DNA from: an uncultured Pelagibacteraceae bacterium
GTDB lineage: Bacteria > Pseudomonadota > Alphaproteobacteria > Pelagibacterales > Pelagibacteraceae
Reading direction: 5' to 3'
DNA: 64,000 nucleotides
Assembly (NCBI GenBank): GCA_902556905.1
Contig: CACDYK010000002.1
Coordinates: forward strand, 1-64,000
Shown: positions 1 through 64,000 of the stretch, in pieces
How the letters are laid out: every line of letters begins with the position of its first letter
Position numbering within the stretch: position 1 is the stretch's first letter
Translations under genes and position numbers: made by a program
Notes under the pieces: generated by a model
Told to the model about the DNA's origin: nothing
Databases searched by the model: none
The model's input: only the letters and a program-made list of their open reading frames with translations

Positions 1-69
1 ATTCCTAAATTTAAGAAAAAAGAGAAAAAGAAATCTAAAATTCCAAAATTTAAGAAAAAATCTGAATAA
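1..69 (+). CDS. C-terminal tail of a truncated lysine-rich protein (partial)
   Basis: Frame 1 is open from the window edge to a TAA at 67-69 and gives a 22-residue tail that is more than half lysine. It contains two copies of the heptapeptide IPKFKKK, at about residues 1-7 and 14-20, separated by a charged spacer. The body of the gene lies outside the window, so no function can be given. The tail ends six bases before the stop of the convergent gene, which fits the tight packing seen elsewhere. A tail this basic could contact nucleic acid or membrane, but that is only inference. The reading frame could also be chance in AT-rich DNA. Confidence 0.45.
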   Translation: MPKFKKKEKKKSKIPKFKKKSE

Positions 70-75
70 TTTAGT

Positions 76-546
76 TTAGTCTTTTGATTTTAATTTTTTA
101 GTTTCTGCAATGGTTATTTCTATTGCTGATCTAATTTCATTACAAAAATTTAGATCATCTCCAATAAAAGTTCCTTTTATAAAGCTTTGATTGGCAACTC
201 CATTTTCTTTCATAAAATCCATATAATTAGATACCTGAGTGCCCACACTGTTTTGGTATTCTTTTTCTACATCTTGATAATTCATTTTTTTTATTTTTGC
301 TAAAGTGAGAATGCCAAATGGATACAAGTAATTGGCTGTTGCAAAAAAACTCTTTGATAATTCTGGATGATCTTCTCTTGTTATTTCTGTTATTGCAGAA
401 TTTAAAGAAACACAACTTTTAATAATTTTGTAGGTTAAATTGTCGTCTTCAAGAAGCTCTTGTATATTATAAAAACCTAATCGCTCAACTTTTGCTGCAA
501 ATAAAGGTGTGGTAAAAATTATAAAAATAATTATTAGTGTTCTCAT
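76..546 (-). CDS. Small secreted protein of unknown function
   Basis: I do not recognise this 156-residue protein. Residues 1-18 form a hydrophobic signal peptide ending in a plausible FAA/K cleavage site, so the mature protein is probably periplasmic. The remainder is hydrophilic, helical in character and has two cysteines, near residues 45 and 134, that could form a disulfide. The ATG begins one base after the stop of the upstream aldolase-like gene, so the two are probably co-transcribed and translationally coupled. The layout recalls small periplasmic Rap1a/Tai-like proteins, but I see no motif that would support that assignment. Confidence 0.75.
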   Translation of the reverse strand: MRTLIIIFIIFTTPLFAAKVERLGFYNIQELLEDDNLTYKIIKSCVSLNSAITEITREDHPELSKSFFATANYLYPFGILTLAKIKKMNYQDVEKEYQNSVGTQVSNYMDFMKENGVANQSFIKGTFIGDDLNFCNEIRSAIEITIAETKKLKSKD

Positions 547-547
547 A

Positions 548-1273
548 TCAATCTCTGTAACTCATATCCTCTTTATCAAGTATTTTTTTTATTTCATTTA
601 AATGTTGTTCACCCATATTTACAGGATAATTTTCCCATTCTTGTGCTGTTTTTTCAGCGACCTCTGAGCTTACTATATTTAATTCTTTGTTAGTAGAAAG
701 TGCTGTTAAATATGTTTCACAGGCTTTTTCAAAATAGTATAATTCATCAAATGCTTCAGCAACAGTTTGACCTAAAGTTAATATTCCGTGGTTCGCAAGA
801 AGCATAGAACGATTATTTCCAATAGCTGACGCCATTTTATTTGACTCATCTTCAAAACCTAGTCCTCCAAAATCATTATAAATTGAAACACGATTATAAA
901 ACCTCATAGTATTTTGATCTATTGGTTGTAATACAGGGTTTTTTAAGGCTGATAATGCTGTAGCATATTTTGAGTGAACATGAAGTATGCACCTAGCATG
1001 AGGAACTTTTTTATGAATTGTTCCGTGAATATGTAATGCTGTTGGGTCAACTACTTCAGGCTTTTTTTTAATCTCATCAATTTTGTCTTGTTCTACTAAA
1101 ACCATGTCACTAGCTTTAATTGAGCTAAAGTGTAATCCAGAACCATTAACAAAAAAATCGTTTGAATTAGGAAGACAAACACTAAAATGATTAGCTATTC
1201 CTTCGTTCATATTAAGTCTAGCTGTCCATCTAAATGCTGCTGCTAAATCTTGTTTTAATTCATTTATTTTCAT
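548..1273 (-). CDS. Class II aldolase/adducin-family protein
   Basis: The 241-residue protein has the class II aldolase fold signature: the substrate-loop region NGSGLHFSSI near residues 43-52, a histidine pair in LHVHSKYATAL near 97-107, and a third metal-ligand histidine in LLANHGILTLG near 158-168. In this family the three histidines bind a divalent metal that stabilises an enolate. Members include fuculose-phosphate aldolase and many uncharacterised decarboxylase-like proteins, so the substrate cannot be read from sequence. It is divergent from the BKACE/carnitine dehydrogenase pair with a gap of only about 36 bases, so it may take part in the same catabolic module. It is followed by a small secreted protein. 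Confidence 0.85.
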   Translation of the reverse strand: MKINELKQDLAAAFRWTARLNMNEGIANHFSVCLPNSNDFFVNGSGLHFSSIKASDMVLVEQDKIDEIKKKPEVVDPTALHIHGTIHKKVPHARCILHVHSKYATALSALKNPVLQPIDQNTMRFYNRVSIYNDFGGLGFEDESNKMASAIGNNRSMLLANHGILTLGQTVAEAFDELYYFEKACETYLTALSTNKELNIVSSEVAEKTAQEWENYPVNMGEQHLNEIKKILDKEDMSYRD

Positions 1274-1309
1274 TTTTATTAATCTAGAGTATATTTTTTC
1301 ATTATTAAA

Positions 1310-2197
1310 ATGAACAATAAAGTATTTATATCATGTGCTGTAACTGGTTCAGGTGATACTGCTAGTAAACATCCAGATTTACCAAAAACTCCAGAACAAA
1401 TTGCAACAGCTTCAATTGAGGCCGCAAAAGCTGGAGCCGCTATAGCTCATATTCATGTTAGAGAAGAAGATGGCACTCCAAGTAGAAGATTAGAATTATA
1501 CAAAGAAGTTGTGGATAGAGTTCGTTCAAGTGACACTGATGTAATAATTAATTTAACCACAGGCATGGGTGGAGATCTTGATATAGGTCAAGGTGATAAC
1601 CCTTTAGATTTTGGACCTATGACTGATATGGCAAATGTTATGGAAAGAATTGCAAATGCTGAGCAATTTCTTCCTGAGATTTGTACGCTCGATGCTGGAA
1701 CTTTAAATTTTGGTGACGGTTCAACTATTACTGTTAATACACCAAATGATTTAAGAAAAGCTGCAAAAAAATTAAAAGAAATTGGTGTCAAACCCGAAAT
1801 AGAAGCATTTGATCTGGGAAATATGTGGTTTGGAGCTCAGCTATATAAAGAAGGATTATTAAGTGATCCACCTATGTTTCAAATGTGTTTAGGAATACCA
1901 TGGGGTGCACCGGCAACTACTTTAGCAATGCAAGCAATGAAAGATATAATGCCAAAAGAAGGTGTATGGTCTGGTTTTGCAATTTCAAAAAATGAAATGC
2001 CATTTGTTGCCCAAACAGCTTTAATGGGAGGAAATCCAAGAGTTGGACTAGAGGATAATTTATATTTATCAAAAGGGAAACTTGCTACTAATGCTCAATT
2101 AGTTGAAAAAGCTATAAGAATAATTGATGAGATTGGCTACACGCCAATGACACCATCTGAAACAAGAGAAAAGTTAAAACTTGTTAAACACAAGTAA
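1310..2197 (+). CDS. BKACE-family enzyme, probable 3-dehydrocarnitine cleavage enzyme
   Basis: This 295-residue protein belongs to the beta-keto acid cleavage enzyme family (3-keto-5-aminohexanoate cleavage type), Zn-dependent TIM barrels that transfer the acyl part of a beta-keto acid to CoA from acetyl-CoA, releasing acetoacetate. The zinc-ligand pair is visible as AHIHVREEDG (H47, H49), and a C-terminal GLEDN contains a candidate metal-ligand glutamate (E248). The family is known to include 3-dehydrocarnitine cleavage to betainyl-CoA. The next gene is a carnitine-dehydrogenase-like protein whose ATG overlaps this TAA by one base, so the substrate is most likely 3-dehydrocarnitine. Substrate is inferred from context; the family is clear. 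Confidence 0.88.
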   Translation: MNNKVFISCAVTGSGDTASKHPDLPKTPEQIATASIEAAKAGAAIAHIHVREEDGTPSRRLELYKEVVDRVRSSDTDVIINLTTGMGGDLDIGQGDNPLDFGPMTDMANVMERIANAEQFLPEICTLDAGTLNFGDGSTITVNTPNDLRKAAKKLKEIGVKPEIEAFDLGNMWFGAQLYKEGLLSDPPMFQMCLGIPWGAPATTLAMQAMKDIMPKEGVWSGFAISKNEMPFVAQTALMGGNPRVGLEDNLYLSKGKLATNAQLVEKAIRIIDEIGYTPMTPSETREKLKLVKHK

Positions 2198-3138
2198 TGT
2201 CTCAAATCAAAAAAATAGCAGTTGTTGGAACTGGAGTAATTGGAACAGGCTGGATTATTCGATGTTTAGCACACAACAAAGTTGTTCATGCTTACGATAA
2301 AGACATTAAATTAAAAAAAAATTTGATAGCTGAGATTAAGAGAACTTGGCCATCTGTAAAAAAACTTTTTAATAAAAAAAAACTTAATCTAAAAAATTTT
2401 AAATATTTTACCTCTATTGAGGAAGCTTTAAAAGATGCAGATCTTATTCAAGAATGTGCAAGTGAAAATTATTCCTTAAAAACTAAGTTAATGAGCACTA
2501 TCGGAAGATATTCTAAACCTAATGCAATTATTTCTTCAAGTTCCTCAGGATTGCTACCAACAAGAATTTATTCTAAATGTAAAAATCCTGAAAGAGCAAT
2601 CATTGGACACCCTTTCAATCCAGTTTATTTATTGCCTGCCGTTGAGATTGTTCCTGGAAAAAAGACATCTAAAAAATATTTAAATAAAGCTAAAAAGTTT
2701 TACAATTCAATTTCAATGAATCCAATAATGGTTAAACATGAGTTGCCCGGCTATTTATCAGATAGATTACAAGAAGCTTTATGGAGAGAAGGGCTGCATA
2801 TTATTAATGAAGGTCACGCAACTACAGAGGATTTAGATAGAGCAATTGAAGATGGACCAGGTTTAAGATGGTCATTAATGGGAACCTTTTTAACTTTTCA
2901 TTTAGCAGGAGGAAAAGCCGGTATGAGACATATGTTGGAACAATTTGGACCAGCTTTAAAACTTCCATGGACAAAACTTAAGGCTCCAAGTTTGTCTAAT
3001 AGGTTAATTGATAAATTAGTTAAAGGAACTAAAAAACAATCAAAAGGAAAATCAGTTACCAAAATTTCAAACATTAGAGATGAATATTTAGTAGAGCTTC
3101 AAAAGCTTAGAAAAAAATACGAAAAAAAATTAAGATAA
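2197..3138 (+). CDS. lcdH: L-carnitine 3-dehydrogenase (NAD-dependent)
   Basis: The 313-residue protein is of the 3-hydroxyacyl-CoA dehydrogenase type. An N-terminal Rossmann motif GTGVIGTGW lies near residues 11-19, and an SSSSG/HPFNP segment with the catalytic histidine near 138 matches the family. The C-terminal region, with GPGLRW, MGTFLTFHLAGG and FGPALKLPW blocks, is characteristic of L-carnitine dehydrogenases rather than acyl-CoA dehydrogenases. It would oxidise L-carnitine to 3-dehydrocarnitine with NAD. Its length is that of a stand-alone enzyme; some homologues carry a fused C-terminal thioesterase, absent here. It is translationally coupled to the BKACE gene, which would act on its product. 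It ends one base before the stop of a convergent SDR gene. Confidence 0.85.
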   Translation: MSQIKKIAVVGTGVIGTGWIIRCLAHNKVVHAYDKDIKLKKNLIAEIKRTWPSVKKLFNKKKLNLKNFKYFTSIEEALKDADLIQECASENYSLKTKLMSTIGRYSKPNAIISSSSSGLLPTRIYSKCKNPERAIIGHPFNPVYLLPAVEIVPGKKTSKKYLNKAKKFYNSISMNPIMVKHELPGYLSDRLQEALWREGLHIINEGHATTEDLDRAIEDGPGLRWSLMGTFLTFHLAGGKAGMRHMLEQFGPALKLPWTKLKAPSLSNRLIDKLVKGTKKQSKGKSVTKISNIRDEYLVELQKLRKKYEKKLR

Positions 3139-3139
3139 A

Positions 3140-3928
3140 TTAATCGTTTCTTTCTGTGTGACCATCAACAGAAATTACCTGTCCAGATACTTTACTTGAG
3201 TCATCTGAGATTAGAAAAGAACACATCTTCCCAATATCTTCTTCTAAAACCCATTGTTTCATTGAACTCATAGACACAAAATCTTTTTCAATAGTTTTTG
3301 TTGAAACTTTGGTAAATTTTGCTTTATCTCTTATTACTCTTTTCATTCTATCTCCCTTAATTGTTCCAGGACATACTGCATTTACTCTAATATTAAATTT
3401 ACCAAGCTCCATGGCTAATGTTTTTGTAACTCCAATTATTGCCCATTTACTTGCAGCATAAGGGGATCGAAGTGGAAAACCAAGTATGCCAGCAGTAGAT
3501 GAAATATTGATTATTGATCCATTTTTAGATTTTTTAATTAATGGAATAGCTTTTTTTGTAAAATAGAAGTGGCTATTTACATCTACATGTAGAGTGTTTT
3601 CCCAATCTTTAGATTTTAATTTTTCAAGCGATCCTGTTGGCCCTGAAATACCTACATTATTAACTAATGCATCAATTTTTTTTGTTTTTTTTATAACTTT
3701 TTCAAAAAAAACTGAAACCTGATATTCATTTGATGCATCACAAAGATATGCAAATAATCTTTTATTTTTAAGCGGATGTTTATTAAGTTTATTTAGAGAT
3801 TTACTATCTATATCACATAGATATACAGTAGCCCCTCTAGCAAGACATACTTTTACAGTGGCTAAACCAATTCCAGATGCGCCTGCTGATATAATTATTT
3901 TTTTATTTTTTAATGATTGGTTAACCAT
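3140..3928 (-). CDS. Short-chain dehydrogenase/reductase (SDR)
   Basis: A 262-residue classical SDR. The cofactor motif is ISAGASGIGLA near residues 13-23, in place of the usual TGxxxGIG, followed by NNVGISG near 90 and the catalytic Ser...Tyr-x-x-x-Lys in ISSTAGILG and SPYAASK near 142-160. The acidic residues in LCDID near 37-41 suggest NAD preference. It lies three bases from the ProV-like ATPase gene on the same strand and is probably the last gene of the carnitine/betaine transporter operon. The substrate is unknown; a hydroxy-acid or quaternary-amine alcohol would fit the neighbours. Confidence 0.88.
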   Translation of the reverse strand: MVNQSLKNKKIIISAGASGIGLATVKVCLARGATVYLCDIDSKSLNKLNKHPLKNKRLFAYLCDASNEYQVSVFFEKVIKKTKKIDALVNNVGISGPTGSLEKLKSKDWENTLHVDVNSHFYFTKKAIPLIKKSKNGSIINISSTAGILGFPLRSPYAASKWAIIGVTKTLAMELGKFNIRVNAVCPGTIKGDRMKRVIRDKAKFTKVSTKTIEKDFVSMSSMKQWVLEEDIGKMCSFLISDDSSKVSGQVISVDGHTERND

Positions 3929-3931
3929 TAA

Positions 3932-4957
3932 TTATGATTTCGTTAATGATGACTGTAATTCTTTATTAGTTATATAACCTGTTACGTTTCCACTTTTATC
4001 AACCACTTCACAATTAGCATTAGTGCAAACTATTTGTGGTAAAAATTCTTCTATAAATTGATCCTCATTCACTTTAACTAGATTTGATTTATCAATACCA
4101 TTTGTTTCATTAGCTTTTGTCATAATAATTTTAGCTTTGATAACTTTTGCTCTGTTAACGTCCTTAACAAATGCTTTTACATAATCGTCAGCAGGATTCA
4201 TTATGATATCAACAGGTGTACCAACCTGTACTAATTTTCCTGCATTTAATATTCCAATATGATCTCCAAGTCTTAATGACTCATCTAGATCATGAGTAAT
4301 AAATACAATTGTTTTTTTTAATTCTGATTGAAGATCAATTAATTGTTTTTGCATATCACTTCTAATAAGTGGATCTAATGCACTAAACGCTTCATCCATT
4401 AACATAATGTCTGAATTAGTAGCTAACGCCCTTGCTAAACCTACACGTTGTTGCATTCCTCCTGATAATTGATTTGGAAATTGGTTTTCAAATCCATTAA
4501 GACCAACAGCCTCAATTTTTTCCATAGCGATCTTGTCTCTTTCTTCTTCTGATTTTCCTTGCATTTCTAAACCATAGCCGACATTTTGCATTACTGTTTT
4601 ATGTGGGAATAACCCAAATCTTTGAAAGACCATGCTCATTTTATGTCTTCTAAAATCAATTAATTGCTGAGGATTGAAACTCATAACATTTTCACCATCT
4701 ATGAAAATTTCTCCAGCAGTTGGATCAATCAATCTATTTAAGTGTCTTATCAGTGTTGATTTTCCAGAACCTGATAAACCCATACAAACAAAAGTTTCTC
4801 CTTCTTCAATATTTAGAGATACATTATCCAAACCAACGGTATGTCCTGTTTGTTCAAGCACTTCATCTTTTGTTGATCCACCTTTAACCATATCCATCAC
4901 AGAGTCTGGATCGTTACCAAAAATTTTATAAATATTATTTATTTCAATTTTTGACAT
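3932..4957 (-). CDS. proV: Glycine betaine/carnitine-type ABC transporter ATPase (ProV family)
   Basis: The 341-residue ATPase has Walker A GLSGSGKST near residue 60, Q-loop FQRFGLFPHKTV, signature LSGGMQQR and Walker B IMLMDEAFSALD. The N-terminal extension before Walker A and the MSMVFQ/FGLFPH pattern are typical of the ProV/OpuAA subfamily for quaternary amines. The region after about residue 265 occupies the place of the regulatory CBS domains but is short, with one recognisable CBS-like segment (VDKSGNVTGYI). Its start overlaps the permease stop, and the order binding protein, permease, ATPase is complete. Next to carnitine enzymes, the likely cargo is carnitine, butyrobetaine or glycine betaine. 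Confidence 0.9.
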   Translation of the reverse strand: MSKIEINNIYKIFGNDPDSVMDMVKGGSTKDEVLEQTGHTVGLDNVSLNIEEGETFVCMGLSGSGKSTLIRHLNRLIDPTAGEIFIDGENVMSFNPQQLIDFRRHKMSMVFQRFGLFPHKTVMQNVGYGLEMQGKSEEERDKIAMEKIEAVGLNGFENQFPNQLSGGMQQRVGLARALATNSDIMLMDEAFSALDPLIRSDMQKQLIDLQSELKKTIVFITHDLDESLRLGDHIGILNAGKLVQVGTPVDIIMNPADDYVKAFVKDVNRAKVIKAKIIMTKANETNGIDKSNLVKVNEDQFIEEFLPQIVCTNANCEVVDKSGNVTGYITNKELQSSLTKS

Positions 4958-5976
4958 TATTTTTTAGCCTTTTTAGTTGGAGCATTTCTCTCTTGAAGAG
5001 TTTCACCATAAGACTGGGTAATTCTATCTAAGACGATTGCCAATAATACAATTGCAATACCGGCTTCTGCTGCTCGACCAACATTTAGTTGTTGTAGACC
5101 AAGAAGAACTTCATCTCCTAAACCTCTTGTCCCAATCATTGATGCAATAACCACCATTGATAAAGCCATCATGGTGCATTGGTTAATTCCTTGCATGATG
5201 TTTGGAAGTGCTAAAGGAATTTGAACTCCCCATAATTTTTGTTTTTTGCTTGCACCAAAAGCATCAGCGGCTTCAATTACCTCGGTATCAACCAATCTTA
5301 TTCCAAGATCTGTTAATCTAACTAATGGAGGTACCGCATAAATAAATGTCGCTATAATTGCAGGCACAGCTCCTAAACCAAATAACATAATGCCTGGTAT
5401 TAAGTAAACGAATGCTGGAATTGTCTGCATTAAATCAAGTATTGGCAGAATTTTTTCTCTAACCTTGTTTGCTCTAGACATCCAAATTCCAATGGGAACT
5501 CCAATTACAAGACATAAAAAAATACTTATTAACATTATTGATGTTGTCTCAATTGCTTTATCCCAAAATCTTGGGTGTAAAAAACCTATAAAAAAAGTAC
5601 AAAAACCTACTGCAACAGTGGTTTTAATTTTCTTTCCACTTGCAAAATATGTAAGAACAACAACGCCAATAATAACTGCTGGCCATGGAGCTTGAACTAA
5701 AAAATTTTTTAACCCCATCAACATCGCAAGTAAAACATTGTTTATTGCTTCAAAAATAAAACCATAGTTTTCATTTAAAGCTTTAAACCATTTGTTAATC
5801 CATTTCATTAAAGGTAGGTCTAACCACTTGGGCCAATCACTTAACCAGGAAAAATCATTTAATAATTCACCAACTGAATCAGGTTTTCTTTTTGATGAAC
5901 CGTAGCTGGTAATTAATAACCATATGAAAACTACTAATAGACCGATATTAAATAAATCTTTTTTATTTTTGAACAT
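4957..5976 (-). CDS. proW: Glycine betaine/carnitine-type ABC transporter permease (ProW family)
   Basis: The 339-residue permease has a long N-terminal region with a first membrane helix at about 10-26, a hydrophilic stretch, then a cluster of membrane helices from about 80 to 325. The cytoplasmic EAA loop that docks on the ATPase reads EAADAFGASKKQKLWGVQIP near 235-254. The N-terminal extension before the transporter core is usual for ProW. It follows the binding-protein gene after a strong hairpin and overlaps the ATPase gene by one base. The C-terminal tail is lysine-rich. Confidence 0.9.
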   Translation of the reverse strand: MFKNKKDLFNIGLLVVFIWLLITSYGSSKRKPDSVGELLNDFSWLSDWPKWLDLPLMKWINKWFKALNENYGFIFEAINNVLLAMLMGLKNFLVQAPWPAVIIGVVVLTYFASGKKIKTTVAVGFCTFFIGFLHPRFWDKAIETTSIMLISIFLCLVIGVPIGIWMSRANKVREKILPILDLMQTIPAFVYLIPGIMLFGLGAVPAIIATFIYAVPPLVRLTDLGIRLVDTEVIEAADAFGASKKQKLWGVQIPLALPNIMQGINQCTMMALSMVVIASMIGTRGLGDEVLLGLQQLNVGRAAEAGIAIVLLAIVLDRITQSYGETLQERNAPTKKAKK

Positions 5977-5997
5977 ATATGATTATTTTTATTTATA

Positions 5998-6023
5998 GAA
6001 AGAGCCCAGTAAAGGGCTCTTTC
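5998..6023 (-). terminator. Intergenic hairpin between proX and proW
   Basis: A perfect 10-bp stem, GAAAGAGCCC paired with GGGCTCTTTC, with a six-base loop lies between the proX stop and the proW start. On the minus-strand transcript the downstream side is AT-rich but not a clean U-tract, so it is better read as a partial terminator or a 3'-end stabiliser of the proX message than as a full stop. Similar hairpins sit at the same position in three other ABC operons in this window. Confidence 0.75.
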
Positions 6024-6045
6024 AAATTATTTATTATAAATTGGA

Positions 6046-7062
6046 TTACAAAGCAGCTGATACTTTTTTAGCTACGTCTGCAGGTACCCAACTTTTCCAC
6101 ATTGCTTCAGTTTTTAAAAACTCTTTAGCAGTTAATTCCATATCACCATCTGACTCATCTTCATAGAAGGCTAACATTTTATTAACTACTGCTGTAGGAA
6201 TAGTATACTTTTCTAAGAAAGCTGTTTCAGCTGGATTAGCTTTTGCCCAATCAGTTAAAACAGATTTTGTTAGAGCCATATCTCTATATTCACAAGCACA
6301 AGATTTTTTGTAAGCATCTGGTCCATTAGCTTTGATGTCTTCAACAACAGCAGACATTTTATTCCAACAATCAGAATCAAATTTTGGTTCTGTTAATCTT
6401 ACAAGATCAACTTTACCCATTAAACCAGTTGGTGCCCAGTAGTATGTAAAAATTGGCTTTTTCTTTGCAAAAGCTCCTGCAATAGCAGCATCTAATGCTC
6501 CACCTGAACCTGGATCAAAGTTAGTATAGTATTTATCCAAACCATACTCTATTTGTTTTACTAAGTTTACAGTGTAGCAAGTCCAACCTGAAATACAGCT
6601 AGTCATTCTACCTTTTGATGGATCTTCTGGATCGCTAAATAGTGCAGCTATTTTTGGATCTTTCATATCATCAACTGATTTTAAATTATATTTATCAGCT
6701 GTAGCTTTATCTACATAGAAAGCTTGCTGAGAGTCTGGAGTATTAACTCCAATATTTTTGATCGTACCAGCTTTTTCGTGAGGCTCGTAGTTTGCAATAA
6801 TATTGTCGTACCAAACTTCAGTTATTACATCTAACTGCTTATCATAGTGAGCAGCCATAATCGGTGTAGTACTTCCTTTAGTTACTGAAACTTCACATCC
6901 ATATCCTTTTTCAAGAATAAATGTTGAAATAGCAGTATGAATGTTTGCACTACTCCAGTCAAAATCCCCTAGTCTAGCTTTGCAGTCACCTGCATTAGCA
7001 GTAGTTGCTAATAAAAATGATCCAAAGAAAGCCGCAGAAATTAATTTTTTAAAAAACTTCAT
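6046..7062 (-). CDS. proX: Glycine betaine/carnitine-type substrate-binding protein (ProX family)
   Basis: The 338-residue protein starts with a 24-residue signal peptide ending ATTANA/G and is predicted to be periplasmic. The body is an OpuAC/ProX-type quaternary amine-binding domain. Aromatic residues (for example in DFDWSSAN, EVWYDN and YYWAPTG) could supply the cage that holds a trimethylammonium group, and CISGWTCYTVN and CWNKM...CKSCACEY hold several cysteines that could form disulfides. A good AAGGAG ribosome-binding site precedes the ATG. It is the first gene of proX-proW-proV-SDR. The actual ligand (carnitine, butyrobetaine, betaine or DMSP) cannot be separated by eye. Confidence 0.9.
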   Translation of the reverse strand: MKFFKKLISAAFFGSFLLATTANAGDCKARLGDFDWSSANIHTAISTFILEKGYGCEVSVTKGSTTPIMAAHYDKQLDVITEVWYDNIIANYEPHEKAGTIKNIGVNTPDSQQAFYVDKATADKYNLKSVDDMKDPKIAALFSDPEDPSKGRMTSCISGWTCYTVNLVKQIEYGLDKYYTNFDPGSGGALDAAIAGAFAKKKPIFTYYWAPTGLMGKVDLVRLTEPKFDSDCWNKMSAVVEDIKANGPDAYKKSCACEYRDMALTKSVLTDWAKANPAETAFLEKYTIPTAVVNKMLAFYEDESDGDMELTAKEFLKTEAMWKSWVPADVAKKVSAAL

Positions 7063-7154
7063 TAAATTATCTCCTTAAGGTTAAGTTTTATTATCAAGAT
7101 TTAATAATGAATGAAGACAAAACACAAGAGCTGAATCCTATTTACAACTATAAA

Positions 7155-7185
7155 TTGAATTGAATTTTTACTCTTTATATATAAT
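7155..7185 (+). promoter_or_regulatory. Candidate promoter giving a near-leaderless transcript
   Basis: A consensus -10 hexamer TATAAT at 7180-7185 ends eight bases before the dioxygenase ATG at 7194. Overlapping TTGAAT hexamers at 7155-7160 and 7160-7165 are possible -35 elements with non-ideal spacings of 19 and 14. If the -10 is real, transcription would begin at about 7191-7193, leaving no room for a ribosome-binding site. The region between here and the divergent proX start is the only control region shared by the importer and the dioxygenase. AT-rich DNA yields chance TATAAT matches, so confidence is limited. Confidence 0.35.
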
Positions 7186-7193
7186 GATTACTA

Positions 7194-8321
7194 ATGAGCT
7201 TAATTTCAAAATTAGAAAAAAACTCTAATTATTTAAAAGTTATTTGGGATGATGGTGAGGAAAGTAAGTTTAACTATTTGTGGTTAAGAGATAATTGTCC
7301 AACAGCACATGACAAAGACTCGCGTCACAGAATGTTTAATATTTTAAACGTTTCAACAGATATTAATCCAAAAAATTATAAAATAGCTGCAAACGGCAGT
7401 TTAGAGATAGAATGGAGTGAAGGTGATCACAAAAGTTCATATGACACTTCATGGCTGAGAGAAAATTGCTACACAATTAAAAATAAAACCAAATATGTTT
7501 CACCATACAAGCTTTGGGATAATTCTTTACAAAATAATTTAAAATCAATTGAAATAGATCATGACGAAATTATTAATTCAGAAGATGGATTAATCAAATG
7601 GTTAGAGCTTTTACATTATACAGGAATAGCAATTGTTAAAAATGCACCAACAGAAAAAAATTCTGCTTTTAAAGTTTTAAATAGAATTAGTCATATACGA
7701 GAAACTTTTTTTAAAACTCCATTTGAGGTAATAAATATTCCAAAACCAAATAACTCAGCTTATACAGCTCATGCTTTGAGAAATCACATGGACCTTCCTT
7801 GGTTTGAAAATCCACCAGGATATCAGTTTTTACATTGTTTGGTTAACTCTGCAAAGGGAGGTAATTCATCTGCTGTAGACGCATTCGCTGTTGCAGATTA
7901 TTTGAAAAAAAATGAAAAAGACTTTTTTGATATTTTAGTTAATACTCCTCTAAAATTTAGAGATAAAGACTATACTCAAGAAGCAGTTAGAAGCGTTTAT
8001 GGTACTGCAATTTCACTTACTAAAGATGGAGATTACAATGATATTCGGTACAGTATTGCAACTTTAGACGCATTAGACTGTCATCCTGATATAATGGACT
8101 CTGTTTATAGGGCACATCACCGATTTGGTAATTTATTACATGATGCTAAATTTCAAATTAATTTTAGATTAGAACCAGGTGATATATTTTCATTTAACAA
8201 CAGAAGACTTCTTCATGGTCGAACTGAATTTGATCCAAACTCAGGACATAGACATCTACAAGGCTATTATATGGATCGAGATGAGATAATTGGAAGATTA
8301 AATTATCTAAAAAAAAATTAA
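7194..8321 (+). CDS. Gamma-butyrobetaine dioxygenase-like Fe(II)/2-oxoglutarate oxygenase
   Basis: The 375-residue protein has the two-domain build of gamma-butyrobetaine and trimethyllysine dioxygenases: an N-terminal domain with WLRDNC near residues 30-35 and a C-terminal TauD-type oxygenase domain. The iron ligands are H198 and D200 (RNHMDLPW) and H341 (RRLLHGRTEF), and R353 (GHRHLQGYY) would bind 2-oxoglutarate. It should hydroxylate gamma-butyrobetaine to L-carnitine, feeding the dehydrogenase at 2197. The usual zinc-binding cysteine cluster of the N-terminal domain is not intact: only C35 remains at that position, with H39 and H45 nearby. It is divergent from the importer operon. Confidence 0.85.
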   Translation: MSLISKLEKNSNYLKVIWDDGEESKFNYLWLRDNCPTAHDKDSRHRMFNILNVSTDINPKNYKIAANGSLEIEWSEGDHKSSYDTSWLRENCYTIKNKTKYVSPYKLWDNSLQNNLKSIEIDHDEIINSEDGLIKWLELLHYTGIAIVKNAPTEKNSAFKVLNRISHIRETFFKTPFEVINIPKPNNSAYTAHALRNHMDLPWFENPPGYQFLHCLVNSAKGGNSSAVDAFAVADYLKKNEKDFFDILVNTPLKFRDKDYTQEAVRSVYGTAISLTKDGDYNDIRYSIATLDALDCHPDIMDSVYRAHHRFGNLLHDAKFQINFRLEPGDIFSFNNRRLLHGRTEFDPNSGHRHLQGYYMDRDEIIGRLNYLKKN

Positions 8322-8461
8322 ACCTGAAGTAGAAAATTTTTTTACTTTATTAAACATCATCTAAAAAAAAATTAATTTATTTGTAACAATACTTTAATAA
8401 TTTTTATATGTTTCACTTATAAATTTATATTTTAATTAAATTTAATTAACGGAGGGAAATA

Positions 8462-9769
8462 ATGAAAAAGATACTAAGTATTTTAACAATACTATTTACA
8501 TTTTCTTTTACATCTAACAGTTACTCTAAGACAGAGATTCACTGGTGGTATGGAAACAGTGGTTTTCTAGGTGATGTGATTATAGAAATTGCAAATAGAT
8601 TTAATGCTTCTCAAAATGATTACACTGTCATTCCGACAGGTAAAGGAAGTTACGAAGATAACATGGCTGCAACTATTGCGGCTTTTAGAGCAGGTGACCA
8701 ACCGCACTATTCACAGGTTTATGATGCTGGAGCTGCAATTATGGTAGCACAAGTAAAAAATGGTGTTGTGATTGGTTTTGAAGAAATGGCTGAGAAATAT
8801 GGAATTAATGTAAATGCAGATAACTACATTCCAGGAATTAAAAATTTCTATGCTGACTCTGATGGAAAAATGATTGGTGTTCCTTTTAATAGTTCAACTT
8901 GTTTGATGTATGCAAACATGGACATATTGAAAAAAGTAGGAATTGAATCGGTTCCAAAAACTTATGAAGAATTTGAGGCTATGGCTCCAAAAATTAAAGC
9001 TGCTGGATACATTCCTTTAGTTCAAAGTCACTTTCCTTGGATTTGGACAGAAAATTTCTTTTCAAGACATAACCTGTTAATGACTGATGGAAACAATGGT
9101 TACGATGCTGTTCCAACAAAAACTTTATTTGCTGAAACAGATGCATTTGTAATGCACTGGAAAAAAGTTAAAGAATGGTATGAAAGTGGTTTATATGGTT
9201 ACAAGGGAAGAGCATGGGGAGATAACCAAGCTCCTTTTATAGCTGGTGAAGCTGCTTTCTGGTTTGGTTCTGCTGCATCATTTGGTGGAATGAAAGGTGT
9301 TGTACCCAACTTCTCAGTAAATCATATTCCTTATTGGGACTCAGTTACTAAAGGAAAAGAGTATCCAACATTTATTGGTGGTGCTGCTAACTGGATTTTA
9401 AACGGACACACTGAAGAAGAATATAAAGGACTTGCTAAATTCATTGAATTTATGGGTTCTCCAGAAATGGATCTGTATTACCACAACATGACTGGTTATT
9501 CTGCAGTGACTAAAGGTGGTATAGAGTTAGCTGAGACTATTAACTTTTATAGAACTTCTCCTTACCACAAAGCTGTTGGTGAACAATTAAGCTTAGAAGG
9601 TTCGACTATTCCTGGTGGATATAGAGCTGGTAACTGGCCACAAATTCGTGAAGTAATTTATGAAAATGTTGAGCCAATGTTAAACGGTAAGATCTCTATT
9701 GAAAAAGGTCTTAAGAACATGGACAAGGGCGCAGCGAAATTGTTAAAACAATTTGCTAAAACTCTTTAA
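8462..9769 (+). CDS. ugpB: sn-Glycerol-3-phosphate/glycerophosphodiester-binding protein (UgpB-like)
   Basis: The 435-residue protein has a 22-residue signal peptide and a family 1 extracellular solute-binding domain. Blocks shared with UgpB include IPTGKGSYEDNM near the N-terminus, the PFNSST segment near residue 142, the IGGAANWIL segment near 303 and the GNWPQIREVI segment near the C-terminus. It should deliver glycerol-3-phosphate or glycerophosphodiesters to the permease encoded downstream, and a glycerophosphodiesterase at the end of the operon supports this. A strong GGAGGG ribosome-binding site precedes the ATG by five bases. A 12-bp hairpin separates it from ugpA. Confidence 0.85.
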   Translation: MKKILSILTILFTFSFTSNSYSKTEIHWWYGNSGFLGDVIIEIANRFNASQNDYTVIPTGKGSYEDNMAATIAAFRAGDQPHYSQVYDAGAAIMVAQVKNGVVIGFEEMAEKYGINVNADNYIPGIKNFYADSDGKMIGVPFNSSTCLMYANMDILKKVGIESVPKTYEEFEAMAPKIKAAGYIPLVQSHFPWIWTENFFSRHNLLMTDGNNGYDAVPTKTLFAETDAFVMHWKKVKEWYESGLYGYKGRAWGDNQAPFIAGEAAFWFGSAASFGGMKGVVPNFSVNHIPYWDSVTKGKEYPTFIGGAANWILNGHTEEEYKGLAKFIEFMGSPEMDLYYHNMTGYSAVTKGGIELAETINFYRTSPYHKAVGEQLSLEGSTIPGGYRAGNWPQIREVIYENVEPMLNGKISIEKGLKNMDKGAAKLLKQFAKTL

Positions 9770-9781
9770 AAAATAATATTA

Positions 9782-9815
9782 ATGAGGAGGATACTTTAAT
9801 ATCCTCCTCATTTTT
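9782..9815 (+). terminator. Intergenic hairpin between ugpB and ugpA
   Basis: A perfect 12-bp stem (9782-9793 with 9800-9811, GAGGAGG core) and a six-base loop is followed directly by a T-run. This is a typical intrinsic terminator shape, yet ugpA begins seven bases later on the same strand, so it probably acts as a leaky terminator or stabilises the ugpB message and lowers permease expression. The stem's strand could also sequester a GAGG ribosome-binding-like sequence. Confidence 0.8.
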
Positions 9816-9821
9816 ATATGT

Positions 9822-10700
9822 ATGAAAAAAGTTCAATTTAAATCTAATTATTCTCAATATCTTTTCTTAGCACCTCAGCTAGGAATTCTATTAATATTTT
9901 TATATTGGCCAATAATACAAACTTTTAAAGATGCATTTACTATTCAAGATGCATTTGGAATAAGTACTCAATTTGCAGGTATTGATAATTTTTTATTTAT
10001 TTTTGATGACCCGGCCTATCTAACAGCTTTTAAGTTTACTATTATTTATAGCTTTGTTATCACACTTATAACAGGGGCTATTGGATTGTTGCTTGCTGTT
10101 CAAGCCAATAAAGTAATTCATGGTAAAAGTGCTTACAAAACTCTTTTAATTTGGCCTTATGCAATTGCGCCAGCAGTAGTGGGTGTTATGGCAAATTATT
10201 TTTTTAGTGAAAGATTTGGACTTCTTTACCATTTGTTCAGTGATTTGTGGGGGTTTAATTGGTATGAAAGTGTTTTTGATGCTTATATTTATGTAATTAT
10301 AGCTGGTTCTTGGAAACAAATTAGCGCTAATTTTATTTTCTTCTTAGCAGGTCTGCAAGCTATTCAAGTATCTGTAATTGAGGCGTCTATGATTGATTGC
10401 AAAAGTAGTTTTAGAAGATTTTGGACAATTACATTTCCTTTATTAATGCCGACTACATTTTTTTTAATTATTATTAATATTACCTATGCTTTTTTCGATA
10501 CATTCGGAATTATTGATACAACAACAATAGGAGCTCCATCTGGAGAAACTAGAACCTTAGTTTATAAAGCTTACATGGATGGATTTAGAGGACTAGATTT
10601 AGGAAGTGCTGGTGCTCAATCAATAATGATGATGTTGATTGTTTTATTTATTACGATTTTTCAATTTAGATATATTGAAGGGAAAATACATTACAATTAA
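9822..10700 (+). CDS. ugpA: Glycerol-3-phosphate ABC transporter permease (UgpA-like)
   Basis: The 292-residue permease has about six membrane helices, the first at residues 12-30. The MalF-type EAA loop is visible as EASMIDCKSSFRRFWTITFP near 189-208. It pairs with a MalG-type partner, and here two such partners follow. It starts just after a hairpin, without an obvious strong ribosome-binding site, so initiation may depend on the hairpin region. The stop overlaps the following start by one base. Confidence 0.88.
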   Translation: MKKVQFKSNYSQYLFLAPQLGILLIFLYWPIIQTFKDAFTIQDAFGISTQFAGIDNFLFIFDDPAYLTAFKFTIIYSFVITLITGAIGLLLAVQANKVIHGKSAYKTLLIWPYAIAPAVVGVMANYFFSERFGLLYHLFSDLWGFNWYESVFDAYIYVIIAGSWKQISANFIFFLAGLQAIQVSVIEASMIDCKSSFRRFWTITFPLLMPTTFFLIIINITYAFFDTFGIIDTTTIGAPSGETRTLVYKAYMDGFRGLDLGSAGAQSIMMMLIVLFITIFQFRYIEGKIHYN

Positions 10701-11521
10701 TGACTAGATTATTCACATCAAGTTTTTCACATATTATCTTATTTATAGGAATATCTATTATGGTAGTTCCTGTGTGGATGATATTTGCTAGCTCAACTCA
10801 TACAAGCTCATTTATTTATTCCCATGGTCTTCAGTTTTTTATAGGTGATAGTTTTCATGAAAACTATTTAAGAGTTTTATTGTATCAAGGAGGTTTTTTT
10901 AAAGAAATAACCGCTTTAAAAATGTTTTTTAACAGTTTTATAATGGCGACTGGAGTAGCTTTGTTATCAGTTTTCACCTCTCTTATGGCCGCATATGCTT
11001 TAGTTTATTATAGAACTAAATATGCAACATTTTTATTTTGGTTAATCTTTGTAACAATTTTGGTGCCTTTAGAGTTAAGAATTTTTCCTACTTACTCAGT
11101 TATGGCTAAACTTAATTTGGTAAATTCTTATTTTGGATTGATTGTTCCTATTTCAGCTTCAGCAATAGCAACTTTATTTTTTAGACAATTCTATAGAACT
11201 GTACCAGATGAATTACTTGAGTCAGCAAAATTAGATGGTGCAAATACTTGGAGATTTTTTATTGATTTTTTAGTTCCCCTGTCAAAAACCATGATTATTG
11301 CTATGTTTATTTTTATGTTTGTTTTTGGTTATAATCAATATTTATGGCCACTATTAGTAACATCTTCAGAACAATATTGGACAGTTGTTATGGGATTAAA
11401 GATGATGTCAGGATCAATTGTTCATCGTTTTGCTTTTGTAATGATGTCTATGGTTCCACCAGTTTTAATTATAATCATTTTACAAAAACATTTTATTAAA
11501 GGAGTTTTTCAAGATAAATGA
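10700..11521 (+). CDS. ugpE: Glycerol-3-phosphate ABC transporter permease (UgpE-like, copy 1)
   Basis: The 273-residue MalG-type permease has six predicted helices and the EAA loop ESAKLDGANTWRFFIDFLVP near residues 175-194. It is clearly paralogous to the next gene: long blocks such as FFRQFYRT.PDELLESAKLDGAN and FIDFLVPLSKTMI are nearly identical. Overlaps of one base with ugpA and four bases with the second copy place it inside a single operon. The two copies differ most in the first extracellular loop and near the C-terminus, where this copy is shorter by about a dozen residues. Confidence 0.88.
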   Translation: MTRLFTSSFSHIILFIGISIMVVPVWMIFASSTHTSSFIYSHGLQFFIGDSFHENYLRVLLYQGGFFKEITALKMFFNSFIMATGVALLSVFTSLMAAYALVYYRTKYATFLFWLIFVTILVPLELRIFPTYSVMAKLNLVNSYFGLIVPISASAIATLFFRQFYRTVPDELLESAKLDGANTWRFFIDFLVPLSKTMIIAMFIFMFVFGYNQYLWPLLVTSSEQYWTVVMGLKMMSGSIVHRFAFVMMSMVPPVLIIIILQKHFIKGVFQDK

Positions 11522-12369
11522 AAATTAAACCACTTCAGATATTAGCTCATATAATTCTTATATTAGGTGTATTGTTAATGGTTGTACCTATCTGGATATC
11601 TTTTGCAAGTTCCACTCATGATACAGTGACTATATTAACTGAGGGTATGAAATTTAATATAGGTGAATATTTTTCAAGAAACTATAATGAAGTTTTAAAT
11701 GAAAAAGGTGGCTGGTCAGAAGAAGTTACTGCAGCAAAGATGTTTATCAATAGCTTTATAATGGCATTAGGAATAGCAACCCTTAAGGTAACTATTTCTG
11801 CAATGTCAGCATATGCCCTTGTGTATTATAGATTTAAATTAGCAGTACCTATTTTTTGGTTAATTTTTATTACTTTGCTAGTACCTTTGGAAGTAAGAAT
11901 TTTTCCTACTTATAAAATTGTATCAGATTTAGGTTTAACAAATTCTTACACAGGCCTAATTCTTCCCTTAGTTGCATCTGCAACTGCAACTTTTTTCTTT
12001 AGACAATTTTATAGGACTATTCCAGATGAATTGCTTGAGTCAGCCAAACTTGACGGTGCAAATAGTTGGAGATTTTTTATAGATTTCTTGGTTCCATTGT
12101 CCAAAACTATGATTGCAGCTATGTTTATATTTATGTTTGTTTATGGATATAGTCAATATTTATGGCCTCTAATCATGACTACAAGTGAAAAATATTGGAC
12201 GGTTGTAATGGGAATGAAAATTATATTTACTGAAAGCTACGAGGGTGTTGCTCTTCCAAGAACAGCTGAGAGATTTGCGTATATTATTTTATCAATGTTA
12301 CCTCCGGTTTTAGTGGTAGTAATTTTGCAAAAATGGTTCATAAAAGGTTTAATTCAAACGGAGAAATAA
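11518..12369 (+). CDS. ugpE: Glycerol-3-phosphate ABC transporter permease (UgpE-like, copy 2)
   Basis: The 283-residue protein is the second of two tandem MalG-type permeases. It carries the same EAA loop ESAKLDGANSWRFFIDFLVP as copy 1. It has an additional segment of roughly 11 residues (YEGVALPRTAERF region) before the last helix, like many ordinary UgpE proteins, so this copy may be the more canonical one. Reading frame and motifs are intact in both copies, so neither looks like a pseudogene. It abuts the ATPase gene directly (TAA then ATG). Two MalG-type subunits for one MalF-type subunit suggests alternative heterodimers or altered specificity; this is inference. Confidence 0.88.
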   Translation: MKIKPLQILAHIILILGVLLMVVPIWISFASSTHDTVTILTEGMKFNIGEYFSRNYNEVLNEKGGWSEEVTAAKMFINSFIMALGIATLKVTISAMSAYALVYYRFKLAVPIFWLIFITLLVPLEVRIFPTYKIVSDLGLTNSYTGLILPLVASATATFFFRQFYRTIPDELLESAKLDGANSWRFFIDFLVPLSKTMIAAMFIFMFVYGYSQYLWPLIMTTSEKYWTVVMGMKIIFTESYEGVALPRTAERFAYIILSMLPPVLVVVILQKWFIKGLIQTEK

Positions 12370-13422
12370 ATGAGTTTTCTAGATTTAAAAAATGTAACAA
12401 AAATTTATCCTAACGGAACTAAAGCCGTCCATGAAACATCATTAAGTATTGATGAAGGAGAATTTATGGTTTTTGTTGGACCTAGTGGATGTGGAAAATC
12501 AACTTTATTGAGAATGGTAGCTGGTCTAGAAGATATAACCGAGGGAGATATCAGCCTTGATGGAAAATTAATTAATCAAGTTGATCCATCAGAAAGAGAT
12601 GTTGCGATGGTATTTCAAAATTATGCGTTATACCCACATATGAACGTTTATAATAATTTAGCTTATGGTTTAAAAAATAGAGGAATTGATAAAGAAACAA
12701 TCGAGCAAAAAGTAAATGATGCAGCTAAGCTGTTACAAATTTCAGATTTTTTACAGAGAAAGCCCTCGATGTTGTCAGGTGGTCAAAGACAAAGAGTTGC
12801 AATGGGAAGAGCAATTGTAAGAAATCCCAAAATATTCTTATTTGATGAACCACTTTCAAACCTTGATGCAAAATTAAGAATCCAAATGAGACTTGAAATT
12901 AAAAAACTTCAACAGAAAGTAGGGGTAACAAGTATATTTGTTACGCATGATCAAGTTGAGGCCATGACACTTGCTGATAGATTAGCAGTTATTAACAACG
13001 GAATCATTGAACAATTAGGAACCCCTATCGAGATATATGATAATCCCAAATCTTTATTTGTTGCTGGTTTTATTGGTTCACCACAAATGAATTTTTTAGA
13101 CGGTAATATAAAAAACAAAACATTATCTGCAGAGGGTTTTGAAATTAAAGATATACAAAGTGACTTTAATGGAGATGTTATATTAGGAATACGACCTGAG
13201 CATTTAAGTCAAACTGAAAATGGTTTAATTAATTTAAAAGTAGACTTAGTGGAACAGCTTGGTTCGGATAATCTTGTTTATGGTCAATTGAAAGATAAAA
13301 AAGACTTTTGTTACAGGTGTCCAGGAAATCAAACTATTGAAAAAGGCAGCAATCTAAGTCTAAATATTGAGAATAATAAATATTATATTTTTGATAAAAG
13401 TACCGGCAAAAGAGTTAATTAA
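12370..13422 (+). CDS. ugpC: Glycerol-3-phosphate ABC transporter ATPase (UgpC/MalK family)
   Basis: The 350-residue ATPase has Walker A GPSGCGKST near residue 37, Q-loop FQNYALYPHMNV, signature LSGGQRQR and Walker B IFLFDEPLSNLD, followed by the switch histidine in VTHDQVEAMT. The C-terminal 110 residues form the OB-like regulatory domain found in MalK/UgpC proteins (GIRPEHL near 273). It completes the binding protein-permease-ATPase set and is followed two bases later by the glycerophosphodiesterase gene. Confidence 0.9.
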   Translation: MSFLDLKNVTKIYPNGTKAVHETSLSIDEGEFMVFVGPSGCGKSTLLRMVAGLEDITEGDISLDGKLINQVDPSERDVAMVFQNYALYPHMNVYNNLAYGLKNRGIDKETIEQKVNDAAKLLQISDFLQRKPSMLSGGQRQRVAMGRAIVRNPKIFLFDEPLSNLDAKLRIQMRLEIKKLQQKVGVTSIFVTHDQVEAMTLADRLAVINNGIIEQLGTPIEIYDNPKSLFVAGFIGSPQMNFLDGNIKNKTLSAEGFEIKDIQSDFNGDVILGIRPEHLSQTENGLINLKVDLVEQLGSDNLVYGQLKDKKDFCYRCPGNQTIEKGSNLSLNIENNKYYIFDKSTGKRVN

Positions 13423-13424
13423 AT

Positions 13425-14348
13425 TTGATTTTAAATAAACCAAATCATATAAAAATTTACGGACACCGAGGAGCCAGAGGAGACCTTCCTGAAAATACTT
13501 TAGAAAGTTTTAAATATTTATTTGAAAATAAAATTAATTCATACGAAACAGACATATTAATTTCTAAGGATCTTATACCAGTTATTACTCATGATTTTAG
13601 ATTGGATCCAAGTTTTACAAAAGATAATAATGGAAATTGGATAGAGGATGAAAATATAAAAATATTTGATTTAACTTATGAAGAACTTTTAAAATTTGAT
13701 GTAGGTTCAATAAATAAATTATCTAGATATGGAAGACGATTTATTAATCAAAAAACTTTAGAAAATCAAAGAATACCAAAACTTTCTGAATTATTAGATC
13801 TATCTTCAAAAAATATGTCTGAAAACTTACTAATAAATTTAGAAATTAAATCTACACCAAATGAAGAAAATTTAACACCTGCTCCAGAGGATACTGTAAA
13901 ATTAGTTGTCAATGAGATAAACAAATCAAATTTAAAGGACAAAATAATTGTTTCTTCATTTGATTGGAGAACTTTGACAGAAATTAAAAACCAATATCCT
14001 GAAATATCAAGGGCATATTTAACTTATCAACAGGTGAGGGGAATGAAAATTAAAAAAACTATATACAATAGATCTCCTTGGATGAGTTTTTTGCCTTTTT
14101 ATGAAGATCATGAATTACCAAAAATTATAAAGTCTCAAGGTGGAAAAGCTTGGCATCCATACCGAAAAGAAATTACAAAAAAACTAGTCGACATTTCTCA
14201 TCAAGAAGATTTGCCAGTAAATGTATGGACAGTAAATAAAGAGTACGAAATGTTAAAAATGATTGAGTACGGTGTAGATGGTATTATGACAGATTATCCA
14301 CTAAGGTTGAAGGAACTTTGTGAAAAAGAAAATATAAAATGGTTCTAG
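13425..14348 (+). CDS. ugpQ: Cytosolic glycerophosphodiester phosphodiesterase (UgpQ-like)
   Basis: The 307-residue protein starts at a TTG two bases after the ugpC stop; no ATG closer to the first motif is available. The catalytic GDPD motif is GHRGARGDLPENTLESF near residues 14-30, with ETDILISKD and ITHDF near 46-63 supplying metal and acid/base residues, and VNVWTVN...GVDGIMTDYP closing the barrel. There is no signal peptide, so it should hydrolyse imported glycerophosphodiesters in the cytosol to glycerol-3-phosphate and an alcohol. Its place as the next gene after ugpC supports lipid-headgroup scavenging by this operon. Confidence 0.88.
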   Translation: MILNKPNHIKIYGHRGARGDLPENTLESFKYLFENKINSYETDILISKDLIPVITHDFRLDPSFTKDNNGNWIEDENIKIFDLTYEELLKFDVGSINKLSRYGRRFINQKTLENQRIPKLSELLDLSSKNMSENLLINLEIKSTPNEENLTPAPEDTVKLVVNEINKSNLKDKIIVSSFDWRTLTEIKNQYPEISRAYLTYQQVRGMKIKKTIYNRSPWMSFLPFYEDHELPKIIKSQGGKAWHPYRKEITKKLVDISHQEDLPVNVWTVNKEYEMLKMIEYGVDGIMTDYPLRLKELCEKENIKWF

Positions 14349-14357
14349 CTTTTTTAA

Positions 14358-15074
14358 ATGGATTTAAACATAGTTAATAATGAGGAAAAATTTTTATCAG
14401 GTAAACTTGAAGGTTATAGTTTAAATGGTGCAGAAAATAAATTTGACGATGAAGGAAATCCTTTACCATTTCCAGGGTGCACAATAATTTGCAATATCCC
14501 TCTGAATACTAATTTATCAGATGAGATAATTAGTTTTCAAAAAAAAATAGAAAATTTTAATCCTGAAAAAACTTATTTCTATTTACCTCCATCTAGTTTT
14601 CATATGACATTATTTGATTGTTGTAATTTAAATACAAAAAACACCAATTATTGGCCATCATATATAGATCCTGATATGGATTATAAAGATATAGCTATTG
14701 AATTAAATAAAAGAATTCAGGACTATATTTTTCCAAAAGAATTTAATCTTAAACTTAAAATGTTTTATGGAGGTTATAGCGCTATCTTAGAACCTTTTTC
14801 TAATAAAGATGAAAAAATTCTAAGAGACTGTAGAGATGACTTAAGTAAATTATTAAAAATTAAATTTGAAAATCATTTAAGATACACATTCCATATCACG
14901 TTAGCATATATTTTAAGAGAGCTTACAGAAGAGGAAATTAAAAATTTGTTGGAGTTTAACAAAGATCTATATAAAGAATTTGATAAAAAATTCCCTAAAA
15001 TTGTTTTATATAAACCTGAAATGTCGACATTTGAAAATATGTTGGAATTTAAAAATATTAATAAGGTATTTTAG
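14358..15074 (+). CDS. 2H phosphoesterase-like protein (DUF1868/RNA-ligase-like fold)
   Basis: The 238-residue protein contains two H-x-T motifs, HMTLFD near residue 76 and FHITLAY near 178, spaced as in the 2H phosphoesterase superfamily (2'-5' RNA ligase, cyclic phosphodiesterases). The N-terminal KFDDEGNPLPFPGCTIIC block resembles DUF1868 proteins. The superfamily hydrolyses cyclic phosphates or 2'-5' bonds; the exact substrate is not recognisable. It lies nine bases after the glycerophosphodiesterase, so a cyclic glycerophosphate is an attractive but untested substrate. Its 3' end overlaps the convergent glyoxalase-like gene by 17 bases. Confidence 0.7.
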   Translation: MDLNIVNNEEKFLSGKLEGYSLNGAENKFDDEGNPLPFPGCTIICNIPLNTNLSDEIISFQKKIENFNPEKTYFYLPPSSFHMTLFDCCNLNTKNTNYWPSYIDPDMDYKDIAIELNKRIQDYIFPKEFNLKLKMFYGGYSAILEPFSNKDEKILRDCRDDLSKLLKIKFENHLRYTFHITLAYILRELTEEEIKNLLEFNKDLYKEFDKKFPKIVLYKPEMSTFENMLEFKNINKVF

Positions 15075-15435
15075 CAAATGCACAAATTTTATTACCATCA
15101 AGATCTCGCAAATAACAATAATAATCACCTGATCTTATTCCTGGAGCTCCCTCATCTTTTCCACCCAGTTTTATTCCAGTATTATAAAAATTATTCACTA
15201 AATCTTTTGAGTTAACTAAAAAAGATATTTGTGTTCCATTTCCAAAAGTTGCTCTATCTTTATTCACTGGATTAGTTACATAGAATTCAATTTCATCAAG
15301 CTTTTCTTTTGAAGCATAGCCTATATATTTTTCATTGCTGACAACTCTTTTTAATTCAATTGCATCAAGTAAGATGTCATAAAAATTAGTTGCCTTATCT
15401 AGATTGTTAGTACCAACCATTACAAAGCCAATCAT
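15058..15435 (-). CDS. Glyoxalase/VOC-family protein
   Basis: The 125-residue protein has the vicinal-oxygen-chelate pattern: an N-terminal VMVGTNNLDKATNFYD block and a C-terminal YCYLRDLDGNKICAF block, typical of glyoxalase/bleomycin-resistance-like proteins with paired beta-alpha-beta-beta-beta modules. Metal-ligand positions are not conserved clearly enough to name an activity. It is the last gene of the minus-strand cluster with the aldehyde dehydrogenase three bases upstream, so it may help with an aldehyde or thiol adduct. Its end overlaps the 2H phosphoesterase gene on the other strand. Confidence 0.82.
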   Translation of the reverse strand: MIGFVMVGTNNLDKATNFYDILLDAIELKRVVSNEKYIGYASKEKLDEIEFYVTNPVNKDRATFGNGTQISFLVNSKDLVNNFYNTGIKLGGKDEGAPGIRSGDYYCYLRDLDGNKICAFAKIPY

Positions 15436-15438
15436 TAA

Positions 15439-16869
15439 TTACTTCCAGCCTGTAACAGTTTTTACTTCAAGATATTCCTCAAGACCCCATACTCCACCTT
15501 CGCGACCGTTTCCAGATTGTCTATATCCACCAAATGGAGTTCCGGCATCTGCTGCTTTTCCATTTATATAAACACATCCCGATCTCAACTTTTTCGCAAC
15601 TCGGTGAGCTTTTACTTTATCTTCTGTTTGTAAATAGTTTCCTAAACCATAAGAGGTATCATTAACTATTTTTATCGCCTCATCTTCTGTATCAAATGGA
15701 ATAATTGATAAAACAGGTCCAAAAATTTCTTCTTTAGCTATTCTCATATCATTACTAACATCTGTGAATATTGTTGGTTTAATAAAATAACCCTTGTTTA
15801 AACCATTAGGCAGTTCAGGCCCACCTGCTGCTAGTGTTGCTCCTTCAGAAATTCCACTTTCTATTAAACTTATAATTTTATCATATTGAGTTTTTGAAAT
15901 TACTGGACCAATGTGATCACCTTTTTTTGAAGCTTGATCAACTTGAATTTTATTTGCCTCATCTACTGCATCTTCAACAGCTCTTTTATAAATAGATTTT
16001 TCAACCAACATTCTTGTTGGAGCATCACATGATTGACCTGAGTTGCTCATCACATTCCGAATACCATCTCTCACCGCATCTTTATAGCTATCAGCAAAAA
16101 CAATATTTCCACCTTTGCCACCTAGCTCAAGACACACTCTTTTAATTGTATCAGCAGCGTTTTTTGAAATTAATCTTCCTGCTCTTGTGGATCCTGTAAA
16201 AGAAACCATATCAATATCAGGATGACTTGAAATTTGAGATCCAACACCAACCCCATCTCCATTTACCAAGTTAAAGACACCTTTTGGAAATCCTACTTCG
16301 TCAATCATTTCAGCAAATAACATACCTGAAATAGGAGCAATTTCTGAAGGTTTCAAAATCATGGTGCAGCCTGTTGCAATCGCTGGCACTACTTTAAGTG
16401 CTATTTGATTAATAGGCCAATTCCACGGAGTGATTAATCCACAAACTCCAATTGGGTCATAGTAGATATGATTATTTGATTTATCATCAAAATGTTCATC
16501 GAATTGAAAATTTTTTAATCTCAAAATAAAATCTTCTAAATGATCCCTACCAGATGCTGTTTGTACGTCTGCTGCCCAATCCATAGGTGCACCCATTTCC
16601 AAAGAAATAGCTTCAGCCATTTCACCAAATCTTTTTTTATAAACTAATAATAATTTATTTAGTAAATTTAGCTTTTCTTCTTTGCTTGTCTCTTTCCAGG
16701 ATTCAAAAGCAATTTTTGCTGATTTTACAGCTAAATCTATATCTTCTTTTGAACCTAAAGAAATAACAGCAAAAGGATCTTCATTACATGGATTGATTAC
16801 TTCTAAATCATTTTTTTTAATTGGATCAACCCACTGACCATTAATATAAAATTTTCTTTTATCTAACAT
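15439..16869 (-). CDS. NAD(P)-dependent aldehyde dehydrogenase (copy 1)
   Basis: The 476-residue protein has a full ALDH fold: TPWNWPINQ near residue 147, cofactor motif FTGSTRAGR near 224, general base glutamate in LELGGKGG near 247, and nucleophilic cysteine in GQSCDAP near 280. It resembles betaine/semialdehyde dehydrogenases broadly but the substrate cannot be read. It is a close paralogue of the gene at 47609; both start MLDK.(N/K)FYINGQWV. It is followed by the VOC protein and preceded by a beta-hydroxyacid dehydrogenase gene on the same strand, suggesting a small oxidation module. Confidence 0.9.
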   Translation of the reverse strand: MLDKRKFYINGQWVDPIKKNDLEVINPCNEDPFAVISLGSKEDIDLAVKSAKIAFESWKETSKEEKLNLLNKLLLVYKKRFGEMAEAISLEMGAPMDWAADVQTASGRDHLEDFILRLKNFQFDEHFDDKSNNHIYYDPIGVCGLITPWNWPINQIALKVVPAIATGCTMILKPSEIAPISGMLFAEMIDEVGFPKGVFNLVNGDGVGVGSQISSHPDIDMVSFTGSTRAGRLISKNAADTIKRVCLELGGKGGNIVFADSYKDAVRDGIRNVMSNSGQSCDAPTRMLVEKSIYKRAVEDAVDEANKIQVDQASKKGDHIGPVISKTQYDKIISLIESGISEGATLAAGGPELPNGLNKGYFIKPTIFTDVSNDMRIAKEEIFGPVLSIIPFDTEDEAIKIVNDTSYGLGNYLQTEDKVKAHRVAKKLRSGCVYINGKAADAGTPFGGYRQSGNGREGGVWGLEEYLEVKTVTGWK

Positions 16870-16889
16870 TTTCTATCTTAACACATTTA

Positions 16890-17831
16890 TTAAATTTCAT
16901 ATCCTTTTTCCTCTGGCTCATTATCAATTAGTTCATCAGGAAAACCATTAGCTCTAAAATTAATATTATTTAAATCCTCCATCCTTTTTACAATCATTGA
17001 TGACCAGGCTCTGGATCCATATTTTTTTTGACCATCTTTAAATATTTCAACTATTTGTGGTGAAATTTCCAAAGGAGCATTTAGTTTTTTTGCTAGGTTG
17101 TCAAACAAACCTGCATCTTTTAAAACTAAATCCATTGTAAAATTTATGTTGTAAGACCCATTTAATATAACCTGACTTTCAGTTTCATGAACAAATGAGT
17201 TACCTGAAGAAATAGCAATTCCTTTGTAAGCTTTAGCAAGATCTAAATTTGATTTTTTAGCAACTGTCCAAGCTTCACCAAGAGCTACTAAATGAACAGA
17301 TGCTAAATAATTTGTAATCACTTTTAATACACTTGCAGAACCAAGCTCACCAGTATGCAATACTTTTCTACCCATAACAGTTAATGCAGGTAAAATTTTT
17401 TCAAATGCTTTTCTTTCTCCACCAACAAATATAGCAATATTGCCTGTTGCCGCTCTATGACATCCGCCGCTCACAGGCCCATCCATTGGTATACTTTTTT
17501 TGGCAATTACTTTTTCCCCAAGTCTTTTAACTTCATTTTCATCTGTGGTACTCATTTCTAACCAAATTTTATTTTCTGATAGACCATTTATAATTCCATC
17601 ATTTGCCTCCATTACTTGGGCAGATACCTCAGGGGAAGGAAGAGAAGTAATTATTAAATCAGTTTGTTCTGCTAATTCTTTTGGAGATTTTGCAATTTTA
17701 GCACCTGAGTCCTTAAAAGGATCTGTTAACCTTTGATCTAAATCTCTTACCGTAAGATCAAAGTTATTTCTCAATAAGCTGCCAGCAAGTTTACCTCCTA
17801 CATTACCCAGACCAATAAATCCTATTTTCAT
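16890..17831 (-). CDS. Beta-hydroxyacid dehydrogenase (3-hydroxyisobutyrate dehydrogenase family)
   Basis: The 313-residue protein begins with the Rossmann motif IGFIGLGNVGGKLAGSL, followed by the family substrate signature DGPVSGG near residues 116-122, and the catalytic lysine in KVITNYLAS near 171. The family includes 3-hydroxyisobutyrate, tartronate semialdehyde and 6-phosphogluconate-like dehydrogenases; the substrate here is not determined. Its start overlaps the EamA transporter stop by four bases, and the aldehyde dehydrogenase follows, so the three probably form one operon oxidising a hydroxy acid or aldehyde. Confidence 0.88.
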   Translation of the reverse strand: MKIGFIGLGNVGGKLAGSLLRNNFDLTVRDLDQRLTDPFKDSGAKIAKSPKELAEQTDLIITSLPSPEVSAQVMEANDGIINGLSENKIWLEMSTTDENEVKRLGEKVIAKKSIPMDGPVSGGCHRAATGNIAIFVGGERKAFEKILPALTVMGRKVLHTGELGSASVLKVITNYLASVHLVALGEAWTVAKKSNLDLAKAYKGIAISSGNSFVHETESQVILNGSYNINFTMDLVLKDAGLFDNLAKKLNAPLEISPQIVEIFKDGQKKYGSRAWSSMIVKRMEDLNNINFRANGFPDELIDNEPEEKGYEI

Positions 17832-18700
17832 TTTGTTACCTCATCTTTTTTGTTTTTTGTAAATACAATTAAAATCACACCAACTATTATTATCGCACCA
17901 CCTATAAATAATTCTGGAGTTGGTTTTTCTCCTAAAAGAAAAATAGCAGCTAGTAAACCTGTCGGGGGTATACCCATAGTAACAATAGGAAGCACTTTAT
18001 AAAGTGGATTGTTTTTTAATACATAATAGAAACAACCATAAGTAATTGGCTGCATGATAAAACCAATATAAATTGCAATGATCCAGTGATCAATATTTGC
18101 ATTTGTTAAATAATTAATTGTATTCCCGTCAATAATTGCAGAAAGTATTACTAAAATTGGTCCAGAGAATAATGCCAACCAAGCAACTAAAGCTAACGGA
18201 TTTATTTCTTTGCTTAAAGGTTTAACCATAACTTGTCCAAGAGCCCACACAGCAGATCCTAAAATTGTAAGACCAATTCCAATAAATTTTCCATCTAAGT
18301 TAGGAGATCCTGTTAAAATATAAACACCAACAAAGGCGATGGCTATTCCTATTAAAGCTCTAATAGTTGGTTTTTCTTTAAGAATGAAGTAGGCAAAAAT
18401 AACGCCAAACGGGACTTCTGTTTGAACAAGTAGTACCGCTGCAGATGCATCAATTAAATCTAATCCTGAATAAGTAATGCTATATTGCAAGGTATTAGCT
18501 ACCAATGACGCAGCAAATATTTTTTTTAAATATCCTTTTGGAATTGGAAACCACCAAATTAATAATGATGCAGCAAACATAAATCTTATACCCATTAAAA
18601 GAATAGGAGGGAAAGATTCAAAAGCTGGTTTAGCTATGACAAAACCAAAGCCTAAAAATATAGGCACTAACGATGCAATAAAAGTATCTTTTAAATTCAT
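17828..18700 (-). CDS. EamA/DMT-superfamily permease
   Basis: The 290-residue protein has ten predicted membrane helices in two EamA repeats (about residues 5-130 and 150-285). The first repeat contains PPILLMGIRFMFAA and the second GWALGQVMVKPL-like helices typical of drug/metabolite transporters. Members commonly export amino acids or metabolites. It is first in a minus-strand operon with a hydroxyacid and an aldehyde dehydrogenase, divergent from the EutA-like gene with a gap of about 60 bases that must carry both promoters. Confidence 0.85.
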   Translation of the reverse strand: MNLKDTFIASLVPIFLGFGFVIAKPAFESFPPILLMGIRFMFAASLLIWWFPIPKGYLKKIFAASLVANTLQYSITYSGLDLIDASAAVLLVQTEVPFGVIFAYFILKEKPTIRALIGIAIAFVGVYILTGSPNLDGKFIGIGLTILGSAVWALGQVMVKPLSKEINPLALVAWLALFSGPILVILSAIIDGNTINYLTNANIDHWIIAIYIGFIMQPITYGCFYYVLKNNPLYKVLPIVTMGIPPTGLLAAIFLLGEKPTPELFIGGAIIIVGVILIVFTKNKKDEVTK

Positions 18701-18761
18701 GTCGCTGTTTTTAATACTAATGATTATTAAAGAACTTATGATATATTCACCTTTTTAAAAT

Positions 18762-19505
18762 ATGAATTCAACAAAAATAGATCCTAAATACATTACCAAA
18801 TCAAATCCAAGGATTGGACTTATTGCGCTTGCTAGTGATTTTATGATTGAAAGAGATTTCATTAACGTAATTAAAGATAGAGAAGTTGATTTTTTTGTAA
18901 ATCGTATCGAATGCTATAATCCACTGACAAAAGAAAATTTAATCAAAATGTCAAATAAAGTTACCGAGGTAACAAAAGATATATTGCCAGATCAGGATAT
19001 CGATTGTGTTGTCTATGGTTGTACATCTGGAACAATAGCTGCAGGCTATGAGTCTATTGAAAAAAAAGTAAAAGCCGCAAAACCAATGGCAGAAGTAACA
19101 ACCCCTAGCACTGCTGCAATCAAAGCCTTAAAGAAATTGAATATAAATAAAATAAGTCTGTTTACACCTTATAGCAAAAAACTTAACGATGAAGTTTTAG
19201 ACTACTTTAATAAAGAAGGTTTTGAAATCACATCAAATTCCTACTTTGATATAGAATCCGATTACGATATTGGAAAAGTTGATCAGAATTATTTGTATAA
19301 TGTTCTTTCAGAAACTGATTTAAATGGGGCAGAGGCACTCTTTGTTTCCTGTACTGCTTTACCAGTATTACCAATAATTGACAAATTAGAAAAAAAATTA
19401 AACACAATAGTTTTATCTAGCAATCAGGCATTAATTTGGGATACTCTTGTAAAAATAAATAAAAATAATTCAATAGAGGGTTTCGGCAAATTATTTAAAA
19501 ATTAA
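18762..19505 (+). CDS. Asp/Glu racemase-superfamily protein, EutA/maleate isomerase-like
   Basis: The 247-residue protein has two symmetric active-site cysteines, C87 in VVYGCTSGT and C197 in FVSCTALPV, as in maleate isomerases, arylmalonate decarboxylases and the ectoine-utilisation protein EutA. An early RIGLIALASDFMIERDF segment also fits that subgroup. The next gene, five bases away, is an ectoine-hydrolase-like M24 protein, and EutA and EutD are neighbours in ectoine-utilisation clusters of marine alphaproteobacteria. EutA-type function is therefore favoured over maleate isomerase, but the precise reaction is not established from sequence. Confidence 0.72.
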   Translation: MNSTKIDPKYITKSNPRIGLIALASDFMIERDFINVIKDREVDFFVNRIECYNPLTKENLIKMSNKVTEVTKDILPDQDIDCVVYGCTSGTIAAGYESIEKKVKAAKPMAEVTTPSTAAIKALKKLNINKISLFTPYSKKLNDEVLDYFNKEGFEITSNSYFDIESDYDIGKVDQNYLYNVLSETDLNGAEALFVSCTALPVLPIIDKLEKKLNTIVLSSNQALIWDTLVKINKNNSIEGFGKLFKN

Positions 19506-19509
19506 CTTC

Positions 19510-20676
19510 ATGGATTTTACAAAAGAAGAATATCAAAAAAGGTTAAAAAAAGTTCAAAAAATGATGCAAGAAAAAGGCATCGAATTATTAATTTCACACG
19601 ATACAAATAATTTAAATTATTTGACAGGATATGATGCTTGGTCTTTTTATTATGCTCAATGTGCTATAGTTCATGTGAATGCTGAAGAGCCTTTGTGCTT
19701 TGTAAGAGCTCAAGATGCCGGTGGTGCTTATATTAGAACATATTTAAAAGAGGAAAATATTATTGTTTATGATGAAAATTATATTCATACTTGGCCTAAA
19801 CACCCTTATGATTATTTGGTTCAAGTAATTAAAGAAAAAAAATGGGACAAGCTTTGTGTTGGTGTAGAAATGGATGCGCACTATTATACTGCGTTTTGTC
19901 ATGAAAAAATTAAGCAAGGTCTTCCAAATGCTAAAATAATTGATAGTGACAGATTAGTTAATTGGGCAAGATTAGTTAAATCAGATGCTGAAATAGGATA
20001 CATGAAATCCGCAGCTTTAATTTCAGAAAAAGGAATGAAAACTGCAATGGAAGTAATTAACCCAGGTGTTAGACAGTGTGATGCAGTTGGAGAAATTCAA
20101 AAAACACTTTTTTATGGAACGGAGGAATTTGGTGGAGAATATGCTAGCATTGCAACTTTACTTCCAACAGGAAAAGGGACTTCAGCCTCACATTTAACCG
20201 CTACACAAGATAAATTTGTAGAAGGAGAGGCTACTATTATTGAATTATCAGGAGTTTATAAAAGATATCATGCACCAATGGCTAGGACAGTATTATTAGG
20301 TAAACCTGATCAGTTAAAAATTGATACAATGAAGAAAACTATAGAAGCTCTAGAAACTGGTATTAATGCTGTAAAACCAGGTAATACAGCAAATGATGTT
20401 GCCCAAGCTTTTTGGAAGATATTAGATAAATACGGTATCGATAAAAAATCCAGAACTGGCTATTCAATTGGAATTGGTTACCCACCTGACTGGGGAGAAC
20501 ATACACTTAATATATATAAAGGGGACATGACAGTATTGGAGCCCAATGTTTGTTTTCACATGATTGCAGTGATGCAATTTGGTGATTGGGGTGTTGAAGC
20601 GTCTGAAGCTATTAGAGTAACTGAAACTGGCAGTGAATTATTTTGCAATATGAGCAAAGAATTACATATCAAATAA
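19510..20676 (+). CDS. M24-family hydrolase resembling ectoine hydrolase (DoeA/EutD)
   Basis: The 388-residue protein has the pita-bread M24 fold. Its N-terminal NYLTGYDAWSFYYAQ block and C-terminal GYPPDWGEHT and VLEPNVCFHMI blocks match what I recall of DoeA/EutD ectoine hydrolases. The metal-binding aspartates of true aminopeptidases (usual pattern D...SDITRT) are replaced here by ELSGVYKRYHAPMART, so it is unlikely to be a metallopeptidase and fits the metal-free hydrolases such as creatinase and DoeA. It should open a cyclic or amidine-type substrate, possibly ectoine. Missing from the window are recognisable DoeB and DoeD homologues, so the pathway is incomplete here. Confidence 0.75.
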   Translation: MDFTKEEYQKRLKKVQKMMQEKGIELLISHDTNNLNYLTGYDAWSFYYAQCAIVHVNAEEPLCFVRAQDAGGAYIRTYLKEENIIVYDENYIHTWPKHPYDYLVQVIKEKKWDKLCVGVEMDAHYYTAFCHEKIKQGLPNAKIIDSDRLVNWARLVKSDAEIGYMKSAALISEKGMKTAMEVINPGVRQCDAVGEIQKTLFYGTEEFGGEYASIATLLPTGKGTSASHLTATQDKFVEGEATIIELSGVYKRYHAPMARTVLLGKPDQLKIDTMKKTIEALETGINAVKPGNTANDVAQAFWKILDKYGIDKKSRTGYSIGIGYPPDWGEHTLNIYKGDMTVLEPNVCFHMIAVMQFGDWGVEASEAIRVTETGSELFCNMSKELHIK

Positions 20677-20715
20677 ATTACTTGATTATCAATCTAACAA
20701 ATGTTTTAAAGTAGC

Positions 20716-21801
20716 ATGGCTAATGATCACTTCGTAAAATTCGAGAATGTAGATAAAAGTTACGACGGTAAGCAACTCGTTGTAAAAGGTTTAGATCTAG
20801 ATATTGCTGAAGGTGAGTTTGTTACAATGCTTGGACCCTCTGGTTCTGGTAAGACAACTTGTTTGATGATGTTAGCCGGATTTGAAACTCCAACAAATGG
20901 ACAAATTTATTTAGATAACAAAGTTATCTCTGACATTCCTCCTCACAAAAGAGGAATTGGAATGGTGTTTCAAAATTATGCTTTGTTTCCCCATATGACT
21001 GTTTATGAAAACTTAGCTTTTCCATTAAGAGTTAGAAAAATTCCTAAAGATGAAGCAGATAAAAAAGTTGATAAAGCATTATCAATGGTATCTCTTCAAG
21101 GCTTTGAGTCTAGAATGCCTATGCAGTTATCAGGTGGACAACAACAAAGGGTAGCGGTTGCAAGATCATTGGTGTTTGATCCTCAACTAGTTTTAATGGA
21201 TGAGCCTCTTGGAGCTTTAGATAAAAATTTAAGAGAAAGTATGCAATATGAAATTAAACATATTCATGAGAGTATTGGAGTAACAGTTGTTTATGTAACA
21301 CATGATCAAACAGAAGCCTTAACAATGTCGAACAGAATTGCAGTGTTTAATGATGGTAAAGTTCAACAACTTTCTAGTCCAGATGAATTATATGAAAGAC
21401 CAGTAAATTCATTTGTTGCAGAATTTATTGGTGAAAATAATACTTTTGCTGGTGAGATTATCGATTCCTCTGGAGATCAATGTAAGGTAAAATTAAATTC
21501 CGGAACTGAAATTTTAGCAAATCCTATAGTAGCAAAAGCTAAGGGAGAAAAAACTACGGTTTCATTAAGACCTGAAAGAGCAATTATTGATCCAGAAAAA
21601 GAAATGGACAATAATCATAAAGGTAAAATCGAAGAAGTTATTTACCATGGAGACCACACAAGGTTAAGGTTGGATATATTAGGTAACAAGGAGTTTATTC
21701 TTAAAGTTCCAAATAGTTCAAATAGAATAGATATTAAAGCAGGTCGAGAGATAAATATTGGCTGGAATAGTGTAGACTGTAGAGCTCTCGACCCAAAATA
21801 G
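20716..21801 (+). CDS. potA: Polyamine-type ABC transporter ATPase (PotA family)
   Basis: The 361-residue ATPase has Walker A GPSGSGKTT near residue 39, Q-loop FQNYALFPHMTV, signature LSGGQQQR and Walker B LVLMDEPLGALD, plus a C-terminal TOBE domain from about 240 (SLRPERAII near 287). This is the PotA-type subfamily that serves polyamine, opine and related cation importers. The gene precedes the binding-protein gene and lies about 40 bases after the hydrolase, so the hydrolase and transporter could share a transcript. An internal palindrome before the binding-protein gene suggests that the latter also has its own control. Confidence 0.88.
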   Translation: MANDHFVKFENVDKSYDGKQLVVKGLDLDIAEGEFVTMLGPSGSGKTTCLMMLAGFETPTNGQIYLDNKVISDIPPHKRGIGMVFQNYALFPHMTVYENLAFPLRVRKIPKDEADKKVDKALSMVSLQGFESRMPMQLSGGQQQRVAVARSLVFDPQLVLMDEPLGALDKNLRESMQYEIKHIHESIGVTVVYVTHDQTEALTMSNRIAVFNDGKVQQLSSPDELYERPVNSFVAEFIGENNTFAGEIIDSSGDQCKVKLNSGTEILANPIVAKAKGEKTTVSLRPERAIIDPEKEMDNNHKGKIEEVIYHGDHTRLRLDILGNKEFILKVPNSSNRIDIKAGREINIGWNSVDCRALDPK

Positions 21802-21898
21802 ACAAATAAAAATTTCATAAAATATTAAGACAAATTAACCTTAATCAGCTGTTGACTAAGCTAATCTATATTGTTTTACTTTCACTTTATAAAAACTA

Positions 21899-21910
21899 AA
21901 CGTTAACGTT
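21899..21910. promoter_or_regulatory. Perfect palindrome upstream of the PotD-like gene, candidate operator
   Basis: AACGTTAACGTT is a perfect 12-base palindrome placed four bases before the AGGAGA ribosome-binding site of the binding-protein gene. Its central CG dinucleotides stand out in very AT-rich surroundings, and it resembles half-site spacing of LacI-family operators. A possible -35 TTGACT lies at 21852-21857. No regulator gene is adjacent, so the assignment is tentative. Confidence 0.35.
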
Positions 21911-21924
21911 AAATAGGAGAATAA

Positions 21925-23046
21925 ATGAAAAAATTAAGTAAAATATTACTTGCTCTTTCTTTTGTACTTTCTGTAACAACTTCAGCATTTGCAGTAACTG
22001 TAGTGTCTTGGGGTGGAGCTTACACAGAGTCACAAAAATTGGGTTACGGTGATCCTACAGCAGCGAAACTTGGAATACCTGTAAACTGGGTAGACTACAC
22101 TGGTGGATTATCAGAAATTAAAGCTCAAAAAGAAGCTGGAGCAATAACTTGGGATATTATTGATGTGTATGCAAAAGATACAATCATTGGATGTGACGAA
22201 GGTATTTTCCATGAATTCGATTTTGACAAAGATTTTGCACCTGCTCCAGATGGAACACCTGCAAGTCAAGATTTCTTTACAGGCATGCCTTCTAAATGTG
22301 CAGTTGGAAACATTCTGTACTCTTGGAACTATGCTTACAATGATGCAACTATCGGTGATAAAAAACCGAGCACGTTGAAAGACTTTTTTAATACTAAAAA
22401 GTTTCCTGGTAAAAGAGCTATCTACAAAGGTGCAATGTCTAACTTAGAAATTGCTATCACTGCAGACGGTGTAAACCCTGGTAAAGGCTCTGACTTAACT
22501 TATAGAAAACTTGAAGCAGATGGTGGTATTGATAGAGCTATGAATAAGCTTAAAGCACTTTGTACAGATCCAAACGGTGGATGTGTATTCTGGAATGCTG
22601 GAGCTCAACCACCAGAACTACTAGCTAATGGTGAAGTAGTAATGGCTACTGGTTGGAATGGTAGATTCTTCAATGCACAAATGGAAGGAACTCCTCTTGT
22701 ACAAGTATGGGATGGACAAATTCTTGACTATGAATATTTTGCATTAGTTAAAGATGGTCCAGGTTATGCTGATGGTTCAGCTATGAAGGTGCTTAGAGAA
22801 ATGACAAGTACTGAAATGTTAGCTGGAAGTGCAAAGTATATTGCTTACGCACCTTGGAGAAAATCTTCAATTGCTATTATGGAAGCTGGAGAGCCTTGGT
22901 TTAAAGATGGTAAAACTAACATGGTACCACATATGCCAACAGCACCTGCTAACACAAAAAAATACATCCTAATGAACCCTGATTTCTGGGCAGATAACCA
23001 AGATGAAATCGGTGAAAAATGGGAAGCTATGAAAGCTGGTCTATAA
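21925..23046 (+). CDS. potD: Polyamine-type ABC substrate-binding protein (PotD family)
   Basis: The 373-residue protein has a 23-residue signal peptide (SVTTSAFA/V) and a PotD-like solute-binding domain with the opening VVSWGGAYTESQK, common to spermidine/putrescine and related cation binders. Four cysteines (for example in CDEGIF, KCAVGN and CTDPNGGC) could form disulfides in the periplasm. It is preceded by an AGGAGA ribosome-binding site and followed by a strong hairpin before the permease genes. The cargo may be a polyamine, but the ectoine-hydrolase-like neighbour makes a cyclic amidine osmolyte possible. Confidence 0.85.
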   Translation: MKKLSKILLALSFVLSVTTSAFAVTVVSWGGAYTESQKLGYGDPTAAKLGIPVNWVDYTGGLSEIKAQKEAGAITWDIIDVYAKDTIIGCDEGIFHEFDFDKDFAPAPDGTPASQDFFTGMPSKCAVGNILYSWNYAYNDATIGDKKPSTLKDFFNTKKFPGKRAIYKGAMSNLEIAITADGVNPGKGSDLTYRKLEADGGIDRAMNKLKALCTDPNGGCVFWNAGAQPPELLANGEVVMATGWNGRFFNAQMEGTPLVQVWDGQILDYEYFALVKDGPGYADGSAMKVLREMTSTEMLAGSAKYIAYAPWRKSSIAIMEAGEPWFKDGKTNMVPHMPTAPANTKKYILMNPDFWADNQDEIGEKWEAMKAGL

Positions 23047-23081
23047 TTTAGTTTTATAGAATAGTTTTTTATACTATATTG

Positions 23082-23112
23082 AAAGGGCAGTTATTTATAA
23101 CTGCCCTTTTTT
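23082..23112 (+). terminator. Intergenic hairpin between potD-like and potB-like genes
   Basis: A perfect 12-bp stem, AAAGGGCAGTTA with its complement at 23098-23109, has a four-base loop and is followed by a T-run. It has the full form of an intrinsic terminator, yet the next permease gene starts at 23116, four bases after the T-run. Partial read-through would give high binding-protein and low permease expression. Confidence 0.82.
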
Positions 23113-23115
23113 ATT

Positions 23116-24363
23116 ATGAGCCAAAAACAAATTTTATCATCTGACGGAATACCCTTAGAGGAAAGTCTTAAAAAGGCAGAGAGAAAAAATAAATTAAAAG
23201 CAGTTTTACTGGTGGCTCCTCTTTTTTTATTTATTTTAATTATTTATGTGTTTCCAATTGGAGACATGCTTTTTAGAAGTGTTGATGATCGAATGATCAC
23301 TAAAATGTTGCCAAAAACCTTTAATGCAATGGAAAAATGGGATGGAAAAGATTTACCTGATGAGGAAGTTTATAAAGGTCTTTATGATGATTTAACTTTC
23401 TTAAAAAAGAATAAAACTTATGGAAAAATTATAGCCAGATTAAATTATGAAAAATCTGGGTTTAGTAGCTTAATTAAAAAAACAGTAAGAAAAATTAACA
23501 AATTTGAAGAAGGTAACTACAAAGAACAGTTTATAAAAGTTCACAAACGATGGGGTAAAAATGAGTATTTGGTTGCTTTAAAAAACACAGCACCTAATTG
23601 GTCGTATGCTAAATACCTTAAAGGTATGGACAGAAAGTTTGACCAGGATAGAAATATAATTCAAGTAGAAGAAGATAGAAGAATCCACAAAATTTTATGG
23701 TTGAGAACTTTAAACGTAGCTTTCTGGGTTACTATTTTTTGTTTTGTTCTTGCTTATCCAATATCTCATTTGTTAGCAACATTACCAATGAAATATAGCA
23801 ATTTGTTAATGATTTGTGTTCTGCTTCCTTTCTGGACCTCCCTACTGGTTAGAACTTCCAGCTGGATGGTTTTGCTTCAACAACAAGGACCAATTAATGA
23901 TTTAATTGTTTGGATTGGTTTAGCTGCTGACGATAATAGGCCAGAACTAATGTACAATGTTATTGGAACATTTGTTGCAATGACACAAATATTGTTACCT
24001 TTTATGGTTTTGCCACTTTATAGCGTAATGAAAACTATATCTCCAAGTTTAATGAGAGCTGGTAAATCTTTAGGTGGCACACCACTTGTATCATTTGTAA
24101 AAATTTACTTTCCTTTAACAATTCCTGGAATTGGTGCTGGATGTTTATTGGTATTTATTTTAGCTATTGGTTACTACATTACTCCTGCATTAGTGGGTGG
24201 AGCAAGTGGATCCCTGATCAGTAATACAATTGCTTATCATATGAAAAGTTCGTTAGATTGGGCTTTTGCTTCTGCTCTTGGAACAATGTTGTTGGTTGGA
24301 GTTTTGGCAATTTATTGGGTTTATAACAAACTTGTAGGAATAGATAATATTAAATTAGGATAA
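23116..24363 (+). CDS. potB: Polyamine-type ABC permease (PotB family) with long periplasmic insert
   Basis: The 415-residue permease is longer than a typical PotB of about 290 residues. A first helix at about 29-50 is followed by a hydrophilic, lysine-rich stretch of roughly 140 residues (about 53-195) before the remaining five helices. The EAA-like cytoplasmic loop is RAGKSLGGTPLVSFVKIYFP near 312-331. The insert should face the periplasm and could contact the binding protein. Longer PotB-like proteins of this shape are known in alphaproteobacterial polyamine/opine importers. It begins immediately after the hairpin and is followed by potC. Confidence 0.87.
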   Translation: MSQKQILSSDGIPLEESLKKAERKNKLKAVLLVAPLFLFILIIYVFPIGDMLFRSVDDRMITKMLPKTFNAMEKWDGKDLPDEEVYKGLYDDLTFLKKNKTYGKIIARLNYEKSGFSSLIKKTVRKINKFEEGNYKEQFIKVHKRWGKNEYLVALKNTAPNWSYAKYLKGMDRKFDQDRNIIQVEEDRRIHKILWLRTLNVAFWVTIFCFVLAYPISHLLATLPMKYSNLLMICVLLPFWTSLLVRTSSWMVLLQQQGPINDLIVWIGLAADDNRPELMYNVIGTFVAMTQILLPFMVLPLYSVMKTISPSLMRAGKSLGGTPLVSFVKIYFPLTIPGIGAGCLLVFILAIGYYITPALVGGASGSLISNTIAYHMKSSLDWAFASALGTMLLVGVLAIYWVYNKLVGIDNIKLG

Positions 24364-24369
24364 TAAATT

Positions 24370-25224
24370 ATGGCATTACCAAATCACACTCCTTTAAATT
24401 ATAGAATTTGGCATTATACCTATCTAACTTTCTGTGGTTTAGTATTTTTCTTTTTAATTGCGCCTTTATTTGTAATTTTACCTCTTTCATTTAATGCTGA
24501 ACAATACATTCACTTTTCTTCAAAGATGTTAGCGTTAGATCCAGAAGGTTTTTCTTTAAGATGGTACGAGGATATGATTTATGGAACAAAAAATCCTTGG
24601 GGTTTAGCTACTAAAAATAGTTTAATTATTGCCTTCTTTGCAACTATTGGATCAACAATTCTTGGAACTGTTGCTGCGTTAGGTTTGAGCAGTAGACACA
24701 TGCCTTATAAAGCTGCATTTATGGCATTATTGATTTCTCCAATGATTGTTCCGTTAATTATTTCTGGAACTGCAATATTTTTCTTTATGGCTAAAGTTGG
24801 TTTGGCTGCAACACATACAGGAATTATATTATCTCACATAATCTTAGGGACTCCATTTGTAGTAATTACTGTTACAGCAACCCTAACTGGTTTCGATCAT
24901 AGTGTTACAAGAGCAGCAGCAAGCTTAGGAAGTAATCCAGTGAATACTTTTATGAAAATAACTTTACCTTTAATTATGCCTGGTGTTATCTCTGGAGCAT
25001 TATTTGCTTTCGTGACTTCTTTTGATGAAGTTGTAGTGGTATTATTTTTAGCAGGTCTTGAAAATACGACTATTCCAATTCAAATGTGGGTAGGGTTAAG
25101 AGAACAATTAAGTCCAACTATAATGGCTGTTGCAACTTGTTTGATTATAATGTCGACTTTAATTTTAGTTAGTGCAGAACTACTTAGACGAAGATCTGAA
25201 AGATTAAGAGGAATTAATCAATAA
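24370..25224 (+). CDS. potC: Polyamine-type ABC permease (PotC family)
   Basis: The 284-residue permease has six predicted helices, the first at about 20-45, and the EAA loop TRAAASLGSNPVNTFMKITL near 178-197, typical of PotC. It follows PotB with a six-base gap and completes the ATPase, binding-protein, PotB, PotC set. Its C-terminus ends in an arginine-rich tail (RRRSERLRG), consistent with the cytoplasmic side. The operon ends here; about 108 bases of non-coding sequence, without a clear hairpin, separate it from the TRAP transporter genes. Confidence 0.88.
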   Translation: MALPNHTPLNYRIWHYTYLTFCGLVFFFLIAPLFVILPLSFNAEQYIHFSSKMLALDPEGFSLRWYEDMIYGTKNPWGLATKNSLIIAFFATIGSTILGTVAALGLSSRHMPYKAAFMALLISPMIVPLIISGTAIFFFMAKVGLAATHTGIILSHIILGTPFVVITVTATLTGFDHSVTRAAASLGSNPVNTFMKITLPLIMPGVISGALFAFVTSFDEVVVVLFLAGLENTTIPIQMWVGLREQLSPTIMAVATCLIIMSTLILVSAELLRRRSERLRGINQ

Positions 25225-25332
25225 CTCTTTAAATTTCAATTAATAATTGATTTTAATTTTGAATGTAGGATGGACCTCTGTCTATTTAGTCATTAAACTC
25301 ATTATAAAAAATAACAATAATGGGGAGAAATA

Positions 25333-26352
25333 ATGAGTATTATTAGAAACTTATCGAGAACAATATTAGCTTTTTTTGTTCTACTATCTCTTATAATTTC
25401 ATCAACATCAGTTTTTGCAGAAGAAATAGTAGGACGACTTTCAGTGCACTGGAGTCCTAAACACCATAGTGCAAAACATGCACAAATTTTTGCAGATGAA
25501 GTTAACAAAAGAGCAAAAGGTAAATTAAAAATTGAGGTGTACCCTTCAAAACAACTCTTTGGAATTAGAGATGTTATGGGAGCAGTAACATCAGGTGCTG
25601 TTGAGCTTGGAGGAATTGTTGGAGTAGTTAGTTTTCCACCAATAAATAAAAACTTTAATGTAGCTTCATTTCCAGGATTATTTAATTCTTGGGAACAGCA
25701 AAGAGGTTTTTTTCAAAATTCACCTAAAGGAAAAGAAATTTGGGGTGAACTAACAAAAAAAACTAATTCTACATTAATTATGTACAATCCTGTTGGACCA
25801 GTAATGTCAATTTCAAGTGCTCGTGAGTTAACAGGAATTGATGCCATGAAAGGTTTGAAAGCAAGAAGGTTGCTTAAGAGTGAAGAACCTATGTGGGATG
25901 CTCTAGGGGCTAACCGTGTTTCATTAAAAACTGGAGAAGTATATAACGCTTTACAATCTGGAATGATTGATACAATTAATAGTCCCCCAGGAAGTATAAA
26001 AGCATATAGTTGGTGGGAGTTTTTGAAATACGCTCAAAAACCATATCAATATTATGCTGACGCTTATATAATGGCAAATTCTACTTGGTTTAATGGTTTA
26101 TCATCTGATTTACAAAAAATAATAATGGATGTTGGTAAGGAAGTGGGAACTCTTTCAACAGATAGAATTATGGATCATGGTGAAACTGTTCTTAAAGAAT
26201 TTCAAGACAGAGGTGGTGTAGTGACTACACTCTCAGGATCTGAAAAAGCTAAATTTGATAAGCTTATGAAAGAAAAAGTTATGCCCGCCATGGCTAAAAT
26301 GATTGACTCTGATGCTTTACAGGCAGCACAAGAGTTTGCAAAAAATAATTAG
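25333..26352 (+). CDS. dctP: TRAP transporter substrate-binding protein (DctP family)
   Basis: The 339-residue protein has a signal peptide of about 29 residues (SSTSVFA/E) and a DctP-type domain, with the usual HAQIFADEVNKRAKGKLKIEVYP-like N-terminal helix-strand. The conserved arginine that binds a substrate carboxylate is present in a KGLKARRLLK segment near residues 175-184, although two arginines are adjacent. A GGGGAGA ribosome-binding site precedes the start. With the small and large membrane subunits downstream it forms a sodium-driven importer, probably for an organic acid; the ligand is not identifiable by eye. Confidence 0.88.
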   Translation: MSIIRNLSRTILAFFVLLSLIISSTSVFAEEIVGRLSVHWSPKHHSAKHAQIFADEVNKRAKGKLKIEVYPSKQLFGIRDVMGAVTSGAVELGGIVGVVSFPPINKNFNVASFPGLFNSWEQQRGFFQNSPKGKEIWGELTKKTNSTLIMYNPVGPVMSISSARELTGIDAMKGLKARRLLKSEEPMWDALGANRVSLKTGEVYNALQSGMIDTINSPPGSIKAYSWWEFLKYAQKPYQYYADAYIMANSTWFNGLSSDLQKIIMDVGKEVGTLSTDRIMDHGETVLKEFQDRGGVVTTLSGSEKAKFDKLMKEKVMPAMAKMIDSDALQAAQEFAKNN

Positions 26353-26376
26353 AATAAGTAAAGCTTAGTCTAAATA

Positions 26377-26868
26377 ATGAAAACATTGCGAGCAGTTAAT
26401 AATATACTGGCTTCTGTATCAATGATGCTCGCAATGTTAATAATTTTTATAATGGTTGCTGCTCTATTTTTAAGTGCAAGCACAAGATTTATAACTGGCA
26501 CTGGATTTGCTTGGTTTGTAGAATTGCCACCCGTTCTAGTTAGTTGGTTAGTTTTTCCATTACTTGGACCTTTATTAAAGAAAGGCCAACATATAAAAGT
26601 AGATTTTTTAACACCTATATTATCAAAAAAATTTAATATAATTTTATTTCTATTAGTCAACTTGGTAGCTTTTATTTCAGCATGTGTTTTTTTTAAAGCA
26701 GGTTTGGATGCAACAATAATGTATTATAATTTAGGACAAGTAATGGAGATAGAAATTAGCATTCCACTATGGTGGATGTTTTTAGCTTTCCCAGTAGGTT
26801 TTTTAATGTTGGCGCTTACATCTTTAGAATTATTGATTGATAATATTTTTAACTTAATAAATAGATAA
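26377..26868 (+). CDS. dctQ: TRAP transporter small membrane subunit (DctQ family)
   Basis: The 163-residue protein has four predicted helices at about 10-35, 48-65, 90-110 and 128-150, the arrangement of DctQ subunits. The GFAWFVELPPVLVSWLVF segment is the family's most recognisable block. It lies between DctP and DctM in the standard order. The stop is followed by 11 bases before the large-subunit start. No hairpin comparable to those in the ABC operons separates it from dctP. Confidence 0.88.
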   Translation: MKTLRAVNNILASVSMMLAMLIIFIMVAALFLSASTRFITGTGFAWFVELPPVLVSWLVFPLLGPLLKKGQHIKVDFLTPILSKKFNIILFLLVNLVAFISACVFFKAGLDATIMYYNLGQVMEIEISIPLWWMFLAFPVGFLMLALTSLELLIDNIFNLINR

Positions 26869-26879
26869 ATTATTAGTAA

Positions 26880-28145
26880 ATGTTTTCTTTAGCTTTTATT
26901 TTATCATTAGTAACATTAATTATTTCTGTTCCAATTTTTTTAGTATTTGGGCTAGGCAGCTCTATAGCAGCGATTGGTGGGCTTAATCTTCCATGGTCAG
27001 TTTTAATTCAAGTGTCTTTTGGTGCTTTAACTAAACATGTTCTTATCGCAGTTCCATTATTTATATTTAGTGGAATGGCTATGTTAAAAGGAGGTGCTGC
27101 ATTAAGATTAGTAAAATTTGCAACAACATTGGTAGGACACTGGCCTGGAGGTTTGGGTGTCGCGATGGTTCTTGCAATGGGTTTCTTTGCAGCATTTTGT
27201 GGATCAATTCTTGCAGCAATCACTGCTATTGGGACTATCATGATGCCAAAAATGGTAGAACAGGGTTATCCTACTCCATTTGTTGTGGTTCTTGCTGCTT
27301 CAGCAGCTTTACTTGAAGCATTAATTCCACCTTCGAATGCAGCTATTTTGTTTAGTGCTCTTACATATGTACCTGTGTCTAAGACTTTTGCGGCAGGGGT
27401 AATTCCTGGTGTGATACTTCTTGTCTTAATGATTCTCTTAGTTCTCTTTAAATGTAGACATATTAAAACTGATAAAAAAGCATCATTTAAAGAAAGAATA
27501 AACTCTTTTATTTCTGCGTTACCAGCTTTAATTACTCCTATAATAATCTTAGGAGGTATATATGCTGGTTTTTTAACACCTTCAGAGTCAGCAGCAGTTG
27601 CAGGTGTTTATGCTGTAGCTATAGGTTTTTTAATTTATAGAGAATTGACTTTGTCTTCATTATTAAGTTGTCTAAAAGAAACAGCAATAATTACAGCAGT
27701 AATATTTTCAATTATTGCAACAGCGACTTTTTTAAGTGTTGTTCTAACATATACACAAGCTCCACAAAAAATTATTACTTTTTTCACTGAAATGGGTATC
27801 AGCGTAAATTTATTTTGGGTAATGTTAGGTATAATTTGTTTAATACTTGGAACTTTTATCGAAATAGTTCCTGTATTTTATTTAACAGTCCCAATATTTG
27901 CTGCAATCACATTGTCTTTCAATCAAAGTCTACTACATTTATATGTAGTGTTCGTTGCTTTTGCAGGAATTGGAATGATAACACCACCAGTCTGTGTTGG
28001 AATATATACAGCAGCAAGTGTAATAAAAGAAAATCCAGCTAATGCTTTTAAAGAAGTTCCTTTATTTACAATTGTAGGAATTATTTACGGAATTTTAATG
28101 ATTTTATTCCCAATATTTTCTACTTGGCTTCCAAGTCTTATTTAG
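26880..28145 (+). CDS. dctM: TRAP transporter large membrane subunit (DctM family)
   Basis: The 421-residue protein is a DctM/SiaM-type secondary transporter with about 12 helices. Family blocks include FCGSILAAITAIGTIMMP near residues 103-120, IPPSNAAILFSAL near 149-161 and GIGMITPPVCVGIY near 362-375; these helical-hairpin regions line the substrate and sodium sites. It is the final gene of the TRAP operon. Its stop is nine bases from the stop of the convergent aminotransferase gene, leaving no space for a terminator. Confidence 0.9.
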   Translation: MFSLAFILSLVTLIISVPIFLVFGLGSSIAAIGGLNLPWSVLIQVSFGALTKHVLIAVPLFIFSGMAMLKGGAALRLVKFATTLVGHWPGGLGVAMVLAMGFFAAFCGSILAAITAIGTIMMPKMVEQGYPTPFVVVLAASAALLEALIPPSNAAILFSALTYVPVSKTFAAGVIPGVILLVLMILLVLFKCRHIKTDKKASFKERINSFISALPALITPIIILGGIYAGFLTPSESAAVAGVYAVAIGFLIYRELTLSSLLSCLKETAIITAVIFSIIATATFLSVVLTYTQAPQKIITFFTEMGISVNLFWVMLGIICLILGTFIEIVPVFYLTVPIFAAITLSFNQSLLHLYVVFVAFAGIGMITPPVCVGIYTAASVIKENPANAFKEVPLFTIVGIIYGILMILFPIFSTWLPSLI

Positions 28146-28154
28146 CTTTATAAT

Positions 28155-29036
28155 TTAACTATTTTTACCAACAAGAACTTCATAGCTAGTAGATAAATCT
28201 TTAATTAAATCACATACTTCAAAGTTGTTATCAGCAATAATTCCTACAGGAGTTATTTCTGCAGCAGTACCTGTAATAAAACAACCTTTAAAACTAGATA
28301 GTTCATCAGGAGATATCTTTCTCTCGTGAATCTTAATATTTTTTGACCTTGCAAGATCTATGACTGTTTTTCTGGTTATACCATCTAGAAAAGAGTCTGG
28401 TATTGGAGTGTGCAATTCATTTTTATCATCTTTAAAAAAAATGTTAGCACTTGTGGCCTCTGCTATATTGCCTTCATGATCTAACATTAAAGAATCTGTA
28501 TATCCATCTTTTTCTGCTTGATGTTTTGAAAGTGTACAAATCATGTATAAACCTGCTGCTTTGCTTTCCCAGGGTGATGAATTTTGAGGTGGTCTTTGCC
28601 ACTTAGAAATATTCAACTTAATACCTTTTAATTTTAAACTTGGATCAAAGTATGTTGGCCATTCCCATATTGCTATAGCCACATTTATCTTTGTATTTTG
28701 TGCTGAAACCCCCATCATTTCACTGCCTCTCCAAACAAATGGGCGTATATACCCATTTTGAATATTTTGATCAGAGACAAGTTTTTTTGTAGCTTCAATA
28801 ATCTCGTTATATGAATAAGGAATTTTCATATCTAAAATTTTTGCAGAATTGAAAAGTCTATCTGTGTGTTCTTCTAATTTAAAAATTTTTGTATTGTATA
28901 CTCTTAAGCCTTCAAAAACTAAGCTAGCATAATGCATCCCATGACTGATTATATGAACCCTAGCATCTTGCCACTCACATAATTCGTTATTAAACCAAAT
29001 TTTTCCAGATCTTTTATCAAAAGGTAATTGATGCAT
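28155..29036 (-). CDS. ilvE: Branched-chain/D-amino-acid-type aminotransferase (class IV, IlvE-like)
   Basis: The 293-residue PLP enzyme is fold-type IV. An N-terminal ISHGMHYASLVFEGLRVY block, arginine in YIRPFVWRG, and catalytic lysine in ESKAAGLYM near residue 158 follow the branched-chain aminotransferase pattern, and a TSANIFF segment near 196 is the usual phosphate-site loop. It could provide branched-chain amino acids, or act as a catabolic transaminase in the minus-strand operon that starts at 35282. It is the last gene of that operon, eight bases after the thiolase gene. Confidence 0.85.
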   Translation of the reverse strand: MHQLPFDKRSGKIWFNNELCEWQDARVHIISHGMHYASLVFEGLRVYNTKIFKLEEHTDRLFNSAKILDMKIPYSYNEIIEATKKLVSDQNIQNGYIRPFVWRGSEMMGVSAQNTKINVAIAIWEWPTYFDPSLKLKGIKLNISKWQRPPQNSSPWESKAAGLYMICTLSKHQAEKDGYTDSLMLDHEGNIAEATSANIFFKDDKNELHTPIPDSFLDGITRKTVIDLARSKNIKIHERKISPDELSSFKGCFITGTAAEITPVGIIADNNFEVCDLIKDLSTSYEVLVGKNS

Positions 29037-29044
29037 ATGAAAAT

Positions 29045-30169
29045 TTATTCTACAGATTCAATAATTGTTGCAATGCCCATTCCAAGGCCAATACATTGGG
29101 TAGCTAATGCGTATTTTTTATTTTCTCTTCTTAATAATTGAGCTGCTTTTCCAGTAATTCTTGCACCTGTTGCCCCAAGAGGATGACCTAGGGCTAAGGC
29201 ACCGCCATCTATGTTAACTTTGTTTTGATTGATTTTTAAATCTTTTATACATGCTAATGATTGAGAAGCAAAAGCTTCATTTAATTCTACAATATCAATA
29301 TCATCTATTGTTAGTTTAGCTCTCTCTAATGCTTTTTGCGAAGCTCCAATTGGCCCTAACCCCATTGTATCAGGCTTACATCCTTGAACAGCAGTAGACA
29401 CAATTCTTGCTAAAATTTCTAAGTTATTATCTTTAGCATATTGTTCTTCACAAATTAAAGTAGCAGCAGCACCATCTGTAAGAGGCGATGATGTTGCGGC
29501 AGTTACAGTCCCATTTTGATCAAATGCTAATTTTAAACTATTCAATTTATCTTGATTGCTATTAGGTCTTATATTGCTGTCTTGAGAACAATTTCCGATA
29601 GAGACAATTTCATTATTAAAATTACCTTTTGATTGAGCTTCAAATGCTTTCTTATGACTTGATATTGCAAATTCCTGTTGTTCAGTTCTTGATATAGAAT
29701 ATTGTTTAGCTACATTTTCTGCAGTAGTACCCATTGTAAAATAAACATTTGGATTTTCAGTTTCAGTATATGGATATGGCATAGGGTCAAAACCAGTAGT
29801 TACTCTAGTCATACTTTCAACGCCACCACAAATAAAAACTTTTCCAGACCCCATTGCTATTTTTCCTGCTGCAATATGAATACCTTCCATTGATGATCCA
29901 CACCATCTATCTACTGTCATTCCAGAAGTCTTGATATCCATGTTGGTTAAAAAAGTTACTAATTTACCAATATTAAAACACTGTTCTCCAGTTTGAAATG
30001 CACATCCAATTACAACGTCCTCTATATCGCTTTTATTAATTTTAGTTTTTGAAACAAGATTGTTTATAACTTCAGCAAGCAGATTAACTGGCTTGACATC
30101 AATTAATTCTCCTTTTCTCGCCATTGTAAATGGTGATCTTGAATAACCTGCTATAACTGCTTTAAACAT
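29045..30169 (-). CDS. Acetyl-CoA acyltransferase (thiolase)
   Basis: The 374-residue thiolase has the nucleophilic cysteine in VDRWCGSSMEG near residue 90, the NEAFASQ motif near 297, the catalytic histidine in GHPLGATGAR near 330 and the second cysteine in TQCIGLGMG near 360. It would cleave a 3-ketoacyl-CoA or condense acetyl-CoA. With the FadN-like fusion at 42976 it could complete beta-oxidation, but its own operon also contains a DmdA-type demethylase and a ThDP enzyme. It is followed by the aminotransferase and preceded by the demethylase gene on the same strand. Confidence 0.92.
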   Translation of the reverse strand: MFKAVIAGYSRSPFTMARKGELIDVKPVNLLAEVINNLVSKTKINKSDIEDVVIGCAFQTGEQCFNIGKLVTFLTNMDIKTSGMTVDRWCGSSMEGIHIAAGKIAMGSGKVFICGGVESMTRVTTGFDPMPYPYTETENPNVYFTMGTTAENVAKQYSISRTEQQEFAISSHKKAFEAQSKGNFNNEIVSIGNCSQDSNIRPNSNQDKLNSLKLAFDQNGTVTAATSSPLTDGAAATLICEEQYAKDNNLEILARIVSTAVQGCKPDTMGLGPIGASQKALERAKLTIDDIDIVELNEAFASQSLACIKDLKINQNKVNIDGGALALGHPLGATGARITGKAAQLLRRENKKYALATQCIGLGMGIATIIESVE

Positions 30170-30186
30170 AAGGAATATATAGCTAT

Positions 30187-31332
30187 TTAATCTGGAAATG
30201 GCAAAGATGTTATCGTCCCATTTCTTTTCCCCCCATCAAGAGTTTGGACAAATACATTTTCTCCAACATTCCAGTATTCTTTCAAAATCATTGATAAACC
30301 AATATTTTTTTTAATTCTAGGAGAGAAAATTCCTGACGTTATCTGTCCAATTTTTTTATTATCTTTTGAGAGTACTTTTAATGGTTGTCCGGTTGCTGGA
30401 CATGGATCGCCATCAAAAATAATTCCCATCATTTTTTGTTTAATGCCTTCATTTTTGATTTTTGTTAAGGCTTGTTTTCCAATAAAATCATGTGACACAT
30501 CATCTTTACAATATTTTTCTAGATTGCACTCGAAAGGATTATTCTCTCCTGTAAAATCATTCCCATAAGACATAAGTCCACCTTCAATTCTATCAATTAG
30601 ATTAGGACAACCTGGTGAAATATTAAATTTTTTACCAGCTTCCCAAATTGTATCCCAAAGTTTTTCACCCATTTCAATTTTATCAAAATATTTTTCATGT
30701 ACTTTGAAATAAATTTCAAAACCATCTTGTTTACTGTATCCTGATCTTGCAATAACTTGTTTAGTTCCTTCAAAATCAACTACTCTAAAGTTAAAAAACT
30801 TAATTTTTTTTATTTCTTCACCAAATATAGAAACTAACAGCTCTTCTGATTTTGGTCCTTGAACTGCTAAAGGATAAACATCAGGTTCGTCAATATTTAC
30901 ATCTAAGTTTAATCCCAAAGCATAACCTTTTGCCCATAGTAAAATATCAGAGTCTGCTATTGAGATCCAAAACATATCGTCATCTAATTTAAGTAAGACT
31001 GGGTCATTTATCATTCCAGCTTTTTCATTTAGCATCGGTATATAAAAACATTTTCCAGTCTCCATAGTTTTTATCGAACGAGGAGTTAATTTTTGTATCA
31101 ACGAAGCAGCATCAGGGCCACTTATCTGTACTTGTCTTTGACAAGAGACATCCCAAATTTGAACCTCTTTACTTAAGTGCCAGTAATCCTCCTCAACTGT
31201 ATTTTTGAAACCTTTTGGTAAAAGCATGTGATTTACTACTGTAAAATCTGAGACACCATGTTCTTCCACTCTACTAGTGTAAGGAGTTCTTCTTATTCTT
31301 CTAGACATATTTAATTTTATATTTTTGGTCAT
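30187..31332 (-). CDS. dmdA: DmdA-family THF-dependent demethylase
   Basis: The 381-residue protein is of the GcvT fold and its N-terminal SRRIRRTPYTSRVEEHGV block, VQIWDVSCQRQVQI near 58-71, GMINDPV near 106-112 and CPNLIDRIEGGLMSYGND segment match DMSP demethylase (DmdA) rather than glycine-cleavage GcvT. DmdA moves a methyl group of dimethylsulfoniopropionate to tetrahydrofolate, leaving methylmercaptopropionate. In the segment RSGYSKQDGFEIY a tyrosine (Y199) stands where I recall tryptophan in characterised DmdA proteins. This may mark another DmdA clade or a different methylated substrate. It is between a thiolase and a transthyretin-like gene, without recognisable dmdBCD neighbours. Confidence 0.78.
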   Translation of the reverse strand: MTKNIKLNMSRRIRRTPYTSRVEEHGVSDFTVVNHMLLPKGFKNTVEEDYWHLSKEVQIWDVSCQRQVQISGPDAASLIQKLTPRSIKTMETGKCFYIPMLNEKAGMINDPVLLKLDDDMFWISIADSDILLWAKGYALGLNLDVNIDEPDVYPLAVQGPKSEELLVSIFGEEIKKIKFFNFRVVDFEGTKQVIARSGYSKQDGFEIYFKVHEKYFDKIEMGEKLWDTIWEAGKKFNISPGCPNLIDRIEGGLMSYGNDFTGENNPFECNLEKYCKDDVSHDFIGKQALTKIKNEGIKQKMMGIIFDGDPCPATGQPLKVLSKDNKKIGQITSGIFSPRIKKNIGLSMILKEYWNVGENVFVQTLDGGKRNGTITSLPFPD

Positions 31333-31354
31333 AAAAAATTTAATTATTTAATAA

Positions 31355-31690
31355 TTATTGAGACCACCAAATCGAATAACCGTTTGGTGATATAATTATT
31401 GGTAAGTGATATTTTTTTTTAGGATCTTCCATTCTAAATTTTATTATTATTTCAGAAATAATTTTTTTTTTAGAAAAATAATCTGCTGTTTTACAAACCA
31501 TTTCATAATCACATTCACAGTCATCATTTGAAAGTTCGAAATCTTTTAGAATTCTGCCTCCATCATCTGTTTCAGTTTCAAAAAATATCTTTTTAACACC
31601 TAGGGAATTAATTTGATTAATAATTACTCTAACTCCACTAGCATGAGTTCCGTCTACTGAGTTAAGTAAGTGTGATGATAAAGTTGCCAT
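31355..31690 (-). CDS. Transthyretin-like protein, 5-hydroxyisourate hydrolase family, atypical C-terminus
   Basis: The 111-residue protein matches the short bacterial transthyretin-like/HIU hydrolase family: an N-terminal LSSHLLNSVDGTHASGV block with H7, DDGGRI with R46, and YHLPIIISPNGYS with H95 correspond to three of the catalytic residues. The family's C-terminal Y-R-G-S tetrapeptide, needed for hydrolysis of 5-hydroxyisourate, is replaced by WWSQ. No uricase or OHCU decarboxylase gene lies nearby, so a purine role is doubtful. It is encoded between a DmdA-type demethylase and a ThDP enzyme, four bases after the latter, and may act on a different cyclic or amide substrate. Confidence 0.8.
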   Translation of the reverse strand: MATLSSHLLNSVDGTHASGVRVIINQINSLGVKKIFFETETDDGGRILKDFELSNDDCECDYEMVCKTADYFSKKKIISEIIIKFRMEDPKKKYHLPIIISPNGYSIWWSQ

Positions 31691-31694
31691 ATAT

Positions 31695-33437
31695 TTATTC
31701 TATTGAGGCCTTATCTCTTTTGTCACTAACAGCAGCAACTATTGGGCTTATAACGCCCTTTGCTTTTACGTTGATACATGCAGTTTTTCCACTCTTTATT
31801 GCCCTTTTTAATGCTGGGGCTAATTGTTCTCTTTTTGTAACTAATTCTCCATGACCTCCAAAACCTTCAAAAATTTTATGAAAAGGAATATCTCTAAAAT
31901 CAGTTGCAAAATGTTTTCCACTTTCAAATAATCTTTCTTGTTGTTGAGATATACAATCTAATCCACCATTATTATCAATTACTACTACAATAGGTTTGTT
32001 CTCTTGAAAAGCAGCCTCTATAGACAAACCTCCAGATAAAAAAGCTCCATCTCCACTTATTAAGATAACGTTTGATTCAGGGTTTATATTTTTCGCAGAA
32101 AGCGCAAATGGAACACCAACACCCAACATACTAAATGTACCAGGATGAAGAATTCCACCTATTTTTTTTCCTTTTGATCCAGCAATATTTATTGCAATTT
32201 CAGACCAGAAGTGAGTATTACCTCCGTCAATGACCAACCAATCTTTCTCACCTATAGCATCTTGTACATCCAAAGCTAATTGAAGTGGATGCATCTTACC
32301 TCCGTTGGCTTCAGCCTCTTTTGTCTCTTTACTTAAATCTTCTAATGTCTTATCTACCCATTCTTGTTTTTTTGTTCTGTTAAGATCAAACCATTCGTTA
32401 CTTAAATTCCATTTATTATTTAATTTAAGTTTATTTAATGTGTCAAAAAAAACTCCAGGATCGCATAATAAATTTATATCTGCGGCTCTATTAAGTTCTA
32501 TTTCTTCATGAGATCCATTAATACATACAAGTTTAGTTGATTTAGGAAAAAGTGGTGGGTTTCCAAAATTCATTTGATTATCCAATCTAGCTCCAACCAT
32601 CATTACCAAATCAGAGTCATGTAATGCAAATTTTGAAGGAGGGTACTGATGAATATCAGCTAAACCCATATAAGCATTAGCTTCTTCTCCAAGTAATTTT
32701 TGGTGATAAGGAATATTAAATATTGGAATTTTCAAACTATTGCCAACTTCTTCTAATTTTTTTTCAGATCCAGACCACCAAACTCCATGACCACCAATTA
32801 AAACTGGTTTTTTTGAATTACTTGCAAGTTCTAATATTTCAGACATTTGTGCTGGGTCAGGCCAAGCTTTTACAATTGTTTTTGTTTGATGTGAAAATGG
32901 TCTTTCTTCAAGTCCTGCGTCTTCAGAAAAAGATGAAAACATAATATCAACAGGCATACTTAAATGTACCGCACCAGGATATCCATTTGTTGCAATTTTA
33001 TATGCCTTATCTACAAATTCTCTAATTCTAGTTCCATCAGTTATACTTGCACTGTATTTTGTTAAAGGTGCAGCAATTGCAACATCATCAATTTCTTTAA
33101 ATCCCCCTGAGCCTTGTCTTTTTAAACTGCTTGAACCAGTTATGAATATTACAGGTGATCGTTCACCCCAAGCCTCCATCATTGATGGAACAGCATTTGC
33201 AAATCCTTCAGGACCAACAAGACAAACAGCTGGTTTTCTTGTAATTCTTGTATGTCCATCAGCTATGTGACCTGCTACTTGTTCATGAGGACAATTGATT
33301 ACTTCCATTTGGCACTCCATAAACCCCTCTAAAGCAGGATTACAAAACCCACCAGATAATGTAAAAACATGTTGAATCCCTTTGTCTTTTAATGCTCTAG
33401 CGATAAGCGATCCACCTCTAATTTTTTTTTCTGACAT
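31695..33437 (-). CDS. Thiamine-diphosphate-dependent enzyme (acetolactate synthase-like family)
   Basis: The 580-residue protein has all three domains of the POX/AHAS family: the PYR domain with the cofactor-activating glutamate in CPHEQVAGH (E52), a central NAD/FAD-type domain, and a PP domain with the ThDP motif starting GDGAFLSGG and ending in IDNNGG. This family includes acetolactate synthase, benzoylformate decarboxylase, oxalyl-CoA decarboxylase and 2-hydroxyacyl-CoA lyase, and it is too diverse to name the substrate. The next gene upstream is an FMN alpha-hydroxyacid dehydrogenase, so one possible route is oxidation of a 2-hydroxy acid to a 2-oxo acid and then decarboxylation here. 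That is inference from context. Confidence 0.85.
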   Translation of the reverse strand: MSEKKIRGGSLIARALKDKGIQHVFTLSGGFCNPALEGFMECQMEVINCPHEQVAGHIADGHTRITRKPAVCLVGPEGFANAVPSMMEAWGERSPVIFITGSSSLKRQGSGGFKEIDDVAIAAPLTKYSASITDGTRIREFVDKAYKIATNGYPGAVHLSMPVDIMFSSFSEDAGLEERPFSHQTKTIVKAWPDPAQMSEILELASNSKKPVLIGGHGVWWSGSEKKLEEVGNSLKIPIFNIPYHQKLLGEEANAYMGLADIHQYPPSKFALHDSDLVMMVGARLDNQMNFGNPPLFPKSTKLVCINGSHEEIELNRAADINLLCDPGVFFDTLNKLKLNNKWNLSNEWFDLNRTKKQEWVDKTLEDLSKETKEAEANGGKMHPLQLALDVQDAIGEKDWLVIDGGNTHFWSEIAINIAGSKGKKIGGILHPGTFSMLGVGVPFALSAKNINPESNVILISGDGAFLSGGLSIEAAFQENKPIVVVIDNNGGLDCISQQQERLFESGKHFATDFRDIPFHKIFEGFGGHGELVTKREQLAPALKRAIKSGKTACINVKAKGVISPIVAAVSDKRDKASIE

Positions 33438-33441
33438 TTTT

Positions 33442-34596
33442 TTAGTATTTCATATTTTCAATAAATTTTTTAGCAATTATTTCTGACGTCACATCATTTA
33501 TATCAGTTAAACCAACTAAACCTAGTGCTGTACTTAACTCGTCTTTAATAATATCTAAAATTTTTCTTAAACCTTTTTCACCATCAGCTCCAATACCATA
33601 CATTAGTGGTCTTCCAAGCATTACGTAATTTGCACCTAGTGCTAAAGCTCTTATAATATCGCTTCCACCTCTAACACCGCTATCAAACAGCAGAGGAAAT
33701 TCTTTACCTAATTCATTTCTTATCAATGGTAATGCTTCGATTGATGCCGTAGCACTATCTAATTGTCTTCCACCATGGTTAGATACTTGTATAGCATCAA
33801 CTCCTTCATCCTTTATTTTTAGAGCATCCTCTGGTGACATTACTCCTTTAATTATTAATTTTCCTTTCCAAGCATCCCTTACTCTTTTGAGAGTTCCCCA
33901 ATCCGTAGCACCTCTACTATCACTTCTTATAAATTTAACTCCACTTTTAGATGTTTCGTAGTTCATTGGTTTTGGAATGCCACCTAGTAAAGTAGATAAA
34001 GACCAATGAGGATGAGTTACAAAATCAAACATTTGTTTAGGACCTATTTTAAAAGGGACTGTAAAACCATTTTTGTTATCCTTAGCTCTTCTAAATTGGA
34101 TTGGAACATCCACAGTTAGTATTGCCACTTTGTAACCAGTTTGTTCTGCTCTTTTTAAAATTTCCATTACAAAATTTTCCTTAGAATTATATAATTGTAT
34201 CCAAGATCTACCTTCAGATAATTCATGCATTTTTTCTAAAGATGTTGAAGAAGCCATAGAAACAGATGTAGGCACATTATTTACAATACTTTCTTTAGCT
34301 AACATTTTATCTGCACCTGTCCAGGTTAAGTTACACATTCCCATTGGTGAAAAACCAAATGGTTGATCAAATTCAATATCTAAAAATTTCTTTTTTAAAT
34401 TTCTATTTTCAACATTTCGTAAAACTTTTGGTTCAAGTCTAATTTGATCTAAGGCTGTACTGTTAATTTCACAAAGTTTTTCATCACCTGAAGCGCCATC
34501 AACAAAATCAAACATTAATTTTGGGATCCTTTTCTTTGCTAAATTTCTAGCATCATCTAAGCTATGAATTTTTTTACTTGCGGTTATATTCTTCAT
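33442..34596 (-). CDS. FMN-dependent alpha-hydroxyacid dehydrogenase/oxidase (LldD family)
   Basis: The 384-residue protein is a complete alpha/beta barrel of the glycolate oxidase/L-lactate dehydrogenase family. The active-site histidine-arginine motif is SNHGGRQLDS near residues 273-282, with FMN-binding FDSGVRGGSDIIRAL near 308-322 and an N-terminal FDFVDGASGDE block near 30-40. The enzyme would oxidise an L-2-hydroxy acid to a 2-oxo acid in the cytoplasm or at the membrane. It overlaps the peptidase gene upstream by four bases and precedes the ThDP enzyme by four bases, so it is firmly within this operon. Confidence 0.88.
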   Translation of the reverse strand: MKNITASKKIHSLDDARNLAKKRIPKLMFDFVDGASGDEKLCEINSTALDQIRLEPKVLRNVENRNLKKKFLDIEFDQPFGFSPMGMCNLTWTGADKMLAKESIVNNVPTSVSMASSTSLEKMHELSEGRSWIQLYNSKENFVMEILKRAEQTGYKVAILTVDVPIQFRRAKDNKNGFTVPFKIGPKQMFDFVTHPHWSLSTLLGGIPKPMNYETSKSGVKFIRSDSRGATDWGTLKRVRDAWKGKLIIKGVMSPEDALKIKDEGVDAIQVSNHGGRQLDSATASIEALPLIRNELGKEFPLLFDSGVRGGSDIIRALALGANYVMLGRPLMYGIGADGEKGLRKILDIIKDELSTALGLVGLTDINDVTSEIIAKKFIENMKY

Positions 34597-35282
34597 TTAT
34601 TCTTTATATATTCTTTCAGATTAATCTTTTTATTTTTATCTAAAAAATAAGCTGTGTGATTTTTTCTTGAAGAATAAACTTCAGTTGGTTTCCCGTCAAC
34701 AAAAACTACTGCCACACCATCATCTATTGCAATACCTTGAGGTAACTTGTTATTTTTAATATCTGACTCAAACTGATTTATTCTTTTAATGTTAGATGAA
34801 TGAGGAGTACAGCTCCCTGAAATCAAATTAATTCCTCTCAAAGGATTAAATCCTGGCCCAACAGAGTCTGATAATATCCAGTCAAACCAACATACTGCTC
34901 CAGCACTAATACCAGATAAAATAATCCCTTTTTCATAAGCAACTTTAAAGATATTTTCTAATTTATTTTTTCTCCAAATCTCTAACATAAAGACAGTATT
35001 ACCACCTCCTATGTAAACTAAGTCTTTACTCATTATCCACTCAGAAAATCCATTTATATTAGATGTTAGATTAAAATGTGATAATTCAAATTCAGTATTT
35101 TCAAACCTTTTATAAAATAAGTTTATTTTTTTTTCATCATCTTTACTAGCTGTCGCTAAAAATCCGATTTTATTATTTGTTCTTTTTAATTTATCTATGA
35201 CAAATTGATCTAAACTTAGATCTGACTGATGTGTAAAGCCACCACCACCTATAGCAATTATTTTTTTTTCTATATTGTTCAT
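34593..35282 (-). CDS. Peptidase E-like S51-family protein
   Basis: The 229-residue protein has the S51 nucleophile elbow GISAGAVCW with S126, the preceding VYIGGGNTVFML block near 89-100, and a later CTPHSSN histidine near 160. Peptidase E hydrolyses dipeptides with N-terminal aspartate, and relatives include cyanophycinase. There is no signal peptide, so it is cytosolic. It is the first gene of the minus-strand operon ending at 28155 and is divergent from the orphan binding-protein-like gene with a gap of about 55 bases. Its role in the operon is unclear. Confidence 0.82.
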   Translation of the reverse strand: MNNIEKKIIAIGGGGFTHQSDLSLDQFVIDKLKRTNNKIGFLATASKDDEKKINLFYKRFENTEFELSHFNLTSNINGFSEWIMSKDLVYIGGGNTVFMLEIWRKNKLENIFKVAYEKGIILSGISAGAVCWFDWILSDSVGPGFNPLRGINLISGSCTPHSSNIKRINQFESDIKNNKLPQGIAIDDGVAVVFVDGKPTEVYSSRKNHTAYFLDKNKKINLKEYIKNK

Positions 35283-35337
35283 TTAATTAAATTTAAAATT
35301 TAAAATAATATATAATATCAGTTACAAAAAGTTTTTA

Positions 35338-36066
35338 ATGATGAAAACTATATCTAAAAAAATAGCTCCAACAGGAGAACTGCGTGTTGGTTTGAATATG
35401 AGTAATTTTTTGCTCGTTAATTCAGAAGATGCAAATGGATTACCAGATGGTGTATCTCCAGATATTGGTAAAAAACTTGCTAAAGAACTAAACTTAAATT
35501 GTAAATTAGTTCAATTTGAGAGGCCAGGATTATTAGCTGATGCAGTCGATGATGATAAATGGGATATTGGCAATATAGCTTATGAGAAGGAGAGAAGCAA
35601 AACTATAGATTTTAGCAATCCATATGTGAATATTGATGCTAATTTTATCTTTAGGAATAAGTACAACTTTAAGAGCAATGAAGAGATTAATTCTTCGGGT
35701 ATTAAGATAGCAGTAGTTGAAAGAAGTGCATATGATTTATGGTTATCAGATAATTTTAAAAACGCTGAATTAATTAAAGTAAAAACAATAGAATGCTCAC
35801 ATAAATTATTTAGAGAAGGTAGTGTAGATGTCCTAGCTGGTTTAAAACCTAAGCTTTTGAAAGAACTTGAAATAAATGATGATTTTAAAATAATATCAAA
35901 TCCATTTACCTTTATAAAACAATCAGTTGGTATTAAAAAAGGTAATCCTGAAATATTAGAGTTTTTAAATGATTTTATTTCAAAACTTATTAAAGAGGGT
36001 TATGTAGAAAGTTTATTAAAAAAACATAACGTTCAAAACAAATTAAGTATTCCTAAAATTGATTAG
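35338..36066 (+). CDS. Orphan solute-binding-protein domain (SBP_bac_3 type) without signal peptide
   Basis: The 242-residue protein matches the amino-acid ABC transporter binding-protein fold from its first residues: GELRVGLNMSNFLLV near 12-26, GVSPDIGKKLAKEL near 39-52, and a closing segment KLIKEGYVESLLKKH near the C-terminus. It has no signal peptide; an ATG-ATG start is followed directly by the domain, and no upstream in-frame extension is available. No permease or ATPase gene is adjacent. It may be a cytosolic sensor or an enzyme with this fold, as with cyclohexadienyl dehydratase. Its 3' end overlaps the GcvT-like gene by four bases. Confidence 0.75.
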   Translation: MMKTISKKIAPTGELRVGLNMSNFLLVNSEDANGLPDGVSPDIGKKLAKELNLNCKLVQFERPGLLADAVDDDKWDIGNIAYEKERSKTIDFSNPYVNIDANFIFRNKYNFKSNEEINSSGIKIAVVERSAYDLWLSDNFKNAELIKVKTIECSHKLFREGSVDVLAGLKPKLLKELEINDDFKIISNPFTFIKQSVGIKKGNPEILEFLNDFISKLIKEGYVESLLKKHNVQNKLSIPKID

Positions 36067-37286
36067 CTTTTAATTCCTGACCACGGTTCAGCCTTTGTGG
36101 GTATTTTTTTATCTATACCTCTTACTATCTCACCTTTTGGATCGTACATAGGTAATTTACAAAGTTGAGCTTTGTGAATTTTTTCATCAGTGCATTCAAC
36201 ATCAACTACTGTTTCAGGCCCTAAGTCTGACTTGTCTAATAACACAATACCAACCCCACAAACTTGGTAAGGAGACCATGTGCTTGATGTTACTTTTCCA
36301 ATACATTGATTATTTAATTTAATAGACCTTCCTTTTTTTGCTATTCCATCAACTACTCTAATGCCCCAACTTCGACATTCTTTATCTGCATTTATCAAAG
36401 CTTTTTTACCTATAAAGTTATCTTTTTCTAAATCAACAAAACGACCAAGACCTACAGAAAAGGGATTTGTTTCATTTGAAAAATCTTGTCCTGCAGATAA
36501 TAATCCAGCTTCAATTCTTCTACCCCTAAATGAAGGTGTTGCTGTAATAATCATTCCCATTTTTTTTCCTTCTTCAAGAATAAGATCACCTAATTTTTCT
36601 ATATTATTTTCAGGACGAAAATAAATTTCCCAACCAAGTTCATTTGTAAAACCAGTTCGACTAATTATTACCTTTTCACTAGCCATGGTAACTTCAACCC
36701 AATCAAAATATTTCCATGTATTTGCTATCGGTTCATCAATTAAATGGTTAAGAAGTTCCATTGATTTAGGTCCTTGAATTTGACTTACAAATACATTTGG
36801 TTCTTTAATTTCAACATCAAGTCCTTCAGAATTAGCTTTATACCATGAGAGCATGTCGCCATCTGCTTGAGCAAACCAGTAGCAATTATTATCAATTCTT
36901 AAAAGTAAACCATCAGTAATTATTCCACCATCATGGTAACAGGCAAACTGATAGGAACATCTTCCTTTTTTAACTTTTGAAATATCTCTAGGAAAAATTC
37001 TTTGTAATAATTTAAGAGCGTCTGGTCCTGAAATTTCATAAGGATGTTCTCCTGTATGTCGAAGAATAATTTCTTGTTTTGTTTTCCAGTACTGCTCATC
37101 TGGAGTAGCATTAGATAATTTTTCAGTTGTTAGTCGTCCAGCATAATGTGAATACTCTGGGTCATAAGGTAGCTCCTGATAAGTCAATGGATGTATGCTC
37201 ATAGTCCTAGCCAATTCAACAGGTCTATCGCCTTCCTCTCTTTGAGGTTTAATAGAAAACCTTATATTTCTTAAAGATTTATGCAT
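36063..37286 (-). CDS. GcvT-family aminomethyltransferase/demethylase-like protein
   Basis: The 407-residue protein has the GcvT fold, with the GPDALKLLQRIFPRDI block near 81-96, the folate-site aspartate in GGIITDGLLL near 118-127, VSQIQGPKSMELL near 163-175 and a C-terminal barrel with IGKVTSSTWSP. An N-terminal extension of about 60 residues precedes the usual start of the domain. It is unlike the DmdA-like protein at 30187 in its signature blocks. The family includes aminomethyl transferase, DMSP demethylase and vanillate/syringate-type O-demethylases, and the substrate is not clear. It is divergent from the oligopeptide-type binding-protein gene. Confidence 0.8.
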   Translation of the reverse strand: MHKSLRNIRFSIKPQREEGDRPVELARTMSIHPLTYQELPYDPEYSHYAGRLTTEKLSNATPDEQYWKTKQEIILRHTGEHPYEISGPDALKLLQRIFPRDISKVKKGRCSYQFACYHDGGIITDGLLLRIDNNCYWFAQADGDMLSWYKANSEGLDVEIKEPNVFVSQIQGPKSMELLNHLIDEPIANTWKYFDWVEVTMASEKVIISRTGFTNELGWEIYFRPENNIEKLGDLILEEGKKMGMIITATPSFRGRRIEAGLLSAGQDFSNETNPFSVGLGRFVDLEKDNFIGKKALINADKECRSWGIRVVDGIAKKGRSIKLNNQCIGKVTSSTWSPYQVCGVGIVLLDKSDLGPETVVDVECTDEKIHKAQLCKLPMYDPKGEIVRGIDKKIPTKAEPWSGIKS

Positions 37287-37443
37287 AGAATTTTTTATTA
37301 AATTAAAATTAAATTTTAATCCAGTTATATCATAAATATGAAAACCTAAAATGGGTACAACCTTTGATTGTATACTACATTAGTATTGTTCTAAATTTTG
37401 TAAGATGTTAGCCTTTCAAAAAAACAAACAGAGGAAATTAATA

Positions 37444-38931
37444 ATGAAAAACATTTTTAAATTGATATCGGTTTCTTTGGTATCTTTACTAGTATTGTTT
37501 TCATCTGCCAATGCATCAAGTGGAACTTTTAAACTTTCCCACGACCTTGGATTTGGAAAAGATACAAACCTAGACGCAATAACTAAGGGTCGATTATTTC
37601 AAGTTGTAATAATGACTCAAAATCGATTGGTAAGAAAAAATCTTAAAGGAGTTGTATCTGAAGAATTGGCTACAAAATGGTCAGCAAATGCAGACGCTAC
37701 AGAGTGGACTTTCAATCTTCGTAAAGGAGTTAAATTTCATGATGGATCAGATTTTGATGCTGAAGATGTAAAATATTCTTTAATGAGAGTTAAAGATCCA
37801 GAAATTGGCTCACCTGCAAAAAAAAGCTTAAGTGTTGTAACTGATATTGAGATAATTGACTCACATACAGTAAAAATGAAATTAAGCACTTCTTTTGCTG
37901 ACTTTCCTCTTAATTTAACTGATTATAGATTAAGAATGATACCTTCAGGATCTGGAGATACTATTGGGCAAACTGGAATTGGAACAGGACCTTTTATAGT
38001 TGAAAAATTTGATGCAGAAGGAACTACAATTTTAAAAGCTAACCCAAATTATTGGGAAGGTGCACCTGGACTTGCTGAAGTTCATGTAATAGCTATACCT
38101 GATGGAGAGGCGAGAGTACAAGCTCTATTAACTGGTCAAATTGATATGAATAGATATGTACAATTTAGCCAGAAAAAAATCTTTGATGGTAATTCTAAAT
38201 TCAAAACTGCAGTGATACCGACAGGTAACTGGAGAGGAATGGTTATGAATACTGAACGAGCTCCTTTTAATGATCCAAAAGTTAGAAAAGCTGTTCGTTT
38301 AGCTGTTGATAGACAAGAGCTAGTTGATACTGTTATGGGTGGAGAAGCAATTGTGTCATGTGATACACCTGTTTCACCAGCTGATCAATACAGACTTAAA
38401 ATGAAGTGTCCTCAAAACATCAAGAAAGCAAAAAAACTTTTAGCTGAGGCTGGATATCCTGATGGAATAGAAATGGTAATTCATGTATCTACTAAAGAAC
38501 CAACTTGGCCAACTATTGCTGAAGTAATTCAACAACAAGTTGCTAAAGCTGGAATTAAAGTTGATATTAAAATGACTCCATCAAAAAGTTACTGGAAAGA
38601 AACTTGGATGAAAAAAGATGTCGCTATGACGCGTTGGAATGAAAGATCTGCTGATAGCGTACTTCATGAAGTTTATCACAGTAGCGCAAAATGGAATGAG
38701 TCTTATTATAAAAGTTCTGACTTTGATAAAAATCTAGCAAGTGCTAGAGCTGAGTTAAACTTTAATAAGAGAAGAACAGCCTACAGAAATGCACAAAAAA
38801 CTTTATGGGAAGAATCTGGAACCATGATTCCGTACCATGTTTCTAAATTAGTAGTTACTAATTCTAGAGTAAAAAACCTTGATGAAGTTGAGGTTTTTTC
38901 AGTTCAGTGGCATAAAGTTAAAGTAGATTAA
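37444..38931 (+). CDS. Peptide/opine-type ABC substrate-binding protein (DppA/OppA family)
   Basis: This family 5 solute-binding protein is about 495 residues. I place the start at the ATG at 37444, seven bases after a GAGG ribosome-binding site and directly before the signal peptide MKNIFKLI...SSANA; an in-frame ATG at 37405 would add 13 residues with no ribosome-binding site. The body has the family blocks WTFNLRKGVKFHDGS and KANPNYWEG near residues 100 and 195. It is followed by a 14-bp hairpin, then permeases and a fused ATPase. The ligand may be a peptide or another small cation; DppA relatives vary too much to decide. Confidence 0.86.
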   Translation: MKNIFKLISVSLVSLLVLFSSANASSGTFKLSHDLGFGKDTNLDAITKGRLFQVVIMTQNRLVRKNLKGVVSEELATKWSANADATEWTFNLRKGVKFHDGSDFDAEDVKYSLMRVKDPEIGSPAKKSLSVVTDIEIIDSHTVKMKLSTSFADFPLNLTDYRLRMIPSGSGDTIGQTGIGTGPFIVEKFDAEGTTILKANPNYWEGAPGLAEVHVIAIPDGEARVQALLTGQIDMNRYVQFSQKKIFDGNSKFKTAVIPTGNWRGMVMNTERAPFNDPKVRKAVRLAVDRQELVDTVMGGEAIVSCDTPVSPADQYRLKMKCPQNIKKAKKLLAEAGYPDGIEMVIHVSTKEPTWPTIAEVIQQQVAKAGIKVDIKMTPSKSYWKETWMKKDVAMTRWNERSADSVLHEVYHSSAKWNESYYKSSDFDKNLASARAELNFNKRRTAYRNAQKTLWEESGTMIPYHVSKLVVTNSRVKNLDEVEVFSVQWHKVKVD

Positions 38932-38944
38932 TATATAAAATAAT

Positions 38945-38978
38945 ATTTTACAGGCCTAAAAATAGGCCTGTAAAATTT
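38945..38978 (+). terminator. Intergenic hairpin between dppA-like and dppB-like genes
   Basis: A 14-bp stem (38945-38958 with 38963-38976, core CAGGCCTA/TAGGCCTG) and a four-base loop is followed by a short T-run. It is the strongest of the four such hairpins. The permease gene starts about 50 bases later, so partial termination or 3' protection of the binding-protein message is likely. Confidence 0.85.
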
Positions 38979-39028
38979 ACTTCATTTATCAGTAATTAAT
39001 TTTTTAATTTAGGTTTATAAACTGAAAT

Positions 39029-39985
39029 ATGTTTTTTTTGATTTTTAAAAGATTTGTATTAGGTTTAATTACATTATTTATTGTATCTTTAATTACTTTT
39101 ATTGGCGTTGAAATATTACCAGGTGATGCTTGTACTTCATATCTAGAAAGAGAAGCTTTTGGTGAAGCTTTAGCTGCATGTATAAAAAGATTAGGATTAG
39201 ATGTCCCTGCTCATGAACGATATTTATCTTGGGCATTTAATGTCATTCAAGGTGATTTTGGTTATTCATTAAGTGGCCAAATGCAAATTAATGAAGTCTT
39301 GGGACCAAGAATAAAAAATTCATTGGTTCTTGCTTCAGCAGCAATAATTATTGGTATCCCATTAGCATTAATCTTAGGAATAATCACAGCTCTTTGGAGA
39401 GATAAAATGCCAGATATTATCATTTCAACAGTTGCGATATTTTCAATGACCATTCCAGAATTTATAAGTGCTACTTTACTGATCTTAATAGTAGCAATAT
39501 GGTTAGAGTGGTTACCAGGCATAGTAATTGTGCCAACAGATGTAACTTTTTTTGAATTACTTCCTAATATCATTTTACCAGTGATAGCAATTGCAATGAT
39601 AATGACTGCTCATATGGCTCGAATGGTTCGTTCAAGTGTTATCCAAGTGATGGCAAGTGATTATATTCAAATGGCAATATTAAAGGGAGTTCCTTATTGG
39701 AAAATGGTTTTCAAACATGTATTGCCAAACGCATTACTGCCAGCAATTAATGTTGTTGCTTTAACTATTGCTTGGTTATTAGGTGGGGTAGTTGTAACTG
39801 AAGTGGTATTTAATTATCCAGGACTAGGTAGATTGGTAATCGAGTCTATATCTAATAGAGATTTACCAGTCGTTCAAGCTTTAGGTATTATTCTTGCATC
39901 TATTTACGTGAGTATAAATTTTATAGCTGATTTATTAACGTTAATGTTAAACCCTAGATTAAAGACATTACAAACTAGAAAATAA
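39029..39985 (+). CDS. dppB: Peptide-type ABC transporter permease (DppB family)
   Basis: The 318-residue permease has an N-terminal helix at about 9-29, a periplasmic stretch containing two cysteines (CTSYLE and CIKRLG), then five helices. The EAA-type loop reads ILKGVPYWKMVFKHVLPNAL near 214-233, and the VVVTEVVFNYPGLGRL block near 250-265 is a DppB/OppB signature. It is first of the permease pair, following the binding-protein gene after a hairpin, and is three bases from DppC. Confidence 0.9.
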   Translation: MFFLIFKRFVLGLITLFIVSLITFIGVEILPGDACTSYLEREAFGEALAACIKRLGLDVPAHERYLSWAFNVIQGDFGYSLSGQMQINEVLGPRIKNSLVLASAAIIIGIPLALILGIITALWRDKMPDIIISTVAIFSMTIPEFISATLLILIVAIWLEWLPGIVIVPTDVTFFELLPNIILPVIAIAMIMTAHMARMVRSSVIQVMASDYIQMAILKGVPYWKMVFKHVLPNALLPAINVVALTIAWLLGGVVVTEVVFNYPGLGRLVIESISNRDLPVVQALGIILASIYVSINFIADLLTLMLNPRLKTLQTRK

Positions 39986-39988
39986 AAA

Positions 39989-40885
39989 ATGGAAAACTCT
40001 AAAGATATATTTAACGAAAAGCCTAAAAGTTCTTTTGCGAAAGCTTTTGATGTAATATCTACAATGGCTTCAAAACCATCTGGATTTATAGGGCTAGCAA
40101 TTTTGGTTTTTCATATAATTTTAGCTATAACTAGTCCATGGTTTGCACCTTATGATTATAAGGCAATCAATCCTTCTTTAATGTTAAATGCACCATCATC
40201 AGAATTTTGGTTTGGAACTGATAGTTTAGGTAGAGATGTTTTTACTAGAACAATTTTAGGAGGAAGAACTGCTTTAACCATAACTTTTTTTGGATCAATT
40301 ATTGCTCTACTTTGGGGAGGTCTTTTAGGAATTTTTTGTGGCCTAGTAGGAGGAAGAATTGATGACATTGTAATGAGAATAGTTGATGCATTTTTATCAA
40401 TACCTTGGATATTAGCTATGCTTTTAATTGTTTCGCTACTAGGAACAACTACCGAAGTATTAATACCTGCTCTTGGGTTTTTTTATGGAAAAGGCATTGT
40501 TCGTGTTGCAAGAGCTGCTACTCACGATGTAATAGCTAAAGACTTTATTGTTTCTGCAAAAGCTAGAGGTCACAGTAATCTTTCAATTATTTGGAATGAA
40601 ATATTACCAAATGTAAGAGATGCTATTTTAGTTGAAGGAGCAATGAGATGGTCTTGGATGCTTCTTGGATTTAGCTCATTGTCTTTTTTAGGATTTGGAG
40701 TAAGTCCTCCAACTCCAGATTGGGGATTAATGATATCAAATGCTAGAGGATTAATGTCTTTTGCATGGTGGGCAGTAATAGCACCTATTGTCGGGCTAAG
40801 TTCTTTAATTATTGGAATAAATTTAACTGCTGATGCTTTTGCTAAAGCTTTAGGAATTGACAGATCAACAAAAGCCCCTGTTTAA
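39989..40885 (+). CDS. dppC: Peptide-type ABC transporter permease (DppC family)
   Basis: The 298-residue permease has the DppC hallmark FGTDSLGRDVFTRTILGGR near residues 72-90, six helices, and the EAA-like loop SAKARGHSNLSIIWNEILPN near 188-207. It is encoded three bases from DppB and three from the fused ATPase gene. Together the pair forms the membrane channel of a peptide/nickel/opine-family importer. Confidence 0.9.
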   Translation: MENSKDIFNEKPKSSFAKAFDVISTMASKPSGFIGLAILVFHIILAITSPWFAPYDYKAINPSLMLNAPSSEFWFGTDSLGRDVFTRTILGGRTALTITFFGSIIALLWGGLLGIFCGLVGGRIDDIVMRIVDAFLSIPWILAMLLIVSLLGTTTEVLIPALGFFYGKGIVRVARAATHDVIAKDFIVSAKARGHSNLSIIWNEILPNVRDAILVEGAMRWSWMLLGFSSLSFLGFGVSPPTPDWGLMISNARGLMSFAWWAVIAPIVGLSSLIIGINLTADAFAKALGIDRSTKAPV

Positions 40886-40888
40886 AAT

Positions 40889-42913
40889 ATGAAAACTAAT
40901 ATTCAAGAAATTAAAGATTTATCTATTGGTTTTAAAAGTCAAAAAGGTAAACAAATATCAATACTTAGAAACATAACTACAAATATTAGAAAAGGTGAAA
41001 CTGTAGGTATAGTAGGAGAATCTGGATCAGGAAAAAGTACACTCGCACTTGCAATGATGGGGTATATTAAACAAGGCCTTTTTACTACTGGAGGTGAATG
41101 TTTGTTTAAATCTCAAAATCTACTTAGTCTAAATAATAAGGAATTAGAAGACATAAGAGGTAGAAAAATTGCAATGATCCCACAAAATGCTGGGCAAGCT
41201 TTGACTCCAAATCTTAAAATTGGTTATCAAATTGAAGAAGCTCTTAAACTTCATACTGATTACAGTAAAGGTGAAAGAGAACAAAAAATTTCAGAATTAT
41301 TAAATCAAGTTAGACTTCCTTCTCCAAAAATCATGGCACTTCGGTATCCTCATGAACTTTCAGGAGGACAACAACAACGAGTTGCAGTTGCTATGGCTTT
41401 AGCTGGTAACCCAGAGCTATTATTGTTAGATGAGCCAACTACTGGATTAGATGTAACAACTCAAGCACATGTTTTAGAACTTTTAAAGGATATAGCAAAA
41501 GATACAGGAACATCTATGGTTTATGTAAGTCACGACCTTGGAGCAATAGCTCAAGTTTGTGACAGAGTGATAGTAATGTATGCAGGTGAAATTGTCCTTG
41601 AAGGACCAGTAAGAAAAATTTTAAAAGAACCTATTCATCCGTATACGTATGGATTATTAAAATCAATTCCAAAACTTTCTTTAATAGGTCTTCCCGACTC
41701 AATGCCGGGAAGTCAACCACAACCAGGCAACATCGGTAATGGTTGTAGTTTTTATAACAGATGTAATTTTTCTAATGATGAATGTAAAGTTAATGTTCCT
41801 AAATTAGAATATTTATCTGAAATGGATACAAGTGTAAGATGCTTTAATCATTCTGAATTGATTTCTAAAACCAGTGAACAAAAAATGAAAAATCATTCAC
41901 AAAAAAAAATAACTATAGATGAAATTTTAGATCTAAAGGATGTTTCTATCTCTTATGCAAAACAAGGTATTATAGACCAATTCTTGAATAAAGTGACTGA
42001 TACAAACCCAACAGTAAAAGATATAAATATAAATATTAATAAAGGAGAAACAATTTCATTAGTAGGAGAGTCTGGAAGTGGAAAGTCTACAATTTTAAAA
42101 TCTATTGCTGGGTTGTTAAAAACTAAAGACGGGCATATTAAATTTGATAAAGAAAAATTATTATCTGGTGATCTAAAAAAAAGAAATTCAGAGGATTTAA
42201 GATCTATTCAATTAATCTTTCAAAATCCAGACGAGTCATTAAATCCAAATCATACAGTTGAGCAAATACTATCCCAACCTTTAAAGCTATATTTTGGTCT
42301 TACAGGAAGTAAACTTAAAGAAAGTATTGTTGAATTACTTGAAAAAGTAAGACTTGGTGCTTTTTATATGAGTAGATACCCTAGGCAATTATCTGGAGGA
42401 GAGAAACAGAGGATAGCTGTTGCAAGAGCTTTTGCAGCAAGACCAGATATTATTTTATGTGATGAAGTTACTTCAGCTTTAGACGTGTCAGTACAAGCTG
42501 CTGTATTAGATTTATTGCATAAATTAAAAGAAGAGTTGGGCACGACTTATATTTTTGTTTCTCATGATCTTGCAGTCGTAAAAGCTATAAGTGATAGAGT
42601 AGCTGTTTTATATCAAGGAAGATTATGTGAAATTGGTCCATCAAAAGATGTTTATCAATTTCCTTCTCACCCTTACACAGAAGTTTTAATTGGCGCTGTT
42701 TTAGAACCAGACCCAGATATAAAACCAAAGTTAGTTGCAGAAGATATAGTTGAGGAAAAACCTCCTGAAATTGGCTGTTCATTTCAGGGAAGGTGTCCAA
42801 GAATTATTGGTGATAAATGCAGAAATGAAACTCCTCCATGGCAATTTGGAGATAATGGAAATGCAATTCGATGCCATATAGATATTGAAGAATTAAAAAT
42901 TCAGCAAAGTTAA
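40889..42913 (+). CDS. Fused peptide-type ABC transporter ATPases (DppD-DppF)
   Basis: The 674-residue protein holds two complete ATPases. The first has Walker A VGESGSGKST near residue 43, signature LSGGQQQR and Walker B LLLLDEPTTGLD; its C-terminal domain has the cysteine-rich oligopeptide-transporter region NGCSFYNRCNF near 285-295, which in relatives can bind an iron-sulfur cluster. The second begins about residue 345, with Walker A VGESGSGKST, signature LSGGEKQR and Walker B IILCDEVTSALD, and ends in another cysteine block, GCSFQGRCP. DppD and DppF are usually separate; here no stop interrupts the linker. It follows DppC by three bases. Confidence 0.9.
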   Translation: MKTNIQEIKDLSIGFKSQKGKQISILRNITTNIRKGETVGIVGESGSGKSTLALAMMGYIKQGLFTTGGECLFKSQNLLSLNNKELEDIRGRKIAMIPQNAGQALTPNLKIGYQIEEALKLHTDYSKGEREQKISELLNQVRLPSPKIMALRYPHELSGGQQQRVAVAMALAGNPELLLLDEPTTGLDVTTQAHVLELLKDIAKDTGTSMVYVSHDLGAIAQVCDRVIVMYAGEIVLEGPVRKILKEPIHPYTYGLLKSIPKLSLIGLPDSMPGSQPQPGNIGNGCSFYNRCNFSNDECKVNVPKLEYLSEMDTSVRCFNHSELISKTSEQKMKNHSQKKITIDEILDLKDVSISYAKQGIIDQFLNKVTDTNPTVKDINININKGETISLVGESGSGKSTILKSIAGLLKTKDGHIKFDKEKLLSGDLKKRNSEDLRSIQLIFQNPDESLNPNHTVEQILSQPLKLYFGLTGSKLKESIVELLEKVRLGAFYMSRYPRQLSGGEKQRIAVARAFAARPDIILCDEVTSALDVSVQAAVLDLLHKLKEELGTTYIFVSHDLAVVKAISDRVAVLYQGRLCEIGPSKDVYQFPSHPYTEVLIGAVLEPDPDIKPKLVAEDIVEEKPPEIGCSFQGRCPRIIGDKCRNETPPWQFGDNGNAIRCHIDIEELKIQQS

Positions 42914-42975
42914 TAATGAGACGATTTATTTATTTCAAGTTTGATTTAATTTTAATATAAGAAAAATCTAATTTT

Positions 42976-45198
42976 ATGGATATCAAAAAAGTTGTAGTTA
43001 TTGGATCGGGCACAATGGGAAGTGGGATTGCAGCCCATTTATGCAATGCGAATGTTCCTGTTACTTTATTAGATCTTACCACAGACATAAGTGAGAAAGC
43101 TAGGGATAGAATTAAAAAGTCGAGACCTCCTCTGTTAATTGATAAATCAAAAATTGATAATATTGATGTTGGAAACATTAATGATAATTTTAATGTTGTT
43201 AGTGAAGCAGATTGGGTTGTTGAAGCTGTTGTTGAAAGAATAGACATCAAACATAATATTTATGATAAAATTTTTAAAGAAAGAAAAGCTGGATCTATAA
43301 TATCATCAAATACGTCTTCAATTCCAATTAGTATTCTTTCAGAAAAATTATCCCTCGAAGATAAAAAAGATTTTTGTATTACTCATTTTTTCAATCCTGT
43401 CAGATATATGGATTTGCTTGAAATTGTAAAAAGTGAAAATAATGATTTAGATAAAATTAATTCTCTAAAGAAATTCTGTGAAATAAGCTTAGGCAAAGGT
43501 GCAATTGTCTGTAATGATACTCCTGGTTTCTTAGGAAACAGAATTGGAGTTTTTGCAATGCAAGTTGCGATGACAGAGGCTTTTAAAATGAAATTATCCA
43601 TAGAAGAAGCTGATGCTATTTTTGGAAGACCAATGGGTATCCCTAAAACAGGAGTATTTGGATTATACGATTTAATTGGAATAGATTTAATGGCCGATGT
43701 TCTTAAAAGCTTTATAAAAGAATTGTCTGAGTCAGATGAATTCCAAGAAGTTGCTAAAGAAATACCTCTAGTAAAAAAATTAATAGAAACTGGTTATACG
43801 GGACGTAAAGGTAAGGGTGGTTTCTATAGAATGAATAAAGTTGATAATAAGAAAATTCTTGAGGCAATCAATTTAGAAACTGGGGAATATCATCCAACAC
43901 AAAAAATTAATATTAAGTCTGAAAAAGTTGATCTTAAAGCATTAATCAATAGAGATGATAAATATGGTGAATACGCATGGTCAGTTATCTCAAAAATTAT
44001 TAATTATGCTTCTTCTTTAGTTCCAGGAATTACAAATGAATTTAATGACATTGATGAAGCAATGAGACTTGGATTTAATTGGAGTAAAGGACCATTTGAA
44101 ATGTTAGAGGAAATTGGTGTTGCCAATTTCTTTAGTAAGTTCAAAAATTTTGAAGGGAATAAATTTTTAGAGAATTTAGCTGAAACAAAAAATGAAAAGT
44201 TTCATGGTGTAAGACAAAAGTATACTGAAATTGAAACTTTAGGGAAAGTTAAAAAAACAGCATCAAATATTGATGGTAATAGCTCAGCCTCTATTTATAG
44301 ATTCAATGATTACAATATTGTTGAATTTACTACTAAAGCAAATGCACTTGATTATGATTCAATGGATGCTTTAAAAAAAGCAACTGATAAACCTTTGATA
44401 ATAATTAATGAGAGCATGCAATTTTCTGCTGGAGTAAATTTAAGCTATACAATGGAATTTGCAAACAAAGGTGACTTTAAATCTATAGAAAAATTTGTCG
44501 GATACTTTCAAGAAACATGCAAACATCTTAAATATTCTGATCATCCGGTGGTATCTGCACCTTCAGGTTTAACTCTTGGTGGTGGCTTTGAGGTTATGGT
44601 GCAAAGTAATTTTGTAGCATCACACACAAACATTGTAGTTGGTTTAGTCGAAACTATTGTTGGATTAATTCCTGCGGGCGGCGGATGTAAGGAAATGCTA
44701 GCAAGATGGCTTGATACAGATGAAGCTAAAAATGATCCTCATTATGCGCCTCTAAAAGTATTTGATATTATTGGTTATGGAAAAACTGCAACTTCCCCAG
44801 TTGAAGCCGAGCCAATGAAATATTTAAAGCCTGAAGATAAAAAAATAATGAATAGAAATAGTCTTTTAGAAGTATCAAAAGAAATTTTAAACAATAATAA
44901 AGATTTTAAAGCTCCCTTAGAGACAGAATTTAAACTACCTGGAAAAGTGGTTAAAGAAGAGATGAATAAAATTTTAGAAAAACTATACAATGAAAAAATT
45001 ATACTTGATCATGGTTTATTAGTAGCTCAAGAGCTAGCTCATGTATTAAGTGGAGGAGACACTACAATAGATAAGACTTTGTCTGAGGATGACTTATATA
45101 AATTAGAATTAGATGCTTTTATGAGATTGATTGAGACTCAAAAAACTCAAGATAGAATTAAACATACGCTTGCAACCGGTAAGCCTTTAATTAATTAA
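42976..45198 (+). CDS. 3-Hydroxyacyl-CoA dehydrogenase/enoyl-CoA hydratase fusion (FadN-like)
   Basis: The 740-residue fusion begins with a 3-hydroxyacyl-CoA dehydrogenase domain (VIGSGTMGSGIAAHL near 8-22, SSNTSSIPI near 112, HFFNPVRYM near 137), then a second dehydrogenase C-terminal domain, and ends with a crotonase domain. In the crotonase, LTLGGGFEVMVQ and GLVETIVGLIPAGGG keep both glutamates expected for hydration. This order, dehydrogenase first, is that of FadN and differs from FadB/FadJ, where the hydratase comes first. It should perform two beta-oxidation steps, with a thiolase encoded at 29045. The stop overlaps the convergent cyclophilin gene by eight bases. Confidence 0.88.
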   Translation: MDIKKVVVIGSGTMGSGIAAHLCNANVPVTLLDLTTDISEKARDRIKKSRPPLLIDKSKIDNIDVGNINDNFNVVSEADWVVEAVVERIDIKHNIYDKIFKERKAGSIISSNTSSIPISILSEKLSLEDKKDFCITHFFNPVRYMDLLEIVKSENNDLDKINSLKKFCEISLGKGAIVCNDTPGFLGNRIGVFAMQVAMTEAFKMKLSIEEADAIFGRPMGIPKTGVFGLYDLIGIDLMADVLKSFIKELSESDEFQEVAKEIPLVKKLIETGYTGRKGKGGFYRMNKVDNKKILEAINLETGEYHPTQKINIKSEKVDLKALINRDDKYGEYAWSVISKIINYASSLVPGITNEFNDIDEAMRLGFNWSKGPFEMLEEIGVANFFSKFKNFEGNKFLENLAETKNEKFHGVRQKYTEIETLGKVKKTASNIDGNSSASIYRFNDYNIVEFTTKANALDYDSMDALKKATDKPLIIINESMQFSAGVNLSYTMEFANKGDFKSIEKFVGYFQETCKHLKYSDHPVVSAPSGLTLGGGFEVMVQSNFVASHTNIVVGLVETIVGLIPAGGGCKEMLARWLDTDEAKNDPHYAPLKVFDIIGYGKTATSPVEAEPMKYLKPEDKKIMNRNSLLEVSKEILNNNKDFKAPLETEFKLPGKVVKEEMNKILEKLYNEKIILDHGLLVAQELAHVLSGGDTTIDKTLSEDDLYKLELDAFMRLIETQKTQDRIKHTLATGKPLIN

Positions 45199-45847
45199 TT
45201 TCATACTTTAACATTCTAATTGTATTTAGAAAATCAGGTCTAAGCACATATTCAGATCTATGAGAATATCTAATTTTTTCCAATACCTTAATTCCATAAA
45301 TTACTTTTCCTACAGGCGTGTATTCACCTTCAAATAATGGTTCGTCATCAAGAATTATAAAAAATTGACTATCTTCAGTGTCATATTGTAAAGATCTTGC
45401 TAAGCCAACTGACCCTTTTTTAAAATCAAACTCAGCATCAACTTCTGATTTAATTGGTCCAAGTCCAGATTTACCAGTTCCGATCCTTCCATAGTCTAAT
45501 TTATCTTTTTTTCCAAACTCTAGATCGCCAGCTTGGACAAGTTTATCTTTGATAACTCGATGAAAAGCAACATTATCATATGCTTTTAAACTAATTAATT
45601 TTTTAAATCTCTCAACTCCGTTTGGAGATATTTCAGGATAAAGTTCAATTATGACATTTCCACATTCAGCATTAAGGACAACAATATTATTTGGTTTTTC
45701 AAAGTTAATATTATTTGGATCAAAATTTTTTACAAATAAACATTTATTTTTTATTATAATAGTAAAACTTAAAGCAAAAATTCCAAGTAGAATTAAAAAA
45801 ATAAAAATTAATTTTTCATGAAGTGAGGCTTTAATTTTTTTTATCAT
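45191..45847 (-). CDS. Membrane-anchored cyclophilin-type peptidyl-prolyl isomerase
   Basis: The 218-residue protein has an N-terminal membrane helix at about 12-31, without a clear cleavage site, so it is probably anchored and faces the periplasm. The cyclophilin domain covers about residues 53-215, with the catalytic arginine in AFHRVIKDKLVQAGD near 94-108 and QFFIILDDEP near 161. It would speed folding of periplasmic or outer-membrane proteins. It follows, three bases later, the secreted metallopeptidase-like gene on the same strand, so both may serve envelope proteins. Confidence 0.86.
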   Translation of the reverse strand: MIKKIKASLHEKLIFIFLILLGIFALSFTIIIKNKCLFVKNFDPNNINFEKPNNIVVLNAECGNVIIELYPEISPNGVERFKKLISLKAYDNVAFHRVIKDKLVQAGDLEFGKKDKLDYGRIGTGKSGLGPIKSEVDAEFDFKKGSVGLARSLQYDTEDSQFFIILDDEPLFEGEYTPVGKVIYGIKVLEKIRYSHRSEYVLRPDFLNTIRMLKYEIN

Positions 45848-45849
45848 AT

Positions 45850-46578
45850 CTAAAATAAAAAAGTATTATCAACTTTATTCAATTTATCTTTTATAAATTT
45901 AATTTTTTTATTAAGAATTTTATCGTTTGAATTTTTATAATTTCCAGTCATTAAATGTGAAAATACTTCAGCCATATCTTCCGATGGAATTGTCATTGAA
46001 TATTCAGTAAAAAAGCCATTTGTATTTTTATAAGTATCAAGTCCTAATTTTTTTGAGCAAGTAGAGCAATCTACATATTTAAAATTTGGTTCATTAAATT
46101 TTTTCCATTCACCTTCATCAAATAAATCTTTAAAACCATCATTAATTATATGAAATAATTCATGGTGTATTACTCTTTCAAAATATTTTTCATTAAATTT
46201 TAGATCTATAATTAGTGTTTTCATTAAATGATCTGGAATCCCCGCTGTGTTTATTCCTGAGATGGATAAATTTTCACACATAACAATATATTTAAGATTA
46301 ATTTTTCTTAAAAATTCTTTTGAGTATCGATTTAAATTTTTAGATATTACTTGATATTTTCTATCATAAGTCTTCCTATCAGAGTTATTGCAGACAATAT
46401 TTTTCTGAACTCCTAGTCTAAATGGTTTTGTAGCGTAAAAATATTTTAGTTTATTAAGTGTTTTTAATTCATAGATTTCTAAATTTGGTATTTTGATAAT
46501 ATTATAAATAGAATTGGAGTTTGCAGAAGTTATCAAAAAAAATGATATTAAAACTAGCTTAAAAATCCTCATAAACAT
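45850..46578 (-). CDS. Putative secreted zinc-metallopeptidase-like protein
   Basis: The 242-residue protein has a signal peptide (about 1-22, ending SANS/N) and a zinc-binding-type motif VIHHELFHIIND near residues 136-147, in which HELFH is an HExxH pattern. A cysteine pair YVDCSTCSKKLG near 173-184 and a late ITEYSMTIPSEDMAEVF-like block with an acidic residue that could be the third zinc ligand follow. I do not recognise the family. A second in-frame ATG six bases into the gene (46572) gives an almost identical signal peptide; no ribosome-binding site decides between them. It is divergent from the agmatinase gene by about 50 bases. Confidence 0.78.
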   Translation of the reverse strand: MFMRIFKLVLISFFLITSANSNSIYNIIKIPNLEIYELKTLNKLKYFYATKPFRLGVQKNIVCNNSDRKTYDRKYQVISKNLNRYSKEFLRKINLKYIVMCENLSISGINTAGIPDHLMKTLIIDLKFNEKYFERVIHHELFHIINDGFKDLFDEGEWKKFNEPNFKYVDCSTCSKKLGLDTYKNTNGFFTEYSMTIPSEDMAEVFSHLMTGNYKNSNDKILNKKIKFIKDKLNKVDNTFLF

Positions 46579-46628
46579 AATTTAGATGATATTCGATTTA
46601 AAAAGAATGTGGTACATTTTGTTAATAA

Positions 46629-47588
46629 ATGAAAAAAGAACGTAATAAAAATCCAATTCAACCTGTTAGTGGAACAAAAGTTCCAAGATTTGCTGGTCCG
46701 TCAACTTTTGCAAGATTACCAGAATTAAGAGATGTTGAAAGTTGTGATGTTGCAATTGTAGGAGTGCCTTTTGATGCTGGCACAAGTTACAGGCCAGGAG
46801 CAAGATTTGGACCACAAAGTATTCGTCAAGCATCAAGACATTTAAGAACTAATTATCATCCTAATTATGATGTAGAGCCTTTTAAAATTCAGCAAGTAGC
46901 AGATGCAGGTGACATTACTTGCAACCCATTTAGTATTGATGAAGCAATAAAACAAATAGAAGCTGGAGCAACAGACTTATTAAATAAAGTAGGTGGTATA
47001 ATTAGCTTAGGGGGCGATCACACAATTGCTGTACCTCTATTAAGAGCAATTAATAAAAAATGTAATGGACCGGTTTCATTAGTTCATTTTGATGCTCATC
47101 TTGATACTTGGGATACTTACTTTGGGGCCCCTTATACACATGGAACTCCATTTAGAAGAGCAAGAGAAGAAGGTTTGTTTTTAGATGATGCTTCAATGCA
47201 TGTTGGTATTAGAGGACCACTTTATAGTAGAGATGATATTAAAAATGATGAAAGTTTTGGTTTTAAGATTATTCATTGTGATGAATTTCAAACAGAAGGA
47301 ACAGATAAAATTGCAGAAAGAATTAAAAAAAGAGTAGGAGATAATCCTCTTTATTTATCAATTGATATTGATGTACTTGATCCTGCATTTGCACCAGGGA
47401 CAGGTACACCTGAAATTGCTGGCATGACTACTAGAGAAATGGTTAATGTTTTAAGAGGTCTTTCAGGACTGAATTTAGTTTCTGCAGATGTGGTTGAAGT
47501 TTCACCTGCATACGATCATGCTGAAGTAACCTCTTTAGCTGCCGCAACAATAGTTTACGAATTAACTAATTTATTTGCAAAAACATAA
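46629..47588 (+). CDS. speB: Agmatinase/guanidinobutyrase-family ureohydrolase
   Basis: The 319-residue protein is a manganese ureohydrolase. Metal-binding motifs are GGDHTIAVP near 123-131, HFDAHLDTWD near 147-156 and SIDIDVLDPAFAPGTGTPE near 237-255. It would release urea from agmatine, 4-guanidinobutyrate or a related guanidino compound; the family does not separate these easily. The next gene is an aldehyde dehydrogenase, which favours a guanidino acid route or a pathway producing an amino aldehyde. The gap to the aldehyde dehydrogenase gene is about 20 bases with an AAGGA ribosome-binding site. No urease or urea transporter gene is in the window. Confidence 0.88.
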   Translation: MKKERNKNPIQPVSGTKVPRFAGPSTFARLPELRDVESCDVAIVGVPFDAGTSYRPGARFGPQSIRQASRHLRTNYHPNYDVEPFKIQQVADAGDITCNPFSIDEAIKQIEAGATDLLNKVGGIISLGGDHTIAVPLLRAINKKCNGPVSLVHFDAHLDTWDTYFGAPYTHGTPFRRAREEGLFLDDASMHVGIRGPLYSRDDIKNDESFGFKIIHCDEFQTEGTDKIAERIKKRVGDNPLYLSIDIDVLDPAFAPGTGTPEIAGMTTREMVNVLRGLSGLNLVSADVVEVSPAYDHAEVTSLAAATIVYELTNLFAKT

Positions 47589-47608
47589 AGAAAGGATAGT
47601 TTCAAAAA

Positions 47609-49042
47609 ATGTTAGATAAAAAAAATTTTTATATAAATGGGCAGTGGGTTAAACCAAATAGCTCTGAGGAAATTAAAGTAATTGATCCTGCAACAGAGGA
47701 TAATTGTGCAGTTATTACTTTAGGAAACAAAGCTGATGTTGATATGGCTGTTAATGCAGCTAAAGATGCCTATCAGTCTTGGGCCTTTTCATCTAAAGAA
47801 GAGAGAATTGGGTTACTAGAAAAACTATATGAAAATTATAAGAAAAGATGGGCAGATATTGCGGAGGCTATAACCCTAGAAATGGGAGCACCTAAAGATT
47901 TTGCATCAAAATTACAAGCAGGTACTGGGGCAAGTCATATTAAATCATTTATAAGATATTTAAAAAATTTTGAATTTGAAAAACCATTAGGCGAACATGC
48001 TCCTAATCAAAGACTAATTTATGAACCCAAAGGTGTTTGTGCGTTGATTACACCATGGAATTGGCCAATGAATCAGGTGTGTTTAAAAGTAATGCCAGCA
48101 ATCGCATCTGGATGTACTATGGTTTTAAAACCATCAGAGTTAGCGCCTCTATCTTCAATGATACTTGCTGAAATTATTGACGAAGTAAAATTTCCAAAAG
48201 GAGTATTTAATTTAGTTAATGGTGATGGCGCAATAACGGGAGATGCTCTAACAAGCCATCAAGATATTAATATGATTTCTTTTACAGGATCAACAAGAGC
48301 TGGAGCTTTAATTTCACAAAATGCTGCTAAAGATTTTAAAAGAGTAAGTTTAGAACTAGGTGGTAAAGGAGCAAACATAATTTTTAAAGATGCCGATCCA
48401 GAGGCTATTGAAAGAGGTGCTCTTAGATGTTTTAGAAATTCAGGACAATCTTGCAATGCACCAACTAGAATGTTAGTAGAAAAATCAATGTATAATGAAG
48501 CTATTGAAAGATTAAAAAAATATACTGAAAATTTTGAAGTTGGAGATCCTAAAAAAGAAGGTGAACATATTGGTCCAGTTATTTCAGAGGCTCAATTCTC
48601 AAAAATACAAACTTTAATACAAAAAGGTATAGATGAAGGTGCAAAATTAGTTGCTGGAGGAACAGGTAAGCCAGAAGGATTAGATAAAGGTTATTTTGTT
48701 AAACCAACGGTATTTGCTGATGTTAATAACAATATGGAAGTTGCAAGAACAGAAATTTTTGGACCAGTTCTATCTGTTATCCCATTTGAAACAGAGGAAG
48801 ATGCAATCAAAATTGCTAATGATACTGCCTATGGTTTAACAAACTATATTCAAACGCAAGATACAGAAAAAGTTCAAAGAGTTGCTAGAAAATTGAGATC
48901 TGGAATGGTTGATGTAAACGGAGCCGGAATTGCTGTTGATGCACCTTTTGGTGGTTTTAAACATTCAGGAATAGGTCGTGAAGCAGGTGCACATGGTCTA
49001 GAGGAATTTTTGGAAGTAAAAGCAGTAGGTGGCTGGAGTTAA
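47609..49042 (+). CDS. NAD(P)-dependent aldehyde dehydrogenase (copy 2)
   Basis: The 477-residue protein has all ALDH motifs: TPWNWPMNQ near residue 147, FTGSTRAGA near 224, the base glutamate in LELGGKGAN near 247 and the nucleophile in GQSCNAP near 280. It is paralogous to the gene at 15439 over its whole length. It follows the agmatinase-family gene, so it may oxidise a guanidino- or aminoaldehyde to the acid. The stop overlaps the stop of the convergent ArgE-like gene by four bases. Confidence 0.9.
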   Translation: MLDKKNFYINGQWVKPNSSEEIKVIDPATEDNCAVITLGNKADVDMAVNAAKDAYQSWAFSSKEERIGLLEKLYENYKKRWADIAEAITLEMGAPKDFASKLQAGTGASHIKSFIRYLKNFEFEKPLGEHAPNQRLIYEPKGVCALITPWNWPMNQVCLKVMPAIASGCTMVLKPSELAPLSSMILAEIIDEVKFPKGVFNLVNGDGAITGDALTSHQDINMISFTGSTRAGALISQNAAKDFKRVSLELGGKGANIIFKDADPEAIERGALRCFRNSGQSCNAPTRMLVEKSMYNEAIERLKKYTENFEVGDPKKEGEHIGPVISEAQFSKIQTLIQKGIDEGAKLVAGGTGKPEGLDKGYFVKPTVFADVNNNMEVARTEIFGPVLSVIPFETEEDAIKIANDTAYGLTNYIQTQDTEKVQRVARKLRSGMVDVNGAGIAVDAPFGGFKHSGIGREAGAHGLEEFLEVKAVGGWS

Positions 49043-50238
49043 TTTAAAGTAGAATTTTCTTTAATTCCATTAAGAAGCTTTAGACATTTTTTTAATTCAT
49101 CTAAAACAATATATTCATCAATTTTATGAGCTTGTTCAATTGAACCTGGTCCACATACAACTGTACTAATACCTATTTCTTGGAATAAACCTGCTTCTGT
49201 TCCAAAAGAAACAACTTGTCTAGAATTATCACCTGTTAGGCTTGAGATAAATTCACAAGCATCTGATTTATCTTTTCTATCAAATCCAACTATTTCACCG
49301 ATGATATTTTTTTCAATTGAAGCATCTGGAAAATTTTTTTTCATATCCGGAAGTAATACTTCATTTGCATATTTATCTATTTCTTGATTTAAAAATATTC
49401 CATCCTCTTTAACCACAGGTCTTGTTTCCCAATTAATATGACATTTATCTGCTATTACGTTGTGAGCAATACCTCCAAATATACCACCAATTGATAGTGT
49501 AGAGTGAGGTGGGTCAAAAATGGAGTCTTTGGGCTCTCTTTGTTTAAGTTTTTCTCTCAATTCAATTAATCTATTGACGTATCTTGATGCGTATTCAACA
49601 GCATTTACACCTTTGTGAGGTGCAGAACTATGTCCTGCCAAACCTTTAAAATAAGTTGTGTATTCGTAGCACCCTTTGTGGGCATCAATAATTTTCATAT
49701 TAGTTGGTTCTCCAACAATACAAATACCATCTTTAATATTTCGTCTTTTCAATTCTTCAATTAGTATAGGAGCACCTATACATGCCGTTTCCTCATCAAA
49801 AGTAAAAGAAAAATGAATATCTCTATCTAAATTTGATTTTGAAAAAGTAGGCGCATAGGCCAAAGCACAAGCAATAAATCCCTTCATATCACATGAACCT
49901 CTTCCAAATAGCTTATCTTCTCTAATTATTGCTGTAAAAGGATCTGAGTTCCAACCTTTTGAAACTGGAACAACATCAGTATGGCCTGATAAAATTATTG
50001 GTTTTTTATTGCTTGAATTTTTAGATTTAAGAGTTGCAAATAGATTTACTCTTTTTTTATCATCATCATAAGTTCTAAATGAAGTAGCACCTAATTTTTT
50101 TAAGATATCGTCACAGTAGTCAATTAAAGCAGTATTATCCTCTCCAGATATAGTTTTAAAACCAATTAAGTCTGTTAAAATTTTAACAGAATTATTAAAT
50201 AAAAGATCTGAATTATTTTCTGTACTCATAATTTTCAT
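49039..50238 (-). CDS. argE: Acetylornithine deacetylase-like M20 metallopeptidase
   Basis: The 399-residue protein has the M20 dinuclear zinc site: SGHTDVVPV near 87-95, RGSCDMKG near 119-126, DEETACIG near 154-161, GEPTNMK near 181 and a final HKIDEYI segment near 375. The ArgE branch is favoured by length and by the GGIFGG.AHNVIADKCHI block in the dimerisation domain. It would release acetate from an N-acetyl amino acid such as N2-acetylornithine, in the cytosol. Other M20 activities remain possible. It is divergent from the CsaA-like gene by about 20 bases. Confidence 0.83.
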   Translation of the reverse strand: MKIMSTENNSDLLFNNSVKILTDLIGFKTISGEDNTALIDYCDDILKKLGATSFRTYDDDKKRVNLFATLKSKNSSNKKPIILSGHTDVVPVSKGWNSDPFTAIIREDKLFGRGSCDMKGFIACALAYAPTFSKSNLDRDIHFSFTFDEETACIGAPILIEELKRRNIKDGICIVGEPTNMKIIDAHKGCYEYTTYFKGLAGHSSAPHKGVNAVEYASRYVNRLIELREKLKQREPKDSIFDPPHSTLSIGGIFGGIAHNVIADKCHINWETRPVVKEDGIFLNQEIDKYANEVLLPDMKKNFPDASIEKNIIGEIVGFDRKDKSDACEFISSLTGDNSRQVVSFGTEAGLFQEIGISTVVCGPGSIEQAHKIDEYIVLDELKKCLKLLNGIKENSTLN

Positions 50239-50256
50239 CTATTATATATTAATTAT

Positions 50257-50598
50257 ATGAAAGAACAAATTACCTTTGATGAATTTGATAAAGTAGATAT
50301 TCGAGTTGGAACAGTAATCTCAGTTAAAAAAAATGAAAAAGCTAGAAAACCATCGTTAGTGGTAGAAGTTGATTTTGGTGAGGAAATTGGAATTAAACAA
50401 TCATCAGCTCAGATTACACATTACTATACGGAGGAAAATTTAAAGGGCAAACAAGTGATTGGAGTGTGCAATTTTGCTGAAAAAAATATTGCCGGTGTTG
50501 TTTCACAAGTTCTAATTTTAGGATCAATTGATAAAGAAGGAAAAGTAATATTAGTTCATCCTTCCCAAAAATCTGAGAATGGTTTGCCGATCGCTTAA
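50257..50598 (+). CDS. csaA: CsaA/tRNA-binding-domain protein
   Basis: The 113-residue protein is a stand-alone OB-fold tRNA-binding domain. The DKVDIRVGTVISVKKNEKARKP block near residues 10-31 and the C-terminal SEKxENGLPIA-type end match CsaA, which has chaperone and RNA-binding activity. Homologous domains occur at the C-terminus of methionyl- and phenylalanyl-tRNA synthetases, but here the protein is complete alone. Length matches CsaA. It lies four bases before the LysE-family gene, probably co-transcribed with it and aconitase. Confidence 0.86.
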   Translation: MKEQITFDEFDKVDIRVGTVISVKKNEKARKPSLVVEVDFGEEIGIKQSSAQITHYYTEENLKGKQVIGVCNFAEKNIAGVVSQVLILGSIDKEGKVILVHPSQKSENGLPIA

Positions 50599-50601
50599 TA
50601 A

Positions 50602-51195
50602 ATGCATCCAGAAATTTTATCTATAACATTATTTGGAATTGTAGCTGCATTTACTCCAGGCCCAAATAATTTTGTTGCATTTTACTCTGGTTTCAATTTT
50701 GGGATAAAAAGAACACTACCACACATACTTGGTGTTACTTTTGGTTTCCCCTTTCTTTTACTTTGTGTAGCTTTAGGATTAGTTAATATATTTAAACTTT
50801 ATCCATTAATTCAGATTATATTAAAATATTTAGGAACAATATTTTTAATTTATTTAGCATATAAAATTTCATTTTCAGGATCACAAAATCAAGAAAATAA
50901 AAACATAAATCCTGTAAGGTTTATAGAGACATTTATTTTTCAATTTTTAAACCCAAAAGCTGTAATTGCCTCGATCATTGTTGTCTCTACTTACATTAAT
51001 CCAGAAGAAAATTTTATAAATTACACGACTCAAATTATTATTTTAGCTTTACTAGTTTCTGTCTCAAGCATCACCCTTTGGACATTTTTAGGCAAATTTC
51101 TTAGGAAATTCGCGACAAATCATAAATTTATTAATTATTTTAATTATGCTATGTCACTGCTTCTTTTATTAAGCATAATAACTTTTTATTTATAA
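50602..51195 (+). CDS. LysE/RhtB-family amino acid exporter
   Basis: The 197-residue protein has about six membrane helices and the N-terminal family block FTPGPNNFVAFYSGFNFG near residues 17-34, with a proline-rich FQFLNPKAVIASI segment near 117 that is typical of LysE/RhtB transporters. It would export an amino acid or derivative. The stop is one base from the aconitase start. Confidence 0.85.
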   Translation: MHPEILSITLFGIVAAFTPGPNNFVAFYSGFNFGIKRTLPHILGVTFGFPFLLLCVALGLVNIFKLYPLIQIILKYLGTIFLIYLAYKISFSGSQNQENKNINPVRFIETFIFQFLNPKAVIASIIVVSTYINPEENFINYTTQIIILALLVSVSSITLWTFLGKFLRKFATNHKFINYFNYAMSLLLLLSIITFYL

Positions 51196-51196
51196 T

Positions 51197-53866
51197 ATGA
51201 CGCCAGGAACAAAAAATTCTTACAATTCTTTAGCCAATATTTCTGTTGGTGACAAAAATTATAAATTTTATTCTCTAAAAAATGCTGAACAAAATGGTCT
51301 TGATGGTATATCGAAATTACCAAAATCTTTAAAAGTTCTCTTAGAAAATCTACTAAGATATGAAGATGATTTGTCAGTAAATAAAAACCAAATTGAGTCG
51401 ATCAAAGAGTGGTTAAAATTAAAAAAATCAAATACTGAAATTGCATATCGACCAGCTAGAGTTTTGTTACAAGATTATACTGGTATCCCAGCTGTAGCTG
51501 ATTTGGCGGCGATGAGAGAAGCTGTAAAAGATAAAAATAAAGACCCAAATACTATTAACCCATTGTCAGCCGTTGATCTTGTAATCGATCACTCTGTTCA
51601 AGTAGATCAATCTGCTAAATCAGATTCTTTTGAAAACAATGTTGATATTGAATTTGAAAGAAATGGTGAAAGATATTCTTTTTTAAAATGGGGGCAACAA
51701 GCATTTAATAATTTTAGAATAGTTCCACCTGGAACTGGAATATGTCATCAAGTAAACTTAGAGTACCTATCAAAGGTAGTTTGGTCAGAAGAATTTGAAG
51801 GAGATAAATATTTATTTCCAGACACTTTAGTTGGTACTGATAGTCATACTACAATGGTTAATGGTTTGTCCGTATTAGGTTGGGGTGTTGGAGGTATTGA
51901 GGCTGAAGCAGGTATGTTGGGTCAGCCAATTTCAATGTTAATCCCAGAGGTTGTAGGATTTAAGGTTACAAATAAAATGCCAGAGGGAACAACAGCAACT
52001 GATTTAGTTTTAACAGTTGTTAAAATGTTAAGAGATAAAGGCGTGGTTGGAAAATTTGTTGAATTTTATGGCGAAGGTTTAAAAAACTTAACTCTTGCTG
52101 ATAGAGCAACAATTGCAAATATGGCTCCAGAATATGGTGCAACATGTGGTTTTTTTCCAATTGATGATGAAACATTAAAATATCTAAAATTCTCAGGAAG
52201 AGACCAACATACAGTTGATGTAGTTGAGCACTATGCAAAAGAACAAGGTTTATGGGCAAGCGATGAAATAGAATTTACAGATACTATCTCTTTAGATATG
52301 TCTACAGTGGTCCCAACAATTTCTGGACCTAAGAGACCTCAAGATAAAGTTTTACTAACAGATGCTCCAACTTCATTTAAAAAAGTGTTAGAAGAGGCAA
52401 CTAATAAAAAAGATCATTCAACATCTAAAGTTTCAAATACAGATTATGAAATTAAAGATGGTTCAATTTTAATTGCAGCAATAACATCATGCACTAATAC
52501 TTCAAATCCAAATGTTTTAATTGGAGCTGGATTACTTGCAAAAAAAGCTGTTGAATTAGGTTTGGAAGTAAAACCTTGGGTTAAAACATCTTTAGCTCCA
52601 GGCTCTCAGGTAGTCACTGATTATTTAGCAAAAGCTGGATTAAATACTTTTCTTGATAAACTAGGTTTTAATCTTGTGGGCTATGGATGTACAACATGTA
52701 TTGGAAATTCAGGACCACTGCCTGAAAATATAGTAAGTGCAATCCAAAAAGAAAATATTTATGCAGTTTCTGTTTTATCTGGAAATAGAAATTTTGAAGG
52801 AAGAATATCCCCTCATATCAAAGCAAATTATTTAGCTTCTCCTCCATTAGTTGTGGCTTACGCTCTGGCTGGACACATGGAAGTTGATTTATATAAAGAC
52901 GCTCTTGGTAAAGATAAAGATGGTAATAATATTTATTTAAAAGATATCTGGCCATCAAATAAAGAAATTGAAGATACTCTAAAACAATCTTTAAATGCTG
53001 AAATGTTTATTCAAAGATATTCAAATGTTTCAGAAGGACCCAGCCAATGGCAAGATATTAAAACAGAAAAAAGCAGTATTTATAGTTGGGATGAAGGATC
53101 AACATATGTAAAAAAACCTCCTTTCTTTGATAACTTATCAGATGAACCAGAAGGATTTAAAGAGATTAAAGATGCAAGACCTTTATTAATCTTAGGAGAC
53201 ATGGTTACTACAGATCATATTTCACCAGCAGGGAATATCCAAAAAGAAAGTCCAACTGGAGAATATTTTATGGAACACCAAATACTTCCTAAAGATTATA
53301 ATTCTTACGGATCAAGAAGAGGAAATCATGAAGTAATGATGAGAGGAACTTTTGCAAATATCAGAATTAAAAATGAGATGGCGCCAGGAACGGAAGGTGG
53401 ATTTACTAAGATTTATCCTGAAGAAAAAGTATTACCTGTTTATGATGCGGTTGTTGAATATAAAAAAAGAGGAACAGATTTGGTTGTCATAGGAGGAAAG
53501 GAATATGGAACTGGTTCCTCAAGAGATTGGGCAGCTAAGGGAACAAAATTATTAGGTGTTAAAGCAGTAATTGCTGAAAGTTTTGAGCGTATTCATAGGT
53601 CAAATTTAATAGGAATGGGAATTCTACCTTTGCAATTTACAAATAATGTAAATAGAAAAAATTTAAATTTAATAGGCTCAGAATTGATTAATGTTCTTGA
53701 TGTTGAAAAAGGTATAAATCCATCTGAAGAGGTGACTATTGAGATAAAATATGCTTCAGGGGATATTAAAAAAATTAAAACTTTATGCAGAATTGATACT
53801 AAAAATGAATTAGAGTATTATAAAAATGGAGGTATTCTCCAATATGTTTTAAGGAATATGATTTAG
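51197..53866 (+). CDS. acnA: Aconitate hydratase A
   Basis: The 889-residue protein is a full-length AcnA-type aconitase. The cluster-ligand cysteines are in AITSCTNTSNPN near 434-445 and GYGCTTCIGNSGP near 500-512; the substrate-binding DSHTTMVNGL block lies near 216-225 and the swivel-domain GSSRDWAAKG near 775-784. It converts citrate to isocitrate in the TCA cycle. It follows the LysE gene after one base and is followed two bases later by a membrane TPR-like protein. Confidence 0.95.
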   Translation: MTPGTKNSYNSLANISVGDKNYKFYSLKNAEQNGLDGISKLPKSLKVLLENLLRYEDDLSVNKNQIESIKEWLKLKKSNTEIAYRPARVLLQDYTGIPAVADLAAMREAVKDKNKDPNTINPLSAVDLVIDHSVQVDQSAKSDSFENNVDIEFERNGERYSFLKWGQQAFNNFRIVPPGTGICHQVNLEYLSKVVWSEEFEGDKYLFPDTLVGTDSHTTMVNGLSVLGWGVGGIEAEAGMLGQPISMLIPEVVGFKVTNKMPEGTTATDLVLTVVKMLRDKGVVGKFVEFYGEGLKNLTLADRATIANMAPEYGATCGFFPIDDETLKYLKFSGRDQHTVDVVEHYAKEQGLWASDEIEFTDTISLDMSTVVPTISGPKRPQDKVLLTDAPTSFKKVLEEATNKKDHSTSKVSNTDYEIKDGSILIAAITSCTNTSNPNVLIGAGLLAKKAVELGLEVKPWVKTSLAPGSQVVTDYLAKAGLNTFLDKLGFNLVGYGCTTCIGNSGPLPENIVSAIQKENIYAVSVLSGNRNFEGRISPHIKANYLASPPLVVAYALAGHMEVDLYKDALGKDKDGNNIYLKDIWPSNKEIEDTLKQSLNAEMFIQRYSNVSEGPSQWQDIKTEKSSIYSWDEGSTYVKKPPFFDNLSDEPEGFKEIKDARPLLILGDMVTTDHISPAGNIQKESPTGEYFMEHQILPKDYNSYGSRRGNHEVMMRGTFANIRIKNEMAPGTEGGFTKIYPEEKVLPVYDAVVEYKKRGTDLVVIGGKEYGTGSSRDWAAKGTKLLGVKAVIAESFERIHRSNLIGMGILPLQFTNNVNRKNLNLIGSELINVLDVEKGINPSEEVTIEIKYASGDIKKIKTLCRIDTKNELEYYKNGGILQYVLRNMI

Positions 53867-53868
53867 TT

Positions 53869-54513
53869 ATGGAAGAAGATATTTCAATTATTAATAGCAA
53901 TACAAGAAATGAAAAAGTAAGAAACTTTCTTGTTAATAATAAGAATAAAATTATATCAACAATAGTAATCTTGATTATTATTCTAGTAGGTACTTATGGT
54001 TTTGATAGCTATAAAAATAATAAGAAAAAAGAAATTTCTAATAAATTTAATTCAACTACTTTAAATCATTCTGAAAGTACGAAAGAAATAACAGTTCGAA
54101 ATTTAGTTGAAATTATTAATGAAGAAGACCCAACTTATTCACCTTTATCTCTATATTTTATCATCGACAACAAACTAATTTCTAATCAAAGTGAAATAAA
54201 CAGTTATTTTGATAGTGTAATTGAAAAAACGTCGCTCGATGAAGAAATTAAAAACTTAGTTATTTATAAAAAAGCATTATTTAACTCCGATCAGGCTCAA
54301 GAAAGTGAACTACTGAATATTTTAAATCCATTGATTAATTCTAAAAGTGTATGGAAATCACATGCTTTATATTTAATGGCTGAGTATTTCTACTCCAAAG
54401 ATCAAAAACAAAAATCTAAAGAATTTTTCAATCAAATTGCTAATTTAGAGGACGCCAATCCAGATATAAAGCTTCAAGCACAAAAACGATTGAATAGAGA
54501 TTTGAGTGATTAA
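53869..54513 (+). CDS. YfgM-like membrane-anchored TPR-region protein
   Basis: The 214-residue protein has one membrane helix at about 29-48 after a hydrophilic cytoplasmic N-terminus, and then an alpha-helical, lysine-rich region (about 50-214) of the kind found in YfgM/TPR_21 proteins. YfgM is a partner of envelope secretion factors and often lies beside bamB, as here. The next gene begins at a GTG that overlaps this stop by eight bases. TPR repeats are not obvious by eye, so the family call rests mainly on topology and neighbourhood. Confidence 0.72.
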   Translation: MEEDISIINSNTRNEKVRNFLVNNKNKIISTIVILIIILVGTYGFDSYKNNKKKEISNKFNSTTLNHSESTKEITVRNLVEIINEEDPTYSPLSLYFIIDNKLISNQSEINSYFDSVIEKTSLDEEIKNLVIYKKALFNSDQAQESELLNILNPLINSKSVWKSHALYLMAEYFYSKDQKQKSKEFFNQIANLEDANPDIKLQAQKRLNRDLSD

Positions 54514-55804
54514 AGTAATTTTATTAATTTTTACATTATTATTTCTATCAAATTGCTCTATCAGTGAAAATTCTCGTATTTGGACCGATAAAGAGGAAAA
54601 ATTAGAAAATCAAAAAAATACAAAGAAATTATTTGCTAAAGAAGAAAAAATAATCACTGAGTTAAATCCTGAGTTAAAGCTTGATTTTTCTAAACTCAAA
54701 TTAAATAATTATATTATAGATAATAAAAATAATTTTGGAGCTCAAAATTATAGTGGTCTTAATCAAAAAAAAGGTTCTTATAAATTTTCTAAAATTGAAG
54801 ATCCTAATCATTTAAATTACAAACCAATTTTTTTAAATGATGGACTTATATTTTTTGATAAAAAAGGAACGATTATTAGATATGATAATAATAAAAAGAT
54901 AGTTTGGAAAAAAAATCATTACTCGAAGTCAGAAAAAAAACTAAGCCCAAAATTATACTTTTTATTAGATGATCAAAATTTATTAGTAGCAGATAGTATT
55001 GCAAAGTATTATTCAATTAATATTAAATCTGGGGAATTAAATTGGTCAAAAAATGGAAGCTATTCTTTTAACTCTGACATAAAAAAAAAAGATAATAAAT
55101 TTTTTATAGTTGACTATAAAAATACTTTAAGATCCTTTAGTATAGATGATGGGTCTGAGTTATGGAATTTTCAAACAGAAGATTCTTTTGCAATATCAGA
55201 TAATAAAAACTCTTTAATTATTGTTGAAGATTTGGTTGTTTTTAGTAGCTCTATTGGCGATATTACTGCTATCAATATGGAATCGGGTTTAATTACATGG
55301 CAGCTTCCAACTCAGAGTAGCAATATAATAAATGAGTCATATAATTTTAAAACTTCAAAATTAGTTTCTGATGGAAAATCTATTTATTTTTCAAATAATA
55401 AAGGTGAATTTTATTCAATAGACCTTAAAACTGGAGTTACAAATTGGATAAATGAAATTTATTCAAATATAACACCCACTATCACAGGAAATCTAATTTT
55501 TACAGTATCTAATGAAGGTTATTTATATGTATTAGAAAAGAATACTGGAAATATTATTCGTGTAACAAATCTTTATGAAAATTATAAAGAAAAAAAACGT
55601 AAAAATATAAAGCCAATCGGTTTTGTTATTGGAAAGACAAATTTATATTTAATAAATAATGATGGTAAAATGATAGTAGTTGATTTAGTTACTGGAAATG
55701 CAACTAACACTATTAAGGTTTCAAATAGTCTATTGTCTGAACCATTTATTTTTAATAATAATTTATTTATAATTAAAAATGGATCTATTGTTCAGTACAA
55801 TTAA
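54506..55804 (+). CDS. bamB: BamB-like PQQ-repeat lipoprotein
   Basis: The 432-residue protein starts at a GTG overlapping the upstream stop. It has a lipoprotein signal LLFLSNCSI with the lipidated cysteine at about residue 17, and then a series of PQQ/beta-propeller repeats with blocks such as GELNWSKNG, GSELWNFQTE, GLITWQLPT and GVTNWINEI, spaced about 40 residues apart. BamB is the outer-membrane assembly lipoprotein. The context (YfgM-like gene before it) supports this. The der GTPase gene often found near is absent. Confidence 0.85.
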   Translation: MIKVILLIFTLLFLSNCSISENSRIWTDKEEKLENQKNTKKLFAKEEKIITELNPELKLDFSKLKLNNYIIDNKNNFGAQNYSGLNQKKGSYKFSKIEDPNHLNYKPIFLNDGLIFFDKKGTIIRYDNNKKIVWKKNHYSKSEKKLSPKLYFLLDDQNLLVADSIAKYYSINIKSGELNWSKNGSYSFNSDIKKKDNKFFIVDYKNTLRSFSIDDGSELWNFQTEDSFAISDNKNSLIIVEDLVVFSSSIGDITAINMESGLITWQLPTQSSNIINESYNFKTSKLVSDGKSIYFSNNKGEFYSIDLKTGVTNWINEIYSNITPTITGNLIFTVSNEGYLYVLEKNTGNIIRVTNLYENYKEKKRKNIKPIGFVIGKTNLYLINNDGKMIVVDLVTGNATNTIKVSNSLLSEPFIFNNNLFIIKNGSIVQYN

Positions 55805-55806
55805 GA

Positions 55807-56235
55807 ATGTTCTTAAATTTTTTAGATAGAGTAGGTAGAAAAAAAGTAGTTTTAGATAGAGGACCTTCTCACCCAAGATTTGATGAAGCTAAACCTTGGA
55901 TGAATAGATATTATGTTTTATTAAGGTATCGACCAAGGTGGTTTCCATTTAATATATTAATTCATGAAATGTTGGCTGACGATCATGGAGACGGAGTTCA
56001 TAACCACACTTTCCCCTATATAACAATTATATTGAGAGGAGGATATTGGGAAACCTTAACTACAGGTAAATATTGGAGACCTCCTGGATATATTGGTTTT
56101 AGATCTGCAAATAACTTACATAGAGTTGATCTTAAACCAGGAACAAGACCTTTGACATTATTTATATCAGGACCTTTTGGATTAAGAAAAGGTCCAAGGT
56201 CAGAATATGGAATAGATTTTAAGACTAAAAAATGA
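55807..56235 (+). CDS. Cupin-like protein of unknown function
   Basis: The 142-residue protein has a DGVHNHTFPYITIILRGGYW-type block near residues 62-81, with an H-x-H pair and a strand-turn glycine, and a second GYIGFRSANNLHRVDL block near 97-112 with a further histidine, resembling the two cupin motifs of small metal-binding proteins. The metal-ligand set seems partial (no clear glutamate), so activity is open. It starts two bases after bamB and overlaps the ZapE-like gene by four bases. I cannot assign a substrate. Confidence 0.7.
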   Translation: MFLNFLDRVGRKKVVLDRGPSHPRFDEAKPWMNRYYVLLRYRPRWFPFNILIHEMLADDHGDGVHNHTFPYITIILRGGYWETLTTGKYWRPPGYIGFRSANNLHRVDLKPGTRPLTLFISGPFGLRKGPRSEYGIDFKTKK

Positions 56236-57290
56236 ATTTAAATAAATTATTTCTAAATCATTGTAAAAAAAATAATTTAGAAATTAATCCTAATCAGTTA
56301 AATTTAATAGAAGAGCTTGATAACTTTTATAATCTAAATTTTAATAAATCCTTTTTTAAAACAATATTTTCTACACGAGATAATAAAATTGGATTTTATT
56401 TACAAGGTGATGTCGGTGTAGGTAAAACAATGATCTTAAATTTTTTTTATGAAAATTTTAAGTTTTCAAAACAAAGACTTCATTTTAACGAGTTTATGAT
56501 TAGTTTTCATGATTTTGTATTTAAAAATAAAGGGATTAACCATAAAAATATCATTGATAAATTCGTTAATAAATTATCAAAGAAATATCAATTGATTTAT
56601 TTTGATGAATTTCAGGTTACAAACATTGCGGATGCAATGATTTTAGGAAACCTATTTAAGAAAATATTTGATAAAAATATAAAAATATTATTTTCATCTA
56701 ACGTAAAAATTAATGATCTTTATAAAGATGGGTTGCAGAGAGATCAGTTTCTTCCTTTTATAAAGATAATAAAAAATAAATGTTATCAAAAAAATCTTAT
56801 AATTGAAGAAGATTATAGAAAATCTCAAAATAAAAAAAATGAAAGATTTTTTTATCCGTTAAATGAAAAAACTAATTTTAAAGTTAACAAATATTTTAGA
56901 AAAATCACTAAAAATTTAACTCTTAAAGAGAAAGTTTTAACAATTAAAGGAAGAAAGTTTATCATCAAGAATTATTTTGATGGTATTGCAAGATTTAATT
57001 TTAAAGATTTATGTGCAAAAAATATTGGAGCTGAAGATTATATAAAAATTGCTGAAAAATGTGATTTTATAATAATAGAAAATATTCCTAATTTTAATAA
57101 TGTTAATTCAAATCAGCAACAAAGATTTATAACTTTAATTGATATTATTTATGAAAAAAGTATTCCACTTATGATAACTTCTCAGTCAAAATTAGACTCG
57201 TTAAGTTCGTCTGATTATTTGAAACAATCTTTTAAAAGAACAATTAGTAGACTCTATCAATTAACATCAGTTAAATTAAATTATCTATAA
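56232..57290 (+). CDS. zapE: ZapE-like AFG1-family ATPase
   Basis: The 352-residue ATPase has Walker A QGDVGVGKTM near residues 56-65, Walker B LIYFDEFQVTN near 121-131 and sensor-like SSNVKIN near 153. The C-terminal segment with DFIIIENIP and RFITLIDIIYE is typical of the AFG1/ZapE family. ZapE is linked to Z-ring stability at division in other proteobacteria. The gene is lysine- and asparagine-rich, like its AT-rich neighbours. It ends 10 bases inside the stop of the convergent gene. Confidence 0.87.
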   Translation: MNLNKLFLNHCKKNNLEINPNQLNLIEELDNFYNLNFNKSFFKTIFSTRDNKIGFYLQGDVGVGKTMILNFFYENFKFSKQRLHFNEFMISFHDFVFKNKGINHKNIIDKFVNKLSKKYQLIYFDEFQVTNIADAMILGNLFKKIFDKNIKILFSSNVKINDLYKDGLQRDQFLPFIKIIKNKCYQKNLIIEEDYRKSQNKKNERFFYPLNEKTNFKVNKYFRKITKNLTLKEKVLTIKGRKFIIKNYFDGIARFNFKDLCAKNIGAEDYIKIAEKCDFIIIENIPNFNNVNSNQQQRFITLIDIIYEKSIPLMITSQSKLDSLSSSDYLKQSFKRTISRLYQLTSVKLNYL

Positions 57291-57742
57291 GGGTCGTAAG
57301 CCCATTGCAAAATTGCCTGTCTTTGTCTTCTTCTGCATCCCAAATCACCTTTTTCACAGTTTTTCTCTATTGCCAAAACATGTCTTCTAAAGTTTTTCCA
57401 TCTTTTAATTTGTATCTTGTCCATTGCCGGAATTCTTCTTCCATTAGTGAATCTACAATACCATTGAAACCAACCTAGAGGGTCTTCTTTAAATATCCAT
57501 CCTTTTTCAATCCAATGTTCTCTTGACAGTCCCGAAACAACCTTAAATCTATTTAAGCTTGTATCAAAAGTTTTACTTAATTTAGCATTTTTGAACCATA
57601 CTTTTGGATATTCTTTAATATCTAATCCGAAGTACGCGCCACCAAAAACTCCTAATTCCATCATCCTTTTTGGAGTTAATTCTGGTTTAAAAATTTTATA
57701 AAAATCTAAATTAATAATTTTTTTTTTTGAAATTTTTTTCAT
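57281..57742 (-). CDS. Conserved aromatic- and arginine-rich protein of unknown function
   Basis: I place the start at the ATG at 57742, giving about 153 residues; a TTG 12 bases upstream is less likely. The protein is rich in tryptophan, tyrosine and arginine, with a block WIEKGWIFKEDPLGWFQWY near 96-114 and RRRQRQAILQWAYDPYR at the C-terminus. There is no signal peptide or membrane segment. I recall homologous proteins of this type in diverse organisms, but no function. It is the last gene on this strand after diaminopropionate ammonia-lyase, and overlaps the ZapE stop by ten bases. Confidence 0.75.
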   Translation of the reverse strand: MKKISKKKIINLDFYKIFKPELTPKRMMELGVFGGAYFGLDIKEYPKVWFKNAKLSKTFDTSLNRFKVVSGLSREHWIEKGWIFKEDPLGWFQWYCRFTNGRRIPAMDKIQIKRWKNFRRHVLAIEKNCEKGDLGCRRRQRQAILQWAYDPYR

Positions 57743-57756
57743 AGAATTTAACAAAC

Positions 57757-58884
57757 TTAATTATTTATAAGTTTTTTATACATTTCTTTATCAGTATCAC
57801 CCTCGCATCCAATAACTAGAACATTTGATTTCTTATCAAGCTGTAAATTTTCTTTAACATTTTGATCTTCACAACTAGCAATTAAACTTATTACTCCTGG
57901 TGCAGAATTTTCTCCTGCTATAATCTTTTCATCACTAAAGCTTGAGTTTCCAAGTAATTTCATCGTTTTTGCAATATCATCATCAGGAAGACTGATGCAA
58001 TGCTTAACTGAATTCTTCAGAATTTCCCATGGGACCAATGATACCTCTCCACAAGACATGCCACCCATCAAACTCTCTCTTTTAATGTCAATTTTTTCTA
58101 TTTTTCCAGTTTTAATACTTTCTAAAACGCAAGCTGCACTATCAGGCTCAACCACTAAAGTAATAGGAATATAATCTAAATATCTTGCAATACCTGCTAC
58201 CATTGCTCCAGCCATTCCCCCAACACCTGCTTGTAAAATTACATGAGAAATTTTTTCATTATTAATTTGATCAGCAATTTCTTTCATCATTACAGTATAA
58301 CCAGCCATAGTATAAGTAGGAACTTGTATGTAATCTTTCCAAGCTACATCTTGAACTATTTGCCAGTCATTTTCAGTAGATTGCTTGATGCATTCAATTA
58401 ATGATTTTTCATAATTACCTTTTACTTTGACCACATCTGCTCCAAGGTCTGACATAGCTTGACCTCGAGCATCACTTACAAATTCACTAATAAAAATTTT
58501 ACATTCTAAACCTAATCTTCTTGCACCCCACGCAACAGATCGCCCATGATTTCCAGCAGTAGCAGTTGCAACTACAATGTCCTTATTCCCTTGGGTTACT
58601 TTTTCAACTGCATAAGCACCACCTAGAGCTTTAAATGATTTTAAATCAAATCTTTTACTTTCATCTTTGTAAAATATGTTATTTAAATTTAATTCTTTAG
58701 ATAATTTATTTAAAGAAATTAAAGGAGTAGGGTTATATCCCTCCCATTTTGAAATACTTGAATAAGCATTATCAATCTCTTTTTCTGACAATGAACTTAG
58801 AATTTTTTTTTTATCAAATGAATAATTTTTATTATTTAAAAATTCTGAAAATTTCCATTGATGACCGTTGGATAGAATTGTCAT
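57757..58884 (-). CDS. Diaminopropionate ammonia-lyase-like PLP enzyme
   Basis: The 375-residue protein is a fold-type II PLP enzyme. The Schiff-base lysine is in DESKRFDLKSFKALGGAYA near residue 82, and TATAGNHGRSVAWGARRL near 108-125 holds the phosphate/substrate loop. The overall length, and an extended N-terminus before the lysine, match the YgeX/diaminopropionate ammonia-lyase group rather than threonine synthase. The expected reaction is 2,3-diaminopropionate to pyruvate and ammonia, with serine or threonine as alternatives. It is three bases from the GlnT-like gene, which could capture the released ammonium. Confidence 0.83.
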   Translation of the reverse strand: MTILSNGHQWKFSEFLNNKNYSFDKKKILSSLSEKEIDNAYSSISKWEGYNPTPLISLNKLSKELNLNNIFYKDESKRFDLKSFKALGGAYAVEKVTQGNKDIVVATATAGNHGRSVAWGARRLGLECKIFISEFVSDARGQAMSDLGADVVKVKGNYEKSLIECIKQSTENDWQIVQDVAWKDYIQVPTYTMAGYTVMMKEIADQINNEKISHVILQAGVGGMAGAMVAGIARYLDYIPITLVVEPDSAACVLESIKTGKIEKIDIKRESLMGGMSCGEVSLVPWEILKNSVKHCISLPDDDIAKTMKLLGNSSFSDEKIIAGENSAPGVISLIASCEDQNVKENLQLDKKSNVLVIGCEGDTDKEMYKKLINN

Positions 58885-58887
58885 AAT

Positions 58888-60213
58888 CTAACAGTCTAGA
58901 GTATTATCTTTTTCCCACTTGGTAATAGGCTTTGTTTTGTCAAAGTTTTCTTTTGAACTAAACTCTTTTATTTCTGAGTTTCTTAGTTTTATAAAACTTT
59001 CAACAGCATCTTTTCCAAAAGCCTCACTCATTTCTTTATTATTTTTTAATTGATCTAAAGATTGCTCTAATTGATCTGGAAGTTTAGGTAAATCTGGATA
59101 TTTAGCGTAGTCTGTGTACATATTACAATCCAAAGGTTTTCCTGGATCAACATTATTTTTTAAGCCATACAATCCAGCGGCTAAAACACTAGCTTGTAAT
59201 AAATAAGGGTTTACTGAACCATCCATTAATCTTAATTCAAACCTACCTGGGTCTGGAATTCTTATCATGTGTGTTCTATTATTGCCGGTATAAGAAATAC
59301 TACTAGGAGACCAAGATGCACCAGATTTTGTTGGTGGAGCATTTATTCTTCTATAGCTATTGATTGTTGGATTAAAAAAAGCAGATAAAGATGATGCATT
59401 TTTAATAACACCCCCTAAAAAATTATATGCCATTTTACTTAATCCAAGTTTGTCTGATTTATCTAAAAATTTATTTTTCTTTCCTTGCCATACAGACACA
59501 TGAGCATGACAGCCATTACCAGTTAAATTCTCAAATGGCTTAGGCATAAACGTGGCTCTTAATCCATGTTTTTCAGCTATTGTTTTAACCATGTATTTAA
59601 AAAAAGTATGTCTATCTGCGGTTTTTAGGCAATCTGAGTAATCCCAATTCATTTCAAATTGACCGTTAGCATCTTCATGGTCATTTTGATACGGACCCCA
59701 TCCCATTTCAATCATACAGTCACAAATTTCTTTAATTAAATCGTATCTTCTCATTAATGCCGATTGATCGTAGCATGGTTTTGATTGAGTATCTCTAGGA
59801 TCAGCAATAGAATTACCGTCTTGAGAGATTAAAAAATATTCACATTCAACACCTGATTTCATCGTTAAATTTTGTTCTTTAAGTTTTTTAATTTGCTTTT
59901 TAAGCATCACTCTTGGAGATGCATCAACAGGCTTACCATTCATCCACAAGTCTGAAGCCAACCAACCAACTTCTTTGTTCCAAGGTAATTGAATTAAACT
60001 ATCAGGATCCGGAATACCAAACATGTCTGAGTCTGCAGGAGACATGTCCAGCCAAGCAGCAAATCCTGCAAATCCTGCACCAGCACCTTGCATCTCTTTT
60101 ATTGCATGAGCGGGCACTAGTTTTGATCTAAGTACACCAAATAAATCTACGAAACTGATTAAAAAATATTTTATTTTTTTTTGTTTAGCAATTTTGAATA
60201 AATTTTTAGCCAC
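58888..60213 (-). CDS. Glutamine synthetase-family ligase, GlnT/gamma-glutamylmethylamide synthetase (GmaS)-like
   Basis: The 441-residue protein is of the GlnT/GmaS branch: an N-terminal KYFLISFVDLFGVLRSKLVP block near 15-34, GAGFAGFAAWLDMSP near 46-60, NDHEDANGQFEMNWDYSD near 170-187, a NGCHAHVSVW nucleotide segment near 233 and an RFELRLMDGSVNPYL segment near 329. It would ligate glutamate with ammonium or methylamine using ATP. The near presence of AmtB and a GlxD-like subunit recalls methylamine/N-methylglutamate clusters, so methylamine is a credible substrate. GlnT and GmaS cannot be separated by eye. Confidence 0.82.
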   Translation of the reverse strand: MAKNLFKIAKQKKIKYFLISFVDLFGVLRSKLVPAHAIKEMQGAGAGFAGFAAWLDMSPADSDMFGIPDPDSLIQLPWNKEVGWLASDLWMNGKPVDASPRVMLKKQIKKLKEQNLTMKSGVECEYFLISQDGNSIADPRDTQSKPCYDQSALMRRYDLIKEICDCMIEMGWGPYQNDHEDANGQFEMNWDYSDCLKTADRHTFFKYMVKTIAEKHGLRATFMPKPFENLTGNGCHAHVSVWQGKKNKFLDKSDKLGLSKMAYNFLGGVIKNASSLSAFFNPTINSYRRINAPPTKSGASWSPSSISYTGNNRTHMIRIPDPGRFELRLMDGSVNPYLLQASVLAAGLYGLKNNVDPGKPLDCNMYTDYAKYPDLPKLPDQLEQSLDQLKNNKEMSEAFGKDAVESFIKLRNSEIKEFSSKENFDKTKPITKWEKDNTLDC

Positions 60214-60233
60214 GATTTAAGTTATCACAATTA

Positions 60234-60383
60234 TCAAAAAAAAGAAAAAATAGTTTCCTTATAATAAATTAAATTCACAACTATTATTATAATTACCGCA
60301 AGTATTACACCATACTTTGCTTTAGGAAAAGCAACACCCCGCATTTTTGTGGGTCTTAATTCTTCTTTATTTTCTTCTGTCAT
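60234..60383 (-). CDS. Small single-pass membrane protein (49 residues), unannotated-size ORF
   Basis: A 49-codon frame from an ATG at 60383 to a TGA at 60234 encodes a charged N-terminus (MTEENKEELRPTKMRG) and one hydrophobic helix (YGVILAVIIIIVVNLIYY, about 24-41), with a short lysine/phenylalanine tail. It is between the glxD/amt side and GlnT on the same strand. No clear ribosome-binding site precedes it, and upstream lies a terminator, so expression is uncertain; the codon composition and typical small-protein topology favour a real gene. I do not recognise it. Confidence 0.5.
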   Translation of the reverse strand: MTEENKEELRPTKMRGVAFPKAKYGVILAVIIIIVVNLIYYKETIFSFF

Positions 60384-60390
60384 ATTTTTT

Positions 60391-60423
60391 AAAAAAAAAG
60401 GGCGCCACATTTAAGTAGCGCCC
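60391..60423 (-). terminator. Intrinsic terminator of the amtB operon
   Basis: On the minus strand GGGCGC, a 12-base loop containing TACTTAAATGTG, and GCGCCC are followed by ten Ts (60390-60399 region). The stem's GC content is far above the surroundings. It lies 15 bases after the stop of the 74-residue gene, so it ends the amtB transcript before the small ORF and GlnT gene. Confidence 0.88.
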
Positions 60424-60438
60424 AAATTTTATTTTCAA

Positions 60439-60663
60439 TTACCAATCGGTAATGTTGCTTTTATGATCATTAGCGCCATGTCTTTTTCTAGCTAACCTTG
60501 AAAGTTCTTCACTTTCAGATTTGTTAGTAATAACATGCCAACCGATCCAGATCACTATACCAAGAATAACCAGTAAAGTTTCAGTGGATCCAGCTCCCGG
60601 ATAAACTGCACCGACAACCTCCTTCGCACTTAAATGATCTATCCAGTTTGTAACTGTAGCCAT
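60439..60663 (-). CDS. Small membrane protein beside AmtB (74 residues)
   Basis: The 74-residue protein has one predicted helix at about 27-45 (ETLLVILGIVIWIGWHVIT), a short aromatic N-terminus, and a charged, arginine-rich C-terminal tail (SRLARKRHGANDH). It lies 12 bases after the ammonium transporter stop, inside the same transcript and before a strong terminator. It is not a PII (GlnK) protein, which is the usual AmtB partner and has a different length and fold. It may modulate AmtB or be an unrelated envelope protein; I do not recognise the family. Confidence 0.8.
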   Translation of the reverse strand: MATVTNWIDHLSAKEVVGAVYPGAGSTETLLVILGIVIWIGWHVITNKSESEELSRLARKRHGANDHKSNITDW

Positions 60664-60675
60664 ATTTTTCCTCCT

Positions 60676-62076
60676 TTACCTGGTTGCAGATGAAACTGCT
60701 TTTTCATCTTCTTTAGCAGACTCCATCATTTCATAGTCTAATCCAGCTATTTCTACTTCACGTGGGATTCTTAATTTACCCATACCGCTTAGTACTTTAG
60801 CTATGATATAGCCTGGAAGCATTCCAAGAACTCCGAACATTATTATCGCTCCTAAGAATTGCCCCAATGGATTAATTGATGCGTAAGTTGATCCGTCCCA
60901 CATAGCTCCTACACTGTATCCAGATGAAGGATAGCCATTTAAAACAAACCCACAAATCACAAGACCTACAAAGCCAGCATAACCATGTACTGCTACTGCA
61001 CCAACTGCATCATCAATTTTGAACTTACGTTCAACCCAGTAATGTAGTTTGTAAGCAATTACAACACCGATCATACCAATGATCATTGCTTGAATTGGAT
61101 GATATAAATCATTTCCAGCTGAAGCACAGATGATACCTGCTAGTCCACTTGAGTAAGTCCAGAAAGGATCACCTTTAGCGATCACATATCCAGCCAATAA
61201 TCCACCTGATAGTGACATCAGGAAGTTAAAGGTAATACCACTCAGCGTAGTAGGGGTTACATATATGTTTGTAGCCGTCCAATAGGTTACACCTTCCATT
61301 CCATATTCAGGCCCAAGGTCAAATATAGGTATATTACATGCCGCATAAAATCCCCAGAAACCAGTATAAATTAAAAATAATCCAACTGTAACTAGCCAAG
61401 GATTTCTTGGTCCTATATTTCTTGGTTCACCACTTGATGAGAATTTTCCAATTCTTGGTCCTAAAACCACCAGAACACCTAAAGCAAATCCACCTGCAAT
61501 TGCGTGAATTACTCCTGATGCATAAGCATCATGGTATCCTAAAATTTTAAGCATCCATCCATCAAAGTGCCATCCCCAGGCAGCATCAATTGTCCAAAAT
61601 ACAGATCCAATTGCGATTGCTAAGATACCAAATGCAAAAGTTGTAATCCTTTCAATGATTGCTCCTGAAACAATAGAAGCAGCTGTCCATGAAAATAGTA
61701 AGAAGGCAGCCCAGAATACTCCACTTATGTGATCACCTAAATTGATCGCCATAAACTCTGTATTAGGTGCATACCACTTAGCACTAAAAGTACTTTCGTC
61801 TGTAATTAACGCAGCACTTTCATTCATTATTGAAGGTGCAATTCCTGGTCCTGTTGGAAATGCCCAGTAAATCCACCAACCAAAGAAAAACCAAGTTACT
61901 GTAACCAATGGTATCAGCATTGTATTTTTCATAAGAGTGTGTTGATGGTGTTTGTATCGAGAAGCTCCGACCTCATACATACAGAAACCGACGTGAATTA
62001 AAAACATCAGTACCACTGTTATCCAGTAGTAAAATTCTGTAAATATGGTTGTAAGAGCGCCTAACTGATCAGTCAT
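60676..62076 (-). CDS. amtB: Ammonium transporter (Amt/Rh family)
   Basis: The 466-residue protein has about eleven membrane helices. The twin pore histidines are in GVIHAIAGGFALG near residue 190 and VAVHGYAGFVGL near 358; a HISGVFWAAFLLFSWTAAS helix and an NPLGQFLGAIIMFG region also fit. The long external segment before residue 100 (SAALITDESTFSAKWYAPN) is unusual for a typical AmtB. Ammonium uptake would supply the GlnT-type ligase and the glutamate-synthase-like subunit encoded in the neighbourhood. The ATG at 62076 is preceded by GGGAGAG. Confidence 0.9.
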   Translation of the reverse strand: MTDQLGALTTIFTEFYYWITVVLMFLIHVGFCMYEVGASRYKHHQHTLMKNTMLIPLVTVTWFFFGWWIYWAFPTGPGIAPSIMNESAALITDESTFSAKWYAPNTEFMAINLGDHISGVFWAAFLLFSWTAASIVSGAIIERITTFAFGILAIAIGSVFWTIDAAWGWHFDGWMLKILGYHDAYASGVIHAIAGGFALGVLVVLGPRIGKFSSSGEPRNIGPRNPWLVTVGLFLIYTGFWGFYAACNIPIFDLGPEYGMEGVTYWTATNIYVTPTTLSGITFNFLMSLSGGLLAGYVIAKGDPFWTYSSGLAGIICASAGNDLYHPIQAMIIGMIGVVIAYKLHYWVERKFKIDDAVGAVAVHGYAGFVGLVICGFVLNGYPSSGYSVGAMWDGSTYASINPLGQFLGAIIMFGVLGMLPGYIIAKVLSGMGKLRIPREVEIAGLDYEMMESAKEDEKAVSSATR

Positions 62077-62152
62077 TTTCTCTCTCCCATATTAGTTTTT
62101 GAAACTTTATGAAATTTTAGGAGATGTGACAAATGAAACAATCATTAAAAAA

Positions 62153-62175
62153 CCTAGTGTGGACACTAGGTTTTT
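62153..62175. terminator. Bidirectional intrinsic terminator
   Basis: CCTAGTGT, a two-base loop, and ACACTAGG form a perfect 8-bp hairpin, flanked by an A-run on one side and a T-run on the other, so a U-tract exists in both directions. On the minus strand it lies about 30 bases after the stop of the gene at 62204 and would end the glxD transcript before amtB. Confidence 0.85.
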
Positions 62176-62203
62176 AATAATTTATCAACTCTTGATTGTA
62201 GTA

Positions 62204-62617
62204 TCAGAATTTTAAGTAAGCTTTTTTCAAATCAACAAGAGGGTGTTTTGGAGACATTTGAAACTTAACTAAAAGTTCTCTTGCAATCATATCTCTATCT
62301 TGTTGATTATTTGGAAGTTTAATAGATTTAGGAATAGTCACCCAGCCATTTGCATTTCTACAAAATACTGCAGGTTTTCCTTCTTCATAACCCATATGAA
62401 CATCTTCTAACCAGTTAAGATCATCCCATCCCATAGCTTCTACATATTTTTTTAAAAAAGGAGTGATCTTAGTATAATCAGGTAAAAGATTAACGTCATA
62501 TCTATATCCAATAGACTGACCTATCATCTTTTCTCTAGCTGACTGTTTTTTTACTCCAAATTTAACTTTAGTAGCTTTTGATTTTTTTTTTACTTTTTTT
62601 GTTTTTTTCTTAGCCAT
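62204..62617 (-). CDS. Unknown basic protein co-encoded with GlxD-like subunit
   Basis: The 137-residue protein has a strongly basic N-terminus (about 1-28, dominated by Lys with KKTKKVKKKSKATK), followed by a compact region with YRYDVNLLPDYTKI, AMGWDDLNWLEDVHMG near 64-79, and FCRNANGWVTIPKS near 85-98. No signal peptide or membrane helix is present. It starts 9 bases after the GlxD-like stop with an AGGGAAAC sequence before the ATG. I do not recognise it; the aromatic, charged core resembles small regulatory or subunit-type proteins, but no function can be claimed. Confidence 0.78.
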   Translation of the reverse strand: MAKKKTKKVKKKSKATKVKFGVKKQSAREKMIGQSIGYRYDVNLLPDYTKITPFLKKYVEAMGWDDLNWLEDVHMGYEEGKPAVFCRNANGWVTIPKSIKLPNNQQDRDMIARELLVKFQMSPKHPLVDLKKAYLKF

Positions 62618-62625
62618 GTTTCCCT

Positions 62626-64000
62626 CTATATTTTGTGATAGTTATCAACACCAACCGTGTAGTTAGTTCCTGCTAATGGAACTTTTGCTAAAGCAGATGC
62701 TTCTGAAGTTAATGCAGCTAAATCTTCTGGCTCAAGAGAGTGAATATTAGTTTTACCACATGCTCTTGCTAAAAGTTGAGCTTCTAAAGTCATTGAATGA
62801 AGATAGTTGTAAACTCTTAAAGCAGCATCATCAGGATTTAATCTTGCTCTGAGTTTAGGGTCCTGTGTTGCAACACCAACTGGGCAACGACCAGTATGAC
62901 AGTGGTAACATTCACCAGCTTTTACACCCATTTCTTTTTCAAAATTAGCTTCTGGGATATCTTTGTTACAGTTCAAAGCGATCATGGATCCAGTACCAAT
63001 TGCAATTGCATCAGCACCTAATGCTAAAGCTTTAGCCATATCAGCACCATCTCTAACTCCACCAGCATAAATTAAAGTGACTTTTCCAGTTTTACCGACA
63101 TCATCAATCGCTCTTCTAGCTTCTCTAATAGCAGCAATACCAGGAATACCAGTGTTTGCAGCAGCAATGTGAGGACCAGCTCCAGTAGATCCTTCCATAC
63201 CATCTAAATAAATAGAGTCTGGATCACATTTTGCAGCCATACGAACATCATCATAAACTTTTGATGCACCAAGTTTTAATTGAATTGGAACTTTATTTTT
63301 TGTTAATTGTCTTAACTCTTCAACTTTTAAAGCTAAATCATCTGGACCTAACCAGTCAGGGTGACGAGCAGGTGATCTTTGGTCAATACCAGATGGTAGT
63401 GATCTCATTTCAGCTACTTGGTCAGTTACTTTTTGACCCATCAAGTGTCCACCCATTCCAACTTTTTGACCTTGGCCAATGAATACTTCAATCCCATCTG
63501 CTAGTTGAGCATGATGAGGATTAAAACCATATCTTGATTGAATACATTGGTAATACCATTTTTCAGAATATCTTCTTTCGTCAGGTATCATTCCACCTTC
63601 ACCAGAACAAGTAGCACTACCAGCCATAGTTGCTCCTCTTGCTAAGGCAGTTTTTGCTTCATAAGAAAGTGCACCAAAACTCATACCAGTAATGTAAACA
63701 GGTATATCAAGTTCAATAGGGTTTTCGCATCTTGGACCAATTACAGTTTTGGTTTCACATTTTTCTCTGTAACCTTCAATTACAAATCTTGTAAGTGTCC
63801 CTGGTAAGAAAACTAAATCATCAAATGTTGGAATTTTTTTCATTAATGCCATTCCACGCATTCTGTATCTTCCTAGTTGAGACTTGATATGAATATCGTC
63901 AATTACCTCTGGAGTAAAAATTGCATTATGTCCAAGTAAACTTTTATTTCTTTTACCTTCTTCATGTGCATGAACGTCAGCTTTTCCACCAACACTTCCA
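62626..64000 (-). CDS. Glutamate synthase-like FMN/Fe-S domain protein, GlxD/MgsC-like (5' partial)
   Basis: The frame is open beyond the ATG at 63861 to the window edge, where it reads SVGGKADVHAHEEGKRNKSL and continues, so the 5' end is missing. The visible 457 residues form an alpha/beta FMN barrel of the GltB family, with GSTGAGPHIAAANTGIP, YAGGVRDGADMAKALALGAD-type FMN blocks, and a GECYHCHTGRCPVGVATQD block whose cysteines suit a [3Fe-4S] cluster. No glutaminase or other GltB domain follows, so it is a single-domain subunit like GlxD, part of N-methylglutamate synthase in methylamine users or of a GlxBCD complex. The rest of the operon lies outside the window. Confidence 0.85.
   Translation of the reverse strand, partial: GSVGGKADVHAHEEGKRNKSLLGHNAIFTPEVIDDIHIKSQLGRYRMRGMALMKKIPTFDDLVFLPGTLTRFVIEGYREKCETKTVIGPRCENPIELDIPVYITGMSFGALSYEAKTALARGATMAGSATCSGEGGMIPDERRYSEKWYYQCIQSRYGFNPHHAQLADGIEVFIGQGQKVGMGGHLMGQKVTDQVAEMRSLPSGIDQRSPARHPDWLGPDDLALKVEELRQLTKNKVPIQLKLGASKVYDDVRMAAKCDPDSIYLDGMEGSTGAGPHIAAANTGIPGIAAIREARRAIDDVGKTGKVTLIYAGGVRDGADMAKALALGADAIAIGTGSMIALNCNKDIPEANFEKEMGVKAGECYHCHTGRCPVGVATQDPKLRARLNPDDAALRVYNYLHSMTLEAQLLARACGKTNIHSLEPEDLAALTSEASALAKVPLAGTNYTVGVDNYHKI

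Follow-up and report, generated by a model that had tools for sequence, protein, structure and literature searches.

We read a seven-gene operon from an uncultured Pelagibacteraceae bacterium, with confidence just short of even, as a module that breaks down a single methylated onium metabolite which contains a 2-hydroxy acid or gives rise to one, and we favour a quaternary ammonium over a sulfonium compound as its substrate. The module is distinct from both the DMSP and the purine pathway, each of which is encoded elsewhere in the same genome. It may, with somewhat less than an even chance, represent a new pathway for an abundant methylated compound of the surface ocean, one that would involve three new activities: those of a DmdA-family folate demethylase for a substrate other than DMSP, of a ThDP enzyme of its own clade and, acting beside the latter, of a HIUase-fold hydrolase whose site is lined by Trp.

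Operon architecture and conservation

The window is a stretch of 64,000 nucleotides. Checking of ORF coordinates located all seven minus-strand ORFs between 28155 and 35282, where an earlier note on this DNA had placed them. The gaps, from the S51 hydrolase gene to the aminotransferase gene, are -4, 4, 4, 22, 17 and 8 bases, in agreement with the claimed maximum of 22, and this spacing supports the single operon assumed there; Pfam confirmed the family assignments of all seven genes. The operon and its neighbours comprise:

34593-35282, minus strand: S51, peptidase-E/cyanophycinase-like hydrolase, operon gene 1 (Peptidase_S51 PF03575, 115 bits)
33442-34596, minus strand: FMN, FMN-dependent 2-hydroxyacid dehydrogenase/oxidase (FMN_dh PF01070, 377 bits)
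31695-33437, minus strand: ThDP enzyme (TPP_enzyme N/M/C PF02776/00205/02775, 111/93/96 bits)
31355-31690, minus strand: TTL, transthyretin/HIUase-fold protein (Transthyretin PF00576, 66 bits)
30187-31332, minus strand: DMDA, DmdA-like GcvT-family methyltransferase (GCV_T, 144 bits)
29045-30169, minus strand: thiolase (Thiolase N/C PF00108/PF02803, 196/155 bits; TIGR01930, 410 bits)
28155-29036, minus strand: branched-chain-type aminotransferase (Aminotran_4 PF01063, 177 bits; NF005726, 464 against a cut-off of 396)
36063-37286, minus strand: DMD2, second GcvT/DmdA-like methyltransferase (PF01571/PF08669)
35338-36066, plus strand: SBP_bac_3-fold protein of 242 aa (PF00497)
25333-28145 (25333-26352, 26377-26868, 26880-28145), plus strand: TRAP transporter, candidate importer (PF03480, TIGR00786)
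37405-42913 (37405-38931, 39029-39985, 39989-40885, 40889-42913), plus strand: Opp/Dpp-type ABC transporter with binding protein, candidate importer (PF00496)

The SBP_bac_3-fold gene separates DMD2 from S51 in this window; inspection of its product by eye revealed no signal peptide.

Carrier loci were grouped as f1, f142, f110, f82 and f24. Presence was counted at set thresholds in 80 named loci plus 18 f110, four f82, three f24 loci and one f142 locus, and pair spacing was surveyed in 123 loci, 122 of them with a ThDP ORF and with some genomes counted twice. The core of FMN, ThDP, TTL and DMDA showed the same order and spacing in f1, f142, f110, f82 (one genome) and f24, and three f82 carriers had the ThDP-TTL pair alone. 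Where both ORFs were present, FMN and ThDP lay at most 200 bases apart in 110/110 loci, ThDP and TTL in 120/120, and TTL and DMDA in 113/114, a closer association than chance would produce. Conserved synteny, which the earlier note had proposed as a check, is thus borne out by SAR11 together with four further families of alphaproteobacteria.

In SAR11 and in the f142-like group the module has DMD2 as a further member: its gene was present in 73/80 named loci but in 0/18 f110 and 0/3 f24 loci, and it lay no more than 200 bases from S51 in 33 of the 45 loci having both. The thiolase gene occurred in 33/80 named loci and in none of the 26 others (18 f110, 4 f82, 3 f24, 1 f142). Thiolases were seen in SAR11-type clusters only. 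The slot after DMDA is occupied by OsmC and enoyl-CoA hydratase genes in 40/80 named loci and by an Ldh_2 gene in 3/18 f110 loci, and an SBP_bac_3-fold gene accompanies 11/80 named loci and one of the 18 f110 loci (L217, 53%). The aminotransferase is a local, lineage-limited addition to the module: its gene adjoins the other genes in 20/80 named loci, in 0/26 other loci (the same 18 f110, 4 f82, 3 f24, 1 f142) and in 2/20 loci of a separate set, and a second copy, 68% identical, lies elsewhere in the same genome (L002).

Enzymes, transporters and a proposed route

S51 conserves Ser126 and His161; its model (pLDDT 74) gave PepE/cyanophycinase as best fold matches, while a PDB sequence match at E 0.001 was not found. 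The PDB chains nearest to FMN are L-lactate oxidase and (S)-mandelate dehydrogenase, and Y136, D163, R170, H274 and R277 are kept in 97% or more of 101 sequences. FMN thus carries, across this set, the catalytic His, Arg, Asp and Tyr of FMN 2-hydroxyacid dehydrogenases/oxidases, H274, R277, D163 and Y136 being equivalent to H254, R257, D157 and Y129 of GOX. The ThDP enzyme, with conserved catalytic residues, belongs to the 2-hydroxyacyl-CoA lyase/oxalyl-CoA decarboxylase/acetolactate synthase superfamily and apparently forms its own clade. Its nearest PDB entries are 8vzc and 8vzf, its best NCBIfam match scored 262 bits where the cut-off is 587, and cut-offs of the models for 2-hydroxyacyl-CoA lyase/oxalyl-CoA decarboxylase were missed (239 vs 600, 206 vs 557, 195 vs 739). 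It is 67-75% identical to the f110, f82 and f24 proteins; identity to plasmid records was about 28% in the best 15 and below 60% in all 1430. Thiolase Cys90 (nucleophile), His329 (GHP) and Cys359 (C-terminal) are conserved in 49 sequences.

TRAP homologs lie beside the cluster in three f110 loci (L193, L225, L233) and one f82 locus (L232), with P and M subunits 62-78% and Q 44-51% identical. Opp transporters (50-64% identical) adjoin it in 10/18 f110 loci and in 3/3 f24 loci, in the latter directly upstream of FMN. MTTB, an MttB-like protein (PF06253), is encoded in 12/18 f110 loci, the group devoid of DMD2, and two sequences scanned contained no in-frame stops; by its gene position, MTTB may substitute for DMD2 there. 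In the f142-like group a homocysteine S-methyltransferase gene (PF02574 in L080) lies beside DMD2. Since neither DMD2 nor MTTB was found in 6/18 f110 loci (two on short contigs), L232 or 3/3 f24 loci, a second methyltransferase is not required everywhere. DMD2, MTTB and the homocysteine S-methyltransferase all belong to methyl-transfer families. The available portion of PMC12478193 places MtgC in SAR116 and describes none from Pelagibacteraceae, a distribution that would fit a B12-dependent versus a B12-free route if f110 is, as we suppose, SAR116.

Gene content and order, conservation, residue changes, linkage to transporters and the existence of separate DMSP and purine pathways are observed; enzyme activities, substrate and step sequence are inferred as follows. 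A TRAP or Opp transporter would bring the methylated onium compound into the cell, where DMDA, joined by DMD2 in SAR11, would pass one or two methyl groups, unoxidised, to tetrahydrofolate; an MTTB-family protein would replace DMD2 in many f110 relatives. The FMN enzyme would convert the 2-hydroxy acid to a 2-oxo acid, which the ThDP enzyme would decarboxylate or cleave, and in the same group of steps TTL might hydrolyse a cyclic or activated intermediate. S51 may split an amide bond at the entry or exit of the pathway, and thiolase (in SAR11), enoyl-CoA hydratase or Ldh_2 proteins may lead carbon into central metabolism, although thiolase and aminotransferase are not covered by one simple scheme. 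Methyl transfer to folate, as envisaged in the earlier note, remains the best reading. Its methylated cyclic or N-methyl substrate stands as to methylation, while the term cyclic comes solely from the HIUase fold; its linear catabolic route is weakened, the order of steps being a guess and transamination and thiolysis lying outside the core.

4-Dimethylsulfonio-2-hydroxybutyrate (DMSHB), or another sulfonium 2-hydroxy acid, is an unlikely substrate. DMDA would turn it into 4-methylthio-2-hydroxybutyrate and FMN would yield 4-methylthio-2-oxobutyrate, to be transaminated to methionine or decarboxylated by the ThDP enzyme. Among solved structures a sulfonium demethylase is indeed the closest to DMDA, the compound suits FMN and the aminotransferase well, and a methionine source would be useful because SAR11, according to the available portion of PMC12478193, is without MetE and MetH. 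However, DMSHB leaves TTL, thiolase, S51 and the second methyltransferase unexplained, the aminotransferase is confined to 20/80 named loci, the MTTB-family proteins of relatives point to nitrogen, and no paper on DMSHB catabolism was among the matches listed. The module points to an as yet unassigned compound and provides a short list of enzymes for assay.

Relation to DMSP, purine and other pathways

DMDA is 47% identical to P. ubique DmdA (PDB 3tfh) and passes the DmdA model NF009133 with 519 bits (cut-off 410), in agreement with its automatic name. At position 197 of 3tfh, however, Tyr replaces Trp in 111/111 orthologs, whereas Trp197 is kept in 29/29 canonical DmdA of relatives; Tyr32 is likewise replaced by Val in 111/111. 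PMC7487153 linked W171 of DmdA to DMSP; we read this residue as Trp197 by an offset inferred here, which takes E178/Y180 to E204/Y206 and leaves S99 one off. DMD2 is 28% identical to 3tfh and has Phe at position 197 in 80/80 sequences. The true DmdA of the genome (81% identical) is encoded elsewhere (L242) with CoA ligase and acyl-CoA dehydrogenase genes in front, and DMDA is its paralog. Pfam and NCBIfam found neither CoA ligase nor acyl-CoA dehydrogenase (DmdBC) in the window operon, and neither uraD, xanthine dehydrogenase nor allantoinase; the reported absence of DMSP and purine genes was thereby borne out. In a sample of 61 relatives, operon-type DMDA accounted for 11 of the 40 above-cut-off NF009133 matches, and 10 of the 11 DMDA carriers also had canonical DmdA, the eleventh (G017) being a 67% complete draft. 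Against this evidence, a variant DMSP demethylation operon with DMDA as a plain DMSP demethylase, the reading that the NF009133 match would suggest, appears improbable. Marine DMSP demethylation is counted through dmdA, and surveys relying on such models may give inflated numbers because NF009133 accepts DMDA; G017 would be DmdA-positive only through DMDA.

LigM and DesA are folate-dependent demethylases acting on aryl methyl ethers. They, too, are members of the GcvT-like superfamily, and their models score on both DMDA and DMD2, so the methyl group might be attached to something other than an onium centre. We nevertheless give little credence to an O-methyl or other non-onium donor, with DMDA acting in the manner of these enzymes: with 519 bits, DMDA resembles DmdA far more than LigM and DesA (47 and 50 bits), and the named genes of the module include none recognisable as aromatic-ring genes.

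The AF2 model of TTL (pLDDT 93) shows the HIUase fold, and His7, Arg46 and His95 are conserved in 106/106 sequences, as expected if TTL were a variant HIUase of a methylated-purine or hydantoin pathway. Yet Trp108 stands in 106/106 in place of the HIUase-essential Tyr108, which is kept in 28/28 HIUase-type comparison sequences, and the C-terminus reads WWS(x) where HIUase has YRGS. HIUase residues are given in S. dublin TLP numbering (His6, His95), with TTL aligned to 2gpz; among the S. dublin TLP mutants at HIUase catalytic residues, Y108F was inactive according to the available part of PMC4324301. TTL also fails the HIUase model TIGR02962 (65.9 bits; cut-off 87.45) and forms a separate clade (100/100). 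The genome's own hiuH (YRGS; TIGR02962, 123.2 bits) lies in a purine operon (L241), in which uraD and hiuH were confirmed by NCBIfam and the other neighbours named from sequence only, and a HIUase-type match was found in 5/67 TTL carriers (hand count; drafts, some may be missed). Such a pathway is thus very improbable. For an additional HIUase homolog of SAR11 and SAR116, the authors of PMC11698098, a purine study, conclude, in the portion available, 'a different function' and leave it aside; TTL fits this homolog and gives an operon context for it.

There is equally slight reason to equate the operon with that for homarine (N-methylpicolinate) catabolism described in 2026. Homarine belongs to the methylated pyridinium compounds of the sea, and its operon reportedly has a host range similar to that of the module. 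However, N-methylglutamate dehydrogenase (Mgd) takes part according to the available portion of PMC13390433, so that the N-methyl group would go late, by oxidation; the cluster's named genes include no mgd, and hydroxyacid oxidation and ThDP cleavage would have no obvious place. Drift in a small genome, bringing together neighbours with unrelated jobs, might account for the inconstant edges (aminotransferase, SBP3, TRAP, thiolase, S51, DMD2) but is hardly credible for a four-gene core whose order and close spacing persist across families with genome sizes of about 1 to 4.6 Mb.

Comparison with known systems

Compared with DmdA (3tfh), DMDA retains Glu204, Tyr206, the N-terminal NHMLLP segment and the GcvT-like family, but lies in a different operon and usually co-occurs with true DmdA. 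TTL shares with HIUase (TIGR02962; S. dublin TLP 2gpz) the fold (TM about 0.8), the His6/His95 equivalents and Arg46, but lacks purine genes as neighbours in the window, and in its SAR11 forms one loop is 6 residues shorter than in SAR11 HIUase. The ThDP enzyme matches 2-hydroxyacyl-CoA lyase/oxalyl-CoA decarboxylase (8vzc, 8vzf) over nearly its whole length, but has GGFKE where these have GAFQE and scores far below the curated NCBIfam cut-offs. (S)-mandelate dehydrogenase and benzoylformate decarboxylase form the pair MdlB/MdlC, in which the methyltransferases and TTL have no counterpart and from which our ThDP enzyme differs in being nearest to 2-hydroxyacyl-CoA lyase/oxalyl-CoA decarboxylase; alike is an FMN 2-hydroxyacid dehydrogenase adjoining a ThDP enzyme (hydroxy acid to oxo acid to aldehyde). 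The MtgB glycine betaine methyltransferase system, in which MtgB acts in demethylation of a quaternary amine according to the available portion of PMC12478193, likewise involves an MTTB-family protein in aerobic marine bacteria, whereas the MTTB gene considered here, absent in SAR11, lies inside a different operon in f110 relatives.

A four-gene core and its distribution

The source genome is a draft of 1.28 Mb with 86.6% completeness, and the G+C content of the window is 31%. The features considered here are:

28155-35282, minus strand: seven-gene operon coding for a PepE-like protein (S51), FMN hydroxyacid dehydrogenase (FMN), ThDP enzyme (THDP), transthyretin-like protein (TTL), DmdA-like methyltransferase (DMDA), thiolase (THIO) and aminotransferase (BCAT)
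35338-36066, plus strand: gene of SBP_bac_3 fold (SBP3)
36063-37286, minus strand: second GcvT/DmdA-like gene (DMD2)

The seven ORFs had been described in an earlier note, and the operon as observed was confirmed overall: coordinates and strand agreed, intergenic gaps measured -4 to 22 bases, and the family names were borne out by Pfam and NCBIfam.

Among 150 relatives, 23 copies of the close TTL form were found in other genomes (54-97% identity), separate from a distant set (25-32%). THDP-TTL-DMDA were adjacent in all 24 close-TTL loci, that of the window included. Twenty longer SAR11 stretches followed the order DMD2-S51-FMN-THDP-TTL-DMDA-THIO as far as each extended, except for an SBP3 insertion in two and a split FMN in L042; BCAT adjoined the cluster in two of the 20. 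For the ThDP gene, the closest records bearing a name, the best 80 of 340 loci (which may take in distant relatives), belonged to Pelagibacteraceae/Pelagibacterales (SAR11) and 'uncultured Alphaproteobacteria'. Recounting by tblastn in these named loci recovered THDP and TTL in 80/80, FMN and DMDA in 79/80 each, DMD2 in 73/80, HMT (homocysteine S-methyltransferase) in 39/80, and OsmC together with an enoyl-CoA hydratase (ECH) in 40/80. The proposal that all seven genes form one catabolic route is partly supported: FMN-THDP-TTL-DMDA are constant, whereas thiolase (33/80) and BCAT (20/80) are not. S51 (32/80, with thiolase in 31/80) and thiolase mark the SAR11-type loci, while the 'Alphaproteobacteria' group shows the order (HMT)-DMD2-FMN-THDP-TTL-DMDA-OsmC-ECH, as does an f142 genome (L192). 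Spacing, counted over 122 of 123 loci with some genomes entered twice (e.g., L036 and L056), was at most 200 bases for FMN-THDP (110/110), THDP-TTL (120/120), TTL-DMDA (113/114), DMDA-THIO (52/52), THIO-BCAT (22/22), DMD2-FMN lacking S51 (40/40), S51-FMN (46/57) and DMD2-S51 (33/45).

In family f110, which we infer to be SAR116, 18 loci (two on short contigs) contained THDP, TTL and DMDA in every case and FMN in 17; neighbours were S51 (13), an MttB-family gene (MTTB, 12), LysR (11), Opp (10), TRAP (3) and Ldh_2 (3), and DMD2 was found by tblastn in 0/18. The three f24 loci read OppABCD-FMN-THDP-TTL-DMDA with S51 and LysR, and neither MTTB nor DMD2 was found in them. In one of four f82 loci LysR and TRAP accompanied the four-gene core; the other three had THDP-TTL only. 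The distribution is patchy. Operon-type TTL occurred in 67/397 genomes at order level (hand count, own genome included) and in our genome plus five others in a class sample of 385; THDP occurred in 22/61 f110 genomes, in 4/14 of the order of G816, and in only one genome besides our own among 398 of the phylum. On plasmids, the best 15 of 1430 tblastn matches to the ThDP protein were all below 60% identity. Since none of the four aminomethyltransferases of HTCC1062, shared with HTCC1002 and HTCC7211, is clearly operon-type by the names given in PMC3160333, the module may be absent from these three strains.

At individual loci, L079 has a second ThDP-like ORF (80% identical) beyond DMD2, perhaps a duplication. 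TTL forms two overlapping pieces at G222:C2:3081-3411, and L057 has no intact TTL ORF but two pieces by tblastn, possibly through decay or sequencing error; the TTL of L222, missed in ORF picking, was recovered by tblastn.

DMDA and TTL compared with DmdA and HIUase

A DMSP operon would be an improbable reading of the cluster. NF009133 does not separate DMDA from canonical DmdA: 11 of its 40 above-cut-off matches in 61 genomes were operon-type by position, and 36/36 members of the DMDA alignment match it (per-member cut-off status not given). PMC7487153 names W171 of its alignment as the key Trp for DMSP, and E178 and Y180 as folate residues. We placed W171 at Trp197 of the P. ubique DmdA structure 3tfh because E178/Y180 then match E204/Y206, although S99 of that alignment falls one position off. 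Canonical DmdA of relatives retained both Trp197 and Tyr32 (29/29), whereas all DMDA orthologs had Tyr and Val there (111/111 each), as did the sole operon-type locus in the canonical comparison batch; identical copies were left out of the ortholog sets, as were ORFs with identity below 33-45% or coverage below 80%. Moreover, another locus of the same genome encodes a DmdA 81% identical to that of P. ubique, preceded by acyl-CoA dehydrogenase, CoA ligase and hydrolase-like genes, the kinds named with dmdA in HTCC1062 in PMC3160333. This true DmdA operon, with Trp197, is the one at L242 (4522-5631, own contig C12) and L245, and it would serve as a control for the paralog. Two further paralogs, L004 (own C20) and own C2:99944-101014, scored 386 and 235 bits to NF009133; counted with DMD2, they bring the genome to at least five DmdA/GcvT-like members.

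A purine operon is likewise improbable, even though the closest folds to the TTL model (pLDDT 93) are 5-hydroxyisourate hydrolases (HIUases; TM about 0.8) and His7, Arg46 and His95 are conserved in 106/106. Position 108, aligned to Tyr108 of 2gpz, is Trp in 106/106 (position 109 in 99/106), while 28/28 HIUase-type sequences have Tyr. According to PMC4324301, H6A, H95A and Y108F abolish rapid 5-HIU hydrolysis by S. dublin TLP. One branch with 100/100 support parts 25 THDP-linked from 28 HIUase-type proteins in a tree with some long end branches, and the genome has a purine operon elsewhere, with uraD and a hiuH ending YRGS. PMC11698098 concludes that a second HIUase homolog in SAR11 and SAR116 differs in function. 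A homarine reading was considered and ranked low.

FMN retains the catalytic residues of hydroxyacid oxidases; by eye, its conserved Phe31 occupies the position of Tyr24 of glycolate oxidase. Glu52 and the GDG...N motif are retained in the ThDP protein, as are the catalytic residues of the thiolase. S51 had no PDB sequence match at E 0.001, and since it was modelled with middling confidence (pLDDT 74, low at 126-160), we draw no residue argument from the model beyond the fold.

A candidate demethylation route and substrate clues

A 2-hydroxyacid oxidase, the ThDP enzyme, TTL and the DmdA-like methyltransferase form the constant part of the module; its variable part comprises an amide hydrolase, enzymes of the finishing steps and further methyltransferases (DMD2, MTTB, HMT). 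MTTB occurred only where DMD2 was missing in the loci counted, and the corrinoid protein MtgC is reported in PMC12478193 from SAR116 and not from Pelagibacteraceae. Together, these patterns are most simply read as B12-dependent and folate-only routes to the same demethylation, which favours a quaternary amine substrate; f24 and some f110 loci, however, lack both MTTB and DMD2. With its pair of Trp residues, the TTL site could bind the cation of such an amine.

Nearest matches of the window's binding proteins (sialic acid, C4-dicarboxylate; AgaA, nickel, peptide) named no substrate. A DmdD role for the ECH of L080 was not supported: its nearest PDB chains are ECHDC3-like, and DmdD (PDB 4izc) was absent from the best 60 of 69 matches. 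Asparaginase-like genes adjoin THDP-TTL in L196 and L230 (273 bits, below the 314 cut-off), but the two genomes are close relatives, the genes are 96% identical between them, and L231 lacks them, so that they do not count as independent evidence. Single sightings, named by eye, of a 5-oxoprolinase-like neighbour (L226) and an N-formylglutamate-amidohydrolase-like one (L217) were set aside.

SBP3 lies on the opposite strand within the module without a visible signal peptide, and in L217 a homolog (53% identical) adjoins Opp genes. Instead of belonging to a transporter, SBP3 may act in the cytosol as an enzyme or sensor. At 1310-3138, BKACE-like and carnitine-dehydrogenase-like genes, both below NCBIfam cut-offs, stand together, hinting at carnitine use. 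In L222 and L227, MTTB is reversed, desaturase-like and sugar-isomerase-like genes (named by eye in L222) adjoin DMDA, and the Opp transporter is less similar (about 28%); these clusters perhaps serve a related substrate.

Relation to known systems

In literature, sequence and structure searches, neither the module nor its TTL and ThDP clades turned up with an assigned function, and titles and abstract openings of open-licence papers contained no description of the cluster. All enzymes of the module are members of known superfamilies. DMDA is 47% identical to 3tfh, and the ThDP protein has GGFKE where its nearest PDB chains have GAFQE.
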